A stretch of DNA of 64,000 nt. Origin: Pegea sp. RAD2-039. Taxonomy: Eukaryota; Chordata; Thaliacea; Salpida; Salpidae. This document shows, piece by piece, positions 1 to 64,000 of this stretch. Within the stretch, counting starts at the first letter, position 1; each line of letters starts with the position of its first letter. The DNA lies in the NCBI GenBank assembly GCA_034620365.1, contig JAQGEQ010000305.1:868001-932000 (forward strand), written 5' to 3'. Below the pieces are notes generated by a model. The model saw only the letters and a list, made by a program, of their open reading frames with translations. It was not told where the DNA came from and made no database searches. The translations under genes were made by a program, and so were the position numbers.

Positions 1-1830
1 TTTGTAAATTTCTGCTCTTTTTTCATTTGCCAAGTCTTTTTAAACCTCAACAATCCATTTTTTCCAAATATTTGTTGCAAATTGTTAAACTCTTTCTGTT
101 TTTTTGTAGAATTTTTATTAACTTTTAGGAAATTTTTTGCAATGCACATTTTTTCATATGAAGCCAATATAAGAATGGAAATTAGAAGATAATAACAATA
201 TTAGAAAGATGTAAGATTATTTTTAAACATCTGTTTTTCATCTTAAGTTTTAAGAACTTACATTTGTGAAATAAAACTGAAAATCATTTAACTGAAGAAT
301 TTTTCATGTTTACGTAAAACTAAAGTTTATTTATTTGACTGTTAAATAAGATCAGAAATTTTAAAAGTAGTCTTCATATAAATCCAGAACATATTATTTA
401 AACAATTTATGATTTTATTGAAAGATACAATTCATTAGAAATTTAAACATTTGTTTTTTAATTTTAGAAATTAATTTTTATTAAAATTTGATATTTGAAT
501 AGCAGTTTTAATATTTATGTTCAAAAAAATGGTTTGAAAATTAACTCAGAGATAAACCTAATTTATAAAATGTAAACTTTTTGAACTTAGTTATTTTCTT
601 AACATTTGCTATGATTACTAATAGCATGAAAAACTTTATAAAAATCACAAGTTAATGATACTAAACATTCTTATAATTCCTAGTAATCAATTTTATTATA
701 TGTAGACAATTTCTAAAAGTATTTTCTTACATAAAAATCCACTTTTAATCATTTGACTAGCAGTTTCAAATTCAGTTACAAATATCATTTCTGACAAATT
801 TATTTTGTTGTTATTTTAGAAATTGATTTTTAATATATTTGAAGTTATCATCTTAAAATATAAAAAGTTTTAGTTACATTAAGAAACTAATGAAGTAACA
901 AAGTTCTATTTTCTCCGCTTTATTGAATTGTTTTCAAAAATCTCAACATAATCGTAAAATTTCTTAAAGTTTTCGAAAAAAGTTATTTGCTGTAATTATT
1001 GGCAGTGTTTTGATGTCCTGAGATGGAAAGAGAAGCAGATGTAATTATCACAATCGAAAACATTAAGAAGAGAATAAAGATCAATCACTACAGGCGCGCT
1101 TGCGACTAGTCAATGGGCGAATGGAACACTCGGCTGTACTTTCCTCAGGGGTGTGATGGATGCAATTACAGGGAGACTGTGAAGTCCTTGTCTTCTTTGC
1201 GGTTTTTTATTTTTTTTGCAAAATTAATAAATCGTTTAAATTTTATATAAATCTTTTCATTTCGATATTTTGTCTGACATTTATCTTATCTTTTAGTTAA
1301 AATTTAGATGGTTAGTAAGTGTCACGTTTTTGTTTCGTATTTCTATTGCATCACTTCCACCCTAAATTACAATCAAATCTAATTTGCAAATAGTTTTTAC
1401 AAGTTTCTACCAGCAGATTCCCGTGTTTCACCATTTCCTGACAAATATGATTGTTTCATGCAACTTATTTAAGAGGTACTTTTTGCTTTCAAAACTTATT
1501 CTAAAGTTGAAACACCCAAATGTGTCACTGGACCTTGTAACCCAGTTTATATTCTAAAAGTAAACTTGGATTTACTTTGAATGAAATTTATAAACAAGTT
1601 CAGATGATCAAATTGAATTTCATTCACTAACTCACGAGCGTTTGAAGTTTATTATCAAAACAAATAATCTTCAAGTCACAAGATTCTTTAAGTACAAGTA
1701 ACTTGTGACGATAAAAATATTGTGCGATATATTTAGACAGAGGAGTAGACAGAAAAACGAAGTTTGGAAAATATATAAATTGTAATAACAACATATGAAG
1801 ATCTGCGGAATCAGTGGTGATAAAAGCTAT
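1..1830. other. Intergenic, no gene seen
   Basis: AT-rich DNA beyond the 3' end of the MOSPD2-like gene. No open frame of useful length and no recognisable exon on either strand. A GC-richer island at about 1010-1210 stands out from its surroundings and ends in a T-rich tract; it may be a transposon remnant, but I cannot assign it. Confidence 0.6.
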
Positions 1831-1832
1831 GA

Positions 1833-1838
1833 TTTATT
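1833..1838 (-). terminator. MOSPD2: Poly(A) signal AATAAA overlapping the stop codon
   Basis: On the minus strand the end reads TTC AAA TAA ATC, so the TAA stop lies inside an AATAAA hexamer. If used, the 3'UTR would be only a few tens of bases. Confidence 0.5.
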
Positions 1839-2142
1839 TGAAATCGAAGCACTTGAACCTATTTTTGACTGGTTTAAATTCTTGGACACAACCATTTGAA
1901 AAGGATTGTAGTTTGGGCTGAGGACAGGCGGGCTTGGGCTTTATTTCAGGCAACTTAAATGGCCTAGTTGATGAAGTTAGTTCCAAATACTGATTACTGC
2001 AAGTTTTAGGGGTTTCTTGAGAGGTGACATACATACAAACGATCTTATATAGAGCAAAACAAATACACAATAAAGCTGCTACTTGAGTTATTACTGCTTT
2101 TAGAAACCCTCTTCTTCTAGAAGCTCTATCTTGACAACTTAG
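1834..2142 (-). other. MOSPD2: Last exon: basic stretch, membrane anchor and C-terminal tail
   Basis: After an in-phase junction (CAA|GTAAGC to TTTGTAG|CTA) this exon codes for 102 residues: a basic patch (RASRRRGFLK), a hydrophobic stretch of about 20 residues (QVAALLCICFALYKIVCMYV) and a Pro/Lys-rich tail of about 60 residues ending CFDFK. VAP and MOSPD2 are tail-anchored in the ER with almost nothing after the anchor. The long tail here would lie in the lumen if the topology is the same. Confidence 0.8.
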
Positions 2143-5100
2143 CTACAAATATAAGAAGTTGACGTCAAGGTTGCTGTCCGATTTGTGATTGGCTTACTTG
2201 ATTATTAACAACTTTGAAATCGTAGTTTTCGACAGAATTTGAACCTTCATTGAAGGTGACTTTGAATCTGAAAAATAAAAGAATCTCATTTAGTTTGTAT
2301 TTGATCCAAAGCAGTTGATCACTAACTTCTTTTTTATTGTGCATTCAGATTTTTCATTTGCCTTCCAAAAAACTTCGATGTCTCCATCAAAGAATTCCAC
2401 AGTTTGAATGAGCATCAGGAATCGATCGTTACTCACATCACATTCTAATCCGGGAGTCAAAGTAAAAGATAAAAAGGAAGAGCAACCTGCAAAGAAGATG
2501 TCAAATAAAACTCTAATTCAATGATTGAAACTAATCAATTGAAGTGGAAATCAGGGTTACCAGGTCTAATAACCCCCATACTAGGTTTGACAAAGTATTT
2601 TTCTGGTGCTGTTGTCTTCAACTTGTACATGATCATTTTTTTGTTTGGTTTTTTCGATGTGTTACGCATCACTAGATTAGTTATGTATCTACCGGAGTTT
2701 TTATCAGTATATGATTTGCGATAAACAATCACTGAAGAAGGGCTGAAGATAAAAGAACAAATTATTGAAAGTACAAATAAATGAAATTATATTTACCAAA
2801 ACTTTACTAATTTATCCAAATCATTTATATCGTCTCTTTTGCGATATCTTTCCATCTGTTCATCACTAGAATCACTACTTGCTCGAATCTCACTACATCC
2901 TTCTTCATCTGATTCTAAATCATAGTAATCGATTCGACCTCTTCCTAATTTGCATCCAGTAACTAATGTCAGCTCTTTGAAACCTCCAGGACATTCAATA
3001 TTGATAGACTCCTAGAAAAAAATTGCAAAGTTGAAATGTAATTAATTGAATACAAATGTTATCAAACCTGGTTTGATGATTTGCCATTTTTATCAAAATA
3101 AACATCAATTCTGTAAAAAAAATAATTAAATCAAACAAGCTTAAAGCAAAATGTAGAATATAGTCACGTGTGTTCGTATCTGCTGTCAGCAAATTCATGA
3201 CAATTCCAAAACTCTTTAACATTTCCATCAAAGAAGTCAACAGAATGATACATTAGAAGAAATTTATGATTTTTCAAGCTACAATCTTTGTTAGTGAGTG
3301 AAAAACTGACAGATTTCTTGCATCCTGTAACGATTACATCAACTACAAGTTGATATTTAATGTGGAAACAAACCTGGCATGATAAAACCAGTACTTGGTA
3401 TCACTCGGTACTTGTCAGGTTGGGTAGATTTGAATTTATAAATGATGATTTGTTGGCAGCTTTTGTCACTGATGTTGTTCATGTGGAATTTTGTGTCATA
3501 ATTTCCAGTTTTTTTATTTTTGTCACAAGAACAAAATCGTAGTAGTTTCGAAGGTCTAAACAAACCAAATGTTACATCAAAAAGCAAATATATGCAGTAG
3601 GTGAGAAAGAAAGTTTACTTGACTAGCAACAAGTCTCCTAGTTTGCCTGTTGTCTCATTGAAAGAACTGCCTCCGCTTCTGTGGTTGTTACTCGATTTTT
3701 TGTATTTCTGTGAATTAGAAATGTTGTTAGTTGAAAAGAAATTCAGTTTTAACATCGATGAGTTGACTGCAATGAAAGTAGTTTCTCACCTGCTTGCTGT
3801 CATCTATTTCAACACTCATACTGCAATAAAAACAAGAAATATTTAAAGTATTTCTTTTGTTGCAAAAAGGAAAATAAAAGATGTAGAAATAGGATTTACT
3901 CATGTCTAAATGTGTCTTCAGAGCATTCATTTGTCTGCCAAAATCTTGCAGCGTTACCATAAAACGATTCTAAAGGATGCAGATAGATTTCAAATCGATC
4001 TTTACCATATGAACATTTATTTTTTGGGACCAGTGACAGTTTGATTGATGTGGAACATCCTGGAAAGGTACAATTACTTTTGGAGTATTTTAGGAAAATT
4101 GAGGCTTACCAGGTTGCAGAACACCTAGAACGGGTTTTGCAAAATATTTCTTTGGTGCGTTGGTTTTGATTTTATATAAAAGAACTTTTTTATTAAATCC
4201 TTCGGTGATGTTTGTTAAATTGAGGTGGTTGATGTATCGCGGTGGTTTTTTATGTTTTATAAACTTTCTAAAAGTAATTATAGTTCCAGGGCTGTGATAA
4301 AAAACAACATTTGATATTTTACTTTTAAACCGTTTAAAATATTGAACAAATACCTGATAGCAACCATATCTTTTAAACATACTTCTTCAGTACAATCCAA
4401 ATCTTCAGAAGAACTAGAAAGATCAGATTCAAATTGATCACAATCTACTCCTTCTGCAGAAGTAACAGATTCTTTCGGGCAAACTTTTTTTCTTCTTTGA
4501 CTCCTTGACTCAAAGTATTCTCTTTTATATGATTCAAAACATTCTTTCTCTTTTTTAAGAGATTCTTTCTCCTCTTCACAAGAATTTTTCTCCTCTTCAC
4601 AAGAATCTTTCTTGTCTTCACAAGAATCTTTCTCCTCTTTACAAGAATTTTTCTCCTCTTTACAAGAATCTTTCTCCTCTTTACAAGAATCTTTCTTTTT
4701 TTCACAAGAATCTTTCTTGTCTTCAAAACAACTTTTTTTGGTATTTTCAAAACTATATTTCTTCTTATATCCAGAACAATCTTTCTCATCATCTTCACAT
4801 TGATTTCTTTGTTGATTTTTTGGCTGAAAGTTAAAAAATATGAATCAAAATTCTGCCAACTTCACAGTAACTTGATGGTGGGAATAATTTGAAACTTTTC
4901 GAGTAACAACAAACCTTTTTAATATCTTTTGGAACTTGGCTTTTATAAAAAGCAACCTTCATCCTGTTGATAAAACAAATATTCAGAATGATTCAAATAT
5001 TTCAGATCTTTTAATCTATTTTATATTTATTGTAAAATAGGAAATATTTGAAAAATCAAATTACTCGTTTTCATAAGTTGACTCGGAAAACTCATTTTTC

Positions 5101-8100
5101 TTCCAGAACTGTTCTTCATCTCCTAAGAAACGTTTCACAGACTGATAGAGGAGGAAGAATCGATCTTGATCCACAAAACATTCATTTCCTGGTATCAGTG
5201 AGATTTGTAGAGTGGTAGAACACCCTGAAAATTATCAAAGAAATTGTGAATTATTCCACACAAGAGTAATTTTCTGACCAGGGTTGATGTATCCGGTACT
5301 AGTAGTCACAGTGTATCTATCACATGAACTACACTTTAACTTGTACAGAACAACTTTCTTGTTACACCCTGAACTAGTATTAGCTAGATGTATCTTGTAA
5401 ATATAAGCTCCAGTAACTTTATCTTTTTCACATTCATTAAATGGAATAACATCAGATGGTCTGAAATTTAAAATATTCGAAATTCAAATCAACATTTTTA
5501 GCAGATTTACAACAGAAGTATTTAAAACTGAAAATAAATAAAAAATTGAATAATTCTCAGTCTACAAAATCTATAAGATCACCTGTTGATGGTGAGATCA
5601 TTTGATAACTTGGCGAAGCATTCTTCATCATCAGAAGATTCATCAGATTCAATCTCTTCATATAAATTATTTTTTCCTTCAGGTAAGTCACATCCAGTGA
5701 TCACGTTCAATGTTCTGGGATTACTTGAACAAGTATTCTGCAGTAGCTCCTGGGTGAAAAAGATCAAAGTCTCATGATTAAATTCAAAATTTTACGGATA
5801 TTTAAAAAGATTTGATTTTTTAAGTGATAAAAAACTATTTAGTTGTATGATGAGTCTGACAAGAAACTTGAAAATACAAATTGATGAATAAAAACCAACT
5901 TTTTCGTGTTCCCTTAAATCAACTTTGGTTTTGTCAAAATTGATTGTCAGCCTGTAAAAGAGGGATTCGATGTGAAATTGAAAGATATTTGTGGCTATTT
6001 CAAGCATACTTGTGTTGAAGCGTTTTTTTCGAGTACTGATTCTTACTCCAGAAGCTTTTTTCATCTCCATCAAAGCAGTCAAGAGGTTGATAAAGAAGAA
6101 AAAAGCGATCTTGATCTGTGAAAGACTCACATCCAGGAAGAAGATACAGATTGACAGATATCGAACCACCTACGATATAAATGAAGTTTATATTTATCAA
6201 ATAGAAACTGATAGAGAAGCTCACCAGGTTTGATGATTCCAGTCTTTGGTGTGGCTCGATATCTGGCAATTTTATTGGTAGTAATTTTGAAGAGAATAAT
6301 CTTTTTTGAGCTTCCGCAAGTAATATTATTCATTTGAAAATCAGAAACATATCGACCAGTTTTAGGATCTTTATTACATTTTTTAAATGTAACTTCATTT
6401 GCAGGGCTGGATTAGAAAATGATTAAAGGTTTGAAAATAAAACATTTTCAAAAAATACCCAATCATCAGTTCATCGCCTAATTTCTTCATTCCATTATCT
6501 TCACACTCAACTTCTTCGTTCTGATCACAATTATATCCAGCTGAACAAGCGAGAGTATTGGAGCTCCAGGGATTTGTAACTCGATTCTGGATTACATCGA
6601 GTTGAAAACAACTTATTTCAAATATTGCTGATTGAAATTTATAAGATGAAATAATTTTACTTTTGGTGTTAAAACTAAATATTCAAAAAACTTTTTACAA
6701 AACAAGAAATAGAAATGATATCTGAAACAAACTTTTGTATTCAAGTCTTTGTGGAAATAAACTGAAAATCTGTTTGAAAAACCAACATAAGATGAAATAT
6801 GAAGTTATAAAGACTACAACTACATACGTGTGTTCGTATCTACTTTTTGAACATTCATTACTCCTCCAGAATTCTTCGAAGTCTTCATCAAATGAAGTCA
6901 CAGGAAGAAATATAAGTAGAAAGTTATCGTTCTTAACATTACATTCATTTCCAGGAGTCAGAGATACTTTCACAGACTTTGAACATCCTGTAAATTTGTA
7001 ATCAAACTCATGAAATCATCAAGATTTATTTGATAGAAATAAATGAAGTTACCAGGTTTAATTAAACCCACTGATGGTTTGACTCGGAATTTTTCTGGTG
7101 AAGTGGTTTTGATTTTATAGACAAGTGACTTTTTAGTGCATCCTTTAGTGATGTTGGTTAACTGAAGATTTGTTGTGTATCTTCCAGTGTTGGGATCTTG
7201 TTCAGATTTTTTAAACACAATAACTTCAGGTGGACTCATCAAGAACATATCTCCCAGAATTCCAATCTCATCATCTTCATCTTTATGATCTTGATCATCT
7301 GCATCTGTCTTTTCAAAGTCTTCATCTAGTTGTTCCTGATCTTGTTCAGGAGCACATTGTCTAATTGATCGTTTATTCTGATTAAATCGAACATTTAACG
7401 AATGTTGTTCAACATTTGTAGAAGATTCAGTTTTATCCCAAAAAGTTTTCAAATCTCCATCAAATTGATCAACAGTTTGAAACATGACTCCAAACAAATC
7501 ATTGTTACATGAGAACTCATTTCCAGGTAGAAGAGAGATGGTGACTGTTTGTAAACAACCAGCCTCAATCACACCAACTTTGCATTTTACACGATACTTA
7601 TCAGGGTCACTTGTCTTTACTTTATAAACAATTAGTTTTTTATTGTCACCAGATGTCATATTATTTAGTTGAAGATCAGTTGTGTATCTTCCAGTTATCT
7701 CATTCCTTTCTGAAATATTAAAGATAATTTCTTTTCCAGGATGAATCTTAAGTAAGTTCTTGATTGTTTCCACCTCATCATTACAATAGTTCTCATCTAT
7801 GTCTTCATCTTGTTCAGAAAGTTCAGAGCTGGTGTCTTGATCTTTACAGAGATCTTTTTGTTCGGACATGTTTGAATCCGTGTCACTATCTTCTTCACCA
7901 TATTCATCATCACAATATTCTTCGAAATATTTAATGTCATCATAATCTGTGCCGATATCTTTTGGTAGTTGAGTTCCAGTCACTAATTCCAGTTTTTCTG
8001 GTTCAAATTGTGATTTATCACAGGGAAGTTTTTTGTATTTAGACTTCACATTCTTGCTTCTATCAAAATGAACACCGAGGTTGTGCTCTAATCTAGTGTC

Positions 8101-11100
8101 GCTATTTTCGTGCTTTTGCCAAAACTCATCTAAATCTTCAACTTTATCAAAAATTGGATGAAACATCAGAAGAAATTTGTTTTCTTCAACTTCACATTCG
8201 CTACCCACAGCCAAGGAAAGTTTTACAGATAAAGAACAACCTTCAAAATGAACAAATTGTATAAAAAATTATTTTAAATTGATAAAATTAAGCAGCTGAA
8301 AACAGCAAGAAGTTTATAGATTGAAATATGATGTAATTTCACCTGGGTCTACAACACCAACTATTGGACGAACTCTGTATCTTTCTGGTTCTGTACTTTT
8401 AATCTTAAACACAAAAGTTTGTTTGGAAGTTCCTTTGGTGATATTTATCAGTTGAAGATTACTGATGTATCTTCCTGTCTTTTCATCTTTAATGTTTTTG
8501 TTGAACGTCAGCACATTTGCAGGACTAAAAAAGATTCATTGATATAAAAGGGAACTTATAGGAAGTTTTAATTAGAAAATTATTTGAATTAGATCAAGAA
8601 ATACAAATCATAAGTCAAAGTTAGTTTACTTAATTATCAGAAGATCACTCAATTGACCCCTATCTTCAAAGCTGCCTTCTTTATCTTTGATTTTCTACAA
8701 AAAACAGTTTGAACCATAAAAAAAAACAGATAGAAATTGTTGTTGTTATTCATCAAGTATATATTCTACTTGTTACATATGAGTATGTAGTTGAAGTACA
8801 AATTCAACTAACTTGTTCTTGTGGTTTCGGCCCAATGTTGAGGCAAACATCATATCTAATAAAACAGAAGAGTTATAGTGAATCTTAACCTACAAGATTC
8901 CCACTTACGTTTGTTTTATAGTTTTATCAGAATCTTCATTTAATTCCCAAAACTGTTTAAGATCACCTTCAAAGCAATCAACTGCTCTAAACAGGAACAA
9001 AAATGAATCCTGAGTAGCAAAGCTCTCGAAGCCCGTCAACATACACAGTTTTACAGTTACTGTTTGACCTGCCAAAAAACACAAATTAATTTATTTAGTT
9101 GAGAAATTGTCACTGAATCCAACTGACCAGGTTTTATAAACCCACAGTTTGGTTTGACATAATATCTTTCGGGTTCATTTGATTTGATTTTATAAATGAT
9201 AAGTTTTTTGGAAGATCCTTTAGTTATGTTATTAATTACAACATCAGTTGTATAACTTCCAGTCGAGTCATCTTTTTTGTCTTTTTCGAACTCAATTACT
9301 TTTAGTGATCCACAAGAACTTCTGAAAATTTCAAATAAATATTTTCACAAAACTTTTTTTTTAAATTACATTTATATAAGAATGAGTCCTACCCTATAAT
9401 AACCATATTTTCAATCTTATTAATGTAATTAGCATCTGCTGATACTTCATCTGGTTGTAGATCACTGTAGATATTAGTTTTATCTTTAGGAAGTCTGCAT
9501 CCAGTAACAAGATGCATTTCTTTAGGTTCAAATGAATCTTTTTCACAAATAGGTTTCTGTAAGATTCAAAGAATTAAAAAATTAAATTACAAATTTCTAA
9601 ATTATCAATTTAAAGAAGAAATCTTTTAGCATCTAACCTGATCTTGCTGTTTCGAAATCTTGCTGTTGTCAAAACCTACATTGATTCTATAAAACAAACC
9701 TTCAATAAAATGCTGGGGTCAAATAGATACAACTTACATGTGCTCAAATCTGGTCTTGGAGTTTTCATTTTCACTCCAAAAGTATTCTAAGTCTCCATTG
9801 AATGTGTTGACAGTATGAAATATGAGAAGAAACTTGCTTTTGCGACAATCAAACTCATTTCCAGGACATAAAGACATCCTGATTGATGTAGAAGAGCCTG
9901 TGATGAAATGATGATTAAGATGAAGCTTCTAGTTGATCTCATATTTCACCTGATTTGATGAAACCAGTTACTTGTGAAGCACGATACAAATCTGATTGAT
10001 TACTTTTGATTTTAAAAACGATAATCTTTTTATAGCATCCTTTAGAGATATTACTTATATGAAGATTGGCCACATAGCGACCAGTGACTGGGTCAACTTC
10101 TATTCTTTTAAAGGTCAATAAATCAGAAGGGCTGAAATATTCAAAGAAGTTTTTTTTAGTTTGTTGAAAACGTCAAATGATTTGATGTACTTGATTATGA
10201 CCAAGTTGCCAAAGTTTCCGGCGTTTCTCAAATCTTCTTGGTTATCTGAAAGCTGTTTGACAAGAAATCGATTATCAAAGAAACATTTATAAAATATCGA
10301 AGATAAGTTGCTAGTAGCTACAAACCTGTTCTTGAGGTTTCGATTTGTCAGTAGTATCCAAACAAACACCTAATCTGTAATATTTTATGATTTTAAAAAC
10401 TTTATTTCTCATTTTCTCGCCTAAAATCAAGGTTTACTTACGAATGTTCTAAAGTAGAACAAGAGCTTTCATTGTTTGCCCAAAATTCTTCAATATCTGC
10501 ATCAAAATGATCTAAAGGATAATAGAGCAGAAAAAAGCGATCATTAGGTACATGACATTCGCTTCCAGGAAGAAGAGACAACTGAAGAGATTCTGAACAT
10601 CCTGTGAAACAATCAGTTGAATCATAAGGAGATTTATATTGGAGTCAGAGACCTGGCTTGATAACACCAACAGATGGTTTGACGAGATATCTACCAGGTT
10701 CACTGGATTTTATTTTGTATAAAACAAATTGTTCGTTGCAATTAGCAGTTATGTTGTTCAACTGGAGTTTTGTTAAATAATTTCCAGTCTTTTCGTCTTT
10801 GACGCATTTCTTGAATGTTATCACGTTTGAAGGGCTACAAATGTGGATTTTTTAAATAAATCCCTCAAATAAATTGGTTAATTATTTACCTGATAGAAAG
10901 TAAATTGTTTAGATTTTCTACATCAGGAGGTTTGACATCATCAAATGAAATATGCATGCTGAAATAGTATTTACGATGATATAAAGGCATGTTTACGATA
11001 TATCAACTTACCTATGCTCATAAGTGCTGCTGGAACATTCGTTTTTAAACCAAAATTCTTTTACATCAACATTAAGACAATCAACAAAATGATAAAGTAT

Positions 11101-14100
11101 CAAAAAGAGGTCTTGACTGGCTACACATTCATTTTCAGGGAGTAAAGAAAGCATCACATTGTTGTCTTCACCTGAAATTTCCCAATTTTCAGTTAATTCA
11201 TCGATTTCAACCACGATTGTGACTCACCAGGTTTAATACAACCCATATTTGGTGTGACAAAGTACCTAGAAGGCTCACTTGATTTAATTTTGTATACAAT
11301 AGACTTTCTTCCAGTGATGTTGCTCAATTGGAGATTGGTAGTATATCTACCATTTGTTTTATCTTTTAAATATTTGTTGAAAGTGATTACATTTGCTGGA
11401 CTGAAATTGAAACAAAATTTTCAAAAGTTTGAAATCAAATTGAACAGATGTTGAAAATTTAATCAAAAATTTGTTCTTTAAAAGTGATGTTGCTCTCATA
11501 GTTTTAGTTTGTTACATTATTGAATTTGTGATAATTATTAGATAACCTTAGTGATAATGCGTCTCCCAGTTTTCCAATACTAGTCGTTGAAGATTTGATA
11601 TTATTTGAGATATTTTCATCTACAACAAGTTTCTGTAACGAAGAAATTGATCAAACAATTTGATCATTTATGATAAAAAGATTTGGGATATTTTCAACAA
11701 ATTAATTTGAAATCAAATTTCTTTTTTTTTTAAATTACAATTTTTATCATAAAATAGAAACAAACAAATGAATTTAAAAAATTTAACTTTTATGGAAAAT
11801 TATTTCTAAAATTAAATTTGCAAACCTGTGTTAAGGGTTGGCATTTTCTTTCACTTTCAAATTCAATGTTTAATCTGCAAAATTAAAAACTTCAAAACCT
11901 ACAAGATTTTATGAAATTTCAATCTAACAATTTTATGAATGAATCATCAAAAAACTAATAAATCTAGAGATTATCAAAAGTGATTTTTCTGATTGTCAAA
12001 TACCTTCGTTTATATTTACTACATCTTTTCTCATTTTTCTTCCAAAATTTTTCTACATCACCATTAAAGCGTTTCAACGGGAAAAATGTGAACAAGTAAC
12101 TATCATTACGAACAGTGCATTCAGTTCCATGAACTAAATCTAACCTAATAGCTGCTGTAGCTCCTGTGATTGACAAAAGTTAAAAGGAAGAAATAAAGTT
12201 AAGACATAAAACCTGGTTTAATGACTCCAATATTTGGTCTTGCAAAATACTTTTTTACATCATTAGTTCTAATCTTATAAAGAATAAATTTCTTATCACA
12301 TCCTTCTGTGGTATTGATCATTCTTAAGTTGACACTATAGTTACCAGTTCTTGTGTCTCGGACACGTTTCTTGAATGTTATCATATTAGAAGGACTGGAA
12401 ATAAAATTGATGAAATGAAATGTGTTTAGTGTCGAATAGAAACATCTACCACATGGTCAGCATGTCTGATAATTTTTCTGAATATTCTGCATCAGTCGAT
12501 TCATCTTGAATCCCATCATTTTCATCAGAAGCACTTAATTCACTTGAATCAGATTTCTTTACTGTTTCATTTTCACATATAGTTGTATCAGAAACTTCTT
12601 TATTTACGTTTGATTCAGAACAAAAGTTTGATTTGCTTGAAGAATTATTGAAAAATATTTGTCTACATTTTGTATCGTTGTGATTCTAGAAAAATAATTA
12701 TAGTTTATCAAATCAATTAAAGAAAATATCTTTATAAGTAAATAATAAAAGAACTAACCTCATCTGTTGACATTATATTACTTCTATCAAAATAAACACT
12801 CATTCTGTGGAAGACAGTAAAAAGACTTTTAGAAATTTAACAAATTAGATAAAAATAAAAAGTTATAAAACTGATTTTAGCATGAAATAAACATCTTGAC
12901 CACATCATCAACTTACGTATGTTCCAAAGTACAACCATTTCCCTCATTTCTCTGCCAAAAATCATCTTCATCTTCATCAAATGAATCAACAGGAAAATAA
13001 AGAAGAGATAAGCTACCCTGGTTAATACTATCTTCATTTCCAGGAAGCAAAGAGACTTTAACACTAGCAGAAACACCTGCATTAAAACTAAAACTTAAAA
13101 AAATGTTTCAAAAGCCACAGATGGTGTAAACCTGGCATGATTACACCGACTTTCGGATAAACTTCATATTTGTCAGGTTCATTTGCTGTAATTTTATAAG
13201 GAATAATTTTTGTTGAGTTTCCTTCACTGATGTTATTTAGTTCAAAATTTGCAGTGTAGCTTCCAGTGTTTTCATCTTTTTCATAATTTGTAAATGTCAA
13301 TACACTGGAAGGGCTAAAAAAATGATAAGACATCATAATCTGCTCACAAATTAAGGCTGTTTTAAATTTTCTAAATTTCGCTTATTTCATTCACAGTTTT
13401 ACATTAAGTTCAAAAAGTAAAAGACAAAAAACCTTATCATAAGTAAATCTTTTTGTGTTTTTGATTCAGTTTTGATTGGAATTAAACAACTGTTAGTTTC
13501 CAGAACTTTTATCTCGGCACATTTGCTTGAAGATTCAATAATGCTACCAGCTTCGATTTTACATCCAGTTTCGAGTGTGCTCTCAGCTTCGATTGTGCTC
13601 TCAGCTTCAAATGCTGTACAGTTATTTGATGCATTTTCATTTTCCGATTTTGTAACGGCTTTACTTGATTCAGGACAATCTATAAATTTCAAAATAAATT
13701 CAAATATGTCAAAAAAACAATTCAAAAAAATTTAATGAAAGTTTATTTATTTTTGCAATAAACGAAATTTATCAAATTCAGCAGTCAACTAACTTTGTGT
13801 TTCTTTTCTTAGCTTTCCGTCATCTAGAGGAGGTAATTTATATTGCCAAGCAGCCTCCTAATAATGATAAAAAAGATTTGATTAAATGTTAGAAAACTAA
13901 CTTTGCTGCTATAACAGAAATACACAAAAATAAAATAATTTGCTACATTCAGAGAAACAAAAATATAAGTCATAACTAAAATATACAAATATGTTAAAAG
14001 ATTTTGTGTAAATCAAAAAGTTTAATTCAAAAAATTTTAATCTCGATTAGTTTGTTAGCGTCATTATTTAGATGGGAGAATCAAACAATTGATATGTTCC

Positions 14101-17100
14101 AAACTGAAAATATTTTAGAGAATAAAATGTACAAAAAAATTAATTATCAAATATTTACATAAAAGTATTAAATAAAATTACCTCTCCACCAAGAACTTTC
14201 ACGAGATGCCTATTATGAATAAATGTTGGAAGATTTTGAGCATTTGTGAACCCTAATTTGGTTTTTTGTTCCTCATTCAGCCATTTATTAACTACTTTCC
14301 AAATAGCTGAAGCATAAATAGATGGTTCATATTCTTCAATAACCTGATTACAATCTTCTTCAAAAATCTCAACATTCAAAGACTTTTTAGTAGGGTCCTC
14401 GCAATCATTTGCTATCTCAAAGTGATTACCGTTGAGGTCGTTCATAGTTTTAAAAAGTGATGTATCATCCATAATTGAAGTTACAATCACGAATACAGAT
14501 GGAAAATTTTTTTGTTTAAGATTTTTTAAGATATAATTTGTATAAATGGAAAATTTGTACAGAAATACTTTGTGAATTTGGTATTATAAACAAAAAATAC
14601 AAGTTTTCAGAAACATTTACTAACAAAATCACTAATTATTTACAAGTACAAACATACAGATGGCAAATTTAAACAGACACACTCTAAAATTAAAATTTTT
14701 AACTGATATTTGTTGTTTTCAAATTGACGTCATAATTAAATTTCTTGCAAATTATGTAGAAAATATGGCTGCTGCCAAAAAATTGTAGACTTCTCAAATA
14801 AATTTTTAAATATGTTTGCTGAAGTAAAACCAAGAATTAAAAATAGCTAAAACTCTTTTCTTATTTTTTTAAACCATAACGGAAATAAGTTTTAACTTAC
14901 ATACTTATAATTCAGAATAATAATTTTTTGAATTCCTATAAAACTTCATGCATACTTGCCATACTTGCTAATTTTGATAAGTTTTATTTATGAAAAGAAT
15001 GTTATAAAATATTTTACAAATTTTTTAAAGAAAATAGAAAAAGAAAATATTTATTATAAGTAAACCTTGTAAAAGCACGGTAACAAATAAAACTTATAAC
15101 TCTTAATCTTATAAGCATTAAAGTTTTTAGTTACAGTATTAAATAACGAGCAGATGTAAACTATACAAAGCTATCTTCACATTTCTTGCAATATTTACTT
15201 AAATATTACTTGTATGTAGCAATTTATAGCAGGATGTGTTTTATGAATACCACTTAAAGAATTTAAAAACTAAATTTTATAGCTAATAACATAATTTTTG
15301 AGAAACTATGACTTTATTTAATAACTTTTTGATATTTTAGACTAAAATTATTTTGAAAACTAAAATAATAAGCAACAAAAATATTATTTAAACACTTTAA
15401 ACATATATTTTCCAAGGCATAAAAACAATTGCTTATAAGATACTTAAAAACGTGTCAGAATAATCTAATTGATGACAACTGTCTGTCATAGATATAAATG
15501 TGTTTTATTTCATTTGGTTGTAGAAATACCATAATTTAAAGACATATTTACCGAGAAAGACAAAAATTTTCGTGTGTATGTATTTAACTGACTCTTTATT
15601 TTGGTAAGTGTTCTAAAGGAAGAGCCATGATGTTTTATTTATTTAGGTTTTCTATTTGTTTACAAGTTTCATCGTTTTAGTATTTTCTCATTTACAGTAT
15701 ATTTAAGATTACGAGAAGTTTACTTATAGAAACAAGTATTTAATATAACTAACAGTAAAAGGCTTTTCAGCATAAAATAGAATTTATATTAAATTTTACA
15801 AAATAATTATTAGGTTTGTATACAAAAGGGTTTTTAAATAATTTAATGATTAAATCATCAAACAAAGCATACATAACTTCCTTTTAATGATTTATCTGAG
15901 ATAGTAAAGAAACAAATCTTCTTCAATAGACATTTTATTAACAAAGTCATAAAAATTGGCAGTATTTAAGATTTCTGGGAATATTCTTTTTTTGAAGAAA
16001 AATTGAAGTTTGTTTCAAATGAAGGAATCCAAGAACGCAATAATGATGAATTAATAATAGTAAGAAAACATGAGTAGCTTAAAACTAAATCTAAAACATT
16101 TGCCAAAAGCTTGAAATGTCAAATGACTTGATTGAACAAATTTTTAGTTATAAAATATTTGAAAATGTTTCGGTATAAGCTCAAAAAGACTTTTTTAGTT
16201 CTATTAATCAATTAAACATAGAAGATACTCACCATTCATGATCCAGGGAAGATCATTTATCAAAATCTTTTCTGAAAAAAAGACTTTTAGTCAATTTCAA
16301 AATTACTGAAAAAATTTACGAATGTTGAAAACTTGGATTAATTTCAAATTATTGCAAAATCGTAAATATAATTTGATGATGTAATTTTCAAATGTTATTG
16401 TAATACTTATTTACAGTAAAGAATGAATCACGTGATAAAATCAAGTAGAATTTTTATGGGTGTGGGTTTGGTTAATGACATAGACCACGTGATGAAAGAA
16501 AATAATAAATTTCTCAAAAGTTTCAAACAAACAATGACTTTGCAAAAAACTATTCTTTTACTTCTTACTTTCAGTTTACTTAGTTAAAAGTTATAACAAA
16601 AACTATTTTTATTAGCTCTATGTATAAATAATCTTTAAAAGAGCCTACTCACTGAGGAGATATGGAAAATACTCGTCAAGACATTCCATAATAAAACGAA
16701 TAATTGAGATGTTAATATTACTTAAACCCGCTCCTTTTGTATCCATCAAAAGAGTTATTTGCTTACCTGGCTCATTATGTTGTAACAATTCCAGCCACAT
16801 TGCAAATACTTCCTTAAATTCTTTTATTCTTTTAGTTGAAATTTTTTTGACATGTATGTAAACTGTAAGACGGGATAAATTAAAATCGAATTTTTATGAA
16901 ATGATGAAAGACTCTGGACAATAAATTAAATCATTTAAAAATTGACTTTTATTTGAGTAATAAATCAAAAGTTTACAAGCTCATAAAAAGTAAAAACTTT
17001 TTAATAAATTCAATGTCATAAAACGTCTAAACAAATTACTAAACAATTTTTGGAAAAATAAATGCTACAATCAAGATAGGTGCTTGGAGCTATAAGCAGA

Positions 17101-17998
17101 TGAGTCTTCAGCATCTTGAACCACCAAACACAAGATTTGTTTGTAAGACAAGTTTATATTGACTTGGTGTTGTTGGTCGAGGAGTTTTTACAAGTCAAAG
17201 TGGTAAATCAACTAATCTAACCTTTTGTTGGTGTTCTACAAGCTAATTTGGTGATACTAAAAATCAAAGAATCTTAACTAGATGAGCTCACAAGATTGTG
17301 AATTTATATAAAGCAATTTCTTGTACTCACATACACGAGTTCCATCTACCGCTCTTCCTTTTACATACATGCAAGCATTTGATAATTCTTCTTGATCAAC
17401 AACATATTCATCCAAATCTGCACTGCTTGTATCAAAATATCGATCTTATGTGATCAATTAGTTACTAACTTCTGACATTATGTTGAGCTCTCCATCTTAA
17501 ACACTTAAGTGCAGCCAAGGCAGCTGCTTTGATGTTTCCTTTTTTCTGTTTGATGAAGCAAAATGCCCAGATACTGTCTTGTGTTAGGCGAGAAACATCA
17601 AGTGAGTTAAAAGAGGAAAATTGGAAATCTAAAAATTAATTCTTTTACTTTCATAGAGTTATTGAAACTAGTAATCCTCACCACTTTTATTTCTGTGATA
17701 ATATTCCAAAAAATTCTTGAAATCATCTTCTGATAAATGTAAACTTTAAAATAATAAATTACTCTAATTATTGAAGCAATTTATAAACTTGATTTAGTTT
17801 AAATATAATTAAAAGCTTGCTTAACTGAAAACATAAAGTTTCTACTAAAATATATCAAGATTCTATCACATTTAAGAAACTAAAACTTTTTTGTCACTAT
17901 GTTTAAATGAATGTTAGAATAAATATTTAAGAATATTATCCATACTTGCCGCTTTCTTTGTTGATTAGCTGCTTTTTAGAATGTTTATTGGAGAGCAT
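1834..17998 (-). CDS. MOSPD2: MOSPD2-like protein with CRAL-TRIO domain, 14 MSP domains and C-terminal membrane anchor
   Basis: Probable ER-anchored contact-site protein. MSP domains of the VAP/MOSPD2 family bind FFAT motifs of partner proteins; CRAL-TRIO folds bind lipids. The N-terminal exons 17998-17946, 17743-17682, 17628-17470, 17417-17331, 16862-16653, 16271-16233, 14306-14182, 13857-13794 and 13679-13433 join in phase to about 349 residues. They align with MOSPD2 CRAL-TRIO landmarks: LLMDTKGAGLS, then FPYLL, then INDLPWIMN, then the GG...Y.LPPL.D tail. Fourteen MSP units follow (13313-2190), each usually in three exons: one ending at the G.I.PG turn (phase 1), one ending at ..EHT (phase 2), one short. 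The last exon codes for a hydrophobic anchor. Estimated length is 2,800-3,000 residues against about 518 for human MOSPD2. ATG 17998 follows an acceptor-like TTGATAG directly. It could be annotated as several genes, but continuous phase and a single anchor argue for one. Confidence 0.88.
4354..4823 (-). repeat. MOSPD2: Linker exon with Lys/Glu/Ser/Cys heptad repeats between MSP units 11 and 12
   Basis: In the gene frame the exon (acceptor TTTCAG, donor GTATTTG) codes for a charged tract in which a 21-bp, 7-residue unit of the type K-D-S-C-K-E-E recurs about eight times (roughly 4550-4720), followed by an acidic Ser-rich stretch. The repeat is also open in other frames and on the other strand; those readings are by-products. 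It is likely a flexible or helical charged spacer. Confidence 0.8.
7053..8240 (-). other. MOSPD2: Single 1.19-kb exon spanning MSP units 7-9 (introns absent)
   Basis: This exon opens with the usual phase-1 acceptor (G|GT TGT TCT) of an MSP second exon. It then runs without interruption through the rest of unit 7, linker 7-8, all of unit 8, linker 8-9 and the first part of unit 9, ending at KPG with a GTAACT donor. The other units carry introns at each equivalent position, so about seven introns are missing here. The linkers are Asp/Glu-rich. Confidence 0.9.
14182..14472 (-). other. MOSPD2: Possible alternative first exon of the MOSPD2-like gene
   Basis: The CRAL-TRIO exon that starts at 14306 (after acceptor TTATGCTTCAG) is open in frame for a further 55 codons upstream to ATG 14472. 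The added segment is acidic and protein-like (for example NHFEIANDCEDPTKK). In DNA this AT-rich such an open run is unlikely by chance. A transcript starting here would drop most of the CRAL-TRIO domain but keep all MSP units. No promoter element is visible. Confidence 0.4.
14473..16232 (-). other. Large intron of the MOSPD2-like gene
   Basis: AT-rich intron between the INDLPWIMN exon and the AIWKVVNKW exon (the full intron is 16232-14307). I see no gene, RNA or clear repeat in it apart from the in-frame extension described separately. Confidence 0.6.
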
Positions 17999-18000
17999 CT
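17999..18000 (-). other. Acceptor-like AG directly before the MOSPD2-like start codon
   Basis: Minus strand reads TTGTGTCTTGATAG|ATG. No upstream coding exon is visible, so this is either a trans-splice acceptor or the end of a 5'UTR intron. Confidence 0.45.
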
Positions 18001-21000
18001 ATCAAGACACAAATTTTTACAAGTGAAATCTATAAAAAGAAGTTTCAAATTTCAAGAAATCACTCTTATACCATATAAAGTATTTTCTTTTCTACATATT
18101 GGCTTATATTAAAAGTTTATATCAACTTTTTTATCTATAACATAATAACAAACTCAACAAATAGATTTTTTAATATTTTAATCAAACAAACAACTACTTG
18201 AGATAAAAAGTTGAAATTTTACTAATCAAACCAACAATTAAAGACATATTTAAAAGTCTGGTGACTATTTTAGATATTTGTTGAATTATATTTAACTTTA
18301 TAAACAAAAAATTAATACATGCTACAAAAGATAACATAACTAAACTTATATAAACATATACTTATTGTATAAACTTTAATAAGTTCTTATTTAAATAGTT
18401 CAATAAATTGTAAAAATTTAAATTTTGTGATAAGAATTTTAGAAGAAGATTTAAGAAATCTTTATTATTCCTGTATAAGATGTGAAAACTTTATTTAGTT
18501 GAATATCAAATTATTAAAAAAACATTTTAAGTGTAAAAGATTTTTCTTAATAACCTTTGACAGTAAGAAAACTGAAGAAAAAGAAAAACTAATTCAGAAA
18601 CTGATTAATTAAAACAAAAATAATGTGGTAGAAATAAAATAATTATGTTCTAACTTGAGAATAACTTTAATTACAATTTTTTCAATTAAAAATACCTATC
18701 AACAACAATTTCTTTAAATTAGAATATTAAGAAAACAAAAAAATAAGGTTATTATTCTGAAAAAAAATATTTTTAGTTCTTTTAGATATGTTATATAATC
18801 GCCTGAAATTAACAAACAACAACTTTTCTAATTTTAGTAATAAATACTAATCGTATTTACTAACAACCAGCTGTACAGAGCAAGCACATGGATATAGTAA
18901 CTACTACAAATTCTTTTTAAAATTTATTAGTCCCAAAATGGGTATTTTCATTTAATAAATAAACGAATACTGCTATCTTTATAAATACTTTATATATTTT
19001 ATAAAAACATCAAATTTATTAGGAAAATTAATTTATTGATTTATTTATTATTTTCAATAGTTTGAAAGGCCTCCAAATTTGAGCTGTAATATTTTCTTAT
19101 TTAAATATTCAACTACCGAATCTTAAAACTAGCTGAGAATCATACATTTTCAGCACAAATTATATTAGTCATAAAAGTACATTAACGCTGCTGATAAAGA
19201 TTTATTTATACAAATAAGGTACCAAAAGCTCATGCAAAGTTTGCTAAATGCTAAGCTTGATGTTACTTTTGATTACTGACAATTATGCTAAAGCAAGAAT
19301 AATGTAGAGTGGTTAGATGTACAAAAGGTGCTTAAGATATTAGTGATTTAATCGGCTACATTATTATTATATCAAGTTGACCATTTTATACAACTTTAAT
19401 CACACGTATGTCTAACTAAGCACAAAAGTAATCTTCTCAGCAACTACTTTCAAATTAGGATGCTTTACTTTGGGAAGTCAACCTCAAAACCTAATTGAAC
19501 ACCAAGAAATTCCTACAAAAAAAACAGCAGTTGCATTTACTTTCAAAAAAGTCACACATACAAGATATTAGGGATTAAAAAAAGCATTCTACTAGAGCAG
19601 GGTTTCAGATTGTCAGTCTTGTTTCGAATAAGCTTCAAATAAGTCTCAAAATGTGTTGACTTAGTGGATTAATAAGGCTGGGAAATGTTTCTCCATACTA
19701 TCAGTAAGCTGTGGTTTGTAAAAGTAAAATTTTCGAACCTAGAAAGCACTGCAACTATGAGAATGGTAAGTAATAAAAGTAAGATTTCTTTAAAATGAAA
19801 GATTTCAAGCCAGCAAGCTATTATCACCATAAGGAAGACTCTTTATTGTTTTTAAAATAATTTGAATCTAACTATCTTAAAAACATTTAGCTTGACCATC
19901 ACATTTTTGTGAACATTATCAAAACATTATAATTAGAATCAATTACAGCTAGAATTAGTTTCATTATTAACATGCTTTTGGATATTATATAATTAGCATC
20001 CAGCATGAAAGAGCAACCTGAGTTGCCACTACAGACAGCTTTGATGGGTCCAGTTCTTTTCATCGAAAAGTCATTTTAAAATTCACCGAAAGCCTAAAAT
20101 TATATTCTTCTTTTATCCGTAAAAAGAACTTAGTATAAGAAACTGTATGTTCTATACCAGTAAATTCGCTTAAAATATCAACAAGTAGTGCTTCAATCTC
20201 TTTTAATTTTGAAGAAGCTAGCAACTCGGATTACAAAAGTCTAATACATCGTGTTACAGAGTTATTTTAATTTTGAGTTCAATCTTTCTACAGAGGTGAC
20301 AATATTTCTTTCAAAACTTTGCAATCTGAATACAGCTTCATGTTGAGCGCACAGAGGAGACCTTATAAGATCATTTTAAACATTTCAAATAAGTATGCTT
20401 CAGTGGCGATGACATTTGTATTATTCCTATAGATTCTTATTTACAGTCAAAGTTGTAATTTCAAAGTACATGATATTTATTATTGAAAGATATACAAAAA
20501 ATTTAAATCAACTAATAGATATCGATAATATAGCAAACTCATCAAGTAATTCTCGATCTGAATATTTGATCTTGAAGAGTTTTATTTTTTTTGTTAAAAG
20601 TGGTCGAGTTTCTAATGGTTGAAGATTTCTTCATTTTTGTGCAGCTTGAACAATAAACTTTCTCAAATAAAATATTTTTTTTTCGAAACCTAGCCTAACA
20701 GATAAAAAGAAATTTTTGAAAAAGGTCCAAAGAAGTTAATTAATTTTTTGTAGCTGAGGAATTTTCAACGGTTGAATTTTAATTAATTAAATTAATTTCG
20801 TCAATCCAATTCTTTCAGGTATTTTTGCCAAAACATTTCTTTTGAACAAGATTACATAAAAAGTAAATTGTAAAATATTCTTTAGTCTGTAATCAACAAA
20901 AAATTTCATAATCTTCCAATTCAACTTAATCTTTTGTTGATCATGTGATTACAGTTTTTACACTATTTTTTTTTGCTAAATTCACTTTGTCACCATCCTT

Positions 21001-21180
21001 TGGTCCTGAGACATCTAAGATCTAAAACTCATTGGTCGGCAGCTTTTATTCGCCGGTGACGCTGCCTTAGTGGGACACACTGAATCAGTGCTGCTAAGAA
21101 TATGATCTTACAACGCGGCAGCTTCAAGATGTTTCAGACTTGATGGGAGCCTCGAAAAGACGGAATTTTTTCACCAGCAT
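18001..21180. other. Non-coding AT-rich stretch
   Basis: No convincing gene on either strand. Short open frames, such as one near 20416-20622, have no motif and no splice context. A GC-richer patch at about 21000-21180 precedes the open frame at 21183. Confidence 0.55.
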
Positions 21181-21182
21181 AA

Positions 21183-21545
21183 TCTGATGATATATTAAAG
21201 CAGACAACAAAATGGATAATAACTGTTCATCTAAATTTGTATCGAGTAACAAACTCTTATCCAGGTTTAGAAATCAAGTTCACCTCAAAAAAGTACAAAG
21301 ACCTAACAAAATATTTGTTGGAAAAGCTAGAACAAAGAACTCTCAGTTGTCTGCTTCTGATTGAAACTATCAACAGTGAGCCAATATATTTTCGAGCCAA
21401 GTCGGAGCTGATCCTGAAAATTAGGAAAAAAGAGAAAGCGCAACTAGATGAAGACTTCCATCAATTTCAATCGAACCTCTATAAAAATAATGCCGGATAC
21501 GCTTTTCTCAGACTGACTCACTTAATCTCAAACAAAAATGCTTAG
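21183..21545 (+). CDS. Uncharacterised open frame, possible orphan exon or transposon remnant
   Basis: A 120-codon stretch open to a TAG at 21545, with lower AT content than its surroundings and a protein-like composition rich in Lys and Leu (for example RVTNSYPGLEIKFTSKKY). There is no in-frame ATG near its start. A second, overlapping 50-codon frame begins with ATG at 21211. I recognise no domain. Two overlapping open frames in one GC-richer patch hint at a decayed mobile element or at composition alone. Confidence 0.25.
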   Translation, partial: SDDILKQTTKWIITVHLNLYRVTNSYPGLEIKFTSKKYKDLTKYLLEKLEQRTLSCLLLIETINSEPIYFRAKSELILKIRKKEKAQLDEDFHQFQSNLYKNNAGYAFLRLTHLISNKNA

Positions 21546-21924
21546 AATTCAAAAAACCGTAAATCTTTTGTTATATTTCTTCTTTCGTTGGCATATACTT
21601 TAAGAAAACTAAATAATCCGGAACTTTTTAGTAACTTACATTTAAATTTCTGTAATACATCTTAGTGTGTCTTTCAACAAGTTGAATATTTGGTATTTGA
21701 AATATTAAGTAAACTTTTGGGACAATCTTTTAGTCTTGGGAATTTATTGCAAATCTTTTTTTATAGATTAATATTCCTGCTTCTTGATGTTAGAGATAAA
21801 ACGGATTGTTAAAAACAAATAGATGATTTACGAAATAAATATCTTTGCAATTTTTGGATTTAAAAATTATTCTTTTATGTAAAATTCACAATTTTTATAT
21901 TTTTATATCTAGAAACAAATTTCT

Positions 21925-22190
21925 TATAATTTAAGAAGTTTTGATTATTTCTCTAAAAGGTCAATGCGAAGATTTTTAAGTATTTATCTATCAGTAAGCT
22001 TATAGTTTTGACCTTCAACAGTTCCTAGATAAACGACAGTAAGCCAAGAAAACATTTTTTCGTGAATAAATCTTGTACTTTCTGTAAATTGGATTTTAAA
22101 ATATTTAAGATAAAAAATTCAAAACTTTCAAACAGTAGAACTTTTATTGAAATTTTTGATTAGATTATTTAATTTTAAGCAGAAAAAATG
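21925..22190 (+). repeat. Dispersed direct repeat, copy A
   Basis: Closely matches 25265-25590. Shared blocks include TTTAAGAAGTTTTGATTATT, GTATTTATCTATCAGTAAGC and CGTGAAT(A)GATCTTGTACTT-like ends. The second copy carries about 60 extra bases in its middle. The two copies bracket the left arm of the large inverted repeat. Confidence 0.75.
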
Positions 22191-22867
22191 AAAATTATAT
22201 TTTTTGATGCTTGAGTAGCAGGCTGGGTGCTACAGAAACTTGCAAACTGAAACGTTTAATTAAAATACTTGCTCTGCAGATTTAACTTACAGTCATGTGA
22301 TGTCTTATGAACATAATAAAGAAATTATTTCTATTATTTGGTAAGTTAAAAATATTTTTCTGAAATTGAATGATTTTTGAATAATATTTACTTCTGTAGA
22401 ACATCCAAAAAATGTTTTTAAAGTTGTTTCGTACAAATAATTCAAAAACTCATCATTATCAATTGTTTCCAAAATTCTTACACTAGTTAATAAAAATCCA
22501 ATTAAATGATCAACTAACTGAGGTGAATAATAACTATATATGAATTATAAAAATGTTAAGCTTCTAATAAAACATTGAAACCGAAAAAAATATTTGGTTA
22601 CCAGAAATGATTTTAGTTTAATTTTATTTTAACTTGAAATTAGCTTAATTCTAGCAATTTAGTTGTTTGAAAAAAACAAATCTACAACATTTTTGTTTGA
22701 AAATAAGCTTTTCAAAGTTCAATTCTCAGTATTATAATGATTAATTTTAACATAAACACAAAATTTCAACATTTATTATTGCAATGAACAACCTCAACAT
22801 AACTAGAATATAAATATAAATCAGTTATTTTATAACTTTGTTTACTTATACTTAAAAGTTCTTTTTT

Positions 22868-25125
22868 GTTTTTTATTAACTTTTGTTGAATATTTTAAAT
22901 TCAAATGTAAATATCAAAACGGAATATATGTTCAAACAGAAAAATTATAACAAAATATTTTAAAAAATTTTTACATTTCATTTTATCAAATATTTTATAA
23001 AAACAATTTCAAAGCTAGAAATTCAAATAAACCTTAAACTAATAAAGTGATCAATTTGTTATTTATTTATTTTATCAAAATTATTTAGAAATCAATCGTA
23101 AATGTAAAAAATAATTTCAATTCTATAGAAATTTATGTAAAAGAATTTGATCTTTTTTGTAGTGATCACATAATCATCAACAACTTTTATGCACAAGAAA
23201 GATTATAAAGAAGTCAACTTCTTACTTTTTCAACATTTATTCATAATTAAACATTTTTAGACAACTAAAATAAACAATTTTTTAACTTGGACAGTTATTT
23301 TATCAAAGTTAAATAAACAATCATAATCATGAAAGAATAACTGAAAAAAACTCACAAAGTTCAACAATATCCACACAGGTTGATAAATTCTTAGTTCTTA
23401 TAAGTATTTGTAAATATGTCATTTCATTTCTTAAGTTTTATTTTCAAAATTTATCTAATTTCTAAGTTTAAAGCTCCTTATATTTGATGATTGTTTTTGC
23501 CAAAAATGTGTCCTGAAAGATATCTTTATAACATGATCAAAACAATATAACAAAGTTGAAGAGTTGAAAATATTTCTTTGACACTTTAATTTCAAACTTG
23601 ATGACTGATTTAGTTCAACTATAAATCTGGAATTCGATTTAACGCTTCAGTAATTTTAAATCCTCTTCCATCAAGCGATTTACTGATTGTGAGTTTTCGT
23701 CAGAATTTCCTAACCGCAGGTTTAATTATTCTAACCCAAAATTAAATCTTTAAACTCATCATCATGTTATAATATGAAGGTTATATATTATAGTATTATG
23801 TAAGCTATTGTTTGTAAAACTATTTTACAAAATAATTTACTTTATATTTCATATGATCAAAAGCTATATTAGAAAAATCTTTTGTTATTTGTATCCAATT
23901 CTCACCACTTACTTGAAATATATGCTTTTATAATCCCACCAAGCAATTATCTGACAGATAGGATTATGACTGAGAGTTCAAAAACATTCAAACAAGTTTA
24001 AATATCAGACATAATAGTAAAAATACCTTTTAAACTGAACCTTTATACCAATGACCTAATTTCCACAACTTAAATATTATGAAACATCAAAATGTACAAG
24101 GATAATATCATTGCAATGTATAGAAATATCAATCTTATCAAGTTTAATAAATTATTAATAAAATAAGTGATCTAATGAAGAATATTTTATGAGAATCCAC
24201 AAATAACTGAAAATAAACATCTTAATATCCAAAGTCAACTTAATTTTTTTCAGTAAACGAAGTGTTTTAGTGAAAATGTCATCATAAACAAAATTTTGTA
24301 AAAGATCTATGAAAAACCAATCACCAACTATTTTCAATGAATATTTTATTTTTTTATTTTGTTGTATTTATTGAAAGCAATTATTGTTTTTAACTGCTTC
24401 AAAATTCAAGTTCAAAAGTTAATATGAAACAATTTATAGCAAGTTTCGATTTTATGCAAGAATTGGATCTTGTTCAAACTTTTTGTTTTGAAACCATTTC
24501 ATTGTTCTGTTTTCAAATTTAATAATCTTTTTCTTCATGTGCAAACAAGAAGCATTACTAAATAATAAGTTTTATTAGTTTGAGTTTATGTAGTTGTTTG
24601 TAATTTCTTTTCTTATCTTCTTTTTTTCTGTATCCATATTCAAATTGATTCCATGTTTTGAAATTTGAATCAACCAAATTATTAAAACAAAAATATCAAA
24701 GTTGTTTTCATTCAGTTGTCTATAAGTAAATCTCAAAAAACTTTTTAGGTTCCATCTTTACCTTCTTTCTTACTTACAAAATTCATCTTTTTATAATTCA
24801 AAGCAATAACATTTAAGTATTTTTTTTTAAATTGTATCTGCAAGTTGTGTAATTAAAATTAAATTCAAAATATTGTTAATTGATTTGTTTAAAAGGATTG
24901 TGAGTTATTTGATACTTTTACTTTTGTTTATCTATTTCAATTCGTTTAAAATCTTTTTGGTCGTTAATCAAATTAATATTTATTCATCTTTTAATCATCA
25001 TAAAAACCTTTTTATAAGAAATCCAAAACGTACTTTGAATAAAACAATCAAAATTTCAACTTTTATTAATCATCAGTTAAGTTCGTTCCAAGATTTCACT
25101 TTTAAAACTAACAGCTCATCTGAGA
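22868..25125 (+). repeat. Large inverted repeat, left arm
   Basis: Reverse-complementary to 33495-36506 over almost its whole length. In a 245-base test stretch (24090-24335 against 35150-35400) I count about five differences, or 98% identity. The left arm has about 125 bases (23365-23490) missing from the right arm and lacks a segment of about 865 bases found there. Short open frames in the arms (for example 24155-24337 and 24873-25157) differ mainly by replacement changes between arms, so I do not call them genes. Confidence 0.9.
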
Positions 25126-26840
25126 ATTTAAAATTAATAATAATAATAATAAACTGATAATTTTAAATAAAAACTGAAATATATGTTTTATATTATACTT
25201 TTGATATTGGGCTTATTTGACATCTTATTAAAAGCTTTGATTTTATTAAACCAAAACAGGACCTTCCTATAATTTAAGAAGTTTTGATTATTACTCTAAG
25301 ATGTAAATGCGAAGATTTTAAAGTATTTATCTATCAGTAAGCTAATAGTTTTGACCTTTAACAGTTTTTAGATAAACGACAATATACTAAGAAAACCTTT
25401 TTTCGTGAATAGATCTTGTACTTGATGACTCAAACTTACACAGATTGTGTGCATTGAAGCGTAAATTTCCCAGCATCATACTTGCTTCTCGAAAACTCTA
25501 GAAAAGCTACATTTCAAAATGTTTAAGATTTAAAACTTTCAAACAGCACCAGAATAAGCTTTCATTAGAATGATTAATTTTGAGCTTTTTATTTTGTTTT
25601 AGGTATTATTAGTTTACTTTCAAGAATACTATTGAAGTTTTTTAAGGAGTTTTTATATTTTGCATTTCTTTTTTTGTATTTATTTTTTATATTTCTAAAT
25701 CTTGAAGAGTAATGGTAAGGTTAGTTGAGATATTCACTAGTTGTAGTTTTGTTGAGTATTTTGTGACTTGCATCAAACTGTTTATTAAATGTTTTTGCCG
25801 CTGAATGGTTAATGATTATTTGATTAATTTTTAATTGTTATTTGATCTACTTTTAAAAGTGACATCAAAATAATTATCTACCCTCAAAAAAGTTTATAAT
25901 TGTCAAAATAAAACTTTAAGTTTCTGATGTAAAATAAAAGTTATACTTTTCTAACTAAAATATATTATAAATGCATAAAATTTGTTTCTAGATATTTTTA
26001 ATTATAAAAATTTAGTTTATAAACTATTTTAATCTAATTTTTTTAACGATCAGTTTTTCAATTGGTACTTATGGAAAACTTGATTAGTTTTAAATTTATA
26101 ACGCTCTACAAGTTCAAATATTTAAAATAGTAAAAGTTAGCTCAACTAATAATGTTGCAACCTACATGTTATTATGAGATGATGAAGCAGATCATTATTT
26201 AAGCAAATGACCTTTTAAAAGTATACATGTTGTCATTATATACAGATGATTATGTTGAAGGTTCAATGTTTTAAGCACAGATAGTGTTATGTTTCAGCCA
26301 GCAGAACAGCAAGTTTATTTTCACAAAAATTTTCGAGAAAGAAATATACTTTTGTTGAATATATTTAAATAGAAGCTAAATTTTGTTATTATACACGGTT
26401 CTTATTTTTCGCTTGAAATTACCTGCAGTTTTCCAAAACTGGTGTTTAAAAATTATTCAAGTTTTTTAATTTAATCCAAAATATGTTTTGAAAATTTATT
26501 TTAATTTAATTCATGAGAAATTTACAAAAAACTTCAAATTCTTTGGTTGTTTGTTCGAAGATTTTGCAAAATTGATGTAAAATTGAAATAATTATGACAA
26601 TTAAACATTTTAAGTATGAAAGTTAATTTAAAAATAAGTTTTTCTTTTAGTTACTTCTTAAATTCGGTTTCGTTTATTTATTACAATAAACTTGAAGAGG
26701 GAGTTATATAATTGTGAAACCAAAACAATAAACAAACATGTCCTGAATACATTGAAATGAGTATCAGATAAAGTACTATAAACAGAAATCAAGTGATGAT
26801 GATTTTTATTATAAATCTAAAAAGACAAAATTATAAAGAG
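25126..26840. other. Non-coding spacer upstream of the Rh gene
   Basis: AT-rich. Contains the second direct-repeat copy (25265-25590) and nothing else I can name before the Rh promoter. Confidence 0.6.
25265..25590 (+). repeat. Dispersed direct repeat, copy B
   Basis: Partner of 21925-22190, same orientation, with an extra GC-richer block at about 25424-25505. It lies just inside the left inverted-repeat arm. Confidence 0.75.
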
Positions 26841-26841
26841 G

Positions 26842-26848
26842 TATAAAA
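26842..26848 (+). promoter_or_regulatory. TATA box of the Rh gene
   Basis: TATAAAA about 180 bases before the start codon, followed by a GC-rich stretch and a CCAAT element (TTAACCAATAG, about 26873-26883). Position and context suit a core promoter with start of transcription near 26870. No acceptor-like site precedes this ATG. Confidence 0.5.
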
Positions 26849-27024
26849 GCTAGAGCTGCGCCCCCTCTACAGTTAACCAATAGAATTTCTTCTACAAAAT
26901 AATTCTAATTTCTTAATCTTTTTTCTTTCATTTTTTCGATAAATTATTTAAACCACAGTTAAAGGGCGAGGCTGTGCTAGAACCAAGAACACATTCGACC
27001 AACTTGAATCAGAAGAAACTCAAA

Positions 27025-29759
27025 ATGTCGTATGTTGCTCTCTTTTTTCTACATTTCATTTACTTAAATCTATAAATCAGTGACTCATAAAAGCTCAATA
27101 CAATAAAAGCTTTTGTTTTATGCCTCATATCTTAATGTTGTGATGGTTCTTATTGTTTACTAATTAATAGAAGATAATAATAAGTTAGAATGAAATAAAC
27201 AGCCGAATACTTTATTTATTTTGCTATATGCTATCTATTTATAAATTTATTATTTTAGAAATTGTCGTTTTTCAAATGAAACAATGTTTAGAAATAAAAT
27301 TATGGTATTCTAACCAAATCAACTTTTTAAGTATTTATGGTAAAAAGATATAAATTGTTAGATTATTTATTAAAAAATCATCTTATTGTAACTTACGATT
27401 ATTAAAATCTTAATTCAGAAGTTTTCTGGTTTATTTCACTTCTTTAATTTAATTATAATATTTTTTAGAAACTCTAGAGGATTAGTTACTGGATTTCTAG
27501 TGGTAGCCCAGGTCGTATTTATCATTCTTTTTGGACTTTTCACGGAGTATGACCCTAATCATACTGGCCCAAAAAATGCCTCAAATCTTGAAATCGAACA
27601 TAAGAATAAGGAAGATGAGATCTTTTATCCGAGTAATTTTGATTCGATAAATTTATTAATTAGCATGCTTGATAACATAGAAAATCGATTTAAACAATTT
27701 TCAAGTTATCGATTTTCTTGTAGTTTAAATTCTTTAAGTCTAATCATGTATACACAAAAAAGAACATTTTTGGTAATCATAAAACCTGTTTTTGCAGTGT
27801 TTCAAGATGTTCAGGTCATGTTGTTAGTTGGGTTCGGGTTTTTGATGACCTTTTTAAAGCGTAATGGATTTGGTGCCGTCGGTTTTAACTTCTTATTAAC
27901 ATCTTATGTAATTCAATGGTCATTATTAATCAATGGATGTTTTAATATGATTGGTAGCGAAACATTTGCGATTAAGCTTAGTCTAGAAAGGTTTGTTATG
28001 AAAATGAGTAATTAACCCACGTTCAAGTTTTTACAAATAATAAGATATAACCTTTAGTCATTCTTAACTCAGTAAATTTCTCTAAACATCAACTTTGAAT
28101 AGTAATAATGAACATTTTTAATAGTTTGAAAGTTAAAGTTTCTTTTCATAAACAAATTGCTGATTGTTTTTATTAGTAAATCAACAACTTGTTAATGTTT
28201 GGTTAAAAAATGTTATTTACATAAAACAAATTTTCAACCTTTCATATTTTTATTAAAATTTACTATCATTATGTTAATTACTAGAAATAGTTTTAAAAAA
28301 CTCTTATCGAGTCTTTGTTAGCTTCCTACACGCCGATTTCGCTGTGGCTGCTGTTCTTATCTCATACGGAGCTATTATTGGTGTTAGCGGGCCGGTACAA
28401 CTAATTGTTTTAGCTACTGTTGAGGTTGTGTTCTACAATATTTCCTTATATGCCACAACTCAAATCATGGTTTGTTTGAAGCAACTCAATAAGCAAATTT
28501 TAAACCATTTTTTTACACTAGGTAAGCGATGTTGGTGGTTCGATGGTTATTCATGCATTTGGTGCTTACTTTGGGCTAGGGGCATCATATGTGCTAAGTA
28601 AATTTTCACCCTACGAAAGCTCGAAAGAAGGTTCTGCTTATTACTCAGATATATTTGCTATGATTGGTAAGTTACAGAGATTTTCATAAACTGTTTCGAT
28701 ATTTAAACTCACTTTAATCAATATAAACTGTTTTTAGTTTAATAATTTTGGTATTTATATAATCTATAAATGTTTTTAATTTAGGTACTGTCTTTTTGTG
28801 GCTATTTTGGCCAAGTTTCAATGCTGGCCCAGCAACCGGTAGCGACCGTCAACGAGCCATCATCAACACAATCTTAAGTTTATCTGCTTGTACAACTGTA
28901 ACATTTGCTATGTCAGCATTAGTACACAAAAAAAATAAGTTTAGTATGGTGAGTGTTTTTACAACTTGTTTTTTTATCATTAAACTTTGTTTATACTCAA
29001 AGGTCCATGTACAAAACGCTGCGATTGCTGGTGGCGTTGCTATGGGAGCAAGCGCTGACTTTTTGGTCCAACCTTTCGGGGCTTTAATAATTGGAAGTGC
29101 TGCGGCAATTTTATCAGTTATCGGATATAATTATATTCAAGTTTGTTCTTAGCTCTATTTTTGTAAATAACTAAATAAATATTTTAATAAATTAGTGGAA
29201 ACAAAACATTTTTTTCTCTCAATTTTTAGTTTCCAAATAAGCTTTGTGATTATAATTTTTTGATAAATTCTAATAATTTACAGCCTCTGTTAGAGAAGAA
29301 GTTAGGATTACATGACACTTGCGGAGTTCATAACCTCCACGGTATGCCTGGAGTTCTAGGAGCTCTTTTCAGTGCTATATTTGCAGCCATGGCAACTGAA
29401 TCAGCTTATATGGACAGGTAAAAGTTCATTTTATCCTCAAAAAGCAAATAATTCAACTCTCTACAATTTTAGCTTTGATTCAGTGATTCGAACTGGTAGT
29501 GCTCAAAAGCAGGCAGCAGTACAAATATACTCCCTCCTAATCGTGTTAGCAATTTCAATCGGTTCTGGAATATTAACTGGACTGCTTATTTCCTTGAAAT
29601 TCTTGGACCGCTTGTCCAACTTTGAGTTGTATGAAGACACCATCTTTTGGGAGGTAAGACTTTCACTTTTGATTCATCAATTTCATAAACTTATTATCAT
29701 GACAGCTTGAAGAGGAAGAAGATAAAAAAACAGAGTTTCCACTTCAACAAGCTCCTTAA
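27025..29759 (+). CDS. Rh50: Rh-family ammonium/ammonia transporter
   Basis: Integral membrane channel of the Rh (Rh50/RhAG/RhCG) branch of the Amt/MEP/Rh family, moving NH3/NH4+ across the plasma membrane. Ten exons: 27025-27029, 27469-27632, 27798-27990, 28322-28469, 28522-28666, 28785-28948, 29003-29140, 29284-29417, 29473-29653 and 29706-29759, summing to 1,326 nt, so 441 aa with all phases matching. Diagnostic motifs are present: [32 protein letters not shown], the first pore histidine in [39 protein letters not shown] and the second pore histidine in [11 protein letters not shown]. The first exon holds only ATG TC. The N-terminal extracellular loop is charged (about residues 25-55) and carries potential N-glycosylation. 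It appears intact. Confidence 0.95.
27633..27797 (+). other. Stop-free, in-frame second intron of the Rh gene
   Basis: 165 bases (55 codons) with GT...GCAG ends and no stop in the gene frame. Splicing it restores YPMFQDVQVM, the family consensus. If retained it would add 55 residues to the first extracellular loop without breaking the frame. Confidence 0.7.
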
Positions 29760-29906
29760 ATAAACCCTACATATGCTTGTATATGTAACTAATGATTAAC
29801 TTTTCTTTATTAATTTTCTTTTAATTACTTAAAAATGTCTTGCTAAATTGTTTTCAAATTTTTCAACGTAAATAGCTCTATGCTGTTCTTAATTTATGTG
29901 TGGAAT

Positions 29907-29912
29907 AATAAA
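29907..29912 (+). terminator. Poly(A) signal of the Rh gene
   Basis: AATAAA about 150 bases after the stop codon. Confidence 0.6.
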
Positions 29913-32900
29913 GATTAATTGTTAAAATGATAACAAATTTTTGTTTAAAAAAATTATATTTAGTTTAAGACAGAAACTATATAAAGTTATCGAGTTCAAA
30001 TTACTAATCTTTTTATTTAAATTTAGCAAAGCAAGTTTCGGATTAACAAGTTGAAGTCAGCTTGATAAAAAGTTCTTATTAACTCTAAGTTAATAGTTTT
30101 AAAACTAAAATGCATGCAAGCCACAAAAGATTTTTAGATAAAGAAAAAAGCCAAATATCAAAATTAGTTTCAAAGGCTCACCAACAAATATCTAAGAACT
30201 GTTTACAATAAACTAAATCAATTTTATACAAGAATATCTCGTTTGTTAGTTTTGTTAAAACGGAGATAATTTAATTTTTATAAATTTCTAAAAGTTCTTT
30301 AAGAATCTGTTTTCTAAAGACATCAAAAGTTCATCCTTGAAATTGGTGCTTGTTGTTACTTTGCGGCCAAATTTTTGGTTGCTTTTTTGAACAATTTTTT
30401 TGATTCACTGAAATTTTAAAGATACAATTTGAAAAGAAAAATTACCAGTTTTTTCAAAATCCGCATAAGATAAATGTTCTTATATTTAATTGACTAAAAA
30501 CTGAAAAAACGTCTTTTTGAAAAAAAGTACTAAATACTTACCACATACTAAACTTTATCAATTCTTTACAATCAGCTTTAGTTTGTTGACTAAGTGTCGT
30601 ATCCAGAAACAGTAAAAAGAAGGACAGCTATGTAAAATCTCACCAAGCTAGAAAGCAGACTACTAAATTAAAACAAATTACTTAAATATAAAAAAAATGT
30701 TGTTTGAAAAATTATTTTATTTGATTTAAGAAAATTTATTGTTAAACTTCCTGAAAATGTTCTGTGAAAATTTTAAAAATGTTTTATTTGAGTTTCATTT
30801 TTAAAATTAGAAATATCTGCCAAATCGGATTAATTTTTGCAATGAATTCAACGTTTAAAAAATCTTTAACTAATTCTTACAAAATAAACAAAGATATAGC
30901 TGTTCAAGATCACATTGATTAAACTTTTTAGAAGTCTTCTAAATTTCTATGAAATGTTCTTTAAATTAATTTAATTGTTGTCATGCATTACAAAAAATTG
31001 ATGTTTAAATCCTACATAAAAAATATTAGGCTTAAAAATCATTTATCTTAATTTTATATGACTTCATCTCAAAGATATATTTATAGTCAATATATGTTGA
31101 GAATTGTGTTTGTTATTAGCTTACAGGTTTATCTGATTAACTTTTCAAATTTCTTATTTGATTTTTTTTTGTATTTTTACAAACAACATTTTTAAACTTT
31201 GAATTATTTTCTATCATTTTATTGTTTTATGTAAAAAATAGAATTTGTTTGGAATTTGTAGAATAAATAAACCTTTAAAAATATGATTTTCTCAAATTTA
31301 AAATGTCAAAAAAATATATTTATTCAATTGAAAAGTTGAAAAATATATTTGACAGCAACATTTTTCAATTTAAAACGTGCCAAACTAAAACTAATTAAAA
31401 TTGTAAAAAACACATTCAGTAGCAAAAATACTTGATAAAAATTCATTACATAATTCTATACAAGTTACAAATTTTTTAATCTTTATTCATCAGCATAGCT
31501 TTGAATTAAAATTCGTTTGAATTATAAAAAGTAATTTTAGTAATAACATTAAATAAAGATTTTATTTGAATGTGAAATTTAAATGAAAATACTTTATAAA
31601 ATGTTAAAAAATCAGTCACCAATTTTATAGACAAAGCCTAAAAAATGTTTAAATTGTTGATGATATATTAGACTATCAATAATCTTTTTATAGACTGAAA
31701 AAAACAATTAGTTGCTTGAACTAATTTGTTTAATTTCTTTCAATAATTAAAGTTGAAATCAGATATATAAATATAAAAACTTCACAAATATTAAGAAAGG
31801 TTGATATTGATTATTGCTGCAATTCTTTATTAAAAAATATTTAAAGAATTTTGAATGAGATAAATCAATGAGTTAGTCTTTACTTTATTATAATTAAACA
31901 AATATTTCAAATCTTATTAAATTTGTCATATTTTGTTTTTAAACTAATTAAAAAGAGTCGTTCAAAACATGTTTGGCAGAAGCAAGTATTTAATATATAA
32001 GAGCAATCTAAAAAATTTAACAAATAGCTTCTTCGAATTTTTCAGTGGAAGAAAAATACGGAGTCTCCTGAAGTATTTATTGTGTTTGAATTTTCTTTAA
32101 AGTAATTAAAAAATTTTATTTCAAACTCATTTAAGTTTTTAAGGAAATCACACAGGTATCAGTAAATTGAAAATTACGAATAGTGATACTTTAGTTTCAA
32201 GTTTCAATCATTAGATGAGTGGTATGATGTAAACTAAAGCAGTAGATTAGAAGCCTTCCTACCTGGGTATTGGCTTTAATTAAATTGGAATGTAAGGCTG
32301 AATTATTCTCAATCTTCAAATCGACATTTTGATTGCAGAGCTAGTCTGATTTGTCTCGTATATGTGGGTTTGTTTGATATTATCGTCGGAGATACGAAAT
32401 ATCGAGCGCACAAATTAAATTTACAGCCTATAGGCGAATAGTGCCGCTGTCTTATGGTTATCTAAAGCTTGTTGTCCAATAACAATCAATGACGAATTTT
32501 AAAAAGAACGAATAGAAAGTATTGGAGATGAGTTAATGAAGTTGCTCACTAATAGAGATTGATATTTACAGAAATATTTTGAAACCCTGCTTATTACAAA
32601 AATTAAAATAGTTTTAAAAACCAACTTGAATTTGATTCAAGTCTTGTTAACATCAAATAATTTACTAAGAATGAAAAATATTTTTGAAAATCCATTTCTT
32701 TGTTTGAATGAATGCAATTAATTTATTAATTCCATTGAAAGTGAAAATTTTGTTAAAAAATTTATAAAATTGTTTTTCAAATATATAGAAAGTTTTTGAA
32801 TAAGATTAAAAATCGATTTTTATTATCATTTTTAGAAAAAAAGTAGTGCAAAACCATATTTAAAAAACAAATTTATCCTAGTCACTTTAATATAACAATC

Positions 32901-33494
32901 TTTTTTATAATATTTTGACATTAGATGTATTTCAATTTTCAGTTTTCAAGTCGTTTAATTCAAGAAACTGAAAAAATATATATTTTCAAAGTCTAAAAAG
33001 AAAAAAAAATTAAAAATTTTACGAATCTAATTTTAAGAAATTAAATTTTAAAGCTCTGTGTTTATGAAAAATATTTTTATCAGATGATAAAACTTTTCAA
33101 AAAATGTTGTTTTAAAAATATGTTTAAAGGATTCTTGAAACTATCGGAGCATAAAAAATGGATTTAAAGTTCCCTTAAACTGCCCACAATTACGAAACTC
33201 AATCTTTTAGAAGTTACACTTTACATTAATCTATTATTAAATACAGAATAAAGCAAAAATATTTTCTGTTCATTTATATTAAAATTTTAAGTAAATTTAA
33301 TCCAGAGCAGAAATTGTCTTCAAAATTTCCAGGAATAGAAAATGAAAAACAATTAATTTAATTAATTTTCAATGACTCAAAAAGTAATAGCTGAGCAAGA
33401 AAAATGTTTCAGTTTGAAATTACTTTTTTACTTCTGATTTACGAGAATGTTCTTTACTTTAAATTCTTTTTTTAATTCAAGGTAACATTTGTTT
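29913..33494. other. Non-coding AT-rich spacer
   Basis: No gene found. A GC-richer patch at about 32210-32480 differs from its surroundings and may be an old transposon fragment; I found no coding or tRNA-like signature in it. Confidence 0.5.
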
Positions 33495-36400
33495 ACAAAA
33501 TCAGATTAGCTGATAGTTTTAAAAGTGAAATCTTGGAACGAACTTAACTGATGATTAATAAAAGTTGAAATTTTGATTGTTTTATTCAAAGTAAGTTTTA
33601 GATTTCTTATAAAAAGGTTTTTATGATGATTAAAAGATGAATAAATATTAATTTGATTTACGACCAAAAATATCGTAAACGAAATGAAATAGATAAACAA
33701 AAGTAAAAGTATCAAATAACTCACAATCCTTTTAAACAAATCAATTAACAATATTTTGAATTTAACTTTAATTACACAACTTGCAGATACAATTTCTTTT
33801 TTAAATTCTTAAATGTTTTTGCTGTGGATTTTTCTGTCGCTATTTAAACAAACTTACATCATTAGTAAAGTTACAAAAGTAAACTTTGAATACAAATTAC
33901 TCAATCTTAAATGAGGCTAAATGTCATTACAGAAATGATATTTATAATCTATCTACTATTATAAGATTTAACTTTCTGATAAGAACCACCTTTTGTAGTA
34001 ATCATTACAACTTTAATTTCTAATTTTCTAGTTTTATATCAGATATATTGTTTTTCAATTTCACCATTTATTTAGTTGCTACACCTGGTAACTATTTTTT
34101 AGAAAATTACAAATAAGAACTTAAGTATTGCAAATGAGATTAAAGAGTTAAACTAATATTTGAAAAATGTTATTGGAAATTACTAAAAAGTCTACATAAT
34201 GATGACTTTGGTAAGCTTAGCTTAACTGAAAAGCGAATAATTTAGTTTAATTCTTGCTTCAACCTTACATACAACTTTCCATGAAGCATTTCATAAGTCA
34301 ACAAAATTTATGTTTATAGACAATTGTGACTATAAAACTAATTTCTAACTGTATTTATTCAATACATGACTGCCAGTTATAAGTTTAAAAAAGTTAAAAG
34401 TTTTAAAAGCTCTAAAAGCGAACAAGGTGAACTAGAAGCAGTTTTAAACAAATAAGCTGAATTTTGCAACCAAGAAACAACAACTCGACTAAAACACAGT
34501 GTACAAGGCTTCCAACTTCATACTATCCACTATCTCAAATCTAATTGACAAGATTTAATAAATTAATTTATTACGAAAAGTAGTTTGTTAAATATTTGTC
34601 ACCTTGGTCCATTTTTGTTCTTGGTTTTGGTCCATTTTAGCACATCAATTAAATCTTTAAACTACATAAACAATTTGTTCAAACTTTTTATTTCAAAAGA
34701 TGGATTTTGTAAGTAAGAAAAAAGGTAAAGATGGAACCTAAAAAGTTTTTCGAGATTTACTTATAGACAACTGAATGAAAACAACTTTGATATTTTTGTT
34801 TTAATAATTTGTTTGATTCAAATTTCAAAACATGGAATCAATTTGAATATGGATACAGAAAAAAGGAAGATAAGAAAAGAAATTACAAACAACTACATAA
34901 ACTCAAACTAATAAAACTTATTATTTAGTAATGCTTCTTGTTTGCACATGAAGAAAAAGATTATTAAATTTGAAAACAGAACAATGAAATGGTTTCAAAA
35001 CAAAAAGTTTGAACAAGATCCAATTCTTGCATAAAATCGAAACTTGCTGTAAATTGTTTCATATTGACTTTTGAACTTGAATTTTGAAGCAGTTAAAAAC
35101 AATAATTGCTTTCAATAAATACAACAAAATAAAAAAATAAAATATTCATTGAAAATAGTTGGTGATTGGTTTTTCATAGATCTTTTACAAAATTTTGTTT
35201 ATGATAACATTTTCACTAAAATACTTCGTTTACTGAAAAAAATTAAGTTGACTTTGGATATTAAGATGTTTATTTTCAGTTATTTGTGGGTTCTCATAAA
35301 ATATTCTTCATTAGATCACTTATTTTATTAATAATTTATTAAACTTGATAAGACTGATATTTCTATACATTGCAATGATATTATTCTTGTACATTTTGAT
35401 GTTTCATAATATTTAAGTTGTGGAAATTAGGTCATTAGTATAAAGGTTCAGTTTAAAAGGAATTTTTACTATTATGTCTGATATTTAAACTTGTTTGAAT
35501 GTTTTTGAACTCTCAGTCATAATCCTATCTGTCAGATAATTGCTTGGTGGGATTATAAAGCATATATTTCAAGTAAGTGGTGAGAATTGGATACAAATAA
35601 CAAAAGATTTTTCTAATATAGCTTTTGATCATATGAAATATAAAGTAAATTATTTTGTAAAATAGTTTTACAAACAATAGCTTACATAATACTATATTAT
35701 ATAACCTTCATATTATAACATGATGATGAGTTTAAAGATTTAATTTTGGGTTAGAATAATTAAACCTGCGGTTAGGAAATTCTGACGAAAACTCACAATC
35801 AGTAAATCGCTTGATGGAAGAGGATTTAAAATTACTGAAGCGTTAAATCGAATTCCAGATTTATAGTTGAACTAAATCAGTCATCAAGTTTGAATTTAAA
35901 GTGTCAAAGAAATATTTTCAACTCTTCAACTTTGTTATATTGTTTTGATCATGTTATCAAGAAATCTTTCAAGACACATTTTTGGCAAAAACAAATATAA
36001 GAAGTTTGTGAGTTTTTTTCATTAATTCTTTCATGATTATGATTGTTTATTTAACTTTGATAAAATAACTGTCCAAGTTAAAAAATTGTTTATTTTAGTT
36101 GTCTAAAAATGTTTAATTATGAATAAATGTTGAAAAAGTAAGAAGTTGACTTCTTTATAATCTTTCTTGTGCATAAAAGTTGTTGATGATTCTGTGATCA
36201 CTACAAAAAAGATCAAATTCTTTTACATAAATTTCTATTTCTATAGAATTGAAATTATTCTTTACATTTACGATTGCATTCTAAATAATTTTGATAAAAT
36301 AAATAAATAACAAATTGATCACTTTATTAGTTTAAGGTTTATTTGAATTTCTAGCTTTGAAATTATTTTTATAAAATATTTGATAAAGTGAAATATAAAA

Positions 36401-36506
36401 ATTTTTTAAAATATTTTATTGTAATTTTTCTGTTTGAACATATATTCTGTTTCGATATTTACATTTGAATTTAAAATATTCAACAAAAGTTTATAAAATA
36501 AAAAGA
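33495..36506 (-). repeat. Large inverted repeat, right arm
   Basis: Partner of 22868-25125 in opposite orientation. It contains an arm-specific segment of about 865 bases (roughly 33830-34695). At its outer edge the match ends within a few bases of a degraded RTE-like LINE (from about 36507). The two arms enclose about 8.4 kb including the whole Rh gene. Confidence 0.9.
33830..34695. repeat. Segment present only in the right arm
   Basis: Splits the otherwise collinear arm. The left arm reads straight from CTTAAATGTT to AAAGATGAATTTTG where the right arm has about 865 extra bases. I see no terminal repeats, open frame or clear target duplication, so insertion on the right and deletion on the left are both possible. 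Confidence 0.6.
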
Positions 36507-37296
36507 TGTTGGAGTGCAACGAAACAAGTCCGAAGAAAACATTGAGAAGTCGATTCCTCTAATTGAACCGAAGCTTTAAGCGCTTGTAGCTCTTAGCAAT
36601 TTGCATGAAACTAGAAAGACATCTCTCAGAGCTACAAGAAAATGTGCTTAAGTCTTATAAAAGAGCAAAGCTGCCGAAGCAAAAGGTGACACCAAATCCG
36701 TTTACGATGTTGTTAGACCTACAAAACATCTAACCAGACAATCTGCTACAGCAGAGATGGTGTACAACAGAGATGAACAACTACAAAAGTGGGTTGAACA
36801 TTTTTACTTCTCTACTCGAAACACTGCGACGAACACTAGACTAGATCAAACGGAATGTTTATCAATCATACGCAACCTAGATTGCGAACCAACAAGTGAA
36901 GAACTCAGCAAAGCCATTTCAGTAATGGGTTCTGAAAAAGCAACAGATAGTGATAGTTTACTACCTGAGTGACAAAGTAATTCAAAACTTATCTTCTTCT
37001 TCTTTCGATATTTTAATCATTTATTGGATAATTTTAATATTGTAAACAAAACATGTTCTAAAATGTGTTACTTCCTCACCTATAAATATCGTTTAAAAGA
37101 ATATCTCGAGTTACAATGCAGTTTAAGATCAAAATACTCTGACACAGACATAGTTTTTTCGGTTCGTCAACCACACGCCTTTTATATCGCATTTATTGAT
37201 CTGAGCAAAGCTTTTGATCTCGTTATTCAAGGAAGGCCTGTTTTCGGTACTGCTGAAGATTGGTTGCCAACCACAATCATTTCACACGAACACTAG
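36507..37296 (+). mobile_element. Degraded RTE-like LINE, pre-RT and RT fragment
   Basis: Translations carry the signature of RTE-clade non-LTR retrotransposons: EAKGDTKSVYDVVR, then RDEQLQKWVEHF, then a KA...MGSEKATDSDSL block and, after a frame break, DIVFSVRQ followed by FYIAFIDLSKAFD (reverse-transcriptase motif A region). Stops at 36970 and elsewhere, frameshifts and missing parts show that it is dead. Only the middle of the polymerase gene is represented. Confidence 0.8.
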
Positions 37297-37700
37297 AGCA
37301 ACAGTGCTCTCAACCATTTATTTTTTCCTCTTTCAAGGTGCTCTCTACTCTGCAAACAACTGAAGAATAGAGAAGAAAAAACAGCTTCAAAGAACCCCAC
37401 AAACTTTTAGCATATATATACAAATATTTTTTTTCAATCTTAGTTAAGTTTTTAGTTTTCAATAATTAGTTAGTATATCTCTAAATGTTAAAATCACTTG
37501 AGCAAATTTTCAAGAGTTTTTTTTAAGTTTTCTTTTAGTTAGATATAAATATTTTGGATTTCAGAAAAATGTCGTAATCACGTGACGATAAAAAATATCA
37601 AATCGACAGATTCAACTGTTTATTACGTCACAAGTAGAATTTCAATCTTGATTAATTAAAGATTTATAGATCAAATTTTGACAAAAGTATGTTTATATTA
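37297..37700. other. Short spacer before the 269-aa gene
   Basis: AT-rich. The end (TTTATATTAG at about 37693-37702) looks like a splice acceptor 16 bases before the ATG at 37718. Nothing else seen. Confidence 0.5.
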
Positions 37701-37717
37701 GAAGCAAATTAATTAAA

Positions 37718-40036
37718 ATGCTAGCCGATTTTCATAAACAAATCTCTTTGCCGCAGCATCCATCTCTCAGAACTTCTACCTCGAAAAGTTTCGACAAAGA
37801 GCCTAAAAATGCTTACAAATATAATGACAGAAGATACTCTCTGGTTAAAATGCAGTTAAAGTGAGATACAAATTTTAAAATTATTTTTACTAATTTATTG
37901 TTGCAGAAATTCGATTTTAAACTTTCAAATTAAAGTTGCACTTTATTACAATAAAATTAAATAATTCTTTTTATATAGAAAAAATACTGAAGGTTATAAC
38001 AAGTACAAGGACTTTAAACATCACATTAACTGCGCACCTGAGCTAGGGTTGATTGAACTGAGCTCGACGCGGTGCTCAGCTATGAAAAAAGGATTTTCAT
38101 TGCCTCCATATGCTACTGTTGACTATCGCCAACTTAGATGGCAAGTACAAATTTATTAAAGGATAAATATTGCTACTTATATTGACCAGCTGCAAAAACT
38201 TCTTGATTTTCTATTTGAACATTCAATTTATTTGTTAAAGTTGTTTAGACTTGTCAAAAATCTATTAATTTTTTGCACAAAATTCTTTTTTATTCATCTT
38301 TTTAAAATACTTGAACTTTTTGAAGTAAAATAGAAACTTTCAGATGTAACACTTGTTATCTTATGTTAACTTGAAAAACTTCTAAAATTTCGGTTGGGCC
38401 TATTTTACATCTTGTTATGGATTTGAATAGAGAAATAAAAGTTACTTTACCGCATATGTAAATTTAATATACTGATAATACTAATAATAATAATGATTTT
38501 TTCAGAGTAAATTAGTATTTGTTTTATGCGAAATCTATACTATAATAACACTCTGTTAAAGAGTTATATTAGCCTCTGTAGTGTAGCATTATCACGCCCG
38601 CCAATCACGCAGAAGGGCCCAGGTTCGAGCCCAGGCGGGCACATAATTGCGACAAGAAAAAGTTCATAAAAGTCCGGGTAAAAGAGCCTTATTAGTCTGG
38701 TAAATACCACCAACTTCTAAGAGACGCAAAACTCCAAATTTAAAGCTGTAGCTGGAACTTCATAGACATTTTGTCACTGTTATCAGTGTCGTTCTGGCAG
38801 CTTTTGTGACGCCAGCTGGGTGTAGCTGCATCAATCCGTCTATTACGCTACATAACTTTGTTAGCGTGGAGAGTGTAATCGTGGACAGCAACTGAGTCTC
38901 CATAATTTCTACCATGGCTTACAGTATAGCCGTTTTCGGCCGAAGCAGACCATACTACTAATAACTGCATATGGAAAATCTACCGCCTGATGATTAAAGG
39001 TGCTTAGATGGTCCAAAACTGCGCATAGCAAAACAACTGATCTTTTAGTAGATAGAATGTTTATCTGATTTGTCCAAGATGTTCTTATTGGTAGTTGTTA
39101 TAATTTCATTACAAATTAAAACAACTCTAACTTAAACTTTTCTAGTTGACTTTAAATTTTATGCTTTTATCTCCAGTAAGGGTGCAACTGCTAAAGAACG
39201 GCATCAAGCATATCAAAAGACTTTCGAAGCAGTAACCAACAAGAAACTTCAGCCTGTTGTTACTTTTCAAAACTACGATTGTATAAACGAAATTAAACCG
39301 GTTGAAAGTAAATCAGAAGAAAATGTGAAATCAACTTCTAAACTAACTGAAAGTCAACCCGTAAGTTTTAAAGAAGACCGTTTATAACTAAACTTATTCT
39401 ATCCATAATTTGAAATACTTCTTCTTATGACTTTGTTAATTTGTAAAAAGGAGCTTTTTCTAGTCTAAAACTTGCAAAATTTTTGTTATCATGATTGCTT
39501 TTTATCTTGCATAAGATGGTCCAACAGAAAGGCAACGGAAATGATGTTATGCTGCCATCTAAAGAAGCTTGCTCAAAGCTTCCAGAAGAAAATAAAGAGA
39601 AAAACTCAGCAGTGAGTTGTTATTTCGAATTTCTATCCGATATTTTGTGGCAACTTTAAATTTGAAGTAAAAAGTTTGTAGAGTAGAAACTTTTTAAACG
39701 ATTGTTGTCAAAACGAATTTAGATTACAAATTAACATAACTTATTTAAATGTAGAAAAAAAGAACTTTTGAAAAGGAGCTTAAGTTACCTCCAATACCAC
39801 TGTGGGAGTCTTTACATTACAACGGAAACAGGTTTTTTTTGTTGCTACATCACTAAAAAATCTAAAATCTGAACTTTTTAATTTCTAGGGTTGCTGATAA
39901 GCTAGGAGTAAGCTTTAAAACAATCGCTAACAAACGCTTTCACGCAGTTTTTTATGATAAAGTCCCTGATCTTCGGGATCATATGCATGTATCAAAGCGT
40001 CCAGGACCTATTAGATACAGTGGAGTATTTGGTTAA
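37718..40036 (+). CDS. Uncharacterised 269-aa protein
   Basis: Six exons: 37718-37860, 37979-38140, 39177-39360, 39516-39611, 39755-39831 and 39889-40036, totalling 810 nt with consistent phases, so 269 aa plus stop. I do not recognise the family. There is no signal peptide, membrane segment or catalytic motif. Conserved-looking parts are at the ends: NDRRYSLVKMQL and KKGFSLPPYATVDYRQLRC near the front, and PPIPLWESLHYNGNRV with KRPGPIRYSGVFG at the C-terminus. A Lys/Glu/Ser-rich middle separates them. Short Pro- and aromatic-rich motifs around a charged middle resemble small axonemal or sperm microtubule-associated proteins, but that is a guess. The second intron starts with GC, not GT, and holds a SINE. 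An acceptor-like TTTATATTAG lies 16 bases before the ATG. Confidence 0.75.
38141..38142 (+). other. Non-canonical GC splice donor
   Basis: Exon end followed by GCAAGT, the usual form of a GC-AG donor. It pairs with CTCCAG at 39171-39176 and keeps the frame (TG|T). Confidence 0.65.
38577..38830 (+). mobile_element. tRNA-derived SINE, copy 1 (with head)
   Basis: The head resembles an Asp/Gly-type tRNA: TAGTGTAGCATTATCACGC in the A-box region and GGTTCGAGCCC as B box (RNA polymerase III promoter). The acceptor and anticodon stems are mispaired and T33 is lost, so it is not a working tRNA. The body after about 38641 matches 41843-42012: both have TCTAAGA(G/A)ACGCAAAACTCC and CAGTGTCGTTCTGGCA followed by a TGTGAC.CCAG motif. 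It lies in the second intron of the 269-aa gene. Confidence 0.75.
38916..39010 (+). repeat. 5S-rRNA-like fragment
   Basis: Short stretch with the order of 5S gene landmarks: GGCTTACAGTATAGCC, TTCGGCCGAAGCAG, then ATATGG, ACCGCCTG and GGTGCTTAG, comparable to the internal promoter half of 5S rRNA. It is diverged and isolated: a pseudogene or part of a 5S-derived SINE. Recognition is by eye only. Confidence 0.35.
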
Positions 40037-40091
40037 TTTGATTAAACAGCTGAATTTTAAACTGAATGTATTTTACGCTGTTTAAAATTAA

Positions 40092-40097
40092 AATAAA
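40092..40097 (+). terminator. Poly(A) signal of the 269-aa gene
   Basis: AATAAA 56 bases after the stop codon. Confidence 0.6.
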
Positions 40098-41179
40098 AGG
40101 TCTTAAACATGAATTAGTCAAATTTATTCAGATCTTATTTAAGAAGAGTAGATTTTTCATTCCAATATTAGAACAAATCAATAATGGTATGATTACTGGT
40201 CGTTAATTTCTATGACAATTCAATGATAGAACAAATCAATAAACTTGTTAAGTTCTGCTTATAACAATTATATCGTAAATAAATACTAACAAAATACATT
40301 TTCTGTTTTTACTTAATTAAATGCAGTTCTGTTATACGTCAAGTCAAATACTGTTTCTTGAACCAAATAGTCGTATTTGTATTGCAACAATATGAAAACA
40401 ATCGTTATAAAACTTTTTCATTTTGTTTTTATCTTTGAGATTTATCAAAGTATCTTTTGATGATAGCAACATAATACTTTTATTACATTTTGTTTTGCCA
40501 CATCATGAAATATAATAACAATCTTCAGAAAAGTGTTCTGCAAATGTTGTCTTTGCAATTATGTTTAAGCTCTTCATCTTCTTCTACAGAGCTCTTAGAG
40601 GAAGAACTTTTAATTATGATTTAAATAGCAACGAGTTTTTATATAAAAGTATCCAAGTACTTTAATATATATATAAATTATAATATAAACTAGATTATTA
40701 TCATTAAATTTTTAAGTAAACTGAATATAAACAAAATATTCATAAATGTTTTTGCAGTCCAAGTAAGCTCTTGTGTTTTTTTAACTATAAAAATCCTAAA
40801 AGTAATTTATTCTGAGGATATTGCAAAACCTCTGGTTCCTTTAACTTGTTCTGCTAAATGGGGTTTGATGGTATGCTTACTGGTTGTTAACTGGGGCTTG
40901 ATGGTTGTTTACTGGTCATTAATTGGGGTTTGATGGTTGTTTACTGGTCGTTAATTGGGGTTTGATGTGGTATGTTTATTGTTCGTGAATTAGGGTTTGG
41001 TAGTACGTTTACTAGTTCTCGACGATTGGTTGTTTTGTTCTTTTAAAACGTCAATTAATATTGGAAACCAAAAAATGGAAATTACTGAACGAAAAGGAAA
41101 AGAAACAAGTAAGTATTAAGGACGAAGAATAGTAAAGACTGATACAAGAGTGAGAAGTTTGAAGCAGATGAAGTAATCA
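40098..41179. other. Non-coding spacer with a minisatellite
   Basis: AT-rich, no gene. A short tandem repeat lies at 40859-41025. Confidence 0.6.
40859..41025 (+). repeat. Minisatellite, unit about 32-35 bp, about five copies
   Basis: Units of the form GGGGTTTGATGGTTGTTTAC + TGGTCGTTAATT, imperfectly repeated. A related single unit lies near 40175-40205. Confidence 0.75.
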
Positions 41180-41590
41180 CTTATGTGTTCATCTAAAACG
41201 ATTGATAATTTTTTCGCAAAACTTCTTTATTTACAATATCGAAGGCTTTGGTGAGGTCTAAGAAAATGATGTAAGGACCCTTGTTTTGATTACATTTTCT
41301 TGGATTTGTTTAAGAACAAATACCATATCAGTAGTACTTCTAATCTTTCTGAATCTGCACTGGGTTTCAGAAAGAACAGACTTAGCTATAGAAGACACAA
41401 TCTTATAAAGTGAAATTCTTGAAAAAACGAAGAGTTATGCTTCTGTGGTTGAAGCAGTTAAATTTATCCCCATTATTTTTGTAAAAACTGATTGATGATT
41501 ACTCTGTCATGAAAGTTATCATGTATCTTCCCACTCTTTCAATGAAATATTAGCTGCTTATGTAAGAATGTTTGCAGTATTTCACCTTTA
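41180..41590 (-). mobile_element. LINE reverse-transcriptase fragment, minus strand
   Basis: Minus-strand translations give FNCFNHRSITL (NYRGI-like block), CRFRKIRSTTDMVFVLKQIQ and, after a frameshift, YIIFLDLTKAFDIVN, the conserved fingers/palm start of non-LTR reverse transcriptases. Frameshifts and stops show that it is dead. Same strand and order as the endonuclease piece at 42040-42500, so probably one element. Confidence 0.75.
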
Positions 41591-41829
41591 TTTTCACCTA
41601 ATCTCTTTTAGGGAGTTACAAATAGCACGACTTAACAAATTGTGATGTTGTGAGCATCAACAATATCAAAAAAATTAAACTTTCGAAGGTTAAGTGCATT
41701 TTTTAAACTCAATCAACAGTTAAAATTACAATTTTCGATGTATTTAGTATGTTCAAAGTCTTGAAACATCATAGATGAGCTCCTATTGAAACGGAACAGT
41801 GTTCCTTTCTTGTTTCTTCGCAGGTGCCA

Positions 41830-42012
41830 AGGACCAAGAGCTTTTGCGACGGGAAAAGTCCACAAGAAACCCGAGTCGAAGGGCCTTAGTAGTCTGATAA
41901 ATGACAACATTTCTAAGAAACGCAAAACTCCGAATTTAAATCCGGAGTTGGAACAACTACGGTTGTTTGTCACTCAGTGTCGTTCTGGCATCTCCTGTGA
42001 CACCAGTCGGGC
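41830..42012 (+). mobile_element. SINE body, copy 2 (head not recognised)
   Basis: Shares the body of the 38577-38830 SINE over about 170 bases, including CTTAGTAGTCTGATAAAT, TCTAAGAAACGCAAAACTCC and CAGTGTCGTTCTGGCATCTC. The tRNA-like head is missing or unrecognisable. It lies between the RT and endonuclease parts of the minus-strand LINE and probably inserted into it. Confidence 0.7.
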
Positions 42013-42039
42013 GTTCTTTTTTTGATAAAGATAAGTTTA

Positions 42040-42500
42040 TTACGATAAGATTACTTCAACTATGTTAGTGGTTTTGTAAGAACAGCAGACTTCCTGTGTT
42101 AAGGCATGACTCGAAATGACTGAAGTAGGATTATCGCTAGCCAAGTTAAACTTTTCCATAAATGTTGAATTTGGGTTATTTTGATAAAATTTACTAAAAT
42201 TAAAGTCCCCCACAATATATTACTCTAGAAACACAACGCTCTTTAAAGCCTTTAATAAGGCCTTAATAGTAAACCTGTCATTAATTTTAGAAGGTGGTAG
42301 ATACACAAAAATGAAAAAATTTGGACTTTGAATAATGGAAATCGAAAGTGATAATCTAAAATCTTGGAAAATTAATGTCATTGATCTGAATTCTGGAGAT
42401 CTTATGTGCCAGCAATGTTTTGTAAATTACACAAACATCGCCGCCACATCAAAATCAAACTTAAATCTTTCATTTAAGATCATTCAAAGACCAAAATAAA
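42040..42500 (-). mobile_element. LINE endonuclease fragment, minus strand
   Basis: Minus-strand reading contains FFIFVYLPPS and, further on, YIVGDFNFSKF, the VY.PP and GDFN motifs of the apurinic-type endonuclease of non-LTR retrotransposons, with in-frame stops between them. Confidence 0.7.
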
Positions 42501-42569
42501 TTCTGGAAAGTTTAAATATAAATTCTTATTTTAAAAATTATCCACAATTTAATTGACCTTCAGTTTGAT

Positions 42570-43018
42570 GATTTCTTTTCCATTAGTCCTTCCCTCAAGT
42601 TATATCAACTCAGACGACACACATTACATCTTAAAAGCCTATATCACCTGGTACATTAATCAGAGCGAATTTTTTCTCATACCGCACAATTAATACATGG
42701 AACCAGCTGCCATCAGACATTGTCATGTCGGAGTCGCTCGCGTTGTTCAAAAAGAAGTTGAACCGTTATAACATTTCCAACATTGTCATTTATAAACTGT
42801 GAATTTTTCCTTTTTTTAAATATTTCTATAATTCTATGTAATTGTTAACTGTCATATGCTTTGAGGAATACCGAAATGCCATGTGTTACATCTTATGCTT
42901 TCCATATTTTTGACTAAATAGAGGTTATATGTTATTTGCGAGGATGTGTGTCAGCGAGAGGCGCTCTCTTCAGGTACCCTACTTCGCATTTATTGTAATA
43001 AATAAAATAAATAGATAG
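42570..43018 (+). mobile_element. 5'-truncated LINE 3' end, plus strand
   Basis: Ends with the typical C-terminus of jockey/CR1-type polymerases: FFSYRTINTWNQLP, then SESLALFKKKLNRY, then a stop at about 42801. A 3'UTR and an AT-rich tail (AATAAATAAAATAAATAG, about 42999-43016) follow. Opposite orientation to the flanking LINE parts, so it seems to have landed inside that element. Confidence 0.75.
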
Positions 43019-43072
43019 GTTTGAATTAGAATTAGAGGAGGTAGATGTTATGTCCATGGTTCTATATTTAAT

Positions 43073-43327
43073 TCAGAACGATTTAATTCCCATTTGCTTC
43101 ATCTGGTTGTTTTCAAATATTTCATAAGTTTTCTTACTCACATCACTACAGATGAGATGAAACCAGAAGAGGCATTTAATATATTCTATTGCCGGATCTT
43201 CACCAGAGCAAATTTTATTGCAGGATTGGCAATTGCCATTGTAACCTTGTTTTGAGGAAGTCGGTTTGTCAGAATTTTTCTGTCCACTTGAACTTAAGGT
43301 CTTGCAACTTTTATTTGGATCCACCAT
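43073..43327 (-). mobile_element. LINE ORF1 start with PHD-like zinc finger
   Basis: 84-residue frame from ATG 43327. After a Ser/Lys-rich start it has a Cys/His pattern CQSCNKIC...IKCLFWFHLICSDV like a PHD finger, as found at the start of ORF1 proteins of many CR1/jockey-type LINEs. It ends in a premature stop. Together with 42040-42500 and 41180-41590 it forms the order ORF1, endonuclease, RT on the minus strand. Confidence 0.6.
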
Positions 43328-43329
43328 AG

Positions 43330-44657
43330 TTTTTACTTTTATGAAAGATTTTTAGTGTCACTAACCCAAATAGTTGGAATCTATTTCTTATTCCGATAGA
43401 ATAATTTATTACAAGTAATCACTTAGTAAAAATAATTTTATCAGAACTTATAAGCACTTCTTCAAATAGAATTCATCACAAGTTATATAGAAATTGCTCA
43501 GCAAAAACATCCTAATTTATTATCCTTATTCAATACAATATAACCTATAACCTTCATATGAGAAAGTTAATATCTTGGTTTCTAGAGTTTATTTTTAGCT
43601 CACAATCAATTTTTTTTCCTTAACCCACTCTGAATGTTATTATTAATAAGATTTTTTCAATTGAAGTGTTTTTTAATGTTTGCATCTAAATTTCAAGAAA
43701 AACCGAACAGTATACAATGACTAATTTGGGATTTTGCTGAAAAACGAATGTGTAATAAATCTATGAAATTTTGAACTTCATAACAGTGTTAATGTTAAGA
43801 TTGTAATTTTTTTTTACAAACTTTTAAAAAATTTACTTTTTACATAGAAAAATACGAAAGTATATTCAATGATAAAACAAACGCTAGCTCATTTATATAA
43901 GCAAAATGTTTGCGTTTCCGTATTTTAGTTTAAACAATTTTTCCCTTAAAACTTGTACAACTAGTGTTTGTGAGTTTTAATAATTTTAATTGCCTATGGC
44001 TTATTATTCGATTTATTTATTTATTTACCTCCCCATCTAATATTTCACTTTAATCTACCATTAAATTATTTTAATTTTATGTTGATATTCTCATAATTTT
44101 TTTATTTGATAATATATATTTGAAAGTAAACATCTATAAAGTATTTATAAGAAATTTTTTCTAGTTTTTGTTTTTGGGAGTTCAATTTTACAATCTAATA
44201 TAAGTTAATTTACAGAAGTTGTATGATTTGTATATAAATTTCTGTTGTTTATTTTTATTCAAATATTTTCTTAGAATATTAAATTATAAATAATAATTTT
44301 AAAGAAATTATTTCAGTCTGTTTAATCTGGGAAGTTTTCTCATGCATCATTTGTGTGTCTTAAACTATCAATTTTGTTACTTTTATCTATAAAGATCTGA
44401 TAGATTTATGGAATTTAACAATTTTCTTTTTTATTTTATTGATTTGCAAATTGTTTTTGTACATAAATAATATGCAAGAAATGTGAACAATGTTTCAACA
44501 TTGAAAAACTGATAAAAAATCATTCTAGTTTCTATTTTTATCTGTTTTAAAATTGGAGTTTAGATCTAATAAATTATTTCATGTTTGATTTTATTGATGT
44601 ATTTTAAATTGTTAAAGTATTTTACCTGTAAATTACAATAATCCTGATTTTTTTCAG
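43330..44657. other. Non-coding AT-rich spacer
   Basis: No gene or recognisable repeat. Ends in the acceptor-like TTTTTTTCAG before the myotrophin 5'UTR. Confidence 0.6.
44656..44657 (+). other. Acceptor-like AG 35 bases before the myotrophin ATG
   Basis: A strong polypyrimidine-AG (GATTTTTTTCAG) with no visible upstream exon: trans-splice acceptor or 5'UTR intron end. Confidence 0.5.
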
Positions 44658-44692
44658 ATATATATAATTTGTCAGTTGTAAGAATCTAGAAA

Positions 44693-45034
44693 ATGGCTGA
44701 ACAAATTACCTGGGCGGTGAAAAACGGTGACTTGGAAGCTCTTAAAACAAAAAAGTTTGATCCAAATGGTAATTATGGGCAACAAACTTTGTTGGTCTCA
44801 GCATCTGATTATGGTCAATGTGAAGTAATCTCATATTTAATCTCTCTTGGAGCTGATGTCAATAAATCTGGTACAAATAACATCTGCCCACTTTTGGTTG
44901 CTATTTATGAAGATCATGTTAAAGCTGCTAAAATTCTGATTGAAAATGGAGCTGATAAAAATGGTTTGGGTTTGAATGGTGAAAAATATATGGAACTTGC
45001 TACTTCAGATGCCATGAAAAAACTTTTGTCTTGA
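44693..45034 (+). CDS. MTPN: Myotrophin (V-1), ankyrin-repeat capping-protein inhibitor
   Basis: Small cytosolic protein of ankyrin repeats; myotrophin/V-1 binds and sequesters actin capping protein (CapZ), and in vertebrates has also been linked to NF-kB. The 113-aa frame is close to the 118 of human myotrophin and matches throughout: WAVKNGDLEALK at the start, then repeat cores LLVSASDYGQCEVISYLISL, GADVNKSGTNNICPLLVAIY and DHVKAAKILIENGADKNG, and a final A...AMKKLL. No intron in the coding part. The upstream acceptor-like site argues against a simple processed retrocopy. Intact. Confidence 0.93.
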   Translation: MAEQITWAVKNGDLEALKTKKFDPNGNYGQQTLLVSASDYGQCEVISYLISLGADVNKSGTNNICPLLVAIYEDHVKAAKILIENGADKNGLGLNGEKYMELATSDAMKKLLS

Positions 45035-45141
45035 TGATGTAATTGTTGAACTATATATCTTTGTATTCAGTAATTATGTAAATTCAACAAATGTTTCTTA
45101 TAATTATCACTAATATTCCTAAATTTTTTCTAATTTTTCCA

Positions 45142-45147
45142 AATAAA
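45142..45147 (+). terminator. Poly(A) signal of myotrophin
   Basis: AATAAA 107 bases after the stop. Confidence 0.65.
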
Positions 45148-45515
45148 CACATTCCTTTTCGTCTTGGATAATTTTCTGATATTTGTAGATATAAAAACTA
45201 GATAAATCTAACGTTTTCTTGATTTAGTTATTTCTGAATAATTACTAATCGTAAAATTACTACTTAATAATATTCTATTTCTTTTGCAAGTATTATTAGA
45301 AGTAGTATTAGGTATGGAATCCTTTCTTTGAAAATTGAATAAAACTTGGTTGGTATTTCCTGATATCTTTAGCTTCTAACTTTTACAAAAAGAGTGTTTT
45401 TAATTTCAGTTCCTTCATGATATTTTATTTGCTTTTGTTCAAACTAGATATAAAGGTAATATTTTGTTAAATATTTCTGAGAAATCTTTTGAAGCACAAA
45501 GTTTAAATCACTAAA
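45148..45515. other. Spacer between myotrophin and the ZFC3H1-like gene
   Basis: AT-rich; no element recognised. It must contain the promoter or 5'UTR of the next gene. Confidence 0.5.
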
Positions 45516-48500
45516 ATGAAAAGAAGGTAAATAAATATCATTGTTCTTGAAATTGAAATTGAAATATTTTTATATTTGTTTTTTCATCTCATAAAACTTA
45601 TGGTTTATTTTGATTTAAAAATTATTTTTATAACCACAAAGATAACTACAAAATCTTAGAAAATTAGATCTTATAACTTTTGATAAAATCTCATGATATT
45701 AGCTAAAAGTTAATTTCTTTCTCAGCAGCTTATTTACTTTTGATCTCTAAGAAACTATTCTTAAAACATCTAAAGTTATTTTTTAATCATCTGACTTCAG
45801 ATCTTCATCACCTTACGGTCAAAGATCTCGATGTCCTCTTCCTTCAGCATCTCGTTACCATCCAAGAAACTCTCAGCCATCATATCAAAACAAAATTGTT
45901 GGTAATTTAGCAAATTTTCTGACTGAATGTAACCTCTTTAACTTGTAGGATCGATCTACTTGGCGTCGGTCACATGATTCTTCTTCAAGACAATCTGATT
46001 ATTATTTGAGTAATTCGAAATATAAGGTCCTTATCACTTAGATGTTGCTTAAACTCAACAAATCCTATTTTTTAGGGTTCATTGCCAAGAAGTTATCAAG
46101 GAAGATATTCAAATGAAAGACGATCTTATAATCGTTTGAAAAGAGTTCATCCTGAATCAGGCAAGTTTTTGTGTAACAAAATCCTCTAATATTATCAAAA
46201 CTAACCATCAAAGTGACTTTGTGATAAGAATTAAACATTTTATGAAAACTGATTAATTAACGAACAAAGAAAGACTTAATACAAACAAATCTTCGTTTGG
46301 TGGTCGAAGGTGTTGTTACAAATATACAACTTCTGTTTTGTTAATTACTATTTTCTGGTTACATCACCTTACAGCTAACTCATTACTTCCGTTCTGTTAA
46401 CTTTTGTATGATTCTGTTTTCAATTTAATATCACTTCGTTGATTTTCAACGATTTGATTGGTTAACAGAAGCTATTGTGTTTATTCCTTTCAACATAATT
46501 GTGTAGCTTACCACAATGTATCTACAGAATCTATATCTTCAAGACACTGTAGAAGCCCTTCTGTTAAGAGAAGTCGTAAAGACCGGCACTCACTTCGTTA
46601 TACTCGAAGTAGAAACCGGAGCTGTAGAACCGGAAGCTGTAGAAGTCGAAGCTGTAGAAGCCGAAGCTGTAGAAGCCGAAGCTGTAGAAGCCGAAGCTGT
46701 AGAAGCCGAAGCTGTAGAAGTCGAAGCTGTAGAAGCCGAAGCTGTAGAAGCCGAAGCTGTAGAAGCCGAAGTAGATCTTCTAGAACCCGAAGTAGATCTT
46801 CTAGAACCCGAAGTAGATCTTCTAGAACCCGAAGTAGATCTTCTAGAACCCGAAGTAGATCTTCTAGAACCCGAAGTTCTAGAAGTAGAAGTTCTAGAAG
46901 TATAAGCTCTATATCAAGCTGTGGTGATGACTACAAATCCATTAAACTTGAAGATAGTTCGTCAGTGCATAGTTTATCTTCAATATCAGGTTTGAACTTT
47001 TTGACAATTTGAAAGTTTTTCAATTTCATCTTTCTGCAGATTCATGTTCAGACGATCAACAAGTAAATAAATTCTTATACAAATTTCATCAGTCGATTAT
47101 TTTTCTATTGAAAAAAACTTTCTAATGTTTTCAGAATTTAGATATTCTACGAAATAATGCTTTGAACACGATGAAAGACTTCAAGTTTAATCTTGGTAGT
47201 ATGATGTTAACAATTTGATTTTATAAAAACTCTTTGACTTGTTCAGAGTTAGAAGACGGAGAAATAATTGATATCCCAAAAAAGAAGACTAGTGTGTTCG
47301 ATGACAAAACCGAAAGTTTAAATGGGGTTTACTGTCTTTCTCATTTAAAGGTGGATGGGATAAAGAGCAACATTATTGGGGAAAGTTTAGCTCCTGCTTA
47401 CAACAACTTATTGACTAAAAATATGGAACATTATTTCGTTACAAAGAAAAAGCATTCCTGTTGTGAAATGGAAAAACTATTATCAAAGACGAAGATAGAT
47501 TGTAAAAATCTACCCCAATCTACCCAAGGGTCATCTGGATATCCTTCATTACTGACTTGTCTAAAAGAGGAACCGCAAGCTGATGGAGAGGAAGATGAGT
47601 CTGTGATGCTGCAGGAGAAATTGGATGATCTTGGTATAGGTATTTCGTCAAGAATTAAAAGTTATAAGAAATGCAAGAAGTAAGAAATAGTTGACTATCA
47701 TTAAATTGCTTCTATCAAATTTTCTTTTAAAGAGCAATGCAAATTTACTACAATAGAGCACTAATACACAAGTTGGAAATTATAAAGATGACCAAAATCA
47801 TGGAAATAACTCAAGGAAGATTAGAAATAGTTGAGAGTAATAAGAAAGTAAACCACCTGCACCTCATCACCCACTATTTGTAACCAGTTATTTTTCATCT
47901 TGCAGAAAACTTCTGGTGCAACAACAACCATCTCAAAACCATCTTCTAGTGCACCAACAACCATTTCAAAACCATCTTCTAGTGCAACAAAAGCCATCAC
48001 TTCTGGTGCAACAACAACCATCTCAAAACCATCTTCTGGTGCAACAACAACCATCTCAAAACCATCTTCTAGTGCAACAACAACCATATCAAAACCATCT
48101 TCTGGTGCAACAAAAGCCATCACTTCTGGTGCAACAACAACCAGCTCAAAACCATCTTCTGGTGCAACAACAACCATCTCAAAACCATCTTCTAGTGCAA
48201 AGACAACCATCTCAGAACCATCTTTTATTGCAACAAAAGCCATCACTTCTGGTGCACCAACAACCATCTCAAAACCATCTTCTAGTGCAACAAAAGCCAT
48301 CACTTCTGGTGCAACAACAACCAGCTCAAAACCATCTTCTGGTGCAACAACAACCAGCTCAAAACCATCTTCTGGTGCAACAACAACCAGCTCAAAACCA
48401 TCTTCTGGTGCAACAACAACCATCTCAAAACCATCTTCTAGTGCAAAGACAACCATCTCAGAACCATCTTTTAGTGCAACAAAAGCCATCACTTCTGGTG

Positions 48501-51500
48501 CAACAACAACCATATCAAAACCATCTTTTAGTGCAACAACAACCATCTCAAAACCATCTACTAGTGCAACAACTATCTCAGAACCATCTTCTGGTGCAAC
48601 AAAAGCCACCACTTCTTTGCAACCATCTTCTAGTGCAACAAAAACCATCTCAAAACCATCTTCTAGTGCACCAACAACCATCTCAGAACCATATTCTAGT
48701 GCACCAACAACCATCTCAAAACCATCTTCTAGTGCAACAACAACCATCTTAAAACCATATTCTAGTGCACCAACGACCATCTCAAAACCATCTTCTAGTG
48801 CAACAACAACCATCTTAAAACCATCTTCTAGTGCACCAACAACCATCTCAAAACCATCTTCTAGTGCAACAAAAACCATCTCAAAACCATCTTCTAGTGC
48901 ACCAAAAACCAATACTTCTGCTGCACCAAAAGCCACCACTTCTGGTGCAACAAAAGCCACCTCTTCTAGTGCAACAAAAACCACATCAAAACCATCTTCT
49001 AGTGCAACAAAAGCCACCACTACTGGTGCAATTACAACCATCTCAAAACCATCTGCTGGTGCAATAAAAACCATCTCAAAATCATCTACTAGTGCACCAA
49101 CAATCATCTCAAAACCACCTTCTAGTGCACCAACAACCATCTCAAAACCATCTTCTGGTGCAACAAAAACCATCTCAAGACCATCTTCTGGTGCACCAAA
49201 AGCCACCACCTCTGGTGCAACAAAAACCATCTCAAAACCATCTTCTAGTGCAACAACAACCATCTCAAAACCATCTTCTGGTGCAACAACAACCATCTCA
49301 AAACCATCTTCTGGTGCAACAAAAACCATCTCAAAATCATCTACTAGTGCACCAAGAACCATCTCAAAACCATCTTCTGGTGCAACAACAACCATCTCAA
49401 AACCATCTTCTGGTGCAACTAAAACCATCTCAAAACCATCTTCTGGTGCAACAAAAACCATCTCAAAACCATCTTCTAGTGCAACAACCATCTCAAAACC
49501 ATCTTCTAGTGCATCAACAACCATCTCAAAACCATCTTCTGGTGCAACAAAAACCATCTCAAAATCATCTACTAGTGCACCAAGAACCATCTCAAAACCA
49601 TCTTCTGGTGCAACAACAACCATCTCAAAACCATCTTCTGGTGCAACTAAAACCATCTCAAAACCATCTTCTGGTGCAACAAAAACCATCTCAAAACCAT
49701 CTTCTAGTGCAACAACCATCTCAAAACCATCTTCTAGTGCACCAACAACCATCTCAAAACCATCTTCTAGTGCACCAAAAGCCACCACTTCTGGTGCAAC
49801 AACAACCATATCAAAACCATCTTGTGGTGCACCAAAAACCATATCAAAACCATCTTCTAGTGCGCCAAAAGCCACCACTTCTGGTGCAACAACAACCATA
49901 TCAAAACCATCTTGTGGTGCACCAAAAACCATCTCAAAACCATCTTCTGGTGCACCAAAAGCCACCACTTCTGGTGCAACAACAACCAGCTCAAAACCAT
50001 CTTGTGGTGCACCAAAAACCATCTCTAGCCGACATGTCAGCAGATATAGAAAAGTTAATTCTAAAAATGATAATTACGAAGATAGAAAAAAGAAAACGGA
50101 GACACCGATTGTGACCGGTATGACGTCATCAAGTATTTTTATTGTGTCTTCATCAATAAATTTTACAGAAATTGTTGAAAAGACTCAAAAAGTTACAAAA
50201 TCTTCAATTTCACTCCAAAAAGATCTTCTTGATTCACTGATCAAGCATATAAGAAGTAGTTTAAGTCATAAATATCTTCCATATTCACAAGATCATCTTC
50301 AAGTTGCTGAAATCTTTTATGGCAATCCAAGTATGTTTTCAAAGATATCTTTTCTAAATTTCACAAACTTCTTCTTTTCAGTTTTCCTCTCTAATTGGAA
50401 ACTGAGTTACTCCGAAATTACATCTGAGACTCACCAAAGTGATTCATATCCAACAGAAATCTCTTATACGAGTCCTCTTCTCAGCTACAGATCCTATAGA
50501 CTTAATTCAAATATTGAAAGATCAAATCTGGATGTCGATTCACCATTCTTCAACAACTTCTTACATCCACACAAGATCATTTGCTCTTATGACCTCACTG
50601 GAATATGTTCTAATCCAACTTGTAAATATCAGCATATAAGTAACTCACTTCATGCATCACCGAGTCAAATCTATCTCGATCTTCTCGCATACTGTCCCAC
50701 AATGCTCAAAACATCCTCTGATGTCCCTGTCCGACCCAACGATCCTATGGATGTAAAATTAGCGGTCAGATGACCCATATTACTCGGACACTTGTCCCCA
50801 ACTACTTTTATCATAGGCAGCGGAAGCAACAGTCAAACGATTGGTAAAAATGGACCCGTCTGACGTCAGCAACGTCTCGAAGATCTGCCGGAAGTTGATT
50901 CAACTCATCAATCGCGCTTTAAACTCGAAGGTATATTTCTGTCACTTGATGGCGCTTTCATCATCTACTTCTAGAGCGTTCTCATGACACCACGTGACAC
51001 AGGATACCTGCCACAACTCGCTGATGACGTCACTACAACGAATGAAGTCACTGCCGACGATGACGTCACAGAAGTTGGTCCTTTTGTCAACTTCAACCAT
51101 TTGACAAGTCAGCTGCATCGCGTTAGTGACGTCATTACTCATTTGTATCATGCAGCTAATCGCTTACAAGTCGATGACGTCACTACTGAGCGCTATCTGT
51201 CACGTTACTATGACAACAGCGATCTAATCGACGAAAATGATGACGCAACAATGACGAAAGCACTTGAGGCGCAATTACATCAGCACCCTGACAACGTATC
51301 ACTACGTTTCAAACTTTGCCGCTTGTATCAAAGCAACAACCAAATCAGGTGACCTTTTGACCCTTGTATCTGGCAACCGGTGGTGACGCCATCACTACTA
51401 CGTCATCAGACAAGTTTTGAATCTGCTGTGTTTGGGAATCGAATTGAATCAAACAGATGTGGAATTATGGAAGGCTTACTTGCCTATGTTTAGACGTGAC

Positions 51501-54206
51501 CAACTGTCCAGAGGTCTCATAAACACCTCGCAGCTGCTTCAAGTGGTCCATGAGTGCCTCACCATCTTGCCTTTGGTCCACACTATCTGGGACGAGGTAA
51601 GTAGTTGTGGAATAGTGCTGATGACGTCATAACTTCGATAACTTAGGTGCTTAATTGGGAGTGGCCCTTAGAGGATCTATTGGGACTTTATGATTTGTTA
51701 CTAAGCAACTTAGAGACTCATATCTCGGATGTGAAAGATGTTGATCGTTTCTATTCCCGCTGGTTGCTATGCGCTCTTATGGAAAAGGTTCATTTGTTGA
51801 TGGTTGCTAAGGACGCAACAGTAGCCAATCAAGTACTACAGGTAATTTTCGTCTTGATCCTAATCACTGATCTTCATCTTTAAGATCATATTAGGAAAAA
51901 TTATCAAAGTTGATAAGCGCGCGTATTTCATGTCGCGGTCCGCTTTTACAATCGCAAGATCTTGCCTTAATCTGTTTCGCTTCACTGCATCTTCATCACT
52001 GTCATCAACTTCCCGCTGGTTTCTATGACGACAGCATCACGTGAGTGACGTCATCTATCGTATTGAAGATGACGTCATCTGTATTTACAGAGATCTCCGC
52101 TTCGGATTGTGCGTCGGCGAGAAGGTGATTAAATTTCCGATGACGTCATCAGTTCGTGATAACGCCGGCGCTATTCAAAATAAGCTACAGTGTAAGTGAA
52201 GTGGTTGATGACGTCACGTGGTTGCTTGATGACGTCACTGCTTGGTTTGTAGATTACATATCAGTATGTGAAGAAGCTGGAATAGATCACGAACTGAATC
52301 TAGAGAATCGCTTCTCGCTGTTAAACGCGATCGTCGATATGTACGCGATCAATCATAAGTGGGCTGATATCGAGTCGTTGTTATTGTAAGTGTCCATGAC
52401 CAGCTGGTCACTTGCTAACCACTTGTACGTATCCTAGTGACGAACTGGACAAAGTAATAAAGCGTGGGGACAAGTTGGGGCGAAACGCGAAAGAACTCGC
52501 CGCTAAATGTCTCGAAACTCTGATTTCGCGATGCGCAAGAAGTTTTAATAAAGAGGTTGATTGTTGAAAGATCTTTTGAAAGATTCTACATCTTCTACTT
52601 GTTCAGATCTTCACAAAGATCTTGAAATACTTCCCTAGAAGTCCAAGGATAACTTTCATCATCTCCAGATTTTATGTGTCCCATGTGATGATGGATTGGG
52701 ATTCTGCTCTTCAACATCTTCTCACTTGTGTCTTCAACATGATTGATCAAACTCGAAGTGAATTTTTTTCTTAATTTTCAAACAAGTGTCAATTTAGCAC
52801 CTTGATTTGTAAAAACTCCTCGCCATGTCTTTTTACAGATGTAAATCTACCCGCGCTTCTAAATGATGACGCAAATAATTGCTCGGCGGTAATCGAGTCT
52901 TTAATTGGATTCGATTTAGATTCGGACATCAGAACCAATCATTTGCGTCAAACTATAATCCGTCCTCATCCTGAGATCATTTTAGAAGATTTCCAATATG
53001 AGAAAGTTTATTTGTGGTTATGTAACTGGTAGGTGGTGACTTCATGTAAGCATCTCTCATCTAACTCATCACTTGTACAGTTTACTCAAAACTCAATTCA
53101 CCAACAACAGAGAGAAATCTTTTGAAAGTATACAAGCGAGATACAGCATCTATATCTCCGCTATTGAAGATGTAGCAACTGAGCGAGAACGACAAATCCT
53201 CTGGACTCAGTAATCACAATTTTTTTGATCCTTATTAAAATTATGATTTTACAAAACCAATCTCTAATTTTTCAGGTATCTTCTTGATCTTCAAATGACT
53301 GGTAATCAAATTGGGATTGTCATCAAATCAGAAGATTATCCGACTCATAAAGATTCAAAGATGTTATCAAGAATCTTCTGGATGAGGCATTTCCGTGTGA
53401 AACTAGAACAATGTTTAACTTCTAGTAGATACAAATATCAGTTCAAATCATCTTTATATGAAGGACGTCACTACAATGATTACAACTTCCATAACATGGT
53501 GATCTTTTATATCTTCAACTGATCCTCATCTAATCTTTATTTTTAGATTGTAGATGTATTGATGAAATGTTATTCTGACAAATGGAGGTCGAAAGTTCTC
53601 AATAGTATGTCTGAATTGATGCCTTTGAATATTCCTCTTCTGATCCGGTTTGTAAATCACTTCATCTGATCATTAAACTGATCTTCATCATCAAAAGAGC
53701 CTCGAATCATTTGCACCAGAGCAGGGATCAGTATTTAAACGCTTCTACATTGTGGAATCTGATTTATAAGAACAGAAGCATCCGATGTAAGAATATCGAA
53801 GCATGGAAAATGTGAGATCTTTTTATTGTCTCCAGATAATTTTTTAACAATTTTTTTTCTAATTAGAATCATCAACGCGAATTATGAAAGTCGAAACTCT
53901 AATGAGGTAACCAATCTGATCCCTAATTTCATTTTTAACTTTTCATTTTTTCAGTTTATTAATATTATGAAAAATGCTGCATCATCCGTCCCGCGGTCCA
54001 TAGAAATCTGGCAACAGGTCATCATCTCCGCCGTCTTTTATTGAATCAATTAAACTTTTTATTTTCAGATTCTTATTTTTGTATTCAAAAAAGGTTCCGC
54101 AGCCCTTCTAGATAGCCTAGAAGCCCCGATCGAAAACCTGATTGGTTGTAACTTCAATCATATTATCAATAAGCTGTTGTCAAAATCCTCTGAAGCTCTT
54201 CCTTAA
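45516..54206 (+). CDS. ZFC3H1: ZFC3H1-like zinc-finger protein with RS tract and giant Ser/Thr/Pro repeat
   Basis: ZFC3H1 works with MTR4 in the nuclear PAXT connection that delivers polyadenylated RNA to the exosome. Early exons: 45516-45526, 45801-about 45901, 45949-46026, 46076-46160 (GC donor), 46507-46989, 47040-47062, 47135-47195, 47247-47679, 47733-47847, 47906-50330, 50382-50764 and 50817-50930, then short exons to the stop at 54204-54206. Order: RS-rich start; ELEDGEI acidic motif; short coiled coil ([20 protein letters not shown]); about 700 residues of repeat; the C3H1 zinc finger [18 protein letters not shown]; then HAT/TPR-like helices ([44 protein letters not shown]) matching the human C-terminal half. 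Phases match from 45949 to 50930. The 45901/45949 junction is uncertain: a GTTGGT donor at 45898 would keep frame. Confidence 0.88.
46161..46162 (+). other. Non-canonical GC splice donor in the ZFC3H1-like gene
   Basis: GAATCAG|GCAAGT pairs with TTGTGTAG at 46499-46506 in phase 1. It is the second GC-AG intron in the window. Confidence 0.65.
46612..46905 (+). repeat. RS-domain coding repeats (15-bp then 21-bp units)
   Basis: About ten 15-bp units (AGCTGTAGAAGCCGA, coding SCRSR) are followed by about six 21-bp units coding SRSSRTR, giving an Arg/Ser-rich tract. The near-identical units point to recent expansion. An overlapping frame reads as Glu/Ala/Val repeats and is a by-product. Confidence 0.9.
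47906..50025 (+). repeat. Ser/Thr/Pro-rich coding minisatellite (33-bp and 24-bp units)
   Basis: The main unit is 33 bp and codes [11 protein letters not shown]-type 11-mers, dozens of copies, interspersed with 24-bp units coding ATKAITSG. About 700 residues lie in one exon that joins in phase to the exons on both sides. Because the unit is a multiple of three, stop-poor and repeated, the tract is also open in the other forward frames ([10 protein letters not shown]-type) and in one reverse frame over about 2.2 kb. Low hydrophobicity and no Cys suggest a disordered, possibly phosphorylated or O-glycosylated, linker before the zinc finger. Confidence 0.93.
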
Positions 54207-54773
54207 ATTCTTTTTTATTATTGTTGTTGTTGCCAATAAAACAAGTTTTTTAGAAAATATTTTGTGTTTTTTTCTCGGAATTTAGTTTTGAAACAAATTT
54301 CAACTTCGAAGAGCTTTGATCTGTGTCTTGAGAGGACCTAGATGTGTTTTGTAAATTGCATCAAATCTTTGGAACAACTTTTATGATCTAAATGATTTAA
54401 TTTATTTATTATCTGATGATTATGTTGAGAATCTACGAGTTCGACCACAAACTGAATCCTGGTGGTCGGGGACAGGTCCCTTATTTGTGTCTTTCAACCT
54501 GATTTGTTGTCAAGAGAACAAATGGAGTGCTTTGATTTGAGATAATTTTATTTGCAAACAAACAAGTCGATAAACACATGCGTCCAAAACTTCTTCAATT
54601 TTAACTGAAATGTTGAGAATCACAAATTGACTCTTTTGTGCAATTCATCACAACATTAAGCTGAAAAAATAAAAAGATGAAGAAGTCCTAACATATCTTC
54701 ATGAGAAAGCTCAGAGGCAGTTTTACAAATACATCACTTAAGTATGTACATCCAGATGACGTCATAGGAGTCT
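54207..54773. other. Convergent spacer between the ZFC3H1-like and phosphatase genes
   Basis: 568 bases with AATAAA signals for both strands: 54235-54240 (plus), and on the minus strand TTTATT at about 54548. Nothing else seen. Confidence 0.6.
54235..54240 (+). terminator. Poly(A) signal of the ZFC3H1-like gene
   Basis: AATAAA 28 bases after the stop codon. Confidence 0.7.
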
Positions 54774-57700
54774 TTAAGAACATCCATCTGATTTGAGACT
54801 AAGAAGATTTAGGACTTCTTCTCCCGAGATGCTGATTGATTGATGACATTGCAAATCAACTGAATCGTCTACAGGATCATTTAGTTTTGCCTGAGATCAA
54901 ATAGAAAATCAAAAAATGATCAGAGAGCCAATTAAAGACTTCTACCTCCTTTACAGCTGCCTCGTAAAGATATAAGAGATGATTGAAAGAGTGAAAAATA
55001 CCGGGCCGCATCTGACAAGTCAGGACAGACAATTGGTAGATGTCCACGACATCTTCATTTTGTAATCGATTATGAATGACAGTCCAGCAAGCAAACTGAC
55101 CCGCAGATGTTGACCCGAATCTGCGATCAATACCAAAATGGCTTTTAGTGATAAAAACTTTGAAATAAAAAGCCTCAAAATGGATTTTGACAGAAAAGCT
55201 AAAATGGCGTTTAGAAGAAAATCCCTAAACATAGAAGAATCGCGTTTTAGTCATTTACCGATCTTGAACAACAGTTGATCCTTCTTTAGTTGCTGCATAC
55301 TTCGAAACAATTGAGACAAACTTTTGATTCTCATCTGTCACGTGATTTTCATCCCATTCTTTGATATGAAATTGCTTCACCATCAATACATAATCATCCT
55401 ACAAAAGATGACACTAGATGTCGCTAATCGCTTCAATTACTTCAAAAACCTTCGTTGCTTCCAACACAAAAGTCCTTTGGATGAAACCACAATCTTCCTC
55501 TTGACTCAGAGTAACTTTGAAAGATGAGAACTGCAAAGGATTATCTTGAAGTGGCCAGTAGATGTCGCTATCATCATTCTGTCGAAATCGAAGCTTCAAG
55601 AAGTGATGACGTCATCAGCAGATGCCTACCCAATCTTTGTCACCTAAAGTGACTATGACAGAGCAATTGAAGTCCCAAATAAGTTGCCAGAAGTCGGTCC
55701 TGGTCGATTCGATAGGTAATTGTGTCACTATAAACTGGGTACTGTTCCTGTAACCCTTGGGACAAGTGGACAGTTGGTACAGAGTTGAGGGACACAATGA
55801 TGTCCTACTTGTAGATACGATGCGTTGATGTACTCGCTTCCTTCTTCACTAGAGTTCTTATCACGGAGTCGGACACAAGATTTAAAGATGGGGAGAAGGG
55901 CACCTTGCCGGTTCTTATCACGGTTCATCGTTCGCATCGCAAAACTATTCTCCACCGGGATTTCTAAATGACGTTTGAGATGCTGTGGAGGAGCTGGGAT
56001 CAGTATGAAGATCATTAGATGATGAAGATCACCTCAAATTGCTTCTCGATCACGTTTTTAGGGCGTTGAACATCTTCAGTGACAGAATGTTGATGTGACT
56101 TGACCAGCAAGTTGTAATAGGTCAGCAGTTCCTTCCTATGGACCACAGTACACCCCACACGGATGTATTCGAGGACAGCATCGTGGACAAACACATATTG
56201 GTCCTAAGACACAAGTCTAAGTGGTCAGAAGTGATTTGTGGACCACTTACTTGTGTTTGGACCAGATGGTTGCGTTGTGTTCGTATATGACGCAGAAAAG
56301 TTGGAATGTTAATCGATCCTGTGGTCTTCAGCATCTGAATCATCGCTTGGATGACGATGTAGGTCCCTGTGCGTCCAACTCCAGCGCTAAAGACTCGGTT
56401 GTCATGGTGATGTGGTTACTAACCAATCACTAACCTGCAGTGGACCACAATTGGGGCAGTTTGTTCGTCTTTTGATGATTGTTTGATGAATGAAAGAACA
56501 GGAAGAATATAATCCGGGGTTCCATGGTCCGGCCACTCTGTATAATGGTACTGGACCACTTTCCGTTCACCACCCGCTTTCTGCAAATGGTCCCAGATGA
56601 GCTGATGACGTGGAAAAGAGGACCAAATACCGTCCGTTTGCTCAATTTGCTATTTTTGATGATAAAAGTTCGAATGGTGTAGTTGGCAAAGACTTGGGTT
56701 TGTTTGATGGACACGGTGATGTGTTTGTAAACTTCTTTACCATCTCGCGGCCAATAGCGGTCACATTTCCGCTGTAAACAAACCGGAAGTAGAAGATTAT
56801 CGAAACTAATCAAGCGTGACTAACTCTTCCGTTTTCAATCAAATTTGTTATCATGATTACCACTGAGACATTATTATTCCAAATCATTTCCCAAAAGTCA
56901 CTGAAAGTTGAAGGTAGCGGCCCCTGTGATGTAATGAGACTGATGACGTCAACATGATGACGTCACACGCCACTTACTTGACACGCGATGAATCCTTGTT
57001 GGTTGGTGAAACTCGAAACGTAATTAGCGTTCACATAATCACAAGGACTTCCCTGACGTTTCGCTTCTTTCAAATGAACGCGCGTGTGATCGTCTGAAGA
57101 GAAACACGTCATCAGAAACACGTCATCAAAAACACGTCATCAGAAACACGTGATCAGAAGATCTTGAGAATTTAGAAGTTAAAATGAAAATATTGAAGCA
57201 ACTAACAAGCTACAATATTATTGTATCGATTCTTATCACAATTTTCCAACAAATTTGAAGCTTCTGTTGTAAACTGAGAGCTCACAGATTCATTCTGGAT
57301 CGCCTAAGATACAAATACGCCATCAGATGACGTCACAAATTGAAAATGACGTCACTTGAAACTCCTGCAAGAAGAGAAAATCGTTTCCATGGTGACGTTG
57401 AGTGACGTAAGATTGAAAATCGTCGATCGCAATCGAATTAGTCATCAAATCCGGCATCGGAGCTAAAAATTAACTTCCGTTATTGTCGCGTAGCAACGCA
57501 TATGACGTCATCACCTGGCTGCGTCGTTTCTATCCATTTCTCGTCACTTTTGACGTAGCGTTTCCGGTCAGATTGATGATATAGATGACGCGCGATCATC
57601 AAAATGATAAAGATGAGGAGCAGTGATCCTACAGCAATGATGACGATGTTGAGGACCTCGGATTGTGGTTCTGGTGAGGTTGGACCCGGACCAGAAAAAG

Positions 57701-58333
57701 TCGGTTCTGTAGCTGTAGTAACTAGTGGTTAGTAGATAGTTACTTGGTTGTCATGACACTCACGTGTTTCTATGCACGGATTTGTTTCCGGTTTCATCTT
57801 CCAATGTCCGTTGGCAACACACAGCAGTTCATACGCCCCCTGGTGGTGGTTACAGTAGAAGAAGATGCGCTCATTCAAGCGGAACCGCCTCCGCTTCCTC
57901 ACTTCCGGTACTCGATGAAGCGAATATTTATTACCCGGATCATTACAATGCATTCCATTTGCTAAAAGCAACCAATCAGAAATCGCTCTAAAAGATGACG
58001 TCATCGCTCACGGCGTCCACATGACGACTTGCGGCAGCAACGGTACCCGATCGCGCTCTCCGCGTCCTCCACACAGATCTTGTTGCTAGCACAAACCGCG
58101 CGACTACAAACCGATTCGTTCCGGGTCGTTGGCGCCGCTGATGACGTCATCTCCGGTAACGATGTAACGTTCAGTGACAGCGATTGTGACGTCATTGATT
58201 GATCGGGTGCTGTTGTGACATTAAAAGTAAGAAAAGCGCTTGTGCGTCCTGTGGATGACGTCATAGTTGGTTGGTTATGCTTGAGTGATTTTGAAAAGTT
58301 ACCAAGCAGGAAGACGAAGAGAAGGATTTTCAT
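54774..58333 (-). CDS. Receptor-type tyrosine phosphatase with a CCP domain and inactive D2
   Basis: Type I membrane phosphatase removing phosphate from protein tyrosines. Seventeen exons, from 58333-58012 to 54890-54774, sum to 2,622 nt (873 aa) with every phase matching. Order: signal peptide [16 protein letters not shown]; Ser/Thr-rich mucin-like stretch; a Cys-rich piece ([15 protein letters not shown]...CC); one CCP/sushi-like domain (HCNDPG...FFYCNHH...LLCVANGHW); membrane span [20 protein letters not shown]; then D1 with [20 protein letters not shown] and the catalytic [10 protein letters not shown] (Cys at the exon 9/10 junction). D2 follows the same plan ([21 protein letters not shown]), but the P-loop reads [12 protein letters not shown] (catalytic Cys to Asp, Arg to Ser) and WPD becomes EWDENH, so D2 is dead. 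The ectodomain is short; I cannot place it in a named RPTP subtype. Confidence 0.93.
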
Positions 58334-58520
58334 TGGTTGAAATCAAATCATGCAAAATTGTAACAAAAATTAAAAATAAAATTTAAAAAAAATTTCTGAA
58401 ATAAATAAATTGGGAAATTTAGTTTTAAGAAGAAAGAAGAAAACGAAATTTGAAATCGAAAATAAATCTGCTAGTTTATAAGAATGTTCTGTAAGATGGT
58501 TGTGACGTCATTGAAGTTTA

Positions 58521-59065
58521 TCAGGCTTTGATGACGTCATTGTTGGTGATTAGATCGCGATATGTTTGTTTGTAAGAATCAAGTTTTGATTCCAATTCAC
58601 AGATTCGACACGAAATATTTGCAGCTGAAAATATGTTGATGAGTTTGTAGCAGATGAAATGTAACCCACCTTCTATAAAACATTTCTTAGCTTCGTAAAG
58701 GTTGCCAGGCAACAAAATACCGAATGAAAAGATCGGGTCACTTTTTGATAACTTTTCAGAAGTTAGTTGAGAACCAAAAGGTTCAAATTTCAGTGTTTCA
58801 TTTTCATTTCTTAAAATATTTCAAATATTTCGATTACATCATAAGTTAATATCAAAATCACCAACTTGATATCAACTTTAAAAGATGCTGAAGTCTCTAC
58901 AGGATAAGATGTTGTTGATAATCTTTCTTTACCGATGATAATCCGTGATTTAGCAAGATTAAATCTTCCTTCTCGAAGAGTTTCTTCTAATTTCTTTTTA
59001 TTTTCATCAATTTCATTCACAAATTTTAACATTTCAACACAAACACTATCTAATGGTGACGTCAT
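58521..59065 (-). CDS. CCDC115: CCDC115/Vma22-like V-ATPase assembly factor
   Basis: Small ER/Golgi-associated factor (yeast Vma22 counterpart) that, with TMEM199/Vma12, helps assemble the V-ATPase membrane sector. Exons 59065-58866, 58809-58670 and 58624-58521 total 444 nt, so 147 aa (human 180). N-terminal helix LDSVCVEMLKFVNEID...LEETLREG matches the family. The key motif RFNLAKSRIIIG corresponds to human WLSLAKARYAMG, and FGILLPGNLYEAKKCF to FGILVPHSLRQAQASF; a final helix (CELESKLDSYKQTYRDL) closes it. The ATG lies inside a TGACGTCA palindrome and follows TTTCTTTCGCAG by four bases. It sits 137 bp after the phosducin-like gene. Confidence 0.88.
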
Positions 59066-59069
59066 AACG

Positions 59070-59071
59070 CT
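59070..59071 (-). other. Acceptor-like AG four bases before the CCDC115 ATG
   Basis: Minus strand TTTCTTTCGCAG|CGTT ATG. A strong acceptor in a 137-bp spacer after an upstream gene on the same strand, as expected for the downstream cistron of a trans-spliced operon. Confidence 0.5.
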
Positions 59072-59202
59072 GCGAAAGAAATTTTATGAATGAAACAAAC
59101 AAACAACAAAAAATATTCAAAATGATCAAAAGTTAGCTAGCTAAAACTCGGATAAATATTTCAAGATACGAAAAAGGGAGAAATTTAATTGTTCAGAGAA
59201 TT

Positions 59203-60059
59203 TCACAACGACTTGTTGCTGCTGGTTGGTAGTAAGCTGTAGCTTATTAGGAATGCTTCAACATCATTTGCATAAAAGTCTTCACCCAAAACATCTGATA
59301 CACGAACGAAATTACCAACAACCTCATTATTTTTATAAACAAGAATAGCAGGTAGGGCTTGGTTTTGAAAATTCAGAGATAATTTGGCTTCTTTGGCGTC
59401 AATTTTACAAAATTTCACTTGTTCGTAATTCTCAGCTAAAATCTGTACATAAAAGTGTTTAGAAACCATCAAAAAAAAAGGTTGTCATGGTTACCAACCT
59501 GTAAACAACCATTCATCGCGATACAAGCTGAAACATTTTCATCATATATATGAATGATAATTGAAACTAATTTGTCTTCATTTTCAATTTCTTCAACATA
59601 ATTTCCGGAATTAAGTTCCAGAACCTGAAGATGAAGAAATCTTCAAATCTTGAATCTCTAAAAATCAATTACTTTTCCAAAAGCAGCTGACTTGACAGCT
59701 AACTTTGACTGAATTTCCAACATTCTTCTTCTGCTGTACTCTTGCAGGAATTTATCATCTTCTTCATCAAGCTCAAGATCTTTATCTTCATCGAGATCAG
59801 GATTAAATGTGTGCAACATTTGATGAATTTTTTCCTTTTTTTCTCTATTTTCTCTTATCTTCTTTTCATATTCATCCTGTTTATACATCTTCCAATCTTC
59901 AATAACTCCTTTGGGTCCAGTATTATGATCATTTAGTTGAGTAGGTGGACCCTGATTCAGTGGTTCTTCATTCTCATCTTGATCTTCTTCTTCAGAGGAA
60001 GAACAATAATTTTCAACTTTTTCTCCTAAAAGTTTATCATCGATAGACAACATCGCCAT
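59203..60059 (-). CDS. PDCL: Phosducin-like protein 1
   Basis: PhLP1 is a co-chaperone that works with the CCT chaperonin to assemble G-protein beta-gamma dimers in the cytosol. Exons 60059-59673, 59624-59499 and 59442-59203 total 753 nt, so 250 aa (human PDCL 301). The N-terminal motif LDDKLLGEK-type (SIDDKLLGEKVENYCSSSEE) is followed by NTGPKGVIEDWKMYK, the helix that contacts G-beta. The acidic linker DEDKDLELDEEDDKFLQEY precedes the thioredoxin-like domain, with HIYDENVSACIAMNGCL, VKFCKIDA, ALPAILVYK and GNFVRVSD. It is shorter than vertebrate PDCL in the helical linker. An acceptor-like TTTTGTTTCAG lies 22 bases before the ATG. Confidence 0.94.
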
Positions 60060-60081
60060 TTTCGAAGCTCAAGTTAAATAT

Positions 60082-60083
60082 CT
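60082..60083 (-). other. Acceptor-like AG 22 bases before the PDCL ATG
   Basis: Minus strand AATTTTGTTTCAG|ATATTTAACTTG, with the ATG 22 bases on. No upstream exon is visible. Confidence 0.5.
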
Positions 60084-61960
60084 GAAACAAAATTTGAAAA
60101 CAATAATTTTTAGAGTAAAAAAATATAAAAAATTTATATAAAAATATAAAAAAAGATGACTTTTTCAATTTGTACTCATTTCAAAGTTCTAGAAAAATCT
60201 AAATTAAATCTTATAAAAGTTATCTTTAAAATTTGATGGAATTTAAATAATTATAACTCACATCAAAGATAAAAACAAAATAAATATATTTTTGAAGTTT
60301 AAAACATAATAATTATAATTATGGCTTCAGCTGAGAACCACTTGGATGTGGTTCAGAAAAGTTGTCAAAAACAAAATGATGTTCAAAAGAACTAGAAAAG
60401 TTTTTAGAAAAATATAAATTTAATTTCAAATTTTATAAACCATTAATTGAAAGAAAATGTTATCAAGATTAAGCAAAGATAAAAACCAAATCATAAAATT
60501 AAACTTGAAATAATCAATATTTAGATTAATATGTTGAACAAGAACCTCAGATTCAAATGAAGAATAAAATCAAAGATCTTTAAAATCTGTTTTTAAATAT
60601 CAATTTTATTTCATCAAAACTTTATTTAATATTTCAAATTTGTATCAGAATTTGTTTTTTTCAATTTGGAAACATTTCATTTTTATCAAATGATATTTGC
60701 TAACAGCAAAGTTTATACAAAAACATCAGTTTGTTTAGAGACATAAATGAATGATTTTCTTGGGACTCTGGAAATACTTTGATCTTTTTTGGAAATGATC
60801 CTTAAAGACATACAACAATTTGATCCAAAAAAATTGATACAAAGGTAAAATGAGTTTTAATTTATTTCTATATTTTTGACAACAGCTGAAAACCATTTTA
60901 AAGTTTTTCAATGGTAAAAAATTCCATTAAACATAAGATAAACTTTCAAGAAATACTTTTAATCAAATATAAACCAAAGCTGATAAAGATATCACCAAAT
61001 ATTTGGACTTTGAAGGTAAATAAATACAATCTCGAATTGATTTAGTCCTACTAATAACATTAACTAATTGATATAATTGATTAAATTGTAATCTAACAAT
61101 TCTAAACTTAAAATTTTAACAAAACCGAATAGATAAATATTTTTAATTTTCAGAAACTGACTTTTATTTTGATATACAAAACACTAAACAAACAAAATAA
61201 ATAATATCTAAAACTATAATAAAATTCGGATAAATTAATTACATCAATTAAAACGACAAATGCAAAAATTTAAAAAGAAGTTTAAAGAAAAAGATCACAT
61301 AATGAAGTGTAGAAAACGACATGATTGAACAGAATGTCGTTGATTACCATTTTACTGAATACCAACTTATGTTAATGGTTATTTAAGGGAATCCCCAAAA
61401 CTCACTCTAACAAAAGAATTTTTTTTAATATTTAATGTTGTCAAGTATTAATGTTTACTTTAAAACGAATGACTCTTTATTATGAATTTTTTTATCTTAT
61501 AAAAACCAGTAGTTTATTGTACATTTACAGAGGTATTGAAGTTATCAAGAAGATATATATTACTTTAAAATTACATATGCTATAAGTTTTCATAAAAACT
61601 TTTGTAATTCATCAAAATCTTTAGGAGAGTTAGCTGATAGAGAATCTTTAGTTAGATATTTTTTGCTAACCAAAGTAACCTAGTAGTTGAACTTGTTGAG
61701 AAGTAAGAACTTGAATCAGAAAGATTTAGTCCAACATTAACTACAAATCATGCTTTGTGCTGAATACAGAGTCGTACAAACTAAATCAGTCAGTCAAGTT
61801 TTTTTAATTACGTCTCACACTATAAAACAGAATTGCTTTTAAAATACTATTGATTAAGTAAAAAACTATTATTACTTAATTGCTAAAATTATTATTAGTT
61901 TTTAGGCGACACCCATACTCAATAGATCTTCAAAGATTTTTTAGAAGAAAGATTGGGCGA
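60084..61960. other. Non-coding AT-rich stretch
   Basis: No gene, RNA or clear repeat recognised on either strand. Confidence 0.6.
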
Positions 61961-62330
61961 CCGGTCAAGTCGATTGGCTGCTAATACATACTTTGGGTTT
62001 GAATTCCACCTCGTAATCGAAAGGATACCGCGTGGAATGTACCTTCTTAACGAATAGCAAGTCCTACTAACTTGTGGCTACTTCTAAAATGTCAAGGGTG
62101 AAAAGCCCTGGCAAAATATCTAGATAGAAACTCTTTGCATCTTAAAAGATGAATCTTAATAGAAAGGCAGTTCACCTAAGACCTAAAAAGTCTAAAATAA
62201 AAACTACAACCCGTTGACAGCAAGGTCACTGTCCCAGTTGTTTGCTAGTTGCCGTGTTACCGGCAATAATATCTAAAAACTAAACACTGAGTGTTTGGGT
62301 AAACAGTAACCTTCACCTCAATCAAATTAT
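61960..62330 (+). mobile_element. Second tRNA-derived SINE-like element
   Basis: A GC-richer block of about 370 bases. Its start resembles a Leu/Ser-type tRNA: CCGGTCAAGTCGATTGGCTG (A-box region) and GGGTTTGAATTCC (B box), about 30 bases apart. The body (for example GTGAAAAGCCCTGGCAAAAT) is unlike the 38.6-kb SINE, so this is a different family. No tail or target duplication identified. Confidence 0.5.
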
Positions 62331-64000
62331 GTGTATATATGAAGAAAGTATGCGCGGGCAAAGAGAGATTTCAATTTGATTCTGTCAACTGATTCGGCTC
62401 ACAAGGCTCATGAAAAAAGTTGTTCTACAGATCTCTATATTTTTCATTTCTCTTCATGTTTACTCACCCTGATTTTATTTCACAAAAATAAGCCTGATCC
62501 GTTGTACAACACTTACTCGTCTATAGTCAAAACCATATTCATTTTTATGAAAAAAAGAAGATAGTTGCTGATGTTATCTAAAGTATAAATAAAACTAAAT
62601 AACGATTCGCAAAAGAGTCTATTATTTTGCATAAGAACATGGTACTAAACGAAAGTAATAGATTAGAGCTACAACTTGGATGAAGCTTTAGAGACTTTAT
62701 TCTTTTTCTAAGTTTCCGTGGTTAAATATTCTAATAAAAGAAATTCTTCAAATAGTTTCAAAGATATTTATAAAGATAAATTATTTTCTAAACATGTCTT
62801 AAAATTGAGAGTATAAATTTATTAATATTGAGTTTTAAGCTGATAATACTGCTCAGACTATAGGCCTATGATTTTAGTTAATCAAATAGTGAAAGTTTAT
62901 TTAAATATTTATTAATAATATTTTTAAATAAAATACCGAGAAATTTAAGTTTGTTAGCAGAAGCTCATAAAATATAAATTTTTATTTCTATATATAAACA
63001 TTAAAAGATTTTATCATATCTTTATTATTGTTATAAACATTTTTTTTAACTTAGTTATAGCTCAGTTTTTCAATATTAAAAATAGCTTAGAGCTTTTTGA
63101 ACTATATGTAAGTAAGCTTCTTTTCAAATGCTTTATTCTATTTTGATAGGATTGCAAAATACTTGAGTCACTATTAGATGAAATAAGGATTCTATATATT
63201 CACAAAAGTATTTATTCATTTGAAATCTTTTTTGAAATTCTGTTGAGGTATGTTGAGGTACTACTCTAAAAAGTAATTAAAATGTTTGATGAAGACTATT
63301 ACAAGAAATGTTTTAGTAATTATTTGGTTTTATTTATTTTACATTAAAGTTGATTAAAAGTTATAAAAATATGTTTTGCCACATTCCAATGTACATGTTT
63401 TTTGTTTTTTTTAATTTGTTTTGAAAAAAAATTTGCATAATAGTCAAAAAGTTTTTTTTAGTTCTTGATAATACTTCTTTTATATAAATATATTCTAAAG
63501 TCTTGTATCACCTTTTAAGAATTTTTTTTATTTTGTAAATCTTCGAAAATAGCCTTTACTACTTTCATTGTTGATTTTAGCATACTTCAGGTTCAAAATC
63601 AAATACGCCATAACTGTTAGGAATTTTTTATGACACTTCTGTGTTCATTCAACCATGAAATACCTAAGTACACAGAATAATTTTAACTGAAAGCTTATTA
63701 TGTTTCAGAATTTGTAAGTAGAGTAGAAAATGTAGAGACGTGACCAAGTTGTTTATTCTTCTTCATTTTATCTTTAGGTTTAGTAAAGCCTTATCACTCT
63801 ATTTTTCATTTTGTTTTTGTTGTGTTCTAATTAGTTCAGATTCTATTTTTGAAATTAACTCTTGTGAGTTTAAAGTAACTTTTGGCGCTAAAATTATTTT
63901 GACTGAAAATTATGTAAATTTGAAGTATATTTTATTTTAGTAAACAACTTTTTATCCAATAACAAATCTTCAAGTATCTTCTGTATTTTCAAATCTTCCA
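62331..64000. other. Non-coding AT-rich stretch to the window end
   Basis: Only short, motif-free open frames (for example near 62376 and 63740), without codon or splice support. Confidence 0.6.

What the first reader, a model, noticed from the sequence alone, without database searches (positions are those of the whole stretch)
1834..17998. A MOSPD2-like protein with 14 MSP domains in one chain
Known VAP/MOSPD proteins carry one MSP domain each and reach higher valency by dimerising. Here one gene codes for an intact CRAL-TRIO domain, 14 successive MSP domains and one membrane anchor. If expressed as one chain it would be a lipid-binding, ER-anchored scaffold that can hold many FFAT-motif partners at once, or span an unusually wide contact site. 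I know of no described animal protein with this layout.
Basis: partly seen in the sequence, partly recalled or inferred. Interest (0 to 1): 0.88.

Follow-up and report, generated by a model that had tools for sequence, protein, structure and literature searches.

The report
MOSPD2-type protein with fourteen MSP domains
One animal gene, probably from a sea squirt or a relative, encodes a lipid-pocket domain, fourteen copies of a peptide-reading domain and one membrane anchor, where the known protein of this kind has a single copy, so it may gather several partners at one membrane contact site.

Summary
On the minus strand, 17998-1834, a 57-exon model with GT-AG introns gives an open 2,971-residue frame: a full CRAL-TRIO domain (95.6 bits), 14 MSP domains (14 of 14 above Pfam's cut-off) and one C-terminal membrane helix. 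Units are 27-54% identical, so this is no assembly repeat. Exon phases repeat uniformly. One 1,188-nt exon fuses half of unit 7, all of unit 8, half of unit 9 and both linkers; an unnamed relative carries that segment at 89% identity. New: the same genome holds a second MOSPD2-like gene with one MSP and a truncated CRAL-TRIO. Both genes share an open stretch upstream that suggests an alternative first exon, hence possibly a form without the lipid pocket. FFAT-contact residues are uneven: the K50 equivalent is kept in 14 of 14 units, four key positions together in 6, the whole F2-pocket set only in unit 14. By sequence the units match VAPA and MOSPD2 about equally; the MOSPD2 label rests on architecture and fold. 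A GH6 gene suggests a tunicate. No transcript was seen. New variant of a known kind.

The parts
1834..17998 (-). whole gene from proposed start codon to stop; 57 exons, 2,971 aa
   Evidence: spliced frame without stops, 56 GT-AG introns
14182..17417 (-). exons coding for the CRAL-TRIO domain (17417-17331, 16862-16653, 16271-16233, 14306-14182); preceded by less certain N-terminal exons 17998-17946, 17743-17682, 17628-17470
   Evidence: Pfam CRAL_TRIO 95.6 bits, residues 105-244, profile 3-153/153; the one PDB sequence match is yeast CSR1 7WVT, E 3.4e-15
14182..14472 (-). probable alternative first exon (ATG at 14472) that would give a form lacking the N-terminal two thirds of CRAL-TRIO
   Evidence: open frame upstream of the N7 acceptor; MDD start, similar length and YEPS motif shared with the C132 paralogue; inferred, no transcript
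12917..13313 (-). MSP unit 1 (exons 13313-13132, 13076-12917)
   Evidence: Pfam 32.9 bits
12004..12394 (-). MSP unit 2
   Evidence: Pfam 37.4 bits
11012..11400 (-). MSP unit 3
   Evidence: Pfam 53.1 bits
10442..10834 (-). MSP unit 4
   Evidence: Pfam 43.9 bits
9738..10131 (-). MSP unit 5
   Evidence: Pfam 38.3 bits
8909..9321 (-). MSP unit 6
   Evidence: Pfam 49.6 bits
8083..8524 (-). MSP unit 7 (exon 8524-8343 plus the start of the fused exon)
   Evidence: Pfam 55.6 bits
7402..7743 (-). MSP unit 8, wholly inside the fused exon
   Evidence: Pfam 41.6 bits; modest AlphaFold model (pLDDT 68) whose three best Foldseek matches are human MOSPD2 MSP chains
7053..8240 (-). fused 1,188-nt exon: 7B, linker, 8A-8B, linker, 9A in one open frame
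   Evidence: direct reading; P0001 89% identical over 99%, apparently genomic
6828..7236 (-). MSP unit 9 (end of fused exon plus exon 6987-6828)
   Evidence: Pfam 68.2 bits
6010..6406 (-). MSP unit 10
   Evidence: Pfam 36.9 bits
5065..5460 (-). MSP unit 11
   Evidence: Pfam 39.8 bits
4354..4823 (-). long linker exon with about ten 7-residue repeats of the type KEEKDSC (21-nt period)
   Evidence: direct repeats D3; exon 11D
3900..4291 (-). MSP unit 12
   Evidence: Pfam 47.1 bits
3168..3555 (-). MSP unit 13
   Evidence: Pfam 42.3 bits
2327..2742 (-). MSP unit 14, the membrane-proximal unit, with the most complete FFAT-contact set
   Evidence: Pfam 48.5 bits; pocket table
1834..2142 (-). last exon: basic stretch, single membrane helix, 63-aa C-terminal tail, stop
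   Evidence: hydropathy peak 2.32 at residue 2890; tail length

Best explanation
A MOSPD2-type gene whose MSP cassette was multiplied to 14 by old in-frame internal duplication. Shown: the reading frame, the domains, the phase-2/phase-2 cassettes, and conservation of part of the array in a relative. Inferred: it is made as one ER-anchored chain with the CRAL-TRIO domain and the MSP units in the cytosol, as in MOSPD2. Inferred: it acts as a polyvalent tether, with near-canonical FFAT reading in some units (4, 5, 7, 11, 13 and above all 14), while the others have drifted to other peptides or to spacing. Because each cassette keeps the frame, skipping whole cassettes could vary valency. The CRAL-TRIO domain would bind a lipid in the long form, and a second promoter may make a form without it.
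For: Open 57-exon model; CRAL-TRIO and 14 of 14 MSP above cut-off; phases of the separate A, B, C, D exons uniform in 12 of 12, 12 of 12, 11 of 11 and 10 of 10; fused exon carries two unit-unit junctions in one frame; P0001 keeps it at 89% with the linkers at 102/113 and 42/55; three best Foldseek matches of unit 8 are human MOSPD2 MSP; a single-MSP paralogue with A and B exons of the same kind and an identical 10-residue linker end GKLGDLLLVK in the same genome; one strong membrane-helix candidate only, with basic residues on its N side.
Against: No cDNA or protein evidence. The shared stretch upstream of 14306 argues that part of the product may start at 14472. Position 94 is basic in 8 of 14 units, 125 in 3, N64 kept in 3, T54 is T in 4, so polyvalent FFAT binding is not established. 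By sequence the units are not closer to MOSPD2 than to VAP: the profile of 14 ranks VAPA first (2RR3, 1.9e-11) and MOSPD2 seventh (6TQU, 3.2e-10). The tree of units is unresolved. The unit 8 model is modest and no Foldseek match passes E 0.001. No full-length relative was found.
Confidence: 0.66

Rival explanations
1. Two overlapping products from one locus: the main product of the array starts at the alternative first exon (14472) and lacks a complete CRAL-TRIO, so it is a poly-MSP tether rather than a lipid-binding one; the full CRAL-TRIO form is minor.
For: The MDD start, similar spacing and YEPS motif before the shared IWK sequence occur in both paralogues. In C132, tblastn found no match to residues 1-199 of the model in the fetched 11.5 kb upstream. 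A 1,926-nt intron, the longest of 56, precedes the exon in the array gene.
Against: The N5-N6-N7 junctions restore a full-length CRAL-TRIO profile match of 95.6 bits with GT-AG splice sites, which suggests that the long form is still maintained.
Confidence: 0.3
2. Several neighbouring genes: tandem single-MSP or few-MSP genes that only look continuous.
For: No transcript is available; introns up to 193 nt within the array could in principle hide ends.
Against: Fused exon across units 7-9, uniform phases and 33 of 47 introns within the array under 80 nt, no strong membrane helix except at the end, linkers conserved in a relative.
Confidence: 0.05
3. A structural spacer: the MSP units have mostly lost peptide binding and serve as beads that lengthen the tether, only unit 14 acting as FFAT reader.
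For: Only unit 14 keeps K52, T54, basic 94, hydrophobic 96 and basic 125 together; the 13 linkers between units add 771 residues.
Against: The K50 equivalent is invariant in 14 of 14 units and K52 is K or R in 12 of 14, more than a mere spacer would seem to need.
Confidence: 0.22

Closest known systems
MOSPD2 (human; MSP structures 6TQS, 6TQT, 6TQU)
   Same: CRAL-TRIO plus MSP plus membrane anchor; best Foldseek matches of unit 8; top PDB sequence match of unit 9, 6TQU at 3.4e-8, though VAPA 2RR3 is level at 4e-8.
   Different: One MSP domain in MOSPD2, 14 here; 63-aa tail after the helix; long linkers.
VAPA/VAPB
   Same: MSP domain with the K-x-K-T/S-T/S FFAT-contact strand; the 14-unit profile ranks VAPA first among solved structures.
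   Different: One MSP, coiled coil, no CRAL-TRIO; a VAP-like gene of its own is in the same genome on C60 (reading).
Single-MSP MOSPD2-like paralogue on contig C132 of the same genome
   Same: CRAL-TRIO end exon, linker end GKLGDLLLVK, A and B exons, membrane-helix exon; MSP 45.0 bits.
   Different: One MSP, a 464-codon open linker frame with SDVNKN repeats, no upstream CRAL-TRIO exons found.
Multi-PDZ scaffolds such as MPDZ/MUPP1 (recalled)
   Same: Works alike: many copies of one peptide-reading domain in one chain, each free to change specificity.
   Different: Unrelated domain; not ER-anchored, no lipid pocket.
HYDIN (recalled; weak PDB match 9IJJ)
   Same: Long chain of many MSP/ASH-like immunoglobulin-type domains.
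   Different: Ciliary protein, different domain subfamily, no CRAL-TRIO; units here score best with PF00635.

Membership tests
MOSPD2 | N-terminal CRAL-TRIO domain | tested here: met
   Pfam 95.6 bits, full profile
MOSPD2 | MSP domain C-terminal of CRAL-TRIO | tested here: met
   14 of 14 units above Pfam cut-off
MOSPD2 | one MSP domain, as in described members | tested here: not met
   14 units; hence 'variant', not ordinary member
MOSPD2 | single C-terminal membrane helix | tested here: met
   only one strong hydropathy peak, at residue 2890 of 2971; topology itself not shown
MOSPD2 | FFAT-contact residues in the MSP domain | tested here: inconclusive
   F2-pocket set in unit 14, four key positions in 6 of 14, K50 equivalent in 14 of 14, N64 in 3 of 14
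MOSPD2 | MSP sequence closer to MOSPD2 than to VAP | tested here: inconclusive
   unit 9: MOSPD2 3.4e-8, VAPA 4e-8; 14-unit profile ranks VAPA above MOSPD2; Foldseek ranks MOSPD2 first; 17-row tree unresolved, 0 of 14 inner branches starred
MOSPD2 | ER residence and FFAT binding | not testable with these tools
   needs experiment
VAPA/VAPB | single MSP, tail anchor, no CRAL-TRIO | tested here: not met
   CRAL-TRIO present, 14 MSP
Tunicate origin of the genome (indicator, not a definition) | GH6 gene, reported in tunicates as part of CesA and as GH6-1 | tested here: inconclusive
   GH6 exon on C14 with 35.0 bits, a second exon at 21.9, below the cut-off of 27; PMC7464555 abstract; that other animals lack GH6 is recalled; cellulose synthase search not answered

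The most novel reading that the evidence does not exclude
The gene makes a single-chain, ER-anchored contact-site integrator: 14 MSP pockets of diverged specificity read different FFAT, phospho-FFAT or FFNT partners at once, valency is tuned by frame-neutral cassette skipping, and a second promoter switches the lipid pocket on or off.
Probability: 0.3. Interest if true: 0.82.

Novelty: new variant of a known kind. Interest (0 to 1): 0.64.

Why it matters
VAP-family tethers are understood as one-pocket proteins that gain valency by pairing. A natural chain with 14 pockets, beside a one-pocket sister gene in the same genome, would let one ask what valency does at membrane contact sites, and how FFAT specificity evolves within one gene. 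It would also test whether MOSPD2's lipid domain is needed for tethering, because a form without it seems to be encoded.

Tried and rejected
Tandem separate genes: rejected, because of the fused exon and uniform phases. Assembly duplication: rejected, units only 27-54% identical, mean 41%. FFAT-like motifs in the linkers: 7 loose cores against a mean of 3.7 in 500 shuffles, 31 of 500 shuffles reaching 7, one strict core DYYDLES after unit 13: not convincing. Order of duplication: unresolved star tree. Searches of the 5.8 billion proteins with the full length and with CRAL-TRIO plus unit 1: 2,971 and 6,284 candidates, none at E 0.001; the word filter would miss distant relatives, so this says little about other animals. 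Rfam: no match in the window at gathering scores. COX1 in the assembly: none. A first alignment for structure prediction put the B exons in the wrong place and was replaced by one with A exons only.

Literature: 6 phrases such as 'tandem MSP domains' gave 1 paper, and its passage speaks of two MSP domains in a VAP dimer. Searches with MOSPD2 plus other terms listed no title or abstract start that describes such an array; I saw listings only. In PMC7610837 I read passages, in PMC7464555 abstract and outline, in PMC7337526 and PMC9917868 passages.
Full report
WHAT IS THERE. The window lies in a 105.7-Mb assembly of 387 contigs, at C12:868001-932000. Mechanical ORFs show alternating minus-strand frames with MSP-like sequence between 2.3 and 13.4 kb, and direct-repeat families with up to 12 copies. 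I built a spliced model: first a small Viterbi gene finder with codon and splice-site scores, trained on the MSP frames (62 exons), then correction by hand on the printed sequence. The final model has 57 exons and 56 introns, all GT-AG, from 17998 to 1834, and an open frame of 2,971 residues. Of the 57 exons, 43 are unchanged from the gene finder; 14 were set by hand (N1-N4, N7, seven C or D linker exons, exon 12B and the last exon). The gene finder's own ends lay further out on both sides and were dropped.

DOMAINS. Pfam finds CRAL_TRIO at residues 105-244 with 95.6 bits over profile positions 3-153 of 153. All 14 units exceed the Motile_Sperm cut-off of 25.9 bits: 32.9, 37.4, 53.1, 43.9, 38.3, 49.6, 55.6 and 41.6, 68.2, 36.9, 39.8, 47.1, 42.3, 48.5. 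The last exon has the only strong hydrophobic segment and a 63-residue tail. A profile of the 14 units finds 18 distinct PDB sequences, VAPA first (1.9e-11), MOSPD2 6TQU at 3.2e-10, Scs2 at 2.2e-7. Unit 9 alone matches MOSPD2 6TQU at 3.4e-8 and VAPA 2RR3 at 4e-8. So sequence does not separate MOSPD2 from VAP. Unit 8 was modelled from window sequences only (mean pLDDT 68.3, pTM 0.55). Its three best Foldseek matches are human MOSPD2 MSP chains, probability 1.00, TM 0.55-0.58, E 1.3e-3 to 1.6e-3; none passes E 0.001, and the model is modest. The MOSPD2 label rests on the CRAL-TRIO, MSP, anchor layout, helped by the fold ranking.

WHY ONE CHAIN. (1) Exon 8240-7053 is a single open frame holding the second half of unit 7, a linker, all of unit 8, a linker and the first half of unit 9. 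(2) The cassette is uniform: 12 of 12 separate A exons run from phase 2 to 1 (10 are 182 nt), 12 of 12 B exons 1 to 2 (11 are 160 nt), 11 of 11 C exons 2 to 0, and 10 of 10 D linkers 0 to 2. The cassettes therefore begin and end in phase 2 and could be duplicated or skipped without loss of frame. (3) The 47 introns from unit 1 to the last exon are 49-193 nt, 33 of them under 80. (4) No unit but the last is followed by a strong membrane-helix candidate. (5) A search of 5.8 billion proteins with the fused exon returned two sequences. P0001 is 395 aa, 89% identical over 99%, source ENA, contig length 1,939. It starts inside unit 7's B part and ends PGKFS where ours reads PGNFI into the intron after the 9A donor. 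I read it as a genomic ORF of a related organism with the same exon fusion. Identity by region is 41/48 for 7B, 102/113 for linker 7-8, 107/114 for unit 8, 42/55 for linker 8-9 and 57/61 for 9A, without a gap. The second hit, P0002, is a weak nematode MSP protein (E 5.5e-3).

AGE OF THE ARRAY. Units are 27-54% identical, mean 41%. A 17-row tree with the C132 MSP, the C60 VAP and P0002 has no supported inner branch, 0 of 14, and its bootstrap had not settled. The expansion is old or the units changed fast; recent tandem copying and assembly artefact are unlikely.

RELATIVES IN THE SAME GENOME. A Motile_Sperm search, exon by exon, gave 12 matches: 10 in this array, one on C60 and one on C132. 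A search with unit 9 gave 28: 27 on C12 and one on C132. C60 reads as a classical VAP (my reading). C132 holds a second MOSPD2-like gene: a CRAL-TRIO end exon, a 464-codon open linker frame with SDVNKN repeats, one A exon, one B exon and a membrane-helix exon. Its linker ends in GKLGDLLLVK, identical over 10 residues to linker 12 of the array. Its MSP scores 45.0 bits. In the 11.5 kb fetched upstream, tblastn at E up to 10 found no match to residues 1-199 of the array protein. The CRAL_TRIO search gave 9 matches; 8 lie on contigs without a Motile_Sperm match and one is this gene; the C132 end exon was not among them.

AN ALTERNATIVE START. Just upstream of the last CRAL-TRIO exon, both genes have an open stretch beginning MDD and containing YEPS before the shared IWK sequence (56 and 52 residues before IWK). 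In the array gene this starts at 14472, after the 1,926-nt intron. C132 seems to have only this form. I infer an alternative first exon giving a chain without a complete CRAL-TRIO. The long form remains likely, because splicing of exons N5-N6-N7 restores the full domain profile.

POCKETS. The review PMC7610837 (passages) lists VAPA contacts: F2 pocket K52, T54, K94, M96, K125; A5 pocket V51, T53, V61, N64, F95; phospho-serine K50 and K52. Mapped on the 14 units: K50 is K in 14 of 14; K52 is K or R in 12; T54 is T in 4 and S in 4; V61 is V in 10; N64 is N in 3; position 94 is basic in 8; F95 is F in 12; 96 is L or F in 11; 125 is basic in 3. K52, basic 94, F95 and hydrophobic 96 together (my choice of four) occur in units 4, 5, 7, 11, 13 and 14. 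Only unit 14, next to the membrane, has T54 and a basic 125 as well; it has S at 64. The prediction is a mixed array: some near-canonical FFAT readers and several altered pockets. The mapping rests on alignment and partly on recalled numbering.

MECHANISM. Best reading: an ER-anchored MOSPD2 variant that gathers several FFAT-bearing partners through some of its pockets, with linkers between units (13, together 771 residues; acidic excess in 11 of 13) that would let it reach across a wide gap, and a CRAL-TRIO lipid site in the long form. Shown: frame, domains, cassette design, partial conservation. Inferred: expression as one chain, topology, binding and tethering.

WHICH ORGANISM. The tools name none. 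The genome has 71 homeodomain matches, with Cdx-like, posterior-Hox-like and Hox4-like sequences by my reading, so probably a bilaterian. It has a GH6 gene on C14 (35.0 bits for one exon, 21.9 for another). GH6 is reported in tunicates as part of CesA and as GH6-1 (PMC7464555, abstract); that other animals lack it is recalled. A tunicate is therefore likely, not shown; the cellulose synthase search did not complete.

NOVELTY. The VAP review speaks of an MSP domain per protein, with MOSPD2 the only member with a CRAL-TRIO domain (PMC7610837 passages). The phrase search for multiple or tandem MSP domains found one paper, on a VAP dimer. The full-length search found no relative, but its word filter would miss distant ones, and named tunicate genomes could not be searched here. 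I rate it a new variant of a known kind.

Noticed in passing
L018 (C132:89000-98000), minus strand about 7004-2800: Second MOSPD2-like gene with one MSP, a 464-codon SDVNKN-repeat linker frame and a Cys-rich tail after its membrane helix; upstream CRAL-TRIO exons not found.
   Followed up: yes
window 4512-4757: 21-nt tandem repeat coding for about ten KEEKDSC-type heptads, nearly all with a cysteine, in linker 11; could be a coiled or crosslinking segment.
   Followed up: no
linkers after units 5, 7, 10, 13 and the C132 linker: Loose shared linker motif of the form VTGCxLPKDxxxxYxDxxSDE in 4 of the 13 linkers between units and, more weakly, in the paralogue; seen by eye, function unknown.
   Followed up: partly
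L053 (C14:74494-74718): GH6 glycosyl hydrolase exons (35.0 and 21.9 bits) downstream of a hydrophobic open frame; points to a tunicate genome.
   Followed up: partly
window 47844-50773: Very long low-complexity open frame ([15 protein letters not shown] repeats, 973 codons) with strong GC skew, ending in a CCCH-type zinc-finger-like motif; reading from sequence only.
   Followed up: no
window 27392-29152: Frames that read like an Rh-type ammonium transporter (recalled resemblance, not tested).
   Followed up: no
G000 C44:190952-193963: Four homeodomain matches within about 3 kb, three of them in long open frames (835, 835 and 915 codons), perhaps one multi-homeodomain gene.
   Followed up: no
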